Assembly: GCA_021647625.1 (NCBI GenBank)
Contig: JAKIUJ010000013.1
Span: 1-40,730, forward strand
DNA: 40,730 nucleotides
Source of the DNA: Desulfobacula sp.
Lineage (GTDB): Bacteria > Desulfobacterota > Desulfobacteria > Desulfobacterales > Desulfobacteraceae
Reading direction: 5' to 3'
The position numbers and the translations under genes are program-made. The notes beneath the pieces are model-generated. The model did not search any database. It saw only the letters and a program-made list of their open reading frames with translations, and was not told the DNA's origin. This document shows, piece by piece, positions 1-40,730 of the stretch (positions within the stretch are counted from its first letter, which is position 1; the number at the start of each line of letters is the position of its first letter).

Positions 1-121
1 AGATAAAAACAAATGGAAAATAAGCACAGGGAGGCGTAATTTTTCCGACAAGAATCCCTGTTATTAAAGATAAGAGCAGGTAGAACGATGGTGGAGATAA
101 CGAGTGGCTGAAAAGTTTCAC
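1..121 (-). CDS. ComEC/Rec2-like membrane protein, N-terminal fragment (cut by window edge)
   Basis: On the minus strand a reading frame opens with GTG at 121-119, just after an in-frame TGA, and runs off the left end of the window. The roughly 40 residues begin MKLFSHSLSPPSFYLLLSL and continue ITGILVGKITPP. A short basic/polar leader is followed by a hydrophobic segment ending in GILVGK. This resembles the first membrane helix of ComEC/Rec2 DNA-uptake channels, which often carry a GILLG-like motif there. An AAAGGAG stretch lies upstream but about 15 bases from the GTG, so the start is uncertain. The frame lies 27 bases downstream of murA on the same strand and may be cotranscribed. Any other polytopic membrane protein would fit so short a piece; the assignment is tentative. 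Confidence 0.4.
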   Translation of the reverse strand, partial: MKLFSHSLSPPSFYLLLSLITGILVGKITPPCAYFPFVFI

Positions 122-148
122 ATCAGCAGATCAATGCTCCTTTTTTAA

Positions 149-1402
149 TTATTTGATACGTTTAATATTTGCTCCCAGGCTGGAAAATTTCTTTTCAATC
201 GCTTCATAACCTCTGTCCATATGATAAACACGAGAAATAACAGTGGTGCCCTCGGCGATCAGTCCGGCAATAACAAGAGATGCGCTTGCCCGTAGATCCG
301 AAGCCATGATCTCTGCACCCTGTAGCTTATCAACACCTCTTATCGAGGCAATATTTCCACCTGAGATGGATATATCCGCCCCCATCCTGAGCAATTCATT
401 GGCATGAATAAATCGATTTTCAAATATAGATTCGTGAATAATGCTGCTTCCATCGGCGATGGTCATAAGCGTCATAAACTGGGCCTGCATATCTGTTGGA
501 AAACCGGGATATGGAAGTGTTTTTATATCAACGCTCTTAATCGGTGTCTTTCTTTTTACACGCAGGCTGTCCTCAAACGTGTCGACAATGGCACCCGTGG
601 CCTTCAATTTACTGATAAGTCCGCCAATATGATCGGGCATGCACCCTTTTATCAGCACATCTCCGCCGGTAGCTGCGGCTGCTACCATAAAGGTACCGGT
701 TTCAATACGGTCCGGAATAATATCGATTTCACAGGAATTTAGTGATTGTACTCCTTCAATGGCAATAATGGTTGTACCGGCACCGGTGATTTTTGCGCCC
801 ATATTAATCAACGCATCCGCCAGCGCAATGATTTCAGGTTCCCGGGCGGCATTTCTTAATACGGTTGTTCCCTTTGCCAAGGTTGCTGCCATCATCAGGT
901 TTTCGGTGCCTGTAACCGTTGGAATGTCAAAATAGATTTCATTACCAATAAGCCTGTCGGCTTTAGCTTCAATATACCCATGATCAAGATTGATGGTGGC
1001 ACCCAGTGCTTCAAGTCCTGTCAGGTGCATATTAACGGGTCTTGCACCTATGGCGCAGCCACCGGGTAATGAGACCTTGGCATGTCCGAATCGGGCAACC
1101 AAAGGTCCCAGAACAAGAATGGATGCACGCATTTTTCTGACAAGATCATATTCGGCTTCTATTTTGTGAATGGATGAGCCGTCAACCTCAAGGCAACCCG
1201 GTGAAACCTTGCAGCTAGCACCTAAGTCCTCTAGTAAAAGGCGGATACTGTTTATATCCATGAGGTTTGGTACATTGGTAAAATTCAATTTACCATTGAC
1301 CAGAATACTGGATGCGATAAGTGGAAGCGCAGCATTTTTTGCGCCACTGATCGTCACCTCACCGCTAAGGGGAGTTCCGCCAACTATTTTGATTTTATCC
1401 AT
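149..1402 (-). CDS. murA: UDP-N-acetylglucosamine 1-carboxyvinyltransferase (MurA)
   Basis: MurA transfers enolpyruvate from PEP to UDP-GlcNAc in the cytoplasm, the first committed step of peptidoglycan synthesis. The protein has 417 residues, normal for the family. It starts MDKIKIVGGTPLSGEVTISG followed by AKNAALPLIA, containing the conserved Lys-Asn pair of the active site. The loop PGGCAIGARPVNMH near residue 115 carries the catalytic cysteine, the residue fosfomycin alkylates; several bacteria replace it with Asp, but here it is Cys. Late conserved elements such as GFPTDMQAQFM and RGYE are present. No strong ribosome-binding site precedes the ATG at 1402. The upstream tRNA has its own terminator, so murA is probably transcribed separately from it. 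Confidence 0.97.
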   Translation of the reverse strand: MDKIKIVGGTPLSGEVTISGAKNAALPLIASSILVNGKLNFTNVPNLMDINSIRLLLEDLGASCKVSPGCLEVDGSSIHKIEAEYDLVRKMRASILVLGPLVARFGHAKVSLPGGCAIGARPVNMHLTGLEALGATINLDHGYIEAKADRLIGNEIYFDIPTVTGTENLMMAATLAKGTTVLRNAAREPEIIALADALINMGAKITGAGTTIIAIEGVQSLNSCEIDIIPDRIETGTFMVAAAATGGDVLIKGCMPDHIGGLISKLKATGAIVDTFEDSLRVKRKTPIKSVDIKTLPYPGFPTDMQAQFMTLMTIADGSSIIHESIFENRFIHANELLRMGADISISGGNIASIRGVDKLQGAEIMASDLRASASLVIAGLIAEGTTVISRVYHMDRGYEAIEKKFSSLGANIKRIK

Positions 1403-1428
1403 AACGAGATGCTTTTATTTAGATTTAA

Positions 1429-1461
1429 AAAAGGGTTTTGGTAAAAGGCCAAAACCCTTTT
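1429..1461 (-). terminator. Rho-independent terminator downstream of the tRNA-Leu gene
   Basis: A perfect 13-bp inverted repeat (AAAAGGGTTTTGG at 1429-1441 and CCAAAACCCTTTT at 1449-1461) encloses a 7-base loop. Read on the minus strand it begins 7 bases after the tRNA 3' end and runs into a T-rich end, so it would stop tRNA transcription before murA. The A/T-flanked stem could also work in the other direction. Confidence 0.75.
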
Positions 1462-1468
1462 AATGTCG

Positions 1469-1556
1469 TGGTACCTGGGACGAGAATTGAACTCGTACAG
1501 AGATTATCTCCGAGGGATTTTAAGTCCCTTGCGTCTACCAGTTCCGCCACCCAGGC
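1469..1556 (-). tRNA. tRNA-Leu (anticodon UAA)
   Basis: Read on the minus strand, the 88 bases start GCCTGGGTGGCGGAACTGG and end with an encoded CCA. The acceptor stem GCCTGGG pairs with CCCAGGT (one G-U pair), with discriminator A. The anticodon stem GGGA/TCCC holds the loop CTTAAAA, giving anticodon UAA. The GTTCAAT T-loop is present. The long variable arm (CGGAGATAATCTCTG region) makes it a class II tRNA, as expected for leucine. No integrase or att-like duplication was seen beside it. Confidence 0.96.
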
Positions 1557-1820
1557 TTAGTCTGCAATCTTTTATATTATTTTATCAAAGATTGCAAGCC
1601 AAAAACAACAGGTTTCAGCTGGGCAAACCAATGTAAATTATTCAATCTTATGAATTGAGTATGTTATGCATCAAAGGTAAACGCGGGCCAGTCAGCACTT
1701 TTATATCAGTATTTGCAAATAAGGAAGATTAAAATCCATGCCGGGGTTACATGCGTTTATCCTGGGTTTAAAAAACCATTGGATTGTTACTTTGTGTATT
1801 TTCTGATAAAAACCTGAGTC
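1557..1820. other. Intergenic region between tRNA-Leu and maf with a dispersed 20-bp motif
   Basis: This 264-base stretch has no convincing coding frame. At 1750-1769 it contains CATGCGTTTATCCTGGGTTT, which recurs with one mismatch at 12945-12964. A partial inverted relative (AGGTAAACGCG) lies near 1675. The maf promoter should lie here, but no strong -35/-10 pair stands out. Confidence 0.5.
1750..1769 (+). repeat. Dispersed 20-bp motif, copy 1
   Basis: CATGCGTTTATCCTGGGTTT matches the sequence at 12945-12964 at 19 of 20 positions. Both copies are intergenic. It may belong to a short genome-wide repeat family; two copies in one window do not prove that. Confidence 0.5.
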
Positions 1821-2420
1821 ATGAAATTAAAAGATTCACAAAAGCTGATTTTGGCTTCTAAATCCCCAAGAAGAAAAGACCTTCTTGAACAGCTTGGTAT
1901 TGCTATTAAAATTTGTCCATCAAATGTTGATGAAGGAAAACTGTCAATTTATTCGGCTGATTCGGCAAAAAAATTTGCATTAAACTTGAGCCAATTAAAA
2001 GCCGAAACTACAGCCAGACAATATCCCAATGATTGGGTTCTGGGTGCTGATACCATTGTTGTCATCAATGATAAAATTCTAGGCAAACCCAAATCTGAAG
2101 CAGATGCCTTTAATATGCTAAAACAATTGAATAATAATGAACACAGTGTTTACACAGCGTTTTGCCTGTGTCATCAAAATAGTAAAATCCAGGTGTCCCG
2201 TGTGTTGGAAACCAGGGTGTGTTTTAAAAACTGTACTGATGAAGAATTAAAATGGTATATTAGAAGCAAAGAGCCCTTTGGCAAGGCAGGTGCTTATGCT
2301 ATTCAGGAAAAAGGTGCATTTATGGTAAAATCGATTATTGGTTCCTATTCAAATGTCGTTGGATTACCTGTCTGTGAAGTGATAGAGGAACTCAAAAAAC
2401 TAAACCTTATTCAATTTTAG
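1821..2420 (+). CDS. maf: Maf-family nucleoside triphosphate pyrophosphatase
   Basis: Maf proteins hydrolyse non-canonical or excess nucleoside triphosphates (dTTP/UTP or modified bases) to monophosphate and pyrophosphate in the cytoplasm. The 199 residues match the usual length. The N-terminal LILASKSPRRKDLLEQLGI holds the diagnostic S-x-S-P-R-R motif. WVLGADTIVVINDKILGKP near residue 75 holds the conserved aspartate, and SIIGSYSNVVGLP near 175 is the C-terminal family motif. The ATG at 1821 gives the standard N-terminus. It is the first gene of a run with yggS (10-base gap) and queH (4-base overlap), so the three are probably one transcript. The sequence does not settle whether it is of the YhdE (dTTP/UTP) or YceF (m7GTP) type. 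Confidence 0.93.
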   Translation: MKLKDSQKLILASKSPRRKDLLEQLGIAIKICPSNVDEGKLSIYSADSAKKFALNLSQLKAETTARQYPNDWVLGADTIVVINDKILGKPKSEADAFNMLKQLNNNEHSVYTAFCLCHQNSKIQVSRVLETRVCFKNCTDEELKWYIRSKEPFGKAGAYAIQEKGAFMVKSIIGSYSNVVGLPVCEVIEELKKLNLIQF

Positions 2421-2430
2421 GAATTACCCC

Positions 2431-3123
2431 ATGGCGAGTATCAAAGAAAATATAAAAAATATACAATCCCAGATCACAAACGCGGCAGCTGATTGTGGTC
2501 GAAATCCGGAATCCATTCAGCTTATTGCCGTCAGCAAAAAAAAGAGTGTAGAAAAAATTATAGCGTGTATTGATGCTGGTGGTTCTCATTTCGGCGAAAA
2601 TTACATGCAGGAAGCTGTGCAGAAAATAGATACGATTGGCAAAAACCGGGCGACCTGGCATTTTATCGGGCATCTGCAATCCAATAAAGCAAAAATTGCA
2701 GTTCAGTATTTTGATTATATTCATACCGTTGACACGGTGAAGCTTGCCCGTGAGATCAACAAACAGGCCAAAAAAACCAACAAAATTCAAAGTATTTTTT
2801 TACAAGTAAATATAGGGGATGAAAATTCAAAATCAGGCACCAACATTGACCAGGCTGTTGAACTTGCCTCACTGATCAACGTATTTGAAAATGTATCAAT
2901 CCAGGGATTAATGTGTATGCCGCCCTTTTTTGACGACCCTGAACTTGCCCGTTCATATTTTAAAAAACTTGTGATCATCAGAAAAGAGATAGATGACCAA
3001 AAATTTTCTAATGTCACCATGGCACATCTTTCCATGGGAATGAGCAATGATTTTAAAGTGGCGATACAGGAAGGGTCTACCATGGTCCGGGTGGGAACAT
3101 CTATTTTCGGGAAAAGAGATTGA
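2431..3123 (+). CDS. yggS: YggS/PLPBP family PLP-homeostasis protein
   Basis: YggS (PLPBP) proteins bind pyridoxal phosphate in an alanine-racemase-like barrel without known catalysis and help keep PLP and amino-acid pools balanced. The 230 residues are typical. IQLIAVSKKKSVEKI near residue 30 holds the PLP lysine, HFGENYMQEAVQK is the conserved GENY(V/M)QE motif, WHFIGHLQSNKAK follows, and LSMGMSNDFKVAIQEGSTMVRVGTSIFG near 205-230 forms the C-terminal phosphate-binding region. The ATG at 2431 follows maf by 10 bases. The stop codon overlaps the TTG start of queH. No odd features. Confidence 0.95.
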   Translation: MASIKENIKNIQSQITNAAADCGRNPESIQLIAVSKKKSVEKIIACIDAGGSHFGENYMQEAVQKIDTIGKNRATWHFIGHLQSNKAKIAVQYFDYIHTVDTVKLAREINKQAKKTNKIQSIFLQVNIGDENSKSGTNIDQAVELASLINVFENVSIQGLMCMPPFFDDPELARSYFKKLVIIRKEIDDQKFSNVTMAHLSMGMSNDFKVAIQEGSTMVRVGTSIFGKRD

Positions 3124-3653
3124 AGCTGTTACTACATACCTGCTGTGGCCCTTGTTCCATTTATCCATTAAAGGTCCTGAAAAAAATGGATATGGATGTG
3201 ATGGGATTTTTCTATCGTCATAATATTCATCCTTTTCAAGAATGTATCAAAAGGGAAGACACTTTAAAACAATATGCCCAATCCATTGATTTAAAAGTGA
3301 TTTACCAAACTGATTATAAACTTGAGGCCTTTCTTCGCTCTGTGGCATTCAGGGAAAAAGACAGGTGTCGATATTGCTATCATGACCGATTGAATGCAAC
3401 CGCACTTGTTGCTAAAAAGGGTAAATTTGATGGTTTTTCAACCACGCTTTTGTATAGCAAATTTCAAAATCATGATCTCATTAAGCAAACAGGCAATGCA
3501 ATCGGAAAAAAATATGGCCTGCACTTTTTTTATTATGATTTTCGAGAAGGCTGGAAAGTCGGCATAGAAGAGTCGAAATCAAAAAGCATGTATCGTCAGC
3601 AGTATTGCGGCTGTATTTACAGTGAAAAAGACCGGTATTACAAAAAGGGATAA
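3120..3653 (+). CDS. queH: Epoxyqueuosine reductase QueH
   Basis: QueH is the non-cobalamin epoxyqueuosine reductase that finishes queuosine synthesis on tRNA; it replaces QueG in many anaerobes. The protein has 177 residues and the family cysteine motifs: LLLHTCCGPCSIYPL at the N-terminus, RCRYCYHDRL near residue 80, and QYCGCIYSE near the C-terminus. Together these are the ligands expected for the iron-sulfur cluster and nearby metal site. The start is TTG at 3120, overlapping the yggS stop in TTGA, which suggests translational coupling. The gene ends 4 bases before the convergent PilB-like gene. No queG was seen in the window. Confidence 0.93.
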   Translation: MKLLLHTCCGPCSIYPLKVLKKMDMDVMGFFYRHNIHPFQECIKREDTLKQYAQSIDLKVIYQTDYKLEAFLRSVAFREKDRCRYCYHDRLNATALVAKKGKFDGFSTTLLYSKFQNHDLIKQTGNAIGKKYGLHFFYYDFREGWKVGIEESKSKSMYRQQYCGCIYSEKDRYYKKG

Positions 3654-3657
3654 AGGA

Positions 3658-5865
3658 TTATCGCTTGGGTTGCGCCCGCTTAATCTGTTTGAGCATATTA
3701 ACAAACCGCTTATCCGTGTTGTCCAGGCGGGCGGCCAGGACACCAAACAGATGCCTTGCAACATCCGGATATTTTTCAATCACTTCAGCAAGCTTATCCC
3801 CTGGGAACCGTTTTACCATGGCACGCCCCTTTGACACGATGGATGCGGAACGGGGCTCGCCTGTAATGGCGGACATCTCACCAAAATAGTCTCCGGGTTG
3901 AACTATTTCAGCAATCTTTTTGCCGCCTTTGACAACATAAAGACCACCCTGAACCAGTTTGAAAAAATCGATATCCGTATTGCCTTCCCTGATAATCACG
4001 TCTTTATCTTCATACCGTTCAACATCGGGGTTTATCAAATATGCCGGCAGGGCTTCTTTGGAAATGGTTGTTTTTTTGAGTATTTCTTCAAATGAGGTTT
4101 CCGCTGTTCTTATTTTTTCAAGCCCGGCATCCCTCAGGGTGATCATTCCCTCTTGTATGGCAACCTTTCGAAGCTGATCTTCCGGAACTTCTGCAGTGAT
4201 GGCTTTTCCCACTTCATCAGTGACTTCCATCAACTCATAAAGCCCTACCCTTCCCTTGTATCCGGTTCCATTACAATTACCACAGCCTTTAGGTCCGTAA
4301 ATTTTTAATGTATCAAGTTCATCCTGGGAAAAACCCTGCATCTCAAGCTCTTTGGGATTATGGCCGGTGACAATCTGTTTGCATTCCGGGCACAGCCGTC
4401 TTGTCAGGCGTTGTGACAGGACCATGGTAACGGCTGAACCGAGCATATAAGATGGAATACCAATATCAATGAGACGGCCAATGGTTGAGGGGCAATCATT
4501 TGTATGCAGGGTAGCAAAGACAAGATGCCCTGTCATGGCAGCTTTTATGGCGATCTCAGCGGTGTCCATATCACGGATCTCACCCACCATGATAATATCA
4601 GGATCCTGCCGTAAAAAAGCTTTAAGTGCAGCAGCAAATGTCATTCCTATTTCTTCCCTGACCGGCACCTGATTAATACCTTTAAAATTAAATTCCACCG
4701 GGTCTTCAGCAGTTAAAATCTTGATGTCATCCTTATTCAAGCGGTTGAGTATGGAATAAAGGGTCGTTGTCTTACCACTGCCTGTGGGACCTGTAACAAG
4801 CAAAAGCCCGTAAGGCCTGGAGATACATTTTTTTAAAATATCAAAAGTCCTGTGCTCAAAGCCCATTTTGGTGAGATCTATGTTTAAAGCGCTCTGGTCC
4901 AGGATACGCATAACAATACTTTCACCAAAAAGTGTCGGCAAGGTAGAAACCCTAAAATCAATGGATTTTGTCTTCCCGAATCGAAGTTTAATCCTGCCGT
5001 CCTGGGGAACTCTACGTTCGGCAATATCAAGCTGTGCAAGGATTTTAATTCTTGAGACAACTGCATTTTTAATTGAAATGGGAAGGTTCATAGCCTTGTA
5101 CATGGCGCCATCAAGGCGGTATCTGACCTGGAAGGATTTTTCAAACGGTTCAATGTGGATGTCACTGACACCATCGTTTATGGCCTTTGTCAATATACCG
5201 TTTACAAGCTTTATGATCGGCGCATCAGAGGCCATAAATTGATCCTGTTCATCATCAATTTCGGCAGAACTTATTTCAACCTCTCCTGCTGCTTCCGAGA
5301 CAAGAGATCCAAAATCCTCTACAGAGGTAACAGGTTCATCATCCTCAAGATCTTCATCAAAATGCAAAAAACTTTTGTATTCATCATCACCTATTTTATA
5401 AAAATCCCGGTACGCCTGAATAATATCGTTTTCGGTGGAGACGAATACCTGAATCGTTTTTCCGATTTTTTTTTGAAGCTCTTCAACAATTCCTGTGTCC
5501 GTAGGCTCGACCATGGTCACGGTTAATTCATCAGTCTTGATTTCCAATGGAAACGCCATGGCGGCTTTGGCCACGTCGTAGGGCATCAGCTTCAATATTT
5601 TTGGATCGGGTTTGATGTCTGAAAAACGAACAACATTATAGTTGTACAGGCGGCCAAGTACGTTGATAATGGTGTCAGGATCAATGTATCCTTTGCTTAA
5701 AAGAATCGATGACAAGCGTTCCCTGGTCTTTTTTTGAACCTTTAATGCCTCATCAAGCTGTATACTGGTGATTTGTCCTTCTTTGGAAAGGAGTTCACCA
5801 ATCTTTGTTTTACCAGCACCGGATTGATCTTTAATCGTTGATTTGAGGCTCGAGGTTTTGACCAT
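3658..5865 (-). CDS. PilB/GspE-type secretion ATPase with C-terminal cyclic-nucleotide-binding domain
   Basis: Hexameric ATPases of this family drive assembly of type IV pili or type II secretion pseudopili at the inner membrane. Domains in order: an MshEN-like N-terminal domain (about 20-155; KIGELLSKEGQITSIQLDEA), the ATPase core (about 215-600) with Walker A GPTGSGKTTTLYSIL, Walker B region DPDIIMVGEIRD and a zinc finger (CPECKQ and CGNCNGTGYKGR), then a cNMP-binding fold (about 610-720). The last contains GDYFGEMSAITGEPRSAS, which keeps the Glu and Arg of a phosphate-binding cassette. Usual PilB is about 570 residues; this has 735, the excess being the cNMP domain. Some MshEN domains bind c-di-GMP. 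No pilus genes flank it, so its machine is unknown. Confidence 0.92.
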   Translation of the reverse strand: MVKTSSLKSTIKDQSGAGKTKIGELLSKEGQITSIQLDEALKVQKKTRERLSSILLSKGYIDPDTIINVLGRLYNYNVVRFSDIKPDPKILKLMPYDVAKAAMAFPLEIKTDELTVTMVEPTDTGIVEELQKKIGKTIQVFVSTENDIIQAYRDFYKIGDDEYKSFLHFDEDLEDDEPVTSVEDFGSLVSEAAGEVEISSAEIDDEQDQFMASDAPIIKLVNGILTKAINDGVSDIHIEPFEKSFQVRYRLDGAMYKAMNLPISIKNAVVSRIKILAQLDIAERRVPQDGRIKLRFGKTKSIDFRVSTLPTLFGESIVMRILDQSALNIDLTKMGFEHRTFDILKKCISRPYGLLLVTGPTGSGKTTTLYSILNRLNKDDIKILTAEDPVEFNFKGINQVPVREEIGMTFAAALKAFLRQDPDIIMVGEIRDMDTAEIAIKAAMTGHLVFATLHTNDCPSTIGRLIDIGIPSYMLGSAVTMVLSQRLTRRLCPECKQIVTGHNPKELEMQGFSQDELDTLKIYGPKGCGNCNGTGYKGRVGLYELMEVTDEVGKAITAEVPEDQLRKVAIQEGMITLRDAGLEKIRTAETSFEEILKKTTISKEALPAYLINPDVERYEDKDVIIREGNTDIDFFKLVQGGLYVVKGGKKIAEIVQPGDYFGEMSAITGEPRSASIVSKGRAMVKRFPGDKLAEVIEKYPDVARHLFGVLAARLDNTDKRFVNMLKQIKRAQPKR

Positions 5866-5883
5866 ATTAGATTCCTATGGGTT

Positions 5884-6051
5884 TTATATGAAATAATTTT
5901 CAAAGTCATTCTAATATTTCATGTTTTGTTGTGCGCAATTGCCTACAGGCCGAGCTGCGCATGGCCGTTATATGAAATAATTTTCAAAGTCATTCTAATA
6001 TTTCATGTTTTGTTGTGCGCAATTGCCTACAGGCCGAGCTGCGCATGGCCG
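5884..6051. repeat. Perfect tandem duplication, 2 x 84 bp
   Basis: Positions 5884-5967 and 5968-6051 are identical over all 84 bases. Each unit contains the TGCGCA-rich core GTGCGCAATTGCC and GGCCGAGCTGCGCATGGCC, able to form small hairpins. The last 13 bases plus the next TTA (CTGCGCATGGCCGTTA at 5955-5970 and 6039-6054) recur in reverse complement at 11058-11073. The array fills the gap between the PilB-like start (5865) and the stop of the small membrane gene (6052), so it lies where the ATPase gene's promoter is expected. Zero divergence implies a recent duplication. Confidence 0.9.
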
Positions 6052-6261
6052 TTATTTAAAGTTCTTATACGTCCTGATAACACCAGCCAGAACCAGCAAG
6101 GAACCCAGAATATAAAAACATGATTTAACAATCAACAGTTTTTTACTAAAAAATTCTATGGTTTCCACCTGCAGCATTACCTGGGGTATCCTGTAAAATA
6201 CTCCCAGACCTATGGCGACTAAAACTAATCCATAATAAAAGTGAAAATTCTTTTTGTCCAT
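6052..6261 (-). CDS. Small two-helix membrane protein of unknown function
   Basis: A 69-residue protein that I do not recognise. It has two hydrophobic segments, FYYGLVLVAIGLGVFY (about 8-23) and SCFYILGSLLVLAGVI (about 47-62), joined by a loop containing ETIEFFSKK, and it ends TYKNFK. This is consistent with a small inner-membrane hairpin. It begins two bases after the stop of the ABC-F gene on the same strand, so it is probably cotranscribed with it. The stop codon TAA (6054-6052) directly abuts the 84-bp tandem repeat. No signal peptide or catalytic motif is visible. Confidence 0.7.
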   Translation of the reverse strand: MDKKNFHFYYGLVLVAIGLGVFYRIPQVMLQVETIEFFSKKLLIVKSCFYILGSLLVLAGVIRTYKNFK

Positions 6262-6263
6262 CT

Positions 6264-8108
6264 TTATTCATTCCTTTCAAAATCTTCTAATTGTTTATTA
6301 AATTGAGACTCTATTTCTTCAAACGCCAGTGTCTGGTCTTCAAGATCGTCAAACAGGGACTCATTTTGTTTTTCAAGCATTGCCAACTGTCTTGCAAGGA
6401 TTTGAATTCGTTGACCATCCTGGGCATTGGATGCTTCTAATAATTGGTCATTTGTATCTGCAATTTCTATATCATTTTTTTGAATTTCATCTTCAAGAAA
6501 TTCGATTTTCTGTTTCAGGGGCCGGGTCAACTTTGATTTTTTGCTAATAATTGCACTTTTTTTCTGACGTATTTCTTTTTTTGATAAAGATGATGATGAT
6601 GTCTTTTTTTCAACGGCCTCGATCTCTTCATCCCACCCGTTTTTTTCTAAAAATTCCTGATACGTCCCTTCAAAAACATCAATTTTATCCTTTTTGAAAA
6701 CCACAAGACGGTTGGCAAGGGAATGAAGGAACATTTCATTATGGGTAACAAGCATAACTGCACCATCAAAATGATCAAGCGCACCAATAAATGAGTCGCA
6801 TGCTTCCATATCCAAATGATTGCTGGGTTCATCAAGCAGCAATAAATTTAAAGGTGTCATTAGAAGTTTGCCCAGCATAACCCTGGATTTTTCGCCTCCC
6901 GACAGAACACTGATTTTTTTTAAAGCGGTGTCTTTTTCAAACATCATGGCACCACAGATGTTTCTGGCTGCCTGGCGGTCTGCATCCGGAAAAGAGAACA
7001 TCAGTTCATCTTCAATCGTATAAGAATCATTAAGGGTTTGAATATTTGTCTGTTCAAAATAACCAATGTGTACACCTGGATTGATCTTTATGCTGCCCTC
7101 ATTAGGGGCTAAATCTTGATGAATCAATTTTAAAAATGTAGTTTTGCCTTTCCCGTTTTTGCCGATAACGCCTATCCTGTCCCCGGGATGCACGGTGAGT
7201 GACAATTTTTTAATTAATGGGGTTTCTTTTTTCCATGAAAAAGACAGGTTTTCAATGATCAATGATTGCTTGCCGCTAAAAGGCGTACAATTAAACTTGA
7301 ATTGAAGTTGCTTGAGTTGTTGGAGTTTTTCTTTGGGATTGGATTTTTCAAGCGATTTAATTCGGGATTGAACCATGTTTGCCAACCGGGCCTTGGCACG
7401 AAATCGGGTGATAAATTGTTCAACCTCTTTTCTCTTTTTCTCTTCATTGACCCGTGTTTTCTCCCAGACTTCCTCATCCTGAGCCACCTGGAAATAATAC
7501 TTGGATGTATCTCCTTTGATTTTCTTGATTTTATATCGGTGGATACCGGCAACATGGGTAACCACGGTATTCATGAATCCTCTGTCATGGGTGACGAGTA
7601 AAATTTCCCTCGGCCATGACACAAGAAAGTTGGAAATCCATCGAATGGAAGTGATATCAAGATAATTGGTCGGTTCATCTAAAATAAGAAGATCCGGATC
7701 AGATACCAGAACCTTTGCAAGGTTAAGACGAACCTGAAAGCCGCCGGAAAATGAAGAAGGATCTTTGGTCAGGTCTGAAACAGAAAATCCTAAACCAGCC
7801 AGAATTTTTTCAGCTTTCCATGAATGATCTTTTTCATGCTCCAAAAGACCGAGCATGGCTTCATCAATCACCGTTGATTTTGAAAATTTAATTGTCTGGG
7901 TTAAAAATCCGATGCGATACCCGGACGGGTATGAAATGCTGCCCTCATCCGGGTGATCCGAACCTGTAATCACGTTTAATAGTGTGGTTTTGCCATGGCC
8001 GTTTCTGCCGACCAGTCCCACCCGTTCTCCATGGTTGATCTGTAAACCGGTCTCTTCAAATAAAATCTGACTTCCAAACCCTTTTGAAATATTATCGATA
8101 TTGAGCAT
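6264..8108 (-). CDS. ABC-F family ATPase (ribosome-associated, Uup/YheS-like)
   Basis: ABC-F proteins are soluble twin-ATPase proteins that act on ribosomes, affecting translation, stalled complexes or antibiotic tolerance, rather than in transport. The 614 residues contain two nucleotide-binding domains: Walker A GRNGHGKTT (about 36) and GKNGKGKTT (about 320), signature motifs FSGGFQVRLNLAKVL and LSGGEKSRVMLGKLL, and Walker B LLILDEPTNYLD and LLLLDEPSNHLD. The linker between them is rich in Lys/Arg/Gln as in the P-site tRNA interaction motif. The C-terminal 100 residues are a predicted coiled coil (LEDEIQKNDIEIADTNDQL), as in Uup. No membrane segments. It heads a two-gene unit with the small membrane protein and is divergent from ppdK. 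Confidence 0.93.
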   Translation of the reverse strand: MLNIDNISKGFGSQILFEETGLQINHGERVGLVGRNGHGKTTLLNVITGSDHPDEGSISYPSGYRIGFLTQTIKFSKSTVIDEAMLGLLEHEKDHSWKAEKILAGLGFSVSDLTKDPSSFSGGFQVRLNLAKVLVSDPDLLILDEPTNYLDITSIRWISNFLVSWPREILLVTHDRGFMNTVVTHVAGIHRYKIKKIKGDTSKYYFQVAQDEEVWEKTRVNEEKKRKEVEQFITRFRAKARLANMVQSRIKSLEKSNPKEKLQQLKQLQFKFNCTPFSGKQSLIIENLSFSWKKETPLIKKLSLTVHPGDRIGVIGKNGKGKTTFLKLIHQDLAPNEGSIKINPGVHIGYFEQTNIQTLNDSYTIEDELMFSFPDADRQAARNICGAMMFEKDTALKKISVLSGGEKSRVMLGKLLMTPLNLLLLDEPSNHLDMEACDSFIGALDHFDGAVMLVTHNEMFLHSLANRLVVFKKDKIDVFEGTYQEFLEKNGWDEEIEAVEKKTSSSSLSKKEIRQKKSAIISKKSKLTRPLKQKIEFLEDEIQKNDIEIADTNDQLLEASNAQDGQRIQILARQLAMLEKQNESLFDDLEDQTLAFEEIESQFNKQLEDFERNE

Positions 8109-8198
8109 AAAATCCGTTCTTTTTTTGTTTTAATCCATTGACTCGTTAAAAAGTCACCATATCATTGAAGGCAAAATTTATAAACCTTAAGAATTGCC

Positions 8199-8229
8199 TT
8201 GACTTGATTTGTTTTTTTTCCCATATTTT
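8199..8229 (+). promoter_or_regulatory. Possible sigma-70-type promoter for ppdK
   Basis: TTGACT at 8199-8204, a 17-base spacer, then CATATT (8222-8227) within the T-rich CATATTTTA. The element lies about 55 bases upstream of the ppdK ATG in the divergent gap. Only sequence resemblance supports it. Confidence 0.35.
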
Positions 8230-8283
8230 AAGTTTATTTTTCCAAAAAAATTTTAACACTTTAACATAAATCAAGAGTAGAAA

Positions 8284-10995
8284 ATGACCAAATACATTTA
8301 TCAATTCGGCCCCAGGCATACAGACGGCAATGCGTCTCAAAACAATCTTCTCGGCGGTAAAGGTGCCAATCTTGCTGAAATGGCCAGATTAGGCCTGCCT
8401 GTGCCTGCCGGTTTCACAATCTCAACTGAGTGCTGTAATCATTATTTTGATCTTGATAAACACTATCCGGACACACTCATCCCTGAACTTCAAGCTGCCA
8501 TGACAATCATTGAAGACCAGATGGAAATGAAATTTGGGGATACAAAAAATCCATTGCTTGTATCTTGCAGATCAGGAGCTAGAAGCTCCATGCCGGGCAT
8601 GATGGAAACTATTCTTAACGTCGGGCTGTGTTCCACCACCATCCCGGGTTTAATAGAAAAAACCGGTAACGAATGGTTTGTCTATGATGCCTATCGACGA
8701 TTGATCATGATGTACTCCGATGTTGTTATGGAAAAATCAGAACAAATTGTACCCAAAGATGGACTCGGTATCCGCCTTCATCTTGAAATGATGATGAACA
8801 ATCTGAAAAATGATAGAGGATATGAAAATGATACCGATATTTGTGTGGCAGACATGCAGAGCCTTTGTGAACGATTTAAAAATAAAATCAAAGCATATTT
8901 AAAAAGCGATTTTCCCGATGATCCCCAGAAGCAACTTATAGGTTCCATTGGTGCGGTCTTTAAAAGCTGGTATGGCAAACGTGCTGTTTCCTACAGAAGG
9001 ATTGAACATATCCCTGATAATTGGGGAACGGCTGTGAATGTGCAAAGCATGGTTTTTGGTAATATGGGTGTTACTTCGGCCACAGGCGTTGCATTTTCAA
9101 GAGATCCTGCCACCGGTGCAAATAAATTTTATGGAGAATGGCTTGTCAATGCACAGGGTGAAGATGTCGTTGCCGGCATCCGAACGCCGAACCCGCTCAA
9201 CAAAGATACCAAAAATTCTCAAAACGAACATCTTGAATCCCTTGAAGAATCAATGCCGAAATTGTATGCCCAGCTATTTGATATCCGAAATCTTCTTGAA
9301 CAACACTACAACGATATGCAGGATATCGAATTTACGATCCAGGATGGTACTCTTTATATGCTTCAATGCCGTGTAGGTAAAAGAACAGCAACAGCAGCCT
9401 TAAATATGGCCATGGACATGTTGGATGAAAATTTAATCGATGAAAAAACCATGGTTTGTCGCATAAATCCTAAAACGCTTGATGACTTGCTTCACCCGGT
9501 TGTTGATCCAGAATATGAAAAAACAGCTGTAAAAATAGCAGAAGGATTGCCCGCCGGTCCCGGCGGTGCTGTCGGACAAATTGTATTTACATCTGAAGAT
9601 GCTGTGAAATGGGCCAAAACAGATAAAGATGTTATTCTTATCAGGGAAGAAACCAACCCGGAAGATATTGAAGGGATGAGAGCTGCAAAAGCGATCCTTA
9701 CTGCCCGTGGCGGTATGACAAGCCATGCCGCTCTGGTAGCTCGCGGCTGGGGCAAATGCTGTATCGTTGGAGCGGCGTCGTTAAAAATTGATTTTGAAAA
9801 AAAATGTGTTCGCGTGGGCTCTCATACCTTTAATGAAGGCGACTTTATTACATTAAACGGATCCAAAGGCACGGTCTATGAGGGGCAGCTGAAAATGAAA
9901 GATGCCTCTGAAAACCCAAGATTTCAGCAATTTATGGATATTGCCGATACGTATCGAACCATGCAGGTCAGAGCCAATGCCGATACTCCGGATGATGCAA
10001 AAAAAGCCCTTGAATTCGGTGCCCAGGGTATTGGATTGTTCAGAACCGAGCACATGTTTTACGGTGCGGATTCGGAAAGAGCCCTTTTTCTTCTCCGAAA
10101 AATGATCCTCAGCAAAACTAAAGATGAGCGCAAACTAGCATTGGATGAACTTTATCCGTACGTTAAAATAGAAATTGAACAAACACTGGAAGTAATGGAT
10201 AATCTACCTGTAACCCTTCGCCTTTTAGACCCGCCACTTCACGAGTTCATACCCCAGTCCGAAGAAAACCAACTGGAAATAGCAAACGCACTTCACATTG
10301 ATCTTGAAGAAGTTGTAAAACGCGGCGAATTGTTAAAAGAAGCCAACCCCATGATTGGTCATAGAGGGGTGAGATTGGGAATTACATTTCCAGAGATCAC
10401 ACAAATGCAGATCAGAGCCATTTTTGAGGCCAGTGCCGATCTCATCAAGGCGGGCAAGCACCCTCTTGTCGAAATTATGGTACCTGTAACCTGCAATGAA
10501 AAAGAGTTGGAATTTGTCAAAAAAATTGCATCAGACATCTATACCGATGTAATTAAAAAAAATGGCATAGAATCAATACCCCATATGTTCGGCACCATGA
10601 TTGAAATTCCCCGGGCAGCACTTGTAGCAGATAAAATGGCCGAATACGCAGAATTCTTTTCTTTTGGGACTAATGACCTGACTCAAATGACATTTGGCTT
10701 TTCACGGGACGATATCGGCTCATTTATGAACGATTATATTGACAATGCCATACTGAATTCCGATCCATTTGAAACTCTTGACCAGGAAGCTGTCGGCAGC
10801 TTAATTGAAATTTCAGTAGAACGGGGACGGAAAACACGGCCTGATATTAAACTTGGCATCTGTGGCGAGCATGGCGGTGACCCAGCTTCTGTTGAATTTT
10901 GCCATAAAGCCGGGCTCACCTACGTGTCCTGTTCTCCTTATAGAATACCCATAGCAAGGCTGGCTGCGGCCCAGGCTGCCATTAATCATCCTTAA
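8284..10995 (+). CDS. ppdK: Pyruvate, phosphate dikinase
   Basis: PPDK interconverts pyruvate + ATP + Pi and PEP + AMP + PPi, feeding gluconeogenesis or running in the glycolytic direction in anaerobes. At 903 residues it is full length. The N-terminal ATP-grasp domain begins near LLGGKGANLAEMARLGLPVPAGF and contains VSCRSGARSSMPGMM. The swivelling phosphohistidine domain has GGMTSHAALVARGWGKCCIVG (about residue 475), whose His carries the phosphoryl group. The C-terminal PEP/pyruvate barrel has GLFRTEHMF, MIGHRGVRLG, FSFGTNDLTQM and GICGEHGGDP with the acid/base cysteine. It stands alone, divergent from the ABC-F gene and convergent with prfC. Confidence 0.97.
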   Translation: MTKYIYQFGPRHTDGNASQNNLLGGKGANLAEMARLGLPVPAGFTISTECCNHYFDLDKHYPDTLIPELQAAMTIIEDQMEMKFGDTKNPLLVSCRSGARSSMPGMMETILNVGLCSTTIPGLIEKTGNEWFVYDAYRRLIMMYSDVVMEKSEQIVPKDGLGIRLHLEMMMNNLKNDRGYENDTDICVADMQSLCERFKNKIKAYLKSDFPDDPQKQLIGSIGAVFKSWYGKRAVSYRRIEHIPDNWGTAVNVQSMVFGNMGVTSATGVAFSRDPATGANKFYGEWLVNAQGEDVVAGIRTPNPLNKDTKNSQNEHLESLEESMPKLYAQLFDIRNLLEQHYNDMQDIEFTIQDGTLYMLQCRVGKRTATAALNMAMDMLDENLIDEKTMVCRINPKTLDDLLHPVVDPEYEKTAVKIAEGLPAGPGGAVGQIVFTSEDAVKWAKTDKDVILIREETNPEDIEGMRAAKAILTARGGMTSHAALVARGWGKCCIVGAASLKIDFEKKCVRVGSHTFNEGDFITLNGSKGTVYEGQLKMKDASENPRFQQFMDIADTYRTMQVRANADTPDDAKKALEFGAQGIGLFRTEHMFYGADSERALFLLRKMILSKTKDERKLALDELYPYVKIEIEQTLEVMDNLPVTLRLLDPPLHEFIPQSEENQLEIANALHIDLEEVVKRGELLKEANPMIGHRGVRLGITFPEITQMQIRAIFEASADLIKAGKHPLVEIMVPVTCNEKELEFVKKIASDIYTDVIKKNGIESIPHMFGTMIEIPRAALVADKMAEYAEFFSFGTNDLTQMTFGFSRDDIGSFMNDYIDNAILNSDPFETLDQEAVGSLIEISVERGRKTRPDIKLGICGEHGGDPASVEFCHKAGLTYVSCSPYRIPIARLAAAQAAINHP

Positions 10996-11001
10996 TTCTA
11001 T

Positions 11002-11038
11002 AAAAAAATCCTCCGGTGGAATTATTCACAGGAGGATT
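11002..11038 (-). terminator. Terminator shared by prfC and ppdK
   Basis: AATCCTCC (11007-11014) and GGAGGATT (11031-11038) form an 8-bp stem with an inner GTG/CAC pairing. On the minus strand it is followed by seven T, giving a standard rho-independent terminator for prfC. On the plus strand the tail is weaker (AAAAGATTTT), but it may also stop ppdK. Confidence 0.75.
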
Positions 11039-11057
11039 AAAAGATTTTGCTGCCCGC

Positions 11058-11073
11058 TAACGGCCATGCGCAG
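11058..11073 (-). repeat. Third copy of the 16-bp end of the 84-bp repeat
   Basis: The reverse complement, CTGCGCATGGCCGTTA, is identical to 5955-5970 and 6039-6054. It lies between the ppdK/prfC terminator and the prfC stop. It may mark the core of a dispersed palindromic repeat family. Confidence 0.6.
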
Positions 11074-11098
11074 CCTTGATTCTCCCCATTTTATACAT

Positions 11099-12712
11099 TC
11101 AAGCAGGCCTGCTTATTTCCCTTGTCTTATGAAACACTATATCCGGCCACGCCTCCATGGCAAACCCGAGTTGATATTCACTGGTTGTCAAAAAAGTCAG
11201 ACATCCTTCCGAATCCAGCGCAAGGGAAGATTCATTTCTTTGCTTAAACGTTTTCATTTTTTTCTCATCATCACATGACACCCAGCGGGCAACAGACAAG
11301 TCAACAATTTCATGGGTAGCATTCACCTTATATTCCGCCTTTAACCGTGCCATAGTCACATCAAATTGCAAAACTCCCACAGCACCCAGGATCATCATAT
11401 TCCCAATTAAGGGTCGAAACACCTGAATAGTTCCTTCTTCAGATAGCTGAACAAGACCTTTTTGCAGAGATTTTGCCTTCATTGGATCTTTTAAAATTAC
11501 GCGTCGAAAATGCTCCGGAGCAAAACTTGGGATACCAAGAAATTTAAGTTTTTCCTTGGTAGTAAATGTATCACCGATTTTAATAGTCCCATGATTATGA
11601 ATACCAATAATATCACCCGGATAAGCTTCTTCCACATTGCTGCGTTCCCGGGCCATAAAAATGGTTGCATTGGACAACTTGATCTCTTTGCCTAATCGGT
11701 GATGCATGACTTTCATGCCCTTGACAAATTTGCCGGAACAAATTCGAAAAAAAGCAATCCTGTCTCTATGGTCAGGGTCCATATTGGCCTGAATTTTAAA
11801 GGTGAATCCGGAAAATGCAGTTTCCGTGGGTTCAACATCTCTTGATAAAGCCGTACGCTTACCCGGAACAGGTGCAATCTGTACAAATGCATCCAGCATT
11901 TCTTTCACACCGAAGTTATTGATGGCAGATCCAAAAAATACCGGTGTCTGTGTACCATTTAAATAAAGATCTAAATCAAATGGGTCAGAGGCACCGTCAA
12001 TCAGTTCAACATCCTCTCTAAGCTGCTCTGCCTGGGATTCAGAAATCAATCCATTGAGTCTGATGTCATCAAGATCCTTGATTAAAATGCCGCCATCGTC
12101 TTTTGGTGAATATCCCGGAGAAAATAAACCCAACTCTTTTTTTTCAAGATTATATACACCCTTAAACCGTTTGCCCATACCAATAGGCCAGGTTAAGGGA
12201 ACACATTCAATTTGCAGCTTATCTTCAATATCTTCAAAAATATCAAGCGGCTCTAGCCCTTCACGATCCAGCTTATTTATAAAGGTGATAATCGGGGTGT
12301 TACGCATTCTGCACACTTCCATAAGCTTCTGGGTCTGGGGCTCGACACCCTTTGCACTGTCGATAATCATAACAGCACAATCCACTGCGGTTAATACCCT
12401 GTATGTGTCCTCGCTGAAATCTTTATGACCAGGCGTATCCAGAAGGTTGATCTCATATCCTTGATAATTAAATTTCATAACAGAAGAAGACACACTTATC
12501 CCCCTCTCCTGCTCAATGGATAAAAAATCACTCGTGGCAGCTCTTGCAATCTTTTTTGATTTAACTGCCCCGGCCTGTTGTATGGCACCACCAAACAACA
12601 ATAGTTTTTCAGTCAAGGTCGTTTTACCTGCATCAGGATGACTGATAATGGCAAATGTTCTGCGTTTTCTAATCTCTTTTAACAACAGTTTATCAATATT
12701 TTCTGTATTCAT
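11099..12712 (-). CDS. prfC: Peptide chain release factor 3
   Basis: RF3 is a translational GTPase that removes RF1/RF2 from the ribosome after peptide release. The 537 residues fit the family. The G domain shows the P-loop [21 protein letters not shown] near residue 23, the switch [16 protein letters not shown] and NKLDREG. The N-terminal [17 protein letters not shown] and QAGAVK are characteristic of RF3 rather than EF-G. A C-terminal RF3 domain follows ([10 protein letters not shown], then the tail [18 protein letters not shown]). The ATG at 12712 has little Shine-Dalgarno sequence. It is convergent with ppdK and apparently monocistronic. Confidence 0.96.
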
Positions 12713-12791
12713 TGGCTTAAATTTTTATTTTATTTTATTTTTAAAGGATGGAAATCTAAAATAGTGCCTTAACGAAACCCTGAAATCCTGA

Positions 12792-12806
12792 TGTACTAAT
12801 AGTACA
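12792..12806. repeat. 15-bp perfect palindrome
   Basis: TGTACTAATAGTACA has 7-bp arms around a central A. It lies about 80 bases upstream of the prfC start. It could be an operator for prfC or simply part of the repeat debris; nothing in the sequence separates these. Confidence 0.45.
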
Positions 12807-12944
12807 CTCCGGTTTCAGAATTCATTGCGCCTTGCATATGCCAACTCTGTGAGTTTTGCTCCTCTATAAGCCGTCCAAACACGGAATTTTCGATCGGGCA
12901 CTAAGTATATGTAAATTAAAAGATTCAAAATCATGCCAACTCTG

Positions 12945-12964
12945 CATGCGTTTACCCTGGGTTT
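12945..12964 (+). repeat. Dispersed 20-bp motif, copy 2
   Basis: CATGCGTTTACCCTGGGTTT differs at one position from the copy at 1750-1769. It is preceded by CATGCCAACTCTG, part of the diverged local repeat. Confidence 0.5.
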
Positions 12965-13009
12965 TCGATCAGGCTCTATTTATAATAGCAGGAAATGATG
13001 ATAATCAAA

Positions 13010-13240
13010 TCATTTATCTTCAGAATCGTTCTTACTTTTCTTTCTTAATTTATAAAAATCCCATATACCCCAGGGTAACAAAATAACACTCAACACCTGG
13101 TTAAAGAGTGCATGCTCATAATCAGGATCAGGGTTCATCCAGCCATCTCTGAAACACCACAATCCAAACCCTATTAACAAAATTGTAAAAACATATGGGC
13201 TCATCTGCGGTGGAGCAAGTTTCTTGTTTTCTTGTTCCAT
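13010..13240 (-). CDS. Small membrane protein of unknown function
   Basis: A 76-residue protein of no recognised family. Two hydrophobic stretches, YVFTILLIGFGLWCF (about 16-30) and FNQVLSVILLPWGIWDFY (about 46-63), flank a short loop with GWMNPDPDYEHAL. The tail is charged (LRKKSKNDSEDK). I chose the ATG at 13240 because AAGGAAG lies the right distance upstream; a longer frame could begin at 13261 (adding MLNLRKK), but that start lacks a ribosome-binding site. It stands alone on the minus strand between prfC and the accessory region. Confidence 0.65.
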   Translation of the reverse strand: MEQENKKLAPPQMSPYVFTILLIGFGLWCFRDGWMNPDPDYEHALFNQVLSVILLPWGIWDFYKLRKKSKNDSEDK

Positions 13241-13327
13241 TTTCTTCCTTAAATTCAACATACTTAATTCAAATTATGTGTAATGAATACCATCAACACA
13301 ATAATGGATCAATAGTTTTTGATCTGA

Positions 13328-13618
13328 TCATGGCTTAAAAGCTTTTATTATTTTATCTTGAGCCTTTTCTAACATTCCTTTTGAAATATCAACAATAACC
13401 CCTGTGTTTTTCAAATAATATTGTAAATATTCAATATTTTGACCGGTGCCTACAGGGACATTTAGAACTGATTTTTCTTCTTTAAGTCGAAGTTCGTTTA
13501 CTGCCCGTAACCTTGCTTTGTGATAGTAGGCTCGATGAGAAAACACATCATATACTCTCGAGATTTTATCATAGTGGGCTGTGGCTTTAGTTTGTCTATA
13601 TAAATCATTTTTAATCAT
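13328..13618 (-). pseudogene. Truncated class I SAM-dependent methyltransferase
   Basis: The 96-residue product resembles the first third of UbiE-type methyltransferases. HYDKISRVYDVFSHRAYYHK matches their N-terminal helix, VLNVPVGTGQNIEYL is motif I with the SAM-binding glycine loop, and VIVDISKGMLEKAQDKI is motif II. Full enzymes have 200-260 residues, and everything after motif II is missing; the frame stops at KAFKP. No continuation was seen in the next 60 bases. Such a fragment lacks most of the SAM pocket and all substrate-binding parts, so it is most likely a remnant. It sits at the left edge of the toxin-antitoxin patch. Confidence 0.7.
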
Positions 13619-13692
13619 ATACTTTGAACCTTACGAACATATAACCCAAAATCTGCGGTTTTATCCGCAGCATTTTTTTTGTTGAGTATTTT

Positions 13693-14103
13693 TTAAGAAA
13701 GAAGTGTTTTGAATGTTTTCTTTCCTTTAATTCGATATATTGTAAAATCTCGATCAATGGTAGCGATTGTATGGATATTAAATTTTTCTGCTATATAGAC
13801 AAGACAAGAATCAGCAAAGTCCATTGGCAAATCACGATATTTTTCAGTCAACTCTTTCAAACGTTTAAAATCATTATTTTCGATATTGTGAATTTCAACA
13901 GCACCCCTGCTTATCCATTCTATAAAATCGATCTGAGCATTCCGATTAAAATCTAATAAATGAAGAGTTTCTGTTATTGAAGCAAGAGTTGTGATTAAAG
14001 GATATTTGTTTGTTTTAATAAAATCGACCGATTTTTCATGATACTTATCTGACGAGTCAAATAAAGCAATCAAAGGACCAGAATCAATGAGAACTTTTTT
14101 CAT
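13693..14103 (-). CDS. PIN-domain toxin (VapC-like)
   Basis: PIN-domain VapC toxins are Mg-dependent ribonucleases that cut tRNA or rRNA when not bound by antitoxin. The 136 residues show the acidic quartet: IDSGPLIALFD (first Asp), ASITETLHLL (Glu), DFADSCLVYIAEK (third Asp) and TIDRDFTIYR (fourth). The length and the final IDRDF motif fit the family. The gene overlaps the upstream antitoxin gene by four bases (14100-14103), a usual arrangement for coupled translation. It is expected to form a heteromeric complex with the ribbon-helix-helix protein and to be repressed with it at the palindrome near 14364. No sign of decay. Confidence 0.88.
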   Translation of the reverse strand: MKKVLIDSGPLIALFDSSDKYHEKSVDFIKTNKYPLITTLASITETLHLLDFNRNAQIDFIEWISRGAVEIHNIENNDFKRLKELTEKYRDLPMDFADSCLVYIAEKFNIHTIATIDRDFTIYRIKGKKTFKTLLS

Positions 14104-14342
14104 CCTCTTTTCGCCTCAATTTTATCCTTTAAAATTGCTTTTCTATCGGCAGATAAATTGTTATATCCACTATCATATTTACCAAACAAATCTTGCCCAG
14201 CCTCCCAAGCGCTTTGCTTTCCAAGCTTGTCAAGATATTCAAGGATACTTTTGCGTATTAAGTCTGATTTTGTAAAACCAAGATTTTTTGCAGTATTGTT
14301 GACCGCCTGTTCTAAAATTGGATCTAACCTTAATGTAATCAT
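14100..14342 (-). CDS. Ribbon-helix-helix antitoxin (VapB/RelB-like)
   Basis: This 80-residue protein begins MITLRLDPILEQAVNNTAKN, then LGFTKSDLIRKSILEYLDKLG. It has one short beta strand and two helices, as in Arc/MetJ-type DNA-binding antitoxins. The C-terminal half (LFGKYDSGYNNLSADRKAIL) should wrap the toxin. It overlaps the vapC-like gene by four bases. GGAGG lies 8 bases before the ATG, and the palindrome GTATTACACAATGTAATAC overlaps the presumed -10 box, which predicts autorepression by the antitoxin or the complex. The first strand carries Thr-Arg as usual for DNA contact. Confidence 0.85.
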   Translation of the reverse strand: MITLRLDPILEQAVNNTAKNLGFTKSDLIRKSILEYLDKLGKQSAWEAGQDLFGKYDSGYNNLSADRKAILKDKIEAKRG

Positions 14343-14354
14343 TTTCTAACCTCC

Positions 14355-14392
14355 GTATTACACAATGTAATACAATAAAAATTTAATGTCAA
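14355..14392 (-). promoter_or_regulatory. Promoter and palindromic operator of the minus-strand vapBC pair
   Basis: On the minus strand TTGACA (14392-14387) and TACATT (14369-14364) are 17 bases apart. The 19-base palindrome GTATTACACAATGTAATAC (14355-14373; 7-bp arms) covers the -10 box, and GGAGG follows. This is the expected layout for an autoregulated antitoxin promoter. Confidence 0.7.
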
Positions 14393-14539
14393 ATAATCTT
14401 TTTGGAATTTGATATGAAGAACCAATAAGTTTTACAACTCTTTCTTCGTTTGTTGTGGGCAGGTTGTCTAATAGACTAAGAACCAGCTTTTGTTCCGGAA
14501 ACTAAGATGTCCCCGATCATGGGCACCGACTAATCCTGC

Positions 14540-14571
14540 TTGCAAATTTCTAATTTGTGAACTATTATAAT
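14540..14571 (+). promoter_or_regulatory. Promoter and possible operator of the plus-strand vapBC pair
   Basis: TTGCAA (14540-14545), a 17-base spacer and TATTAT (14563-14568, overlapping TATAAT at 14566-14571) lie upstream of the antitoxin gene. CAAATTTCTAATTTG (14543-14557) is a palindrome with 6-bp arms overlapping the -35 box. Between this and the minus-strand promoter (14393-14539) I see nothing definable. Confidence 0.55.
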
Positions 14572-14610
14572 ATTTATTGAACTAACAATGAATCAAAGGA
14601 GAACATTTAT

Positions 14611-14868
14611 ATGAAATCCATAACCATACATGGTCTTGATGAACCGTTGTGGTCCCTTGTAAAATCTAAAGCCGAGTTCGAGGGACTGAGTTTAAATAAA
14701 ACCATAAAGAAATTGTTGGAAAAAGCATTAGGAATCTCACATTACGAAGAAAGCAATCGAAAAAATGAATTTCAAGAGTTCTCAGGTTGTTGGTCGAAAA
14801 AAGACCTTGAAGAATTTAATGACACTATTATAGAAACTGAACAGATTGATACTGGTGACTGGAAATGA
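14611..14868 (+). CDS. Antitoxin of a VapBC module (FitA/RHH-like)
   Basis: The 85-residue protein starts MKSITIHGLDEPLWSLVKSK and continues AEFEGLSLNKTIKKLLEKALG, a ribbon-helix-helix pattern with a strand followed by two helices. The C-terminal part (FSGCWSKKDLEEFNDTI, acidic end) is typical of a flexible toxin-neutralising tail; the F-x-G-x-W-x(5)-L-E-E-F pattern recurs in antitoxins of this kind. AAGGAG lies 8 bases before the ATG. The stop overlaps the PIN toxin start by four bases. It is divergent from the other VapBC module, with which it shares a 268-base regulatory region. Confidence 0.85.
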   Translation: MKSITIHGLDEPLWSLVKSKAEFEGLSLNKTIKKLLEKALGISHYEESNRKNEFQEFSGCWSKKDLEEFNDTIIETEQIDTGDWK

Positions 14869-15272
14869 AAAGGATTCTTTTAGATACAAACGCCTATACA
14901 GCATTAATGTTAGGAAATGACGAAATTCTTAATTTTTTATCGGTTTCTGAAATAATTTATATTTCTATTTTTGTTATGGCAGAACTCTTAGCCGGTTTTA
15001 AAGGCGGGGAAAAAGAATCTGACAATTGTAAAATTTTTGAAACTTTTTTAAAAAAGCCTGGTGTAAAAATATTAAATGGAACTAAAGAAACTGCGCAAGT
15101 ATTTGCATTTATAAAAAACTCACTAAAAAAGAAAGGTCTACCTATACCCATAAATGATGTTTGGATAGCATCCCATACAATTGAAAGCGGATCAATTTTG
15201 ATCAGTTGTGACAAACATTTTGATTCAGTTGATGGGTTAAGACTTATTAAATTTCTAAATTTGCACAAATAA
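14865..15272 (+). CDS. PIN-domain toxin (VapC-like)
   Basis: A 135-residue PIN-domain ribonuclease. LLDTNAYTALMLG carries the first Asp, SIFVMAELLAGFKGG the conserved Glu of the AEL motif, PINDVWIASHTIESG the third Asp, and LISCDKHFDSVDGL the last. The motifs are in the order and spacing of VapC/FitB toxins. ATGA overlap with the antitoxin gene suggests coupled translation. The cognate antitoxin is immediately upstream; the first 40 residues do not resemble those of the other two PIN proteins in the window, so the three modules look independent rather than recent duplicates. Confidence 0.88.
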   Translation: MKRILLDTNAYTALMLGNDEILNFLSVSEIIYISIFVMAELLAGFKGGEKESDNCKIFETFLKKPGVKILNGTKETAQVFAFIKNSLKKKGLPIPINDVWIASHTIESGSILISCDKHFDSVDGLRLIKFLNLHK

Positions 15273-15314
15273 AATAACGGGTGTCCTTATCAATCTCTCT
15301 TGCTCAACATGATA

Positions 15315-15505
15315 GAAAAGTTTTCCATTTGTCTCAATTTTTTAATCGACAGGCTGTTACGGAATGCAAATTTTTCATAGTTCAAGGCGGAAAATAAATT
15401 TGACCACAGGCATACATGCAGTATTCCGAGGATCAAATTGATTTTTCCAACGCCGAAATCTGGAAAATTGGAGTTTTGTAACAGCCTGTCGAGACAAAGC
15501 ATCAT
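15315..15505. repeat. 48-bp direct repeat, copy 1 (split by the foldback element)
   Basis: 15315-15349 plus 15493-15505, joined after removing the insert and one TCGA, match 16801-16848 at 46 of 48 positions. The two copies flank the PemK/MNT/HEPN segment. Confidence 0.8.
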
Positions 15506-15634
15506 CAAATTTTCCCGGATTATATCTCTTTTTTATTTCTTTTAAACGAGGCAGTTCTCTTTGTGCCCAGCTTCTGCTTTATCAATATAATTTTCACAAA
15601 TTTCACTCCTGAAACCCTCAGAGCCGATTATCCC
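15334..15634 (-). pseudogene. C-terminal remnant of a FAD-linked (berberine-bridge-like) oxidoreductase
   Basis: On the minus strand, two frames read together as one protein tail: GIIGSEGFRSEICENYIDKA, then after a frameshift SWAQRELPRLKEIKKRYNPG and KFDDALSR. The W-A-x(5)-L-x(2)-L-K-x(2)-K-x(2)-Y-N-P pattern is like the C-terminal FAD/substrate segment of berberine-bridge-type oxidases. The foldback element interrupts the codons for Ser-Arg near the end; beyond it LKN and a stop follow. The rest of the enzyme (about 400 residues) is absent. A frameshift, an insertion and truncation make this a dead relic. The family assignment rests on a short motif only. Confidence 0.5.
15350..15488. mobile_element. 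MITE-like foldback element, 139 bp, with TCGA target duplication
   Basis: The ends are CAGGCTGTTAC (15350-15360) and GTAACAGCCTG (15478-15488), perfect 11-bp inverted repeats. The interior halves are also imperfectly complementary, so the whole element can fold into one long hairpin. TCGA flanks it on both sides (15346-15349, 15489-15492). The paralogous site at 16801-16848 is uninterrupted and has a single TCGA, which supports insertion with a 4-bp duplication. No coding capacity, so mobility would need a transposase elsewhere. Confidence 0.8.
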
Positions 15635-15761
15635 CGTTCCCCTTCCTGATCATAAAATTCGCAAAATTTACAGAAAAACAGAATGTAATCTTCTTCATCC
15701 CTATATATCCTGCCTTTCATTGCCACGGAAAGTCACATGATAACAACACCTTGTCATTACT

Positions 15762-16028
15762 GTGGCTTATAAAACATTTGATGTTGTAGCGGTCCCTTTT
15801 CCTTTTACGGATCAAAATACTGAAAAAAGACGGCCGGCATTGATTTTGTCTGATTATAAAATATTTAATGATGTCACTCAAAATTGTGTCATGGCTATGA
15901 TAACCAGTACGAAAAATCCAGACTGGCCGCTTGATGTTAAAATAGGCAGCATTAAAAAAACCGGACTTCCAGCCCCTTCTATGGTTCGCATGAAGTTGTT
16001 TACACTGGACAGTCGCCTTATTGTATAA
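15762..16028 (+). pseudogene. PemK/MazF-like toxin, C-terminally truncated
   Basis: From GTG at 15762 the 88-residue frame reads FDVVAVPFPFTDQNTEKRRP and ALILSD, the classic MazF/PemK N-terminus with the conserved RP-A-L-(I/V) segment. It continues through CVMAMITS and LPAPSMVRMKLFTLDSRLI, the next-to-last strand. Family members then have a helix of about 20 residues; here a stop follows RLIV. A matching ending (LYKNLEKQIKYG) is present just downstream in another frame (about 16022-16060), which suggests a deletion or frameshift. The conserved core is intact, so activity is possible but doubtful. No antitoxin gene precedes it; the upstream DNA is oxidoreductase debris. Confidence 0.65.
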
Positions 16029-16129
16029 AAATCTTGAAAAACAAATCAAATACGGCTAAATTGAATTTATGAATAAGTGAATTTTATAATCACTTATCAT
16101 TATGCGCCCTTTAACGGAGATATTATCAT

Positions 16130-16426
16130 ATGGACAGAAGCACCATTTTAAATTTTATCAAAACGAATAGCAGTTATCTTCATTCAAAGTATAATATTTC
16201 AAAAATTGGCCTAATTGGTTCATTTGCTCGAAATGAACAAAATGATGGTAGTGATATTGATTTTTTAATTGAATTCAAATCAGGAACCCAAGATATTTTC
16301 AATTTAAAACTCAATTTAAAAGAATATCTCAAAACAAATTTAAATCGAGATATCGATATATGTAGAGAAAAATATCTCAAGCCTTATGCTAAAGATTATA
16401 TTTTGAATGAGGTTATTTATGCTTGA
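16130..16426 (+). CDS. MNT-domain nucleotidyltransferase antitoxin (MntA-like)
   Basis: The 98-residue protein carries the minimal nucleotidyltransferase motif GLIGSFARNEQNDGSDIDFL (about 26-45), with G-S-x-A-R and D-x-D. A further acidic residue is in RDIDICREKYL (about 80). MNT proteins of this size pair with HEPN-domain ribonucleases; in studied cases the antitoxin AMPylates the HEPN toxin. The stop overlaps the HEPN frame start by 8 bases (16419-16426), the usual arrangement. The gene itself is intact although its partner is frameshifted, so an antitoxin may remain without a working toxin. Confidence 0.88.
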   Translation: MDRSTILNFIKTNSSYLHSKYNISKIGLIGSFARNEQNDGSDIDFLIEFKSGTQDIFNLKLNLKEYLKTNLNRDIDICREKYLKPYAKDYILNEVIYA

Positions 16427-16758
16427 AAAAGACAAGCTAAACATTCTGTCAATTAATGATGCAATAGAAAAAATACTCAAATATTCAACATCACTATTCT
16501 CGTGCAGATGATTTTTATAAGAACCAGAGAGATTTTGATGCAGCAATGATGAACTTTATAATAATTGGGGAAATGGTTGCAAGGCTCACTGAAGAATTTA
16601 TTGAACAGAATAAGCACGTGGATTGGTTCAAAATTCGAGGCTTTAGAAATATAGTTGCCCATAATTACCTTGGAATTGATGCAGAAGAAGTATGGCAAAT
16701 TATCAGCACCCACCTCCCTAACCTGAAAGAGGAAATCAAAAAGATTTTATGTGATTAG
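16419..16758 (+). pseudogene. HEPN-domain toxin (HepT-like), frameshifted
   Basis: From ATG at 16419 the frame reads MLEKDKLNILSINDAIEKIL, KYSTSLFSCR and stops at 16514. The rest, SRADDFYKNQRDFDAAMMNF then IIIGEMVARLTEEFI, is in another frame that runs to 16758. Bridging around 16480 restores a normal HEPN protein of about 112 residues. The catalytic R-x(4-6)-H motif is visible as RGFRNIVAHNYLGID. A single-base change would explain the break. HEPN proteins of this group are ribonucleases. An internal ATG at 16546 could yield a 70-residue fragment that retains the RNase motif but lacks the first helices. Confidence 0.8.
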
Positions 16759-16800
16759 GAATTTAATTCGGGCTGATAATACCCCAGTTCAAAATACTCA

Positions 16801-16848
16801 GAAAAGTTTTCCATTTTTCTCAATTCTTTAATCGAGACAAAGCATCAT
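16801..16848. repeat. 48-bp direct repeat, copy 2 (intact site)
   Basis: This is the uninterrupted partner of the repeat split by the foldback element at 15315-15505; two mismatches in 48. It contains one TCGA at 16832-16835, the position of the insertion in copy 1. Confidence 0.8.
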
Positions 16849-16981
16849 TTATTTTTTCAAATCGCTGTTTCAACTCAAAATCATGTTCCATTTTCTGACG
16901 TAGTCTCTTCCTTGCGTAACTTACTATCTGTTGTTTCTTTCTCGTGCTTCCACTTCCATATACCTCTGTATGAGAAAAATG
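16820..16981 (-). pseudogene. Unidentified C-terminal gene remnant
   Basis: A minus-strand frame without a good start reads HFSHTEVYGSGSTRKKQQIV, then SYARKRLRQKMEHDFELKQR and FEKINDALSRLKN before TGA at 16822-16820. The composition is protein-like (charged helix) but I recognise no family. The last codons (DALSRLKN) lie in the 48-bp repeat and equal the end of the oxidoreductase remnant at 15334, although the upstream parts are unrelated. This suggests a recombination junction. Region 16982-17160 beyond it is AT-rich, and I see no feature in it. Confidence 0.4.
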
Positions 16982-17175
16982 TCACAAATTATGTATTTTT
17001 TTTCCCATAGATTGTGAGTTATTTTTCACATATTTAGAATTTTAATGAATATTTCTTTTTTTTAATAGATAGCAACCCTGTTCCATTTCACATAAAAATT
17101 GATATCTATTTGAAATTATAGTATATAATTTAAAAAATGGTGTTCAAAAAAGAATGACCCAAAAAAGGTTTCGCC

Positions 17176-17191
17176 TGGCATCATCATTGCA
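17176..17191 (+). promoter_or_regulatory. Sigma-54-type (-24/-12) promoter of the PEP-CTERM gene
   Basis: TGGCATCATCATTGCA has GG (17177-17178) and GC (17189-17190) separated by exactly ten bases, with TGGCA and TTGCA matching the RpoN consensus. It ends 51 bases before the ATG at 17243. PEP-CTERM genes in other bacteria are controlled by RpoN with the PrsK/PrsR two-component pair, so the match is functionally plausible. No activator site was identified. Confidence 0.65.
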
Positions 17192-17242
17192 TTGATATAT
17201 TTTCAGTTTTTAACTTTAATCTTAAAAAAGAGGAATTCACTT

Positions 17243-18127
17243 ATGAAATTTTTACGGTTTTTATTACTCTCAACATTTTTAGTACTGTTTACAAGCGCAG
17301 CCCATGCATTGCCATTTGGTATCGCACTTGGAGGCGATGGTGTGCTCAATACAGATTCAGGCGGTGATGGCTATGTAACCGAAATTGATTACTCTAGTTA
17401 TGGCATAGTTGATTTATCTATCACTAGCCTGGTTTCTAATACTGCTTCTGGTACATTCAAAGAAACCGCACTTATAAAAATTGGCGCGGATGAGTTTGGT
17501 GTATTCTCCCCTGAAATGACTATCGTGATGAGTGGCATGGGTGATTTTACCGCTGACTTTATTGGTGGAGACATTGGTGACCAGGATTTTAAATTTACTA
17601 GTGGTTCTATCTCAATTTACATCGACGACTATATTACTTCAGGCACGACTTCGAAGTGGGCAACAATCGATGCAACTGATGGTTCACTTTACGGTGCAGA
17701 CGATGGGGACTTAGTTGCAGTATTTGATATTGCCAATGGTAACGGAAGTTTACAATTAACTCCGGGTGAGACAGATAATGTAGATATCTGGAGTTTAAGT
17801 ACCGATGTATTAGAGTCCGGTTACTTTTTCTTTAAGGATTTAGGTGACTTTGCAGACGTCTCAGATATCCTGAACGGAATTTTTGTACAAATGTATACCA
17901 ACGACACCAATGAAGTACTGACAGATTTAGAAATTATTGCTAATCTTGAAGCAGAATTTGCTGAGAATGGTGTAATGACGGATGCTGGCGAAGATGCTAT
18001 TAGAGTCTATATCGAATCTGAAGGTTCTGCTGAATTCAATGTTGTTCCTGAACCAGGTACAATGATCCTTTTCGGAATCGGACTTTTGGGATTTGCCAGA
18101 GTTAGCAGAAGAAAATTTAACGCCTAA
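17243..18127 (+). CDS. Secreted PEP-CTERM-domain protein
   Basis: The 294-residue protein has a signal peptide (MKFLRFLLLSTFLVLFTSAA, cleavage likely after AHA) and a mature region with many Gly, Asp, Ser and Thr and few Lys or Cys. A C-terminal sorting signal starts at VPEPGTM, followed by the helix ILFGIGLLGFA and a basic end SRRKF. Exosortase (EpsH/XrtA) is expected to cleave at the PEP motif and release or attach the protein outside the cell, often with glycosylation. I chose ATG 17243 because AGAGGA precedes it; an earlier in-frame start at 17192 would put 17 residues before the signal peptide. It is solitary, behind a sigma-54-like promoter and before a strong terminator. The mature domain has no recognised fold. 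Confidence 0.92.
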   Translation: MKFLRFLLLSTFLVLFTSAAHALPFGIALGGDGVLNTDSGGDGYVTEIDYSSYGIVDLSITSLVSNTASGTFKETALIKIGADEFGVFSPEMTIVMSGMGDFTADFIGGDIGDQDFKFTSGSISIYIDDYITSGTTSKWATIDATDGSLYGADDGDLVAVFDIANGNGSLQLTPGETDNVDIWSLSTDVLESGYFFFKDLGDFADVSDILNGIFVQMYTNDTNEVLTDLEIIANLEAEFAENGVMTDAGEDAIRVYIESEGSAEFNVVPEPGTMILFGIGLLGFARVSRRKFNA

Positions 18128-18153
18128 TTCCATATAAACTTTAAATAGTTTTC

Positions 18154-18192
18154 AAAACCGGTGGATAAAGAAATTTATTCACCGGTTTTTTA
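18154..18192 (+). terminator. Rho-independent terminator of the PEP-CTERM gene
   Basis: AAAACCGGTG (18154-18163) pairs with CACCGGTTTT (18180-18189), extended inward by ATAAA/TTTAT, and is followed by a run of T. It separates the gene from the convergent E1-nitroreductase gene and may serve both. Confidence 0.85.
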
Positions 18193-18211
18193 GTTTTCAA
18201 ATATTGTTTAT

Positions 18212-20263
18212 TTATTTTTTAATATCTTCTCGAATCAATGTAGTGTGATCCTGTCGCAGTGTCCTACAATGAATTTTATCAGAATGACCAAATCTAAATA
18301 GCATAATTTGATTCCTGTTCGGTTCCTTACCTACCAAATGAAAAAGTTCTTTGTAGTTTTTCTCTATTTTGTTCAAAATCTTTTGATGCTTCAATTGAAA
18401 ATCACGTTCTCGATTCAATGCCACCCTTTGATAAAAGAGTGTAATTGCAGTCATGGGCTGCATCGCAAGGCCAAGAGAGGCTAAGGTTAACCAAACACGC
18501 TCCAACGCTCTTCCTCCGTTTATCATATCTTGGACTTCTGATCCATCAATGGTTAAAAGCGCAACCCCGGAAGAATGAGTAATTCCTTGATATGAATGTC
18601 GTGCCACCATTTTGCCTATACCGATTTTATTAATGATATTCATCACGGTCCATTGTTTTGTCATCTTTAAAAACAATTCGCCAATCAATCCGGCTTCAAG
18701 ATTTTTTAAGGGTAGCCCATCCCGATATTCCAATGCTTCTTCATCCGTAAACCGAATCATACTCATTAAATGCTCATGCAATGGCCTGTGTTCATTCCGA
18801 ATTTGATCAATTTGATAAATTATATTGGCTATTTTTTTTAAATCATTCTTATCTGTAACAACATGAAGCTTTGCTCCCTGTATTGTCTTTGTACTTGCCA
18901 AAACTTTGCTAAGTGTTGCGGATAAAATGGATCGTCTCTCATACAATTTTCTATTTGTATGTCTTTTCCAAATATAATCAGATAAATTGTCTTTTTCTAT
19001 TCCTTTGCAGCTAAACTTTACAGATATTACCAAATTGCCATTTTTAGAAAAAACATCTTCAATAGTAGACCCAATTCCTAATGATGAGGCTGCAATAACA
19101 ATATTCTCAACGACAGCACCACATGAAATTTGAGAAGCGATTTGATTAACATTAAAAAAGGATAAATCTTTGTCATGAACAAGATATAGATCAATCTGGT
19201 TTGTTAAAATTTCAAATTTCCATGGTTGGGCATTGTCTCCGGAAGGAGCTTGAATCCCTGCAGTAATCAGATATTCAAGGACTGATTTTGAAATCATATC
19301 GCCGGCTTTAAAATTGACATTTGGTTTTACCGGCCTTTGAGTTTTATATACCGATTTATTTTTTTTTAAAATAATTTTAATAATTTTCATCTTGACTGCT
19401 TGAATTGGATTTTTATTACCCATAATCAAATAGCCTTTACATAACTTACTTAAATAAGGATCATATTGGAGATAACTTGGAACAGGTCGTAATTTCCCCC
19501 TTTTCAATACAATCTTGAGCACCTCGGTTGCGGCAAAGCCAGCACAAATCTGGCATGCACTGTTCAATGAAGGACCTGCCTTAGATTGAAGATCAACTTT
19601 TTTTAAATCCATATATTTAATATGTGTTGGTTTAGGGGCAAGCCCAATAGCAAAAGAAAGATATTTATCTTCATCCGTCATACCTTCTTTTATATTAAAA
19701 TATTCATCAAATCCCATTCCATTAGGCGAAAAAACCAACAACGCAGAACTAAACCCCATAGGTCCTGCCGTTATCACGTAAATACCCTTCTCAGCAGCCT
19801 TTTTAAACAATAACCTTCTGATATCAAACTTGAAAAAATCCAATCCATCAACGACAACATCAACGTCTTCAAGAAACTTATCAATATTTGATTCATTAAT
19901 TCCTTCACTAAACATTGAAAATTCAATAAATGGATTAATTGAAAAAGCATCCTCTTTCATTACATCAAGTTTGGGTTTACCAAGATTCTGAACTCGAGCA
20001 CCATACTGACGATTAATATTAGCGGCCTCAAAATGATCAAAATCGGCTATGTTAAATTTACAAATACCTGTTCGCGCAAGTGTGATTAGATGCACGCCGC
20101 CAACGCCACCCATTCCGGGTATAGCCACTCGAACATCTGAAATTTTTTGTTGTTCCTCAATTGTTAAAAGGCCAATATTCCTTGAAAAGGCTTGATTTAT
20201 ATATTCAACTTTATTGGAGATTCCGAAATTAGTCAAAATTTTGAACATGGCACTTAATTTCAT
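18212..20263 (-). CDS. E1-like (ThiF/MoeB) adenylyltransferase fused to a nitroreductase domain
   Basis: The 683-residue protein has two enzymatic halves. Residues about 25-300 are an E1/ThiF domain: RVAIPGMGGVGGVHLITLAR is the ATP-binding loop, ADFDHFEAANINRQYG the Asp and Asn-x-x-Arg-Gln motif, and SACQICAGFAATEVLKI the later segment. Residues about 320-683 are nitroreductase-like: AGIQAPSGDNAQPWKFEI, GIGSTIEDVF and LASLGLAMQPMTAITLFYQR suit FMN binding. E1 domains adenylate a carboxylate; nitroreductases reduce or oxidise bound substrates. Fusions of this type occur in mycobacteria (Rv1355c-like). AGGAG precedes the ATG, 10 bases after the RND gene, so the two form an operon. Neither the substrate nor a ubiquitin-like partner is visible. 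Confidence 0.88.
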   Translation of the reverse strand: MKLSAMFKILTNFGISNKVEYINQAFSRNIGLLTIEEQQKISDVRVAIPGMGGVGGVHLITLARTGICKFNIADFDHFEAANINRQYGARVQNLGKPKLDVMKEDAFSINPFIEFSMFSEGINESNIDKFLEDVDVVVDGLDFFKFDIRRLLFKKAAEKGIYVITAGPMGFSSALLVFSPNGMGFDEYFNIKEGMTDEDKYLSFAIGLAPKPTHIKYMDLKKVDLQSKAGPSLNSACQICAGFAATEVLKIVLKRGKLRPVPSYLQYDPYLSKLCKGYLIMGNKNPIQAVKMKIIKIILKKNKSVYKTQRPVKPNVNFKAGDMISKSVLEYLITAGIQAPSGDNAQPWKFEILTNQIDLYLVHDKDLSFFNVNQIASQISCGAVVENIVIAASSLGIGSTIEDVFSKNGNLVISVKFSCKGIEKDNLSDYIWKRHTNRKLYERRSILSATLSKVLASTKTIQGAKLHVVTDKNDLKKIANIIYQIDQIRNEHRPLHEHLMSMIRFTDEEALEYRDGLPLKNLEAGLIGELFLKMTKQWTVMNIINKIGIGKMVARHSYQGITHSSGVALLTIDGSEVQDMINGGRALERVWLTLASLGLAMQPMTAITLFYQRVALNRERDFQLKHQKILNKIEKNYKELFHLVGKEPNRNQIMLFRFGHSDKIHCRTLRQDHTTLIREDIKK

Positions 20264-20273
20264 ACGTATTCTC

Positions 20274-22541
20274 CTAATGTTTTGCTGTCTTCATATCAAA
20301 ATTTAAAAAAAATAATGCCATTGAAGGGAGAATTAACAAATCTCCAATCACAGCAGCCACCATAATTATTGAAGTGAGTGCTCCAAAGTTAATGGTGGGT
20401 ACAAATCGACTAAAAATCATCACCCCAAAACCAATTGCTAAAATCACAGAGGACAAAAGAATCGCCTTTCCTTTATAATGTATCGTATCTACAATTGCTT
20501 CTTCCACATCTTTTCCCTGATCAAGGTTCCATCTAAATTCCGAAAGAAAATGAATGGTATCATCAACAGCAATTCCAATAGCCACCGCAGCAATAATTGC
20601 AGTAGCAGTATTTAATGGAATTCCAAAAAGCCCCATAATCCCGAAATTAAAAACAATTGGAAATATATTTGGAACAATGCTTAGCATTCCTAAAGGAACG
20701 GATCTTAACACAAAAAACATAATAAGAATGATAATTACAACTGCAGCAGAAAGACTGTAAATTTGTCCTGCAACAAGTGCATCTATAGTATTCACATCCT
20801 GTAGAGCTCTTCCACTAATTCTTATTTCAATATCATTGCTTTGGAATTGTTTAACATAATTTGAAATTGATGAAATAATTTTTGCTTGTGCTCTTGTTGA
20901 ATGCTCTGATAATCGCAATGAAATTCTTGCGCGGTCAAACATGCTATTTATGAAATCATTAATATCCTCAGAATCATAGAGAAGAAGATATTGTGAAATA
21001 AGGGCTTTGGATTTTGGAATTTTATAGTACTCAATTTCTTCATTGTTAAATGATTGGTTTATATCTTTTATAAAATCAACGAACGACAAACTTTTATCAA
21101 CACCTTTAATTGTGCTGGAAAAAGTTTGTATGCTTTGAATTATTTCTAAATTCTTCGGATACTTAAATCCTTCTTTTGTAGTGGATTTTAAAATTATATC
21201 GAGAGTACTGATACCAGCCAAATTCTCCTCAATAAAATCGATTGCAATTTTAACCTCATCTTTCTTTTTGAAATAATCAAGAAGATTGGTTTCAATTTTA
21301 ATGGTTGAAGAAAACCAACAGGAAATAATGATAATTAAAACACTAATAGCGCAAATAGACTTATATTCATGAGTAACAATAGTTCCTATTTTTTTTAAAA
21401 ATATGGTAATCGTCTTATTTTCATTTTTATTAAAAAATATTTTTCGTTCATCAAAAAGAAGTAATAAAGGTGGTAAAAACAAAAATGAAAAAAAGAATTC
21501 AAAAAGCATCCCTAAAGAAGCAACCAGAGCAAAATCTTTTATAGGTGGAATCTCACTGAGGTATAACGAAAAAAATCCAATGGCTGTGGTGAGAGTCGTC
21601 AAAAGACATGGCTTGAATACTTTCTTTAAGATATGGGCTAATGCATTTTCTTTTGATTTAAATTCTATTAGACACTCTGAATTCAAATATGAAAAAATAT
21701 GAATAGTATCACACAGGGCTAAGGCCATAACGACAGGTGGAACTATTGTTGTGACGTTATTTAACGTGATGTCAAAAAGGGGAAATAACCCCATTGTAGA
21801 CCCCATACAAATACTCACATTTAATAGCGCCAGCAAAGTAAGCCAAAGATTTTTAAAAAAGAAAAATACTGCTATTGTAATAAAGAAATAGGTTACTGGA
21901 ATAAATGTACGAATATCATCTTTCATATATTGGCTAAGATAATAATTAGTTGAGGTCCAGCCAGCCATATATACTTTCCCGGTGTTTTCAGAATACTTTT
22001 GTAAGATTACCTTACTTTTTTCTATAATTTTCTTTCGATATTCAGGTACATCGGGTTTGTCATATACTGAAACAACGATAGCGACAGTTTCTCCATCATT
22101 GGATATGAAATTATCAATATATAAAGGATTAGATAATGCGCTAATTTTCAGTTTATTTATATCCTCTTGGTGCTCTGGTATTGTTTCAAGAAATTTTTGA
22201 ACAATAAAGAATTCATCCTCGCCAATGATATCATTCACATTAGCTATGCTTTTGATTTGTCTTATTCCACTAATTTGATTAAGATCATCAGTAATCTGCT
22301 TTAATATTGCAAGATTTTCCGGCTTAAAAATATTCTTATTTTTATAGGCAATTATGAAAAATTCATCATTGCCAAAAATTTTTCTTATTTCATCATAAAA
22401 TTCCAAATCAGGATCATCTTCGATAGTAAAATAATCCACATTATCGACAGTTTTAATCTTAGGAAGATTTATTAAAAAAGGTATCGATACAATAAGGGAA
22501 AGGATCAAAAAGAAAATTTTATTATCAATTATCTTATTCAT
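20274..22541 (-). CDS. RND/MMPL-family membrane transporter
   Basis: The 755-residue protein begins with a membrane helix (IFFLILSLIVSIPFLINLP). It has two large periplasmic domains and two five-helix bundles, for example FIPVTYFFITIAVFFFFKNL and IIILIMFFVLRSVPLGMLSI. Conserved RND motifs such as AVAIGIAVDDTIHFLSEFRW near residue 665 and ALALCDTIHIFSYL near 275 have the proton-relay aspartates of MMPL/hopanoid-type transporters. Such proteins export lipids, glycolipids or lipopeptides from the inner membrane. The gene heads a minus-strand operon with the E1-nitroreductase fusion and is divergent from the LuxI-like acyltransferase. It has no partner membrane-fusion or outer-membrane protein here, in line with the MMPL type. 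Export of the neighbours' product is an inference. Confidence 0.9.
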   Translation of the reverse strand: MNKIIDNKIFFLILSLIVSIPFLINLPKIKTVDNVDYFTIEDDPDLEFYDEIRKIFGNDEFFIIAYKNKNIFKPENLAILKQITDDLNQISGIRQIKSIANVNDIIGEDEFFIVQKFLETIPEHQEDINKLKISALSNPLYIDNFISNDGETVAIVVSVYDKPDVPEYRKKIIEKSKVILQKYSENTGKVYMAGWTSTNYYLSQYMKDDIRTFIPVTYFFITIAVFFFFKNLWLTLLALLNVSICMGSTMGLFPLFDITLNNVTTIVPPVVMALALCDTIHIFSYLNSECLIEFKSKENALAHILKKVFKPCLLTTLTTAIGFFSLYLSEIPPIKDFALVASLGMLFEFFFSFLFLPPLLLLFDERKIFFNKNENKTITIFLKKIGTIVTHEYKSICAISVLIIIISCWFSSTIKIETNLLDYFKKKDEVKIAIDFIEENLAGISTLDIILKSTTKEGFKYPKNLEIIQSIQTFSSTIKGVDKSLSFVDFIKDINQSFNNEEIEYYKIPKSKALISQYLLLYDSEDINDFINSMFDRARISLRLSEHSTRAQAKIISSISNYVKQFQSNDIEIRISGRALQDVNTIDALVAGQIYSLSAAVVIIILIMFFVLRSVPLGMLSIVPNIFPIVFNFGIMGLFGIPLNTATAIIAAVAIGIAVDDTIHFLSEFRWNLDQGKDVEEAIVDTIHYKGKAILLSSVILAIGFGVMIFSRFVPTINFGALTSIIMVAAVIGDLLILPSMALFFLNFDMKTAKH

Positions 22542-22577
22542 AAATCACTGCGGCTTATAGTCATTGGCTTAAACATC

Positions 22578-22607
22578 TTGACAAACAAGTTATAAAAATA
22601 AATTATA
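22578..22607 (+). promoter_or_regulatory. Possible promoter of the acyltransferase gene
   Basis: TTGACA (22578-22583) is followed after 17-18 bases by AATTATA (22601-22607), in the 125-base divergent gap and about 60 bases before the start at 22667. The -35 box is perfect and the -10 box weak. Confidence 0.35.
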
Positions 22608-22666
22608 GATCATAATCTTTTAACGAATATATCAAATAGAGTCAATTCTAAACAGGACTAATTTCA

Positions 22667-23416
22667 ATGATCAGCAATAGTATCAGTTATGGAAAATTCA
22701 GATTTGGTTTAGTTCAGAACAAAGATGTACTCAACGATACGTTTCGTATGAGACATGAAGTCTATGTGGAAGAATTTGGATTTGAGAGAAGAGAAGACCA
22801 TCAAAATGGTCTTGAAACCGATGAATATGAAAACGATTCCATCCACTTTGCCTGCCTGAATGAAAGCGATTCTGTTGTTGGAACCATAAGGCTGGTATTG
22901 AATTCAGACAAAGGACTGCCCATTGAGCATGCGGTCAAGACAACCTTTATCGGTAAAAAACCAGACAAATCAAAAATTAGTGAAATTTCAAGACTGACCG
23001 TGAGCCGGGATCTTCGACGAAGGAAAGAAGACGGGATGTATGGTGTTGAATCTTATCTTATGAAAAAAGAAGGGGGAATTTTACCCGATGACGGATCAAT
23101 TCCCGATGAAATGTCCGGAAGAAAAAATCCTATCATCGTGTTAGGGCTTTACCAGGTTCTGTACCATGAGAGCAAAAGGCGTGGGATCAGTCACTGGTAT
23201 ATGATCACTGAAAAAAAACTTTTCTATGCTCTTAAAAAATATGGATTTCTTTTCCATCAGATAGGCGATCCGGTTGAATACCATGGTGAAAGAATACCTT
23301 ATCTTGGAATAATACAGGAAATAGAAAAAACCTTAGCAAAAAACAACCCTGACATGCTTAAAATCATGCTGACCGGGCTTGAGAAAGAGTATCATCCTTC
23401 CTGTTTTGAGATTTAA
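22667..23416 (+). CDS. PEP-CTERM/exosortase-associated acyltransferase (LuxI-like fold)
   Basis: The 249-residue protein resembles the exosortase-associated acyltransferase family, which is related to LuxI autoinducer synthases. TFRMRHEVYVEEFGFE (about 26-41) matches the R-x(3)-(F/Y)-V motif with the conserved Arg and Glu, SIHFACLNESDSVVGTIRL the acyl-CoA/ACP binding strand, and SEISRLTVS (about 105) the E-x-S-R signature. The predicted role is transfer of an acyl group to an amino acid, sugar or similar acceptor; no member has been fully assigned to my knowledge. It is divergent from the RND/E1 operon, and its 3' end overlaps the FeeM-like gene by 53 bases on opposite strands. Confidence 0.88.
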   Translation: MISNSISYGKFRFGLVQNKDVLNDTFRMRHEVYVEEFGFERREDHQNGLETDEYENDSIHFACLNESDSVVGTIRLVLNSDKGLPIEHAVKTTFIGKKPDKSKISEISRLTVSRDLRRRKEDGMYGVESYLMKKEGGILPDDGSIPDEMSGRKNPIIVLGLYQVLYHESKRRGISHWYMITEKKLFYALKKYGFLFHQIGDPVEYHGERIPYLGIIQEIEKTLAKNNPDMLKIMLTGLEKEYHPSCFEI

Positions 23417-24230
23417 AGCCATACAAATATTCAAGCGTTTCCAATAATTTTTTATCAATGGAAAAATATTGATCCAGCAGGATAATGGAAGTTGAATTCT
23501 CAGTAAAAAAGAAATGATATAAATTGTTTTTCTTGTTTATATTCTTGTATGCTTTTTTATAGTTTTTTTTCATTTCCCTGAGATCAAGCCGCATGGCCAA
23601 AGCAGGATTATTATTGGCATATGAATATTCTTTAATCTCTCCAATTTTTTCAAACAAGAGCAAATCTTTATAAATCCACTCGTGTTTAGGATGAATGGCA
23701 ATAACAATATCATCAGCATTAAGATGCCTTGAAGCATATTGATGAAGTATCTTATTTCCCAGCATGGGAATGTTCATGGTGTTCATTTTAAATGCCGGGT
23801 CGGCAGCCAGATGGCCGGCTTCAACAATAAATCTTCCCCGTGACCGCAATAAATCCAACTCCTTTTTAAACACCATATCCATGGGTAGGCCAGTATCAGA
23901 ATCCGGAAATATACTGATGGAATATATCAGTTTATTAATATTGTCATCTTTATGAGTTCCGATAAAAATTCTTGAATCTCTGTTGCAGTGTTGAGGAGCC
24001 AGCCGGAATGGTGTTTTGCAGGGTTTTGTGTAACCTGTTTTGACAAAGACCTTGTAAACCAGGTTAAAAGCAGAAAGATAATCTTCAGGAGTTGCCGCCG
24101 TTCTGAAAATAATATTATCCATGTTCAATTTGATCGCAGGAAGCAGATATCGCAAGAATTTTAATTTTAAATTTCGGGGCAGTATTTTATATATTTTTCG
24201 TTTAAAAAAATTCTTATTAATTTTGCTCAT
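23364..24230 (-). CDS. FeeM-like N-acyl amino acid synthase (GNAT fold)
   Basis: The protein of 288 residues is similar in pattern to FeeM N-acyl-tyrosine synthases and N-acyl amino acid synthases. IIFRTAATPEDYLSAFNLVY begins the domain, KVFVKTGYTKPC and FRLAPQHCN follow, then SISIFPDSDTGLPMDMVFKK and VEAGHLAADP, in place of LuxI's E-x-S-R. FeeM-type enzymes join a fatty acyl group from acyl carrier protein to an amino acid's amino group. The ATG at 24230 is preferred over GTG at 24245; neither has a clear ribosome-binding site, and a later Met at residue 37 could also serve. The last 17 codons overlap the opposite-strand acyltransferase gene. Confidence 0.75.
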   Translation of the reverse strand: MSKINKNFFKRKIYKILPRNLKLKFLRYLLPAIKLNMDNIIFRTAATPEDYLSAFNLVYKVFVKTGYTKPCKTPFRLAPQHCNRDSRIFIGTHKDDNINKLIYSISIFPDSDTGLPMDMVFKKELDLLRSRGRFIVEAGHLAADPAFKMNTMNIPMLGNKILHQYASRHLNADDIVIAIHPKHEWIYKDLLLFEKIGEIKEYSYANNNPALAMRLDLREMKKNYKKAYKNINKKNNLYHFFFTENSTSIILLDQYFSIDKKLLETLEYLYGFKSQNRKDDTLSQARSA

Positions 24231-24289
24231 CACACTGATTATCACAGATGAATTATTTTTACCACTTGGTTTTTTTCACCGTTAAATAT

Positions 24290-24685
24290 CTACTCCCAGT
24301 CAGTTAATCTGAGTCCTGTGATCCGGCAAAATTCACCGGTATTATGAGTTACAAGAATGACATTATGAGCGCGTGCTATCGCTGCAATCAGCATATCATT
24401 AGGTCCGATCAGGTTGCCTTGTGCAGTCAGGTCTGCTCGAATGAGCCCGTATTCATCCGCACTGCGATCATCAAACGGCAAACTCTGTAAAGGGGAAAAG
24501 AAAAACTGTAAACGTTGAAGATTCGCATCAATTCTCTGACTGTTTCTTGCTCCAAAAAACAGTTCTGCTTTCACAATACTGCATAGTGCAATTTCGAAAG
24601 GTGAATGGGATCGAAAATTTTGCTCAATTGCACCATTCCCACCATTAAGCAGATTAATGCAAATATTACTATCTAATAAATACAT
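24290..24685 (-). CDS. vapC: PIN-domain toxin (VapC)
   Basis: The 131-residue protein begins MYLLDSNICINLLNG, the VapC start with its first catalytic Asp. IVKAELFFGARNS contains the conserved Glu (K-A-E-L-x-x-G-A), GPNDMLIAAIARAHNVILVTHN has the third Asp and the final N/D position. A C-terminal tail, LRLTDWE, matches the VapC consensus L-x-x-x-x-W. It is expected to cleave tRNA-fMet or another RNA in the anticodon or sarcin-ricin region. The antitoxin gene ends one base upstream. Codon use looks less AT-biased than the surrounding genes, which would suit horizontal transfer. Confidence 0.92.
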   Translation of the reverse strand: MYLLDSNICINLLNGGNGAIEQNFRSHSPFEIALCSIVKAELFFGARNSQRIDANLQRLQFFFSPLQSLPFDDRSADEYGLIRADLTAQGNLIGPNDMLIAAIARAHNVILVTHNTGEFCRITGLRLTDWE

Positions 24686-24686
24686 T

Positions 24687-24911
24687 TCAAACTAAATCCA
24701 AACGACTCTCAAAATCCCCCTGGTCGGACCGCTCCAAGGGCTCACCTTCCCAAGAACCAAAAAGATCAAAGTAATTTTCAGGCCACTCCTCAGCTATTTC
24801 ATTTTTAACAAGCAAAGCCAGGTATTTAGATGCTGAAAAATGAGCCTGTTTTGCTTTTTGGCGGAACAGGTCTGCTGTTTTATCTGGTACGTAACAAAAT
24901 AGTTGTGCCAT
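24687..24911 (-). CDS. Antitoxin of the VapC pair
   Basis: A 74-residue protein: MAQLFCYVPDKTADLFRQKA, KQAHFSASKYLALLVKNEIA. It has one strand and two helices, like ribbon-helix-helix antitoxins, and a C-terminal EWPENYFDLFGSWEG that should contact the toxin. I take ATG 24911 because GGGGGC lies 6 bases upstream; a longer frame could start with TTG at 24923, inside the operator-like palindrome. The toxin gene starts one base after the stop. An AT-rich palindrome directly upstream should be its own operator. Confidence 0.82.
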   Translation of the reverse strand: MAQLFCYVPDKTADLFRQKAKQAHFSASKYLALLVKNEIAEEWPENYFDLFGSWEGEPLERSDQGDFESRLDLV

Positions 24912-24921
24912 AAATGCCCCC

Positions 24922-24940
24922 AAATATATGCTATATATTT
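24922..24940. promoter_or_regulatory. Palindromic operator of the vapBC pair at 24290-24911
   Basis: AAATATATGCTATATATTT has perfect 7-bp arms (AAATATA/TATATTT) around TGCTA. It lies 11 bases before the antitoxin ATG and likely overlaps its -10 region, fitting autorepression. Confidence 0.6.
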
Positions 24941-25121
24941 AAAATCAGTTTAAACCACTTTGATAACGTTGTCAATGGCACATTGTCTCTTCTCTTTTTT
25001 TTATTTTTTGATTAGAGGTTCTCTTTTCTTGTCGATATTTTGGTCAAAATGTCAGCTAAATTTTATTATTGATTCAGTATGCTCGATCTCGCTGATTTTT
25101 AGCGGGAGTATTAAACAGTCT

Positions 25122-26771
25122 CTAATGTATAAAATCCTTGCAAGACGGTTTAGCACTCTCAATCAAAGGAGCAGGCTTAACATAGCCAAGGTCAGGTAAT
25201 TTTTCAATATTCCATTCAGGGTTCTCCCAATTGACCCATGACCTTCTGTATTCAGGAGTTTTATGTGAGATCATTTTTCCCAAACGGTTCTTCATATCCC
25301 AGATCATCATAATATCTGGATTTCCGTTATTTTTTTCCACTAAGCTGTCAAACCATTTTTTAATCATTTCTCTGGGAATATCATACAACTCACAAACCAT
25401 TGTCAAATATTCTATCAGCTGCTGACCAACCATAAAAGCCTTCAAACGCACAGATGGGATTGGGCCGTCGACATTTGGATAAAACAATGCTGTCTGCTCT
25501 GCTATTTCCCAACTTTTTTTTGTTCCTATTGTCTGCCAGGGCAGCACCCCATTCGCACCTCTGAACCAGGCCGACAGACACCACAAAACACTCTTAAGAT
25601 TTGAATCTTCTATTTTATTGGCACTTCCATATTCAGCAAAATAGGTTTGCCCTATTAAGGTTTTTCTATCATTTAACATTCTTGTTTTTTGTTTATTGTT
25701 TCCACCCAGATATTCAATATCAGTAATCCCCCATAAATTATTTCGACTAAATTGACTATAGGACAGATCGGCTCGATACCACATTTTTAAATTGCCCGTG
25801 GGTAGCAAGTTAAGTGACTGATGCCATAAGAATCCATACCATCGCAAAGCCCAGAAATCCTGAGTATTCACTGGTTCATCAAAAATCCATGGTGCGGAAG
25901 AAAATTTATTTTTCTTCCGATAAGTCACTTTATTGTTAAGATAAAACTGGAATATCGTATCAAACCATAGCTTCTTTTTGAAATGTTCTGCAAAGTCCTT
26001 AAAAGCCTGCCCCAATTTCACGGAGTAATATTCGGTAAAAGATTCATCTGCCCAATAGGATGGAGTATAATCTTTAAAGATATTTACCGGCCAATTTTCA
26101 TTGAAAGGAAGATAAAAAATATCCACTGGTTCATTCTCCCTGGGCAATTGCACAAAAGCCGAACCATCAAGTAATGGTCCGACTTTGTCATCCCACGTCT
26201 TCCAGTCAAAATGCCCATCTTTCATATCCGGTGCAAAAGCCGGACTACCACTCCACCCGTAGGGCAACCGATTCAGGCAGGTTCTGTGCTCATGGGCCAA
26301 TCTATAGTATTCATACCCTTTAAAAGGATTCACAGTTCCATATGCATTCATCTCCGGGACAAAGGATAGTTTATTCGGCAGAGTAAAATTCCAGACATCC
26401 AAATCAACTTCAAACTCTATTTTTTCCTGACCAACTGATACAATAAGTCTCCCCCGCTTTTTCCCGTATGATTCATTGTGGGGAATATAAAGCTCACATA
26501 TTAAGGAATGGCTTTTCTGACGATCAATCGTCCTGCCTCCCTTTCCAATTGAAGGAATAGATACGGATTTATTTACGAGAATCAGTGGGTCTGGAAGCAT
26601 AAATTTGTCTTTTTTCATTGAATTGGCAGCATTGACATAAGAAAATTCAAACACTTTGGGATTCAGCTCACTATTATCGGGAAAAAAATATTGAACAGAT
26701 ATTTTATCTGCCCTGCCTGAAAGGTTTAATTGAAAGGCAATAGTCTCATTTCGTGCAGATTGCAGCCTTAT
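25122..26771 (-). CDS. DUF4091/GH123-like domain, downstream part of a protein split at an A9 tract
   Basis: This roughly 549-residue frame has no good start of its own; its reading goes back without a stop to the A9 tract at 26771-26779, beginning IRLQSARNETIAFQLNLSGR. That opening resembles the N-terminal strand of DUF4091/GH123-type proteins (L-x-S-A-R-N-E-x-x-x-F-Q-L). A barrel-like region follows with GHFDWKTWDDKVGPLLDGSA, DIFYLPFNENWP, KKLWFDTIFQFYLNNK and WFRGANGVLPWQTIG. GH123 enzymes hydrolyse N-acetylgalactosaminides, but the catalytic Asp-Glu pair was not identified. It is the last gene of the exopolysaccharide cluster. The natural product is probably one polypeptide with the upstream frame; the family call is from pattern only. 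Confidence 0.6.
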   Translation of the reverse strand: MRLQSARNETIAFQLNLSGRADKISVQYFFPDNSELNPKVFEFSYVNAANSMKKDKFMLPDPLILVNKSVSIPSIGKGGRTIDRQKSHSLICELYIPHNESYGKKRGRLIVSVGQEKIEFEVDLDVWNFTLPNKLSFVPEMNAYGTVNPFKGYEYYRLAHEHRTCLNRLPYGWSGSPAFAPDMKDGHFDWKTWDDKVGPLLDGSAFVQLPRENEPVDIFYLPFNENWPVNIFKDYTPSYWADESFTEYYSVKLGQAFKDFAEHFKKKLWFDTIFQFYLNNKVTYRKKNKFSSAPWIFDEPVNTQDFWALRWYGFLWHQSLNLLPTGNLKMWYRADLSYSQFSRNNLWGITDIEYLGGNNKQKTRMLNDRKTLIGQTYFAEYGSANKIEDSNLKSVLWCLSAWFRGANGVLPWQTIGTKKSWEIAEQTALFYPNVDGPIPSVRLKAFMVGQQLIEYLTMVCELYDIPREMIKKWFDSLVEKNNGNPDIMMIWDMKNRLGKMISHKTPEYRRSWVNWENPEWNIEKLPDLGYVKPAPLIESAKPSCKDFIH

Positions 26772-28060
26772 TTTTTTTTAGCTGCATCAAACAAATGATT
26801 TCCTTTTTTGTACCCTTTTGTTTGTAAAGGAATCATTTTCCCGGTCACTGGATCTATTTTATCAAGCAAATCAACAACAGAAATCTTCAAGCCATTTACA
26901 TTCGGAAGGACTGAAACAGGAGAAAAAGGTTTTATACCGGATTCAAAATCAGGAACTGATTTTTGATCTTGAGCTGTTTTAATTCTCTTTTTGAAGGATG
27001 CTCCAATGTTTCCAGCGCTGTCCACAGGACTAATGATCAAATCTATATATTGACCAGGTTTAAATGGAAGATCCTGAAGATGCATTACAACTTCTTCTCC
27101 TGCACTACGAGCCATGGGGATCAAATAGCGGGGTACAATTTTTATTTCACCCTCGATCTCATATTTCACATTGAATCCGAGTGTTTTTCCCCCACCGAGA
27201 TCAACGGGAGTTTCCCATTTAATCAATACTTGTCCTGGTGCAAGAGCTGCATTGGAAAATTCCAGCGAATTTATCGGTTCAGGCGGAACATTGTCCTCGC
27301 CATGAGTCCAAATTTCTATCCACGGTTTTTTTTTAGAATTTTCCCGACTGTACAAAAGCCTGTTCGGGAAGAGAGAATAGTTAAACATTCTATCTTTACA
27401 ACCCCATTCAGAGCCTACTTCATCGCTTAAACTGAATCCGTAACTCAAGTTGGCCACCCTTGCCGAAACTACATCAGGATCAATAGCAAAGCTCTGCCAT
27501 CCATCGGCATCCGGTTTCGAGGCTTCAGCAAATTTCCAAATAGTATTACCCTTACCAAAAACCACATCCATAAAACTGCTTCCAGGATATGCCCAATTGC
27601 TTTTTTTAAAGAAAGCCTGATTAAAGCATGAACTGCCGGTTTTAGGAAGATACCAGAACATACCGCCACCCTCTTCCCAGGGGCTCGCCACAGATGATAC
27701 CCCTACCCGCATGAGAGGAGCTTTTTCAGGAGAAAAAGAACGTACATGTAAAACAGCACCAGTGATTATTTTACCCTTCAGTGATACCGGGTCAATATCG
27801 AGAAGGATATATTCCTGCTGGCCTTTCAGTTTCAATTTCTTGGCACCACCAGTATTTCCTTTTTTTTCTCTTCCTACTGAAGAAATACCAGTGTCCCTGA
27901 TTACATTGTAACGCATGCTTATGCCTTTCGGCGGCCAAGAAGTTTCTTGAAGTCGAAGAGAGATAATAGACTCCCCACTATTGGCATCAACAGTAAAAGA
28001 AACCATTAATAATAAAAAAAGCAAACTCAACCTTAAAATTTGCTTTAAATTAACCATCAT
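26768..28060 (-). CDS. Secreted DNRLRE/fibronectin-like protein, upstream part of the split protein
   Basis: The 430-residue frame starts with a signal peptide (LRLSLLFLLLMVSFTVDANS). Next is a DNRLRE-like beta domain (about 35-260; SLRLQETSWPPKG, GAVLHVRSFSP, KPWIEIWTHG) and a fibronectin type III-like segment (about 265-365; PPEPINSLEFSNAALAPGQV, then DSAGNIGASFKKRIKT). It ends FDAAKKK at the stop TAA, directly at a run of nine A. One extra A, or a -1 slip, would join it to the downstream frame as AAKKKIRLQSARNE, giving about 980 residues. Its likely place is the periplasm or cell surface, binding or trimming polysaccharide. Cotranscribed with the glycosyltransferase upstream (18-base gap). 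Confidence 0.75.
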   Translation of the reverse strand: MMVNLKQILRLSLLFLLLMVSFTVDANSGESIISLRLQETSWPPKGISMRYNVIRDTGISSVGREKKGNTGGAKKLKLKGQQEYILLDIDPVSLKGKIITGAVLHVRSFSPEKAPLMRVGVSSVASPWEEGGGMFWYLPKTGSSCFNQAFFKKSNWAYPGSSFMDVVFGKGNTIWKFAEASKPDADGWQSFAIDPDVVSARVANLSYGFSLSDEVGSEWGCKDRMFNYSLFPNRLLYSRENSKKKPWIEIWTHGEDNVPPEPINSLEFSNAALAPGQVLIKWETPVDLGGGKTLGFNVKYEIEGEIKIVPRYLIPMARSAGEEVVMHLQDLPFKPGQYIDLIISPVDSAGNIGASFKKRIKTAQDQKSVPDFESGIKPFSPVSVLPNVNGLKISVVDLLDKIDPVTGKMIPLQTKGYKKGNHLFDAAKKK

Positions 28061-28078
28061 ACCTCCATTTCGTTATAA

Positions 28079-29167
28079 CTATTGCTCGGATATCCTTTCC
28101 CATACCTCTATATATTGGTTAATCATTTTATCCATTGAAAATTTTTTCATAACCTTTTTCCTTGCTTCCCTACCATGAAGTTTTCTTTTATCGGTATTAT
28201 GACAATAATCAAGTATGATACTTGCCAAGCCCTCTGAATCTCCGGGTTCAAAAAGACGTCCAGTAATGCCATCTTCAACAAGTTCGGGGTTTCCACCGAC
28301 ATTGGATGCAATAACTGGTATAGCTGTTGCCATGGCTTCAAGTATAGTGTTAGATATTCCCTCATTCAAAGATGACAAGACAAAAACATCAAGTGTCTGT
28401 AATAATTTAGGAATATCACGTCTATTTCCCAGAAAACTAATGCCTATACCAGCATTATTTTCGAGTTTCTCTCTTTCAGGTCCATCGCCAATCACAAGCA
28501 GTTCAACATCGGGTATTGCTTTTATAACAATCTGAAAAGCTGTAAAAAGAGTTGAATGGTCTTTGATCGGATCAAGGCGCCCTACAATACCTATTAACAC
28601 TCTATTTGCGCTCTCATTTGTATCTGAAGGTCTGTAACGATCAAAATCTATGCCATTGTAAATCTGTGTGATAGGTTTTTTCACACTAATATCATTTTTC
28701 AGCCATTGTACCATCTGTTTTGAAACGCAGGTATATTCTTTTGTAAAAAAAGATATGAGCCGCCTGATTATTACTCTTTTCCATTGCAAGCCATTAGTAT
28801 CAATCACCCCCCATCCATGCTCTCCATGAACGACACCTGAAATCCCGGCAAGGCGTGCCGCAAGAACACCATCCAACCCCCCCCAGTTTCTGGTATGAAC
28901 CACATCAGGATTTAGATCCTTCAAAATTTTTGCAAGCTTAAAAATGAAACGAATGGAATTTCCGTCAGGTTTTTCTAATGAGAGTACCTTAGTACCAGCT
29001 GGCAGTAGTTCTTCTGATCTTCCGGTTTTTGTGATACAAAGAATAATATGCTCATATTCACAGCTTGTAGCCTGAACCAGAGAAGCAATACCTTTCTCCA
29101 TTCCTCCCGTAGAAAATGAATGCAGAATATGAACCACACATTTTTTTTCCCCCACACTCAAGACCAT
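28079..29167 (-). CDS. GT4 glycosyltransferase (exosortase/PEP-CTERM-associated type)
   Basis: A 362-residue GT-B enzyme that adds a sugar from a nucleotide-sugar donor to a lipid-linked glycan on the cytoplasmic face. VVHILHSFSTGGMEKGIASL at the N-terminus is the acceptor-side loop typical of the PEP-CTERM-system sugar transferase family. VHTRNWGGLDGVLAARLAG follows. GIVGRLDPIKDHSTLFTAF and SSLNEGISNTILEAMATAIP (about 275-294) hold the GT4 E-x(7)-E motif that binds the donor. It lies between the asnB-like gene and the split secreted protein in the minus-strand cluster. The donor sugar cannot be told from the sequence. Confidence 0.9.
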   Translation of the reverse strand: MVLSVGEKKCVVHILHSFSTGGMEKGIASLVQATSCEYEHIILCITKTGRSEELLPAGTKVLSLEKPDGNSIRFIFKLAKILKDLNPDVVHTRNWGGLDGVLAARLAGISGVVHGEHGWGVIDTNGLQWKRVIIRRLISFFTKEYTCVSKQMVQWLKNDISVKKPITQIYNGIDFDRYRPSDTNESANRVLIGIVGRLDPIKDHSTLFTAFQIVIKAIPDVELLVIGDGPEREKLENNAGIGISFLGNRRDIPKLLQTLDVFVLSSLNEGISNTILEAMATAIPVIASNVGGNPELVEDGITGRLFEPGDSEGLASIILDYCHNTDKRKLHGREARKKVMKKFSMDKMINQYIEVWERISEQ

Positions 29168-29214
29168 TGATTAACTCTAAAATTCATTTATTCTCATATT
29201 GTTTTTCTACATCA

Positions 29215-31155
29215 CTACTCGACAAATCGTTTATGCCACAAGTTAAACATCATAATAATCCACAACTCAGTTGACCAGTTTCTAATCCCTCGTTGATGCT
29301 CTTTCCATATTTTTTCCAAATGGGAAATATTCAAATAGGTTTTACTCGCGTTGCCTTCAAGTACAAGCTCCTGAGTGTAACCTTTCAACTCACCTTTCAT
29401 CCATTCTAAAATTGGGACACCAAAACCCATTTTCTTTCTATATAAAATATCATCAGGCAACAATTTCTTTAAAGATTTCTTAAATATGTGTTTACCTTCA
29501 AGACCCTTTAATTTCATTTTTGATGGAATCTTGGCCGCGTATTCCATAAACACATGATCAAGTATTGGGCACCTTACTTCAAGGGAAACTGCCATACTGG
29601 CCCTGTCAACCTTGGTTAGGATATCTTCACATAAATATGTTTTAATATCCAGATATTGAATCTTGGACAAGTGATCATTTGCAGGTGCATTGTCATAAAT
29701 TTTTTTAAAAAGATCAAAGGTTTGATATTTATTGATCTCACGAAGTGTATCGGAATTAAAAAATTGTTTTTTATCCATATCATGGACAGCACACACTGAA
29801 AAATAATAGGCACCTATTGGATCACGGGCCACATTTGAAAGAAATGCTTTTCCCCTGAAAATCTGGGGAAGATAATCAGCTTTAGGGTATAATTTCCCCA
29901 GAAGACCAAAAATCGGTTGTCGCAACATGGCCGGCACAAAATTTCTCACCATATTCTCACGCATATCCATATAATACCTGCGATACCCTGCAAAATTTTC
30001 ATCCCCTCCATCACCTGACAAAGAAACAGTAACCTTTTCTCTAGCCATTTTTGAAACATAATAGGTCGGCACAGATGATGAGTCTGCAAAGGGTTCATCA
30101 TAATGCCAGGCCAATTTCTCAATAATGGGGATAGCCTTTGGGGTCACCTGAAACTCATTATGGCTGGTTTTATATAATTCGGCAATTTGCCTGGCATATT
30201 CAGCTTCATTATAACTTGCTTCACTAAATGAAATAGAATTGGTAATGACCGGTTCATCACTTGCACCTGCCATCATTGCCACAATTGCAGAAGAATCAAC
30301 ACCACCTGAAAGAAAAGCGCCCAACGGCACCTCACTTATCATCCTGATACGTGTTGCCTCATCAAGGATATCCTGCAGATCTCTAATAATTGTGTTTTCG
30401 GTAAGATTGTTATCAGGATAAAATGATAAATCCCAATAGGGAGTTATAGTCAGCTTATCTTTGGTCAAAACTGCATAATTAGCAGCAGGTAGTTTATGAA
30501 TAGATTTAAAAATTGTTTTGGGCGCAGGAACATACAGCAATGAAAAATAATCCGATAAAGAGGTTAAATCCAAAGTTTTATCAATTCCGGGAACTTCAAG
30601 AATTGCTTTTATCTCTGAGCCAAAGATAAAACGCCCTTTATCAAAATGATAGTATAATGGCTTTTTTCCCAAACGGTCTCTGGCGATGAATAATTTTTCT
30701 TTTTTTTCATCCCATATTGCAAATGCAAACATTCCTCGAAACCGTTTAACTGATTCTTCCCCCCATTCTTCATATGCATGAATTATAGTTTCAGTGTCAC
30801 AATTAGTTTTAAAAACATGGCCTTTGCTTTCCAGTTCTTTTTTTAAAACCTGAAAATTATATACTTCACCATTGAACGTAATCCAGATGGACCCATCTTC
30901 ATTTGAGAGAGGCTGTTGACCTGACTCAAGGTCAATAATACTAAGACGTCTATGACCAAATCCGATATTTCCACAGCCGTTGGATAATTTTAACGGGAAA
31001 TCAGGGGTCACCTGCTTTCCAAATGAAATATTTTTATTAATATAATATCCTTCTTCATCAGGCCCGCGATGAATTAGGCTACGAGTCATTCGAACCAGCA
31101 AATTCAAATCGATTTCATGCTTATCCAGATGAACTATTCCTGCTATTCCACACAA
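29215..31155 (-). CDS. AsnB-type class II glutamine amidotransferase (exosortase-associated)
   Basis: The 646-residue protein starts MCGIAGIVHLD, so Cys2 is the N-terminal glutaminase nucleophile. HRGPDEEGYY, GFGHRRLSIID and WITFNGEVYNF complete that domain. The C-terminal synthetase domain has the PP-loop SGGVDSSAIVAMMAG (about 266) and SLSGDGGDENFAGYRRYY. Asparagine-synthetase homologues of this size are standard members of exosortase A polysaccharide loci, where they are thought to amidate a uronic acid or other sugar carboxylate rather than aspartate. It is 13 bases downstream of the GT4 gene at 31169. The start is fixed by the need for Cys at position 2. Confidence 0.93.
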   Translation of the reverse strand: MCGIAGIVHLDKHEIDLNLLVRMTRSLIHRGPDEEGYYINKNISFGKQVTPDFPLKLSNGCGNIGFGHRRLSIIDLESGQQPLSNEDGSIWITFNGEVYNFQVLKKELESKGHVFKTNCDTETIIHAYEEWGEESVKRFRGMFAFAIWDEKKEKLFIARDRLGKKPLYYHFDKGRFIFGSEIKAILEVPGIDKTLDLTSLSDYFSLLYVPAPKTIFKSIHKLPAANYAVLTKDKLTITPYWDLSFYPDNNLTENTIIRDLQDILDEATRIRMISEVPLGAFLSGGVDSSAIVAMMAGASDEPVITNSISFSEASYNEAEYARQIAELYKTSHNEFQVTPKAIPIIEKLAWHYDEPFADSSSVPTYYVSKMAREKVTVSLSGDGGDENFAGYRRYYMDMRENMVRNFVPAMLRQPIFGLLGKLYPKADYLPQIFRGKAFLSNVARDPIGAYYFSVCAVHDMDKKQFFNSDTLREINKYQTFDLFKKIYDNAPANDHLSKIQYLDIKTYLCEDILTKVDRASMAVSLEVRCPILDHVFMEYAAKIPSKMKLKGLEGKHIFKKSLKKLLPDDILYRKKMGFGVPILEWMKGELKGYTQELVLEGNASKTYLNISHLEKIWKEHQRGIRNWSTELWIIMMFNLWHKRFVE

Positions 31156-31168
31156 AATATAATACCCC

Positions 31169-32380
31169 TCATAGATTTTTTTTAAATTTGTATATTGTTC
31201 TAATAAATATCTCTTTTATTTCAATCGCAACTTTATTCCAAGATCGTTTGGAAATGGGAGGAGTAACAATATTAAACTTTCTATTATCCCTAAAAGCGTT
31301 CAATAAACCTTTAGCAATACTTTGGGGTGTTCGTTCAACCAGATAACCATGGTCAATCGATGTAATAATTTCTTGAGCTGCCCCGGCATCAGTTGTGACA
31401 ACAGGAGTTTCACAGGCCAGTGATTCCATAATGACATTGGCCCATCCTTCCTTTGCACTTGCCAAGCAAAAAACATCAGCTGCGTTATACCATGTCTTTA
31501 AGCTTTCATTAGGAACAATCCCAACCATACTGACATTATTTTGTAAACTATTATTACAAATCATCGCATTCAGCTCAATTCGATTATCACCATCCCCAAC
31601 AATATAATAATGGACATCCGGAATTTCTTTTATAACTATTGACAAGGCTTCTATCACAAGATGAAATCCCTTGTTACGTGTTAAAGAACCGATTGATAGA
31701 ATGACCTTTTTATCTGAGGAAATCCCTAATAGATTCCTACATTTATACATCGATACTTTATGGAATAATTCTTCATCAACACCATTAGGAACAACCGAAA
31801 TTTTGTCTTTTTTAGCACCCAACTGGATCATTTTGTCTTTTAATGTGTCACACACTGAGATAATATGGTTTGATTCTTTAAGAACAGCTTTAATTAAATA
31901 TTCGATCAGCTGATTCTCTGGAAAGGTATGAATATCAGACCCCCTTGCGGAAACGCATACTGGGAGCTTCAACATTCGGCCGACTAAAACAGATGCAAAA
32001 CCATCAGGATAAATAAAATGCCCGTCAATAATATCAAATTGATGCTTTTTATTAAGTCTTTTTATAAGTTTCAGGCTAAAAAAAAACATGGAAAATCCTT
32101 GAAACGGCATGCTGATTTTAGGCAGCAAAAGATATCGAGGGTGAAAAACTTCAACACCATCAATTATTTCAAACTTTGGCATATGTGCAAAGTAAGTCCA
32201 TTTTTTTAAAAATCGCCACTTTGGACAATATGGTATAGGAGCAACAACAATAATATTACAACCATCCAGGTTCTTAAAGGCACCCATTCTTTTCTTAATA
32301 AAAACCCCGAAATTGAGATCCAAAGAATTTGGAAAGAGGCTTGTATAAACCAGGACATTCATTCTATTTCTTAATTTCAC
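31169..32380 (-). CDS. GT4 family glycosyltransferase
   Basis: The 403-residue protein begins with the GT-B N-terminal fold MNVLVYTSLFPNSLDLNFGV, then DIIDGHFIYPDGFASVLVGR and VCVSARGSDIHTFPE. The C-terminal half has ILSIGSLTRNKGFHLVIEAL and SAKEGWANVIMESLACETPV with the donor-binding E-x(7)-E. It is related to TuaC-like and other GT4 enzymes in capsule and teichuronic-type pathways. The frame opens with GTG at 32380, 3 bases after the ligase stop; ATG at 32362 (residue 7) is an equally likely start because it begins right at the conserved strand. Cytoplasmic or peripheral membrane. Donor unknown. Confidence 0.9.
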   Translation of the reverse strand: MKLRNRMNVLVYTSLFPNSLDLNFGVFIKKRMGAFKNLDGCNIIVVAPIPYCPKWRFLKKWTYFAHMPKFEIIDGVEVFHPRYLLLPKISMPFQGFSMFFFSLKLIKRLNKKHQFDIIDGHFIYPDGFASVLVGRMLKLPVCVSARGSDIHTFPENQLIEYLIKAVLKESNHIISVCDTLKDKMIQLGAKKDKISVVPNGVDEELFHKVSMYKCRNLLGISSDKKVILSIGSLTRNKGFHLVIEALSIVIKEIPDVHYYIVGDGDNRIELNAMICNNSLQNNVSMVGIVPNESLKTWYNAADVFCLASAKEGWANVIMESLACETPVVTTDAGAAQEIITSIDHGYLVERTPQSIAKGLLNAFRDNRKFNIVTPPISKRSWNKVAIEIKEIFIRTIYKFKKNL

Positions 32381-32383
32381 AAT

Positions 32384-33643
32384 TTACCCATTTTGCTGCA
32401 TAGCAAGCAGGTCCTTTTTTACAATTTCTTTTACAATTAACACAATGGCCATCAGCTGATATGGTAAATCCCAATAAGCAAGGCCAAGAAAGGCACCGCC
32501 AACTGCATACCCAACGAAACTGATTTCGATCATTTTGATTAGCTGATTAGCCCAATATAGTGTTGTAATATTTTTTGTATACCTGTTAATCCATCTAATA
32601 TTTCTCCAGGTTAAAAAACCCAGGGTCAAAAACAATAAAAGTCCGACATAACCCTGCTCACCAAGCACTTCAAAATAAATACTGTGAGCATCATGATAAT
32701 CAGTTGGATTAGGAGCATACTGAGTAAATAAATAGGGTGTGAATACTTGAAACCCTCCACCAACAAATGGCCGTTCTTTTGTTAAATTCAAGGCAAACTG
32801 CCAGGCATTCAACCTGCCCATTGCAGAGGCATCTTCCTCATATGTTTCAATAGTTTTCATTTTGTCAAAATATTGTTCAGGCATAAAAGATAAAGATATA
32901 AAAAGTATAATCGCCAGAATAAAACCATACAGAATTTTTCGATTACTCTTCAACCATAAAAAAACAACAATTGCACCTCCTGCAAGAAAAGCACCCCTTG
33001 AATGGGTCCCAATGATAGCAAAAAATGATAAGATTAATGCAAGCATCAATCCGTAGTTAATCCATCGATTAACTGAAATCAGTCTTAGGTAATTTATTAA
33101 TGGTAAAGCCATAACCATTGCCAAACCAATCTCGGTATTTCCAGAAATAAAGCTGTGAGGAGGCCCTGTAACCATCCATTGTCCACCAGTCCTTAAGGTA
33201 AAAAGACCGCCCTTTACTGCAAAAAAGCCTAACGACAGGCAAATGACCCAAACCAGTCTGTTAACTTTTTTCATATCTGTTATTAAAAAAATCGTAATAA
33301 CTGTCATGAACTGTATTTTAAGTGTTCTTTGAAGATCGACAACGCTATCCACAGGATTAAGAGCTAAATAAGTCGTAAAGCACATCCAGAGAATAAACAA
33401 TACCCAAATCACTGTTGTTAAATTCAATATTACTTGCTTTTTTCCCTTATAAAAAGGGATAGCAGCTATTGTCAATACAACTGTAATCAAAGACAAAGGT
33501 GCTGAATTAAAAGCACCCCAAGTCAATCTATGCGGATTCATATATGCTAACCAAGACCAAACATAAATACCATTATACGGCCTAAGCAGCACGCTTGGAA
33601 AAGCGATTAACAAAATACTTGCTAATATAATATCTCTGATCAT
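32384..33643 (-). CDS. O-antigen ligase/Wzy-like polymerase (exosortase A-associated type)
   Basis: A polytopic protein of 419 residues with about ten hydrophobic segments. The N-terminus, MIRDIILASILLIAFPSVLL, RPYNGIYVWSWLAYMNPHRL, is highly typical of the putative O-glycosylation ligase of exosortase A loci. The Wzy_C-like region has IIGTHSRGAFLAGG (about 205) and a large periplasmic loop with GRLNAWQFALNLTKERPFVG and YHDAHSIYFEVLGEQGYVG. Conserved Arg and His in these parts fit glycan transfer from undecaprenyl diphosphate. The role is polymerisation of the polysaccharide or its transfer to protein at the periplasmic face. The PEP-CTERM protein at 17243 could be an acceptor; that is speculation. 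Confidence 0.9.
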   Translation of the reverse strand: MIRDIILASILLIAFPSVLLRPYNGIYVWSWLAYMNPHRLTWGAFNSAPLSLITVVLTIAAIPFYKGKKQVILNLTTVIWVLFILWMCFTTYLALNPVDSVVDLQRTLKIQFMTVITIFLITDMKKVNRLVWVICLSLGFFAVKGGLFTLRTGGQWMVTGPPHSFISGNTEIGLAMVMALPLINYLRLISVNRWINYGLMLALILSFFAIIGTHSRGAFLAGGAIVVFLWLKSNRKILYGFILAIILFISLSFMPEQYFDKMKTIETYEEDASAMGRLNAWQFALNLTKERPFVGGGFQVFTPYLFTQYAPNPTDYHDAHSIYFEVLGEQGYVGLLLFLTLGFLTWRNIRWINRYTKNITTLYWANQLIKMIEISFVGYAVGGAFLGLAYWDLPYQLMAIVLIVKEIVKKDLLAMQQNG

Positions 33644-33678
33644 AATATTTACTTTTTCTGCCTATCCAAAGAGCGCAT

Positions 33679-34428
33679 TTATTTTGCTTTAAGTTTCATC
33701 AAAGCCTTTGAAGAAGGTGAATACTTTAAACCCAGTTTAAGTATATTCCTTGCCCTGGTTTCATCATTCAAGGAGAGGAACAGTGAATACAGCGATATAT
33801 ATCCTTTTACGTATCTGGGGTTTGTTTTTACCGCCTTCATAAAAACATTCATTGCTTTCATTGGTTCATTTAGCTGCAGAAACCATTGTCCTTGATTGTG
33901 AAGGAACACAGGCCACAATTTTTTTTTTGTATTTTTTAATAAATATTCCATCTCTCTTATAGCACTTTCTATCTTCTGTTTGCGGCATTGTTCGGTACTG
34001 CATTCAAAAGCATTATTATATTTTGTCATTCCACGGCAATAATGATGCATATGAATCATATCGGTCCCAAATTTTTTATAGTATTTGTAAAGTTTTTTAT
34101 ATGCCTTGTTCTTATTTTTGGTCTTATCAATTGTTTCAAGCACAGAAAATATGCTTTTCCCCTTAAAATAACTGTCTGCTGTATATTTACAAAAATCAGG
34201 AAGTGGCCCGATCTCATTCAAGGCTTGCTTGTCTATAGCAAAGGTATCTTCTATTAATATGAAAGGAATAATTAATGCTAAAATTACTAAACATAATTCA
34301 AGTATTTTTATTCTGATTGCATGGACACAGGAGCCACTTTTGAATCTGAAGAAAATATTTTTCAAAACCTCAATCTCACTTTTAGTCCTTTTGGTAATTG
34401 TATCTTCTTTACACCCGCTTTTAATCAT
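33679..34428 (-). CDS. TPR-containing exported or membrane-anchored protein
   Basis: The 249-residue protein has a basic N-terminus and one hydrophobic segment (LELCLVILALIIPFILIED, about 46-64) that could act as an uncleaved anchor or late signal. After it comes CKYTADSYFKGKSIFSVLET and a Lys/Tyr-rich helical part with CRGMTKYNNAFECSTEQCRK, containing three cysteines. The C-terminal part has TPR-like repeats (FLHNQGQWFLQLNEPMKAMN, then AVKTNPRYVKGYISLYSLFL, NILKLGLKYSPSSKALMKLK). TPR proteins in such clusters are thought to scaffold the assembly complex. The start is uncertain, and an internal Met later in the N-terminus is absent before the anchor. Function not known. Confidence 0.75.
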   Translation of the reverse strand: MIKSGCKEDTITKRTKSEIEVLKNIFFRFKSGSCVHAIRIKILELCLVILALIIPFILIEDTFAIDKQALNEIGPLPDFCKYTADSYFKGKSIFSVLETIDKTKNKNKAYKKLYKYYKKFGTDMIHMHHYCRGMTKYNNAFECSTEQCRKQKIESAIREMEYLLKNTKKKLWPVFLHNQGQWFLQLNEPMKAMNVFMKAVKTNPRYVKGYISLYSLFLSLNDETRARNILKLGLKYSPSSKALMKLKAK

Positions 34429-34449
34429 TTCATTATATGGGTGAACGGC

Positions 34450-35637
34450 TTAAAAATCATCTATAATATTGATAATATGTTCCATATCTTTAATTGTTAA
34501 AGATTGATGAATCGGTAATTGAATACAATTTTTAGCATAAAAACAGGTTACAGGGTAGTCTGCTTTATTAATTCCTTTCCACAGATATTCGGCAAATCTT
34601 GCTATTTTCACATTTCTGTCTCTTAAAAACTTGGCAAGCTTATCCGCTTTTTCTGAGAGGATAGGAAAATTATAGGGTACCACAGTTGCTGGAAGTTTCC
34701 TTTTTAAAGGTTGCAATCCTGGTTTATCCTTTAAAGCATTCGACAGAAACTGAAAATTGTGTTGCCTTTTTACCATTACTTTTTCTTTATTTGTAATAGA
34801 GTAAATCATTTTTGAAAAAAGCGGCATTTTCTGATCAGAATATGTTTTATCTATAACTTCAGGTGAAAAGGGATTTTGTTTGGTGCCTTGAGACGTAGCG
34901 ATATTACCTTTGGAATTTGAAGGCTTAAAACATCTCAAAATTCTGTCTTTAGCAGCAAAAATAGCTTTTCTGAATCTCAGGCTGTTGTCTGACTCACATC
35001 CCATTTCAAGTGTATTTAACGCAGATTTCAATTGAAAAAGTAAGGGAGTACTCTGCTTTTCCATTTGTTCTGCAAGCTTCTTATTTTGAAAAATTAAAAA
35101 CCCGCCATGATAAGCCGGAAAAAACTTGTAAAGACTGGCAATTGAAAAATCTGCTTTAGCTCCTATAGGCCTTCCATTATTTTCGCCAAAAAAAGTTAGA
35201 GCACAATCCTCAACAAAATATATGTTCAAGTCAGTGCACAGCTCTCTTATTTCGTCGGTTGGAGTTGGAAACCCGAAATAATGAACCGCCAAAATGGCTT
35301 TGGTTTTACTGGAAACTTTGCTTTTCAAATTGGCATAATTTATAGTGCAATCTTCATAAATCTCATAAAAAACCGGGCTCATACCTGCCCTGACGACCGC
35401 ATGGATAGCAACAGGGCATTGATATGCAGGAAGCAGAATTTCATCCCCTTTTTGTGGCTTTAGACAACGAAGACCGATTTCTATAGCACTCCTGGCATTT
35501 ATAGTAGAAAAAACTATTCCAGAATCAAGAACACTTGGAACTACATTTTTAGGTTTAAAGTCGCCAAGACCTTCCCTATTAAATTTAAGATAGGGGTATT
35601 GGGCTATTTTTCGCTCTAACTTTTCAGAGTCTTCCAT
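34450..35637 (-). CDS. DegT/DnrJ/EryC1/StrS-family PLP aminotransferase
   Basis: DegT enzymes transfer an amino group to a keto-sugar nucleotide, making amino-sugars for surface glycans. The 395-residue protein has INARSAIEIGLRCLKPQKGD (about 47-66), AVHYFGFPTPTDEIRELC, FVEDCALTFFGENNGRPIGA with the PLP-stacking region, and SIASLYKFFPAYHGGFL (about 165-181), where the Lys should form the Schiff base. The usual family pattern is S-x-x-x-x-K-x(4)-G-x-G-G; here the spacing is Y-K-F-F-P-A-Y-H-G-G, a mild variant. It overlaps the flippase gene by 22 bases. A 50-residue insertion around 200-250 carries many Lys and Ser. The substrate is unknown. Confidence 0.88.
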   Translation of the reverse strand: MEDSEKLERKIAQYPYLKFNREGLGDFKPKNVVPSVLDSGIVFSTINARSAIEIGLRCLKPQKGDEILLPAYQCPVAIHAVVRAGMSPVFYEIYEDCTINYANLKSKVSSKTKAILAVHYFGFPTPTDEIRELCTDLNIYFVEDCALTFFGENNGRPIGAKADFSIASLYKFFPAYHGGFLIFQNKKLAEQMEKQSTPLLFQLKSALNTLEMGCESDNSLRFRKAIFAAKDRILRCFKPSNSKGNIATSQGTKQNPFSPEVIDKTYSDQKMPLFSKMIYSITNKEKVMVKRQHNFQFLSNALKDKPGLQPLKRKLPATVVPYNFPILSEKADKLAKFLRDRNVKIARFAEYLWKGINKADYPVTCFYAKNCIQLPIHQSLTIKDMEHIINIIDDF

Positions 35638-37061
35638 ATAGTTTGAATATCTTTAAACGTTTGTCGTGAAAAAATTAAAAAATAACTTATATAAATAAAA
35701 ATTCCTATAGCAATGTTGATTGCAAATGTAACAAAAGAAACTTGATTTTGAAGAATATAGTTCTTTAGCAGAGTCAAACCTGCAACCATCAATAGGGAGC
35801 CAATAATAGCATGTTTTACCCTCTTAAATGTCTCCATGATATCAATACCAATATCTATTTTTATTGAATAAAACAGATATCCAAAAAGTAATGGGAATAC
35901 GAACAGCCAACTCAAAGCAACCCCCATCAAGCCAAATGGAGTTGCAAGGGAATAGCCAATGGGCAAAAGAATTGCCGAATAGAGAGAATACTTGAAAACG
36001 GCTGATGTATTCCCCCTTGATTTTAAGATCACCATAAATACACCTGTAAAGGATAACATAATTCCAACTATACAAAATACCCTAAATGGCAAAAGGCTGG
36101 GCATCCATTTTGGTGAAAGAATCAGAATGACAATCTCTTCTGACACCGCAAACATACCAAACATCATAGGTATAAAGAACACCGCAATGATATAAACTAC
36201 ACGATAAAAATACTTCCTGCACTCTTCAACATTATTTTGCAAAGTTGAAAACAATGGAAACATAACATTTTGAATGATCAAAATACCTTTAGTAATCGGG
36301 ATTCTGGATAAACTTAATGCGACTGTATAGTATCCTAAAATATCCTGTCCCAAAACTCTTCCTATGATAATTGAATCACTTCGGGAACTCACATAACCCA
36401 AAAGGTAATGCCCGGTTATAGGAATTCCGAATTTTAAAAGCCGCTTGGCTGCTTTTATTGAAAAAAGGAATTTTGGAATCCATTTCATGTATAACAATAT
36501 ACAAATGGTCAAAACACCGTTTCGGACCATCTCACCGATGACAAGACTCCAAACCCCCATACCGTACAAGGCAAGGGAAAGGCTAGTTATAAGGGCCGAA
36601 ATGGCGGATATCAATTCAAAAAAAGAACGCTTCTTAAATTCAAAATCACGCGCCAATAATCTATTGGGAATTTCTCTAGCACTTGAAAAAAAAAGATTAA
36701 TACCGATAACCCGAACAATGGTAACAAGATCAGGAGCTGAAAAAAAAGAGGCCCAAATGCTTGCAAGCGGCCATGTCGCAGCATAAAGTAATGTGGCAAA
36801 AGATATACAGATCCAGAAAGCGGTATTAATATCAACTTCTGAGATATCCTTTTTCTGAAGAATGGCTTCCCCAATACTTAAATCGAAAAAGATATTTATG
36901 AGCCCCATATAAGCCAGCGCCATCCCCATCAATCCATAATCATGTGGTGACAATATCCTTATTAAAAGGATGGTCACACTCCAGGATATTAGCTGGCTGA
37001 TGTACCGGATACTGGCCATCCAAAAAATACTTTTTACTGCAATGCTTTTAATATTATCCAT
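35616..37061 (-). CDS. Wzx-type lipopolysaccharide/oligosaccharide flippase
   Basis: A 481-residue membrane protein with about 14 hydrophobic helices, for example SIFWMASIRYISQLISWSVT near the start and LFSIKAAKRLLKFGIPITGH near the middle. The order and the phrases ILSPHDYGLMGMALAYMGLI and ILGYYTVALSLSRIPI are standard for the polysaccharide-transporter branch of the MOP superfamily (PST/Wzx). It should flip lipid-linked repeat units from the cytoplasmic to the periplasmic leaflet. Its stop lies 22 bases inside the DegT gene start, suggesting coupled translation. The C-terminal 60 residues (LLKNYILQNQVSFVTFAINI) hold the last helices. Specificity cannot be inferred. Confidence 0.9.
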   Translation of the reverse strand: MDNIKSIAVKSIFWMASIRYISQLISWSVTILLIRILSPHDYGLMGMALAYMGLINIFFDLSIGEAILQKKDISEVDINTAFWICISFATLLYAATWPLASIWASFFSAPDLVTIVRVIGINLFFSSAREIPNRLLARDFEFKKRSFFELISAISALITSLSLALYGMGVWSLVIGEMVRNGVLTICILLYMKWIPKFLFSIKAAKRLLKFGIPITGHYLLGYVSSRSDSIIIGRVLGQDILGYYTVALSLSRIPITKGILIIQNVMFPLFSTLQNNVEECRKYFYRVVYIIAVFFIPMMFGMFAVSEEIVILILSPKWMPSLLPFRVFCIVGIMLSFTGVFMVILKSRGNTSAVFKYSLYSAILLPIGYSLATPFGLMGVALSWLFVFPLLFGYLFYSIKIDIGIDIMETFKRVKHAIIGSLLMVAGLTLLKNYILQNQVSFVTFAINIAIGIFIYISYFLIFSRQTFKDIQTIWKTLKS

Positions 37062-37109
37062 GAGTATGTGGGTTTATATCTTTATATTATTTTTTACAAT
37101 CTGAAAAAA

Positions 37110-38156
37110 TCAGTTTATTAGTTTTTTTATCGTTCTCAAACCGTTAACTATACCATGAATATAACTGTTTCGAAAATAATTTATATGATAAATTGTGCGA
37201 ATATTCACTGACAATTGTTTTGCAGTCTGTTTGACTCTGCCATAATGTTCAATAAATTTAATTCCAGGTATCTCAAACGCCCTTTTATGGAGTTCATACA
37301 TCATCATCAGTCCCGGAGAATAATCTTTCATTTCTTCATCATAGGCTATCTTTAGGATAATCAACATACTGCCGCCCTGTATTGTTAATGCAGAAGCTAC
37401 GACTTTGTCATTAAAAAGTAGCTGAAAGATCGATGCCTTTTTTCTTTTGGAAAATCGGCTAAGCATTTCCTTATAAAAAAGACCCGAGGGGTTGTCGAGA
37501 GTAATTGCTGTATTTATTTTCCCCTTCCATCCAAGGGTTTCGAGTTTTTCATATGTCTCAAGTCCTTCCTTTATCTCTTTCTCAAGCGTCAACTCTGTCC
37601 ATTCCATTTTTATTCCGTTTTTTTCAATACGATTTCTTTTCTTGGTAATACTACGCTTAAGGTTTTTGCTCCTTTTCTGCCAGTAATTTTCAAAAGACCT
37701 GTCAACCGGTATGTTAACCGTATCCATATATTCTATTTTTTCAATATGTTTTTTGTGCATATCAATTTTAACACCCAGGTGATCTGGATCCAATTTATTA
37801 AAACAGACCATGACTGAAATACCAGGAAGCGTTTTCATTAAAGACTCAATTGAAGAATTAGCAGTACCTTCATCTAAAGTTTTAATCAATGAAAAACAAA
37901 AGGGTCCTGTGTTAGGAACAAAACTGTCCCAAACTCCCCAGTTTCTCTGATTTAAAAGCACCATCCCTTCTTCACCTGCCTCCCCTTTAAGTGCAAGAAG
38001 AATGTCCTCCGATGCAAACTGCTTTAACAATGGTTCGATATAATCGACATGCATTAAAGGATGGTTAAACCCCAGGACATCAACACACAATTTTTGCCAA
38101 TTTTTTTTATATTTGCCAAACGAATTCTTTGCTTTTTCAAATTTCCATTCAGACAT
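37110..38156 (-). CDS. CelD/BcsL-type GNAT acyl- or aminoacyltransferase
   Basis: The 348-residue protein has two GNAT-like halves, as in CelD/BcsL and FemAB-like enzymes. The N-terminal part (NWQKLCVDVLGFNHPLMHVD, LLNQRNWGVWDSFVPNTGPF) is followed by a very basic connector SKNLKRSITKKRNRIEKNGI (about 170-189). The C-terminal GNAT domain has FQLLFNDKVVASALTIQGGS (about 255) and YDEEMKDYSPGLMMMYELHK, then a conserved E-H-Y-G-R. Proteins of this fold in polysaccharide clusters acylate amino-sugars or add an amino acid to a sugar amine. It would act in the cytoplasm, after the DegT enzyme. The acyl donor is not predicted. Confidence 0.82.
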   Translation of the reverse strand: MSEWKFEKAKNSFGKYKKNWQKLCVDVLGFNHPLMHVDYIEPLLKQFASEDILLALKGEAGEEGMVLLNQRNWGVWDSFVPNTGPFCFSLIKTLDEGTANSSIESLMKTLPGISVMVCFNKLDPDHLGVKIDMHKKHIEKIEYMDTVNIPVDRSFENYWQKRSKNLKRSITKKRNRIEKNGIKMEWTELTLEKEIKEGLETYEKLETLGWKGKINTAITLDNPSGLFYKEMLSRFSKRKKASIFQLLFNDKVVASALTIQGGSMLIILKIAYDEEMKDYSPGLMMMYELHKRAFEIPGIKFIEHYGRVKQTAKQLSVNIRTIYHINYFRNSYIHGIVNGLRTIKKLIN

Positions 38157-38235
38157 GGAATAAATCCTTATTGCTGATATAACTCTTTTTATTTTGGAAT
38201 TATTATCTTTTTAGGAGTGATTTTAGAGTACAATT

Positions 38236-39471
38236 TTAGTGATAAATGGATCGTTTTAGTTGAGCCCACAAATTATTAAGTTTTTCTTTTTTAAATATAA
38301 AGGTTCTAAAAAAACGCCATAGCATGATAAAAAAAGGATAAGAATCAGACACATTAAAATACGCAAACGCCTTTTTCCCACTTAATGACTTGATCCATTG
38401 GGGGATGGTTATTTTTCCATTTGGCAGATACCCGTCTTTTGAAAAGACGGCACGGATATCGCCAAATATATCGATCCACACAACATCCTGACTTTTTGAA
38501 GTGCTTATGCCTATGGGCTTTGCTGTCCCAATGGCATCTTGATACGCTAAATACTCCATATTCATACCGCATTTTTCTGAAAGCCTTGCCTCGGTTGTCG
38601 AGCGTGCATTTATTTCTGTTAATTTTAATTTTCCATCCAGTTCATCTCTTTGAACTTCTCCTTCGGCAAGTCCTGAAAAATTTAAAGCTTTCAATACGGA
38701 GACACAGATATCAACAGCTTCAGGCTCCCATATGGTTTTACATACAACAGCATTACCATAATCGATAGGCACAATTCGAATTTTTTGGTAACAGCAAACG
38801 GCCAAAGGGATTGACTGGCGATTCATGTATATGCATACTAGATATCGTTCAGTGCCTGACAGTTCTTTTTGAACAATAAGATTTTTATCAATTTTGTATG
38901 CTTCCTGATAACGGGTTATCATTTCTTCTTTGGTATTAATTTTCAAACATTTATTGCCGAACTTTTTAGAAAAATTATTAGCGTGAACGGCTTTGATAAT
39001 AAATGGATAGTTCAGGTGTGCGGCTATATTAATTAGATCTTTCGGGTTTTTTGGGAGATGGGTTTCGGCATGGGGTATATTCAATTTTTTAAGTATTTTG
39101 TAGAAACGAGTTTTATCCACCAGTTTTTCGACGATCTCCAGTGTACTATATGGTACGTGGAAAACAGTCTCAAGAATGGAACGGTGTTTTAAAACGCTTA
39201 ACAGATATAAATCGCTGGTAATAAAAAGCACTGGCTTCGGTTTGAATTCTTTTCCAAGATCAACAAGAAAACTAATAAAAAGATCTTCATTGATTTTGTA
39301 ATCCGGACAAATTTTTTTTTCAACATACTTTGAAAAAAAAGTGACGTTTTTGAGATTGGAATCCACTGATAAAACACGAATTCCCTTTTTCCCCAGGTTT
39401 GAAACAACTCCGTATCCGTTCTGGTCTCCTGTATTGACAACAACAGCTACAGGCCTTTTTTTCTTTGTCAT
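38236..39471 (-). CDS. ATP-grasp carboxylate-amine ligase
   Basis: The 411-residue protein begins with a Rossmann-like part (AVVVNTGDQNGYGVVSNLGK, GIRVLSVDS) and an ATP-grasp core: VDKTRFYKILKKLNIPHAET (about 136), YPFIIKAVHANNFSKKFGNK (about 175), LIVQKELSGTERYLVCIYMN (about 218) and SGLAEGEVQRDELDGKLKLT EINARSTTEARLS (about 270-300), with metal-binding Glu and Asn. ATP-grasp ligases form an amide or peptide bond through an acyl phosphate. In this cluster it may link an amino acid to a sugar or activate a carboxylate for the neighbouring GNAT; that is inference. It is 79 bases upstream of the GNAT gene on the same strand. Confidence 0.85.
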   Translation of the reverse strand: MTKKKRPVAVVVNTGDQNGYGVVSNLGKKGIRVLSVDSNLKNVTFFSKYVEKKICPDYKINEDLFISFLVDLGKEFKPKPVLFITSDLYLLSVLKHRSILETVFHVPYSTLEIVEKLVDKTRFYKILKKLNIPHAETHLPKNPKDLINIAAHLNYPFIIKAVHANNFSKKFGNKCLKINTKEEMITRYQEAYKIDKNLIVQKELSGTERYLVCIYMNRQSIPLAVCCYQKIRIVPIDYGNAVVCKTIWEPEAVDICVSVLKALNFSGLAEGEVQRDELDGKLKLTEINARSTTEARLSEKCGMNMEYLAYQDAIGTAKPIGISTSKSQDVVWIDIFGDIRAVFSKDGYLPNGKITIPQWIKSLSGKKAFAYFNVSDSYPFFIMLWRFFRTFIFKKEKLNNLWAQLKRSIYH

Positions 39472-39557
39472 ATTTTCACCAAAATATCAGAATTCAAAAT
39501 ATTTAAACCTATTTGCATTGGCCGATCCGATATTACCATACCTGTTTATTGAATTTT

Positions 39558-40730
39558 TTAATAAAAATACCAGATGGTATTGTACTCGTCAACATTTTCA
39601 CCAATCTGCTCCAGTCTCTGTAAATATGTGAGTATTGGTATGTCTCTATCGATATAGGTTTCAGGCTCTGTCGTGACGTTTCTTTCCCAGGGATGAAATT
39701 CATAAAGCCGGGAGCCATCCGGTTGAATTGATATTAAGTCTCGATGGATATCGGCTCTAAGATAATTTTTTCCTTGACCCGGCACATTATAAACCGCTTC
39801 ATCTGTCCGACTTAAACCGGGTAAAAGCCTTGTTTCTTCCTTTTGTTCCTGCAACAATCGTGCAATGGGAACACGGTATTCCATCGTTTCCAGTTTTCCT
39901 TTTGTATTAAAGGTATAATAGGGGTCAATTCCTATTAAAGCAATCAGACGTCGCAACGCACTGGCCTCAAATCGTCTGGACACAAAAAATGTATAGACCA
40001 ACTGATTATAAATGGAAACACCTGTATTTTTTAATCGGTGGACAGCTTCTACCAGTTGAGGTGTTATTTCATATGGATGTTGAATATGTGTGACAAAAGC
40101 CACCCGCTTACCCGAGTGTAAAATTTTATCAACGATTTTCAAAAAATTATCAGTCACCCGCATTGGAACAGTTGCAAAGGTACGGGTGCCTATCCGGATA
40201 CGTTCAATACTTTCTATCCCTGATAATAACGACAAAATTGATTCAAGTTTTTTATCACCCATAGACAAGGGATCTCCTCCTGTCAAGAGAACCTCTTTGA
40301 TATTCGGGTGATCTTTTATCCACCGGATTGCTGAGAGTATTTTTTTTTCCCCAGCCATTGCCGATTTCGACATGACATCTTTAATTTCCCAGTTTCTTTG
40401 GCAATATACACAAATTTGTGGACACGTATTAAATGGCTTGAAAATGCAGATTGCCGGATACCTTCGGGTAATTAAATCTATTGGAGACGTATCCGCCTCT
40501 AGCATAAAATCGCAACTTGAATTGCTCTGCCGATTCATCATCATTTGCTCGACATAATTACCCGTCGGAATTACTTGAGCCCTCAATGACCTGTCATGAA
40601 TGGACTCTTTATCCATCAATGCAAGATAATAAGGGGTGATGCCAAAAGGAATGTTGTTCTGTACTGCTTTTTCAATAGCCTTATATTCATCATCAGCCAA
40701 GGAAATAATTCTGGAAATATCTTTTGCTTT
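39558..40730 (-). CDS. KamA-family radical SAM protein (lysine aminomutase-like), cut by window edge
   Basis: The reading frame is open to the last base of the window (…KAKDISRIISLADDEYKAIE), so the true start is beyond 40730; a TTG at 40700 is only an internal codon. The 380 residues visible from there contain FNTCPQICVYCQRNWEI (about 94-110), the C-x3-C-x2-C motif for a 4Fe-4S cluster and S-adenosylmethionine. LLTGGDPLSMGDKKLESIL and IGTRTFATVPMRV are typical of lysine 2,3-aminomutase relatives. LPGLSRTDEAVYNVPGQGKN near the C-terminus contains a Lys that could bind PLP. KamA enzymes turn L-lysine into beta-lysine; this divergent type may use another amino acid. First gene of the visible cluster. 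Confidence 0.88.
   Translation of the reverse strand, partial: KAKDISRIISLADDEYKAIEKAVQNNIPFGITPYYLALMDKESIHDRSLRAQVIPTGNYVEQMMMNRQSNSSCDFMLEADTSPIDLITRRYPAICIFKPFNTCPQICVYCQRNWEIKDVMSKSAMAGEKKILSAIRWIKDHPNIKEVLLTGGDPLSMGDKKLESILSLLSGIESIERIRIGTRTFATVPMRVTDNFLKIVDKILHSGKRVAFVTHIQHPYEITPQLVEAVHRLKNTGVSIYNQLVYTFFVSRRFEASALRRLIALIGIDPYYTFNTKGKLETMEYRVPIARLLQEQKEETRLLPGLSRTDEAVYNVPGQGKNYLRADIHRDLISIQPDGSRLYEFHPWERNVTTEPETYIDRDIPILTYLQRLEQIGENVDEYNTIWYFY

Follow-up and report, generated by a model that had tools for sequence, protein, structure and literature searches.

What is made, and where is it sent, by a locus in which an E1-like enzyme, an MMPL transporter and two acyltransferases stand beside exopolysaccharide genes? 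The window (the whole 40,730-nucleotide stretch of Desulfobacula sp. analysed here) was checked for ORFs, and all four genes named in a first-pass annotation were found where it had placed them, with Pfam and TIGR matches bearing out their identities: a ThiF (E1-like)-nitroreductase/FDO fusion of OxzB/TrzS-like architecture (18212..20263, minus strand, 683 aa; Pfam ThiF 5.3e-45, nitroreductase 1.5e-12), an MMPL/RND (HAE3-like) transporter and putative acyl-amino-acid exporter (20274..22541, minus strand, 755 aa; Pfam MMPL 7.1e-35), a PEP-CTERM/exosortase-associated acyltransferase of the N-acyl-amino-acid-synthase (NAS) type (22667..23416, plus strand; TIGR03694 exosort_acyl, 172.4 bits against a cut-off of 111.95) and a FeeM-type N-acyl amino acid synthase (23364..24245, minus strand; PF21926, 3.1e-33). 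The coordinates agree with the proposed operon of fusion and MMPL genes (gap of 10 bases) and with the divergence of the MMPL and exosort_acyl genes, between which lies a divergent promoter region of 125 bp (22542..22666). The two acyltransferase genes, described as tail to tail, are convergent but go further than that, since their 3' ends overlap by 53 bases in ORF coordinates; they lie 2.4 and 3.1 kb from the fusion gene, neither directly adjacent to it. A gene absent from the earlier annotation, for a PEP-CTERM surface protein like PepA (flocculation), stands end to end with the fusion gene (17192..18127, plus strand; PF07589 2.3e-8; likely ATG at 17243) and is preceded by a sigma-54 (-24/-12) promoter-like site, TGGCATCATCATTGCA (17176..17191, plus strand). 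The expected exosortase-type polysaccharide locus was also present nearby: exosortase-A-type exopolysaccharide genes (28079..33643, minus strand) comprise a TIGR03088-like glycosyltransferase (GT), a TIGR03108-like amidotransferase (809.7 bits, cut-off 816.9), a further GT and an O-glycosylation ligase (TIGR03097, 472.8 bits, cut-off 188.1), the last being the only one of the set over its cut-off. Exosortase itself (PF09721) was not found in the window's MAG (92.9% complete) and was present in 14 of 17 genomes checked, those without it being the window's genome, one same-genus relative and one same-phylum genome.

Pfam ThiF (residues 27-271) and nitroreductase (318-360) domains follow each other in one chain of the fusion. 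The protein scored 1024.6 bits against PRK14851 (curated cut-off 1170) and 289 bits against the Rv1355c/TrzS family model (curated cut-off 476); being below both cut-offs, it is treated as a relative sharing the TrzS architecture and not as a proven ortholog. Its E1 adenylation site (GxGGVGG, Asp, Asn/Arg/Gln, Lys, second Asp) is intact; G50, G52-G56, D74, D76, N82, N84, R85, Q86, K98, D139 and D142 were invariant in 20 aligned sequences, and from the alignment of D142 with the second Asp of the ThiF DCTD motif we infer that it is the equivalent of TrzS D217. An AlphaFold model of the fusion (pLDDT 85) matched ThiF, Acg (2ymv, TM 0.77 by target), AclA and the peptide-acting E1 enzymes PaaA and MccB, the closest ThiF fold being AclA of Tenacibaculum. 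Judged from sequence, the fusion has the architecture of an acyl-oxazolone synthetase (OxzB, TrzS), and cyclisation and desaturation activity is predicted. The window and one set of related loci supplied the sequences for the MMPL, NAS and ThiF HMMs; an NAS gene lay within 4 kb of ThiF, or was fused to it, in 47 of 80 ThiF loci, which are the best 80 of 210 matches and are related to each other, so that p-values from this sample are nominal. GNAT-ThiF fusions occurred in L050-L053, with nitroreductase in the same chain in three and missing from one. The cultured sulfate reducer Desulfovibrio (Nitratidesulfovibrio) vulgaris encodes a single 989-aa protein made up of FeeM-like, ThiF and nitroreductase parts; its gene belongs to an XrtA polysaccharide locus and has PEP-CTERM genes next to it, an arrangement that the present comparison adds as new. 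By their family matches, both GNAT genes of the window are NAS types. The FeeM-type gene scored 115.2 bits against PF21926 (cut-off 27; profile positions 2-158 of 158), and its protein matched PDB FeeM 2g0b (5.6e-8) and positions 25-233 of the PRK14852 triple-domain model (9.7e-30). For the other gene, described as LuxI-like, a quorum-signal synthase was set aside: the exosort_acyl cut-off was passed, the Autoind_synth match was weaker, and no mark of a signal synthase was seen in this gene, an NAS-type gene tied to the transporter. The exosort_acyl family was reportedly recognised as an NAS family by Craig et al. in 2011.

The first-pass annotation knew of no described pathway with this set, a statement that does not hold for the core. 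An acyltransferase, ThiF and nitroreductase form the known acyl-oxazolone pathway of OxzAB, TyzACB and TrzAS, as described, with chemistry measured on characterised relatives, in PMC10404671 and PMC12856293, and have been proposed for stieleriacines by comparative genomics (PMC12479983); since fusion architecture and NAS genes match the characterised systems, the core chemistry is already known. TrzAS (Rv1356c/Rv1355c, with M. smegmatis and R. jostii homologues) is described in PMC12856293 as an acyltransferase and a ThiF-FDO fusion, the fusion having its domains in the same order as the window's; unlike TrzAS, the window has a fusion below the family cut-off (289 of 476 bits), a sulfate-reducer host, an MMPL gene in the operon and adjoining PEP-CTERM/exosortase-type genes. 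OxzAB of Pseudoalteromonas rubra (de Rond et al. 2021) is likened to the window by its description in PMC10404671 and PMC12856293, as an acyltransferase with a ThiF-nitroreductase fusion, the oxazolone synthetase. TyzACB of M. tuberculosis likewise has NAS, ThiF and nitroreductase, but as three separate proteins, and mmpL9 next door is a possible exporter according to its authors (PMC10404671); the mmpL link is there a one-species remark, whereas here a pair co-occurs in several genera of the host's order. Clusters for stieleriacine, thalassotalic acid and kyonggic acid hold NAS, ThiF and nitroreductase genes (PMC12479983, PMC7293339), and the S. maiorica cluster includes, like the window, a PEP-CTERM gene; unlike the window, these clusters belong to Planctomycetes and proteobacteria (PMC12479983, PMC7293339), and the words MMPL, transporter, RND and export are absent from the main text of PMC12479983. 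A link of NAS to the PEP-CTERM/exosortase system is also in print: Craig et al. 2011, as quoted in PMC7293339, PMC4897644 and PMC11072679, placed NAS beside PEP-CTERM genes, as in the window, and unlike the window the quoted passages include no ThiF-nitroreductase, MMPL or swappable cassettes.

We consider it probable (at roughly two in three) that the locus serves to produce and export a derivative of an N-acyl amino acid within an exosortase-A/PEP-CTERM exopolysaccharide system, the product, its export and the electron acceptor being predictions. By family, the exosort_acyl and/or FeeM-type synthase would acylate an amino acid, in all likelihood tyrosine, with a fatty acyl chain; the ThiF domain, given its homology to TrzS/OxzB and its intact adenylation site, would adenylate the carboxylate and cyclise the molecule to an oxazolone; and the FMN nitroreductase domain would desaturate the Calpha-Cbeta bond. 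Synteny and fold suggest that the MMPL protein would carry the product across the inner membrane, and the conserved neighbourhood that the product may act outside with the PepA-like PEP-CTERM protein, building a cell-bound matrix. It speaks against this reading that nitroreductase-type desaturases characterised so far need O2; since the host, which has dsrA, is a sulfate reducer, the acceptor would be something other than O2, or the step would run only on O2 traces. The scheme of the first-pass annotation, with the E1 domain activating a newly made acyl amino acid, the nitroreductase modifying it and the RND protein exporting it, fits this evidence, its core belonging to the pathway already described.

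The neighbourhoods of related MMPL genes were compared at 24 places, with cassette labels taken from single-sequence searches and classes read by eye. On this footing the tailoring cassette was ThiF at 13 places (one of them, L225, resting on a weak 141-bit match), a ligase/reductase at 4 and a p-cresol/vanillyl-oxidase-like flavoprotein at 4, with none at 3 (L222, L224, L226); the three kinds never coexisted at any place, and L220 was counted with two MMPL genes sharing one ThiF gene. The swapped partners are an oxazolone synthetase or ThiF alone, a ligase/reductase/PP-loop set, or the flavoprotein, and an unscanned 550-aa ORF, not ThiF, stands directly behind the MMPL gene of L227. Conservation of all four genes as neighbours, on which the first-pass annotation had staked its proposal, was found only in part: the complete set occurred at just 3 of 24 MMPL places, and a tight four-gene unit was rejected, but an NAS-type gene lay within 8 kb of MMPL at 16 of the 21 places uncut by a contig end, the fusion being present at only some of those 16. 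Sequence comparison shows that, of all pairs in the related loci sampled from the host's order, MMPL and NAS stay together most constantly, and that the tailoring partner is swapped. Cassettes change on the MMPL tree, including within a sister pair (support 100/100), yet are clustered on it (12 changes against a shuffled mean of 16; 0 of 200 shuffles as low), and as far as this tree tells, cassettes are truly exchanged, though under some constraint. Among the 24 MMPL genes, three that are only 37-38% identical to the window's and branch apart may be paralogs. A swappable place for the ring-making part beside a dedicated pump appears to be new. The cassette protein of L192 matched 4-cresol dehydrogenase (5.4e-79), eugenol oxidase (1.8e-62) and vanillyl-alcohol oxidase (3.7e-59), enzymes of 4-hydroxyphenyl compounds, and a flavoprotein of this kind hints at a tyrosine head group of the lipid. 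The same comparison bears on a less likely alternative, that two lipids are made: MMPL would export the exosort_acyl product, and the fusion would draw on the FeeM product alone, which would stay in the cell, the operon merely co-expressing the two. It would account for MMPL/exosort_acyl pairs with no fusion found inside 8 kb (L189-L193, L229), for the match of the FeeM domain, and not of exosort_acyl, to the PRK14852 part joined to ThiF-nitroreductase, and for tryptazolones being commoner inside cells with acyl-Trp mainly in the supernatant, as described in PMC12856293; against it, L187 and L219 carry the fusion and exosort_acyl but lack FeeM over the 8 kb examined, L189 has FeeM and no fusion in that range, as does L193, truncated on one side by a contig end, and exosort_acyl-type genes directly precede ThiF genes in L065, L077, L095 and L096.

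The MMPL gene scored 121 bits against PF03176 (cut-off 20.5) and 200 bits against HAE3 TIGR00921, under the curated cut-off of 351.9, and is for that reason called HAE3-like only; the AlphaFold model of its protein matched MmpL5, MmpL4 and MmpL3 (TM 0.68-0.78 by query, among the Foldseek matches listed). Among 58 genomes, MMPL matches of 49-67% identity were found in 10 besides the window's own (next best 32%), and exosort_acyl was present in 11/11 genomes with an MMPL match against 3/47 without (Fisher 1.6e-9), a closer co-occurrence than that of MMPL and fusion (2.7e-4); MMPL and exosort_acyl have one such match each per genome, and at 11 of the 24 MMPL places the two genes diverge from each other at a distance of no more than 700 bp. 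MMPL was within 4 kb of ThiF in just 11 of the 80 ThiF loci (best 80 of 210), and the ThiF-adjacent MMPL proteins of alpha-, beta- or gammaproteobacteria (L075, L082, L090, L100) are 22-25% identical to the window's. By these comparisons the transporter is MmpL-type and has a closer link to the exosortase-type NAS than it has to the fusion, which is new here. A partnership of MMPL specific to the oxazolone enzyme is weakened by the MMPL loci without ThiF and by the tighter co-occurrence with exosort_acyl. We think it unlikely that MMPL exports another envelope lipid (e.g. a hopanoid or an exopolysaccharide precursor lipid) and that its pairing with NAS is co-regulation of envelope genes; its sequence does also resemble HpnN and general HAE3 transporters, and 5 of the 21 uncut MMPL places had no NAS within 8 kb (L220 twice, L222, L224, L227), but the genome co-occurrence and the divergent pairing of genes with single matches speak against it.

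The last step of the preferred reading, action beside a PepA-like protein, draws on the neighbours of ThiF. The window's PEP-CTERM protein matched NF033554 floc_PepA over its full length at 71.4 bits and is named PepA-like because the cut-off of 80 was missed. With PEP-CTERM labelled by a regular expression devised for this analysis, such a gene was within 4 kb in 51 of the 80 ThiF loci (best 80 of 210), and of the PEP-CTERM ORFs counted, 55 were at most 4 kb from ThiF and 3 at a distance of 4-10 kb (nominal p 1e-15); a superseded count with a stricter gene caller recovered ThiF at 73 of 80 loci and a PEP-CTERM neighbour, again up to 4 kb away, at 43. The PepA model matched 38 of 56 ThiF-neighbour PEP-CTERM proteins against 2 of 20 same-group controls (13 from the window's genome, 7 from four others) and 2 of 24 taxon-matched controls from the genomes of eight named loci (30 loci taken, 4 without usable ORF, 2 dropped as ThiF neighbours), both sets being high-scoring motif matches and not random. 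The nearness of PEP-CTERM genes to ThiF and the PepA matches of their products are likewise new here. When the window protein, minus its C-terminal signal, was used in an iterative search, none of the controls and just 12 of the 55 neighbours joined; the evidence for PepA likeness is therefore the NCBIfam model. The sigma-54 site, 67 bp before the PEP-CTERM ATG, was the best (11/12 positions) of 6 window sites with at least 10/12, where shuffling expects 3.5; sites of at least 10/12 preceded 48 of 55 ThiF-adjacent PEP-CTERM genes against 1.6% of shuffles. They were also seen at 14 of 20 control PEP-CTERM genes, which makes them a general PEP-CTERM feature, and Haft (2006) is said to have reported them as such. 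No site of at least 10/12 was found in the 125-bp MMPL/exosort_acyl region; across loci, ThiF had 1/80 (best 80 of 210), MMPL 0/16, exosort_acyl 5/34 and FeeM 2/29, and sigma-54 control of the whole unit was set aside on the ThiF and MMPL counts. That ThiF activates the C-terminus of a protein or peptide (ubiquitin-like or PEP-CTERM related) and the nitroreductase modifies that peptide, as with MccB and PaaA, is very improbable, for although the folds of these two enzymes and the nearby PEP-CTERM genes would suit it, export signals seem to belong to PEP-CTERM proteins with no sign of one on ThiF-nitroreductase, the fusions seen join ThiF to acyltransferases, and characterised homologues act on N-acyl amino acids as described in PMC12856293.

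Two questions meet at this locus, the role of NAS in the PEP-CTERM/exosortase system and the purpose of acyl-oxazolones, whose function PMC12856293 calls a major unresolved question. In the comparison both are tied to one protein type, the flocculation-type PepA, and to a single transporter within one bacterial order; D. vulgaris emerges as a cultured sulfate reducer with a fused enzyme. If the preferred reading is true, oxazolone-type lipids would build or modify matrix rather than serve only as antibiotics or signals, and anaerobes would make them by a desaturation that cannot simply use O2. A bolder reading, which we regard as rather improbable, is that in exosortase/PEP-CTERM carriers a dedicated MMPL pump and interchangeable tailoring enzymes deliver N-acyl-tyrosine lipids of a reactive kind (oxazolone, aldehyde or oxidised phenol) to the far side of the inner membrane, there to react with PepA-type PEP-CTERM proteins or polysaccharide and lipid-anchor them; if true, this would explain both why NAS belong to the PEP-CTERM system and what oxazolones are for.

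Open reading frames and profile matches bore out the four genes that the first-pass annotation had placed in the window, as well as its neighbouring exosortase-type polysaccharide locus, the exosortase-A-type genes of which lie at 28–34 kb. The MMPL/RND gene (20274–22541, minus strand) is followed after a 10-base gap by the ThiF-nitroreductase fusion gene (18212–20263, minus strand, 683 aa) and diverges across 125 bp from the exosortase-associated acyltransferase gene (22667–23416; TIGR03694, 172.4 bits, cut-off 111.95), whose 3' end overlaps the FeeM-type N-acyl amino acid synthase (NAS) gene (23364–24245) by 53 bases. Beyond the fusion, and facing it, lies a PEP-CTERM gene (17192–18127); immediately before it stands the sigma-54 site that scored highest in the window. 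The window also holds three PIN-domain genes (13693–14103, 14865–15272 and 24290–24685), the last adjoining the FeeM gene and exceeding the VapC cut-off, and ends with a KamA-family radical SAM aminomutase-like gene (39558–40730) after ATP-grasp-like and GNAT/FemAB-like genes.

The fusion protein scored 1025 bits against PRK14851 and 289 bits against the Rv1355c family, both under cut-off. Its adenylation site is intact (G50, G52–G56, D74, D76, N82, N84, R85, Q86, K98, D139 and D142 invariant in an alignment of 20 sequences), D142 being aligned to the second Asp in the DCTD motif of ThiF. The AlphaFold model (pLDDT 85, pTM 0.62) matched AclA, PaaA, ThiF and MccB, and also the mycobacterial FMN protein Acg (2ymv). 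Among solved structures, the fold nearest to the ThiF domain was 9egb, the AclA protein from Tenacibaculum discolor, which is of ThiF type and was solved together with its substrate; a literature search for a paper on AclA returned nothing. The window FeeM protein matches positions 25–233 of PRK14852, and in Nitratidesulfovibrio (Desulfovibrio) vulgaris DP4 a plasmid-encoded protein of 989 aa matches the same model over its full length (2396.7 bits, 1–989); a Rosetta-stone fusion of acyltransferase, ThiF and nitroreductase exists. Its gene (L259, plasmid NC_008741, 13092–16061) adjoins two PEP-CTERM genes of the THxN family, within an XrtA polysaccharide locus carried by the plasmid; the arrangement on the strain L2 plasmid is as in DP4, and the strain RCH1 record is the third with the gene. 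DP4 is a sulfate reducer.

Among 58 genomes, the window MMPL protein was matched at 49–67% identity in 10 others, clearly apart from the next best match (32%), and TIGR03694 was found in 14, with one copy each. TIGR03694 was present in 11/11 MMPL genomes (the window's own included) versus 3/47 others (Fisher 1.6e-9; 8/8 versus 1/18 inside the genus), and the ThiF-nitroreductase fusion in 6/11 (one broken) versus 2/47 (p 2.7e-4), so the transporter's link with the acyltransferase is closer than its link with the enzyme of oxazolone formation. The MMPL model (pLDDT 85, pTM 0.78) matched MmpL5, MmpL4 and MmpL3 (TM 0.68–0.78 by query). In M. tuberculosis, the tyz genes are flanked by mmpL9, which the authors of PMC10404671 suggest could move the product.

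Sampling of 389 genomes from the order gave 24 MMPL places in 21 genomes (E <= 1e-150), of which three MMPL genes (37–38% identity, apart on the tree) may be paralogs; tailoring cassettes were assigned by hand from a neighbourhood table. A ThiF gene lay within 5 kb at 13/24 places (including a weak match of 141 bits at L225), and at 7 of these it immediately follows the MMPL gene in the same orientation; at L220, a single ThiF gene counts for both MMPL genes. The ThiF genes of L220 and L228 are without a nitroreductase part, and these loci, with L203 and L204, are among the MMPL loci of the phylum at which no such part is labelled beside ThiF. Four places carry, as a set, a WbuX-like PP-loop protein, an AMP ligase and a thioester reductase (L193 is truncated where its contig ends). 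Four others have a flavoprotein, L222, L224 and L226 have none of the three kinds, and the kinds never co-occurred (0/24). On well-supported branches of the MMPL tree (31 rows), labels changed at least six times for ThiF-nitroreductase, four for the flavoprotein and two for the ligase set, and L219 (ThiF-nitroreductase) and L188 (flavoprotein) are sisters (100/100, short branches); even so, labels were clustered (12 changes in total versus a shuffled mean of 16; 0/200 as low). In one genome the ThiF-nitroreductase gene (L067, 1428–3505; the G013:C210 stretch) is disrupted by frameshifts and internal stop codons. A further MMPL locus of that genome, L193, carries the ligase/reductase cassette and stands near L189 of another species on the MMPL tree, which suggests whole-locus transfer and replacement. 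At L227, a 550-aa ORF (10489–12138) with a nucleotide-binding-like N-terminus overlaps the end of the MMPL gene and may encode a tailoring enzyme unlike the other three kinds. The proposed four-gene neighbourhood held in part: a NAS-type gene was within 8 kb at 16 of the 21 MMPL places that have no contig end closer than 200 bp, but all four genes stood together at just 3/24, namely the window, L044 and L043, the last apparently from the same-genus relative G002 (match coordinates identical). A PEP-CTERM gene was within 8 kb at 21/24.

The flavoproteins beside MMPL (L188, 1117–2730; L192, 7071–8684; L221, 3420–5009; L229, 12051–13670) are like p-cresol methylhydroxylase and vanillyl-alcohol oxidase; that of L192 matches 4-cresol dehydrogenase (5.4e-79), eugenol oxidase (1.8e-62) and vanillyl-alcohol oxidase (3.7e-59), that of L188 is 41% identical to it, and the other two were detected by similarity to it. 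Since these three enzymes act on 4-hydroxyphenyl compounds, the cassette fits a tyrosine head group, possibly with action on the phenol ring of N-acyl-tyrosine, and offers O2-independent oxidation; such bacteria may, however, also degrade phenols.

Around 80 ThiF loci (the best 80 of 210 matches, from Desulfobacterales, beta-, gamma- and alphaproteobacteria, Planctomycetota and others), a PEP-CTERM ORF lay within 4 kb in 51 (42/54 with full 4-kb flanks), with 55 such ORFs within 4 kb versus 3 at 4–10 kb (nominal p 1e-15); at 15 of these loci NAS was absent from the stretch examined. The flocculation PepA model was matched (E <= 1e-10) by 38/56 ThiF-adjacent PEP-CTERM proteins, versus 2/20 others from the window's and related genomes and 2/24 from genomes of eight of the 80 loci; the 56 include the protein of the window, which scores 71 bits where 80 are required, and the L187 neighbour gave no match to this model. 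Sigma-54 sites preceded 48/55 ThiF-adjacent PEP-CTERM genes and 14/20 control PEP-CTERM genes too, in agreement with Haft 2006 as far as its available text goes, and sites of at least 10/12 preceded 1/80 ThiF and 0/16 MMPL genes. Such sites were also seen before 5/34 exosort_acyl-type genes at the ThiF loci L042–L121 (0.6% in shuffles). PMC9850573 describes PepA as a protein of floc formation: when overexpressed, it moves polysaccharide from soluble to bound, and its gene requires sigma-54. In Aestuariicella, one gene (L069, 16341–17630) joins a NAS-like GNAT domain to a cyclic-nucleotide-binding domain of CRP type; it lies 4.4 kb away from a ThiF-nitroreductase gene, and a cyclic nucleotide may control acyl-amino-acid synthesis directly.

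Two elements are known already. The oxazolone-type gene set was first described as OxzAB in de Rond 2021, as cited in available passages of later oxazolone papers; the TyzACB product is C12:0-tyrazolone (PMC10404671, available part), and the same set was proposed for thalassotalic acids, kyonggic acids and stieleriacines (PMC12479983). NAS genes beside PEP-CTERM genes go back to Craig 2011, as quoted in the available part of PMC7293339, where the stieleriacine cluster is also noted to contain a PEP-CTERM gene; in the accessible text of PMC11072679, a Methylomonas NAS-family gene is one of three with disruptants reported different in polysaccharide-band formation. Literature searches for these terms in combination turned up the oxazolone and NAS papers; the words PEP-CTERM and exosortase are absent from the main texts of PMC10404671 and PMC12479983, and these and MMPL from that of PMC12856293. 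In the literature surveyed (most subscription papers, including Craig 2011 and de Rond 2021, outside coverage), we found no description of MMPL and NAS as a recurring unit, of cassettes that replace one another, or of ThiF and PepA as neighbours in general.

Enzymes of this type that have been characterised depend on O2, while the host, represented by a MAG, carries the sulfate-reduction gene dsrA (dissimilatory sulfite reductase; 589 bits, cut-off 392.85). We infer all chemical steps in this organism; gene content, residues, folds and co-occurrence were observed. The best supported reading is an acyl-oxazolone pathway in which the acyltransferase would form N-acyl-tyrosine or similar, the ThiF domain would close the oxazolone ring, the flavin domain would desaturate it, and the MMPL protein would export the product, which would work in the PepA/polysaccharide matrix.
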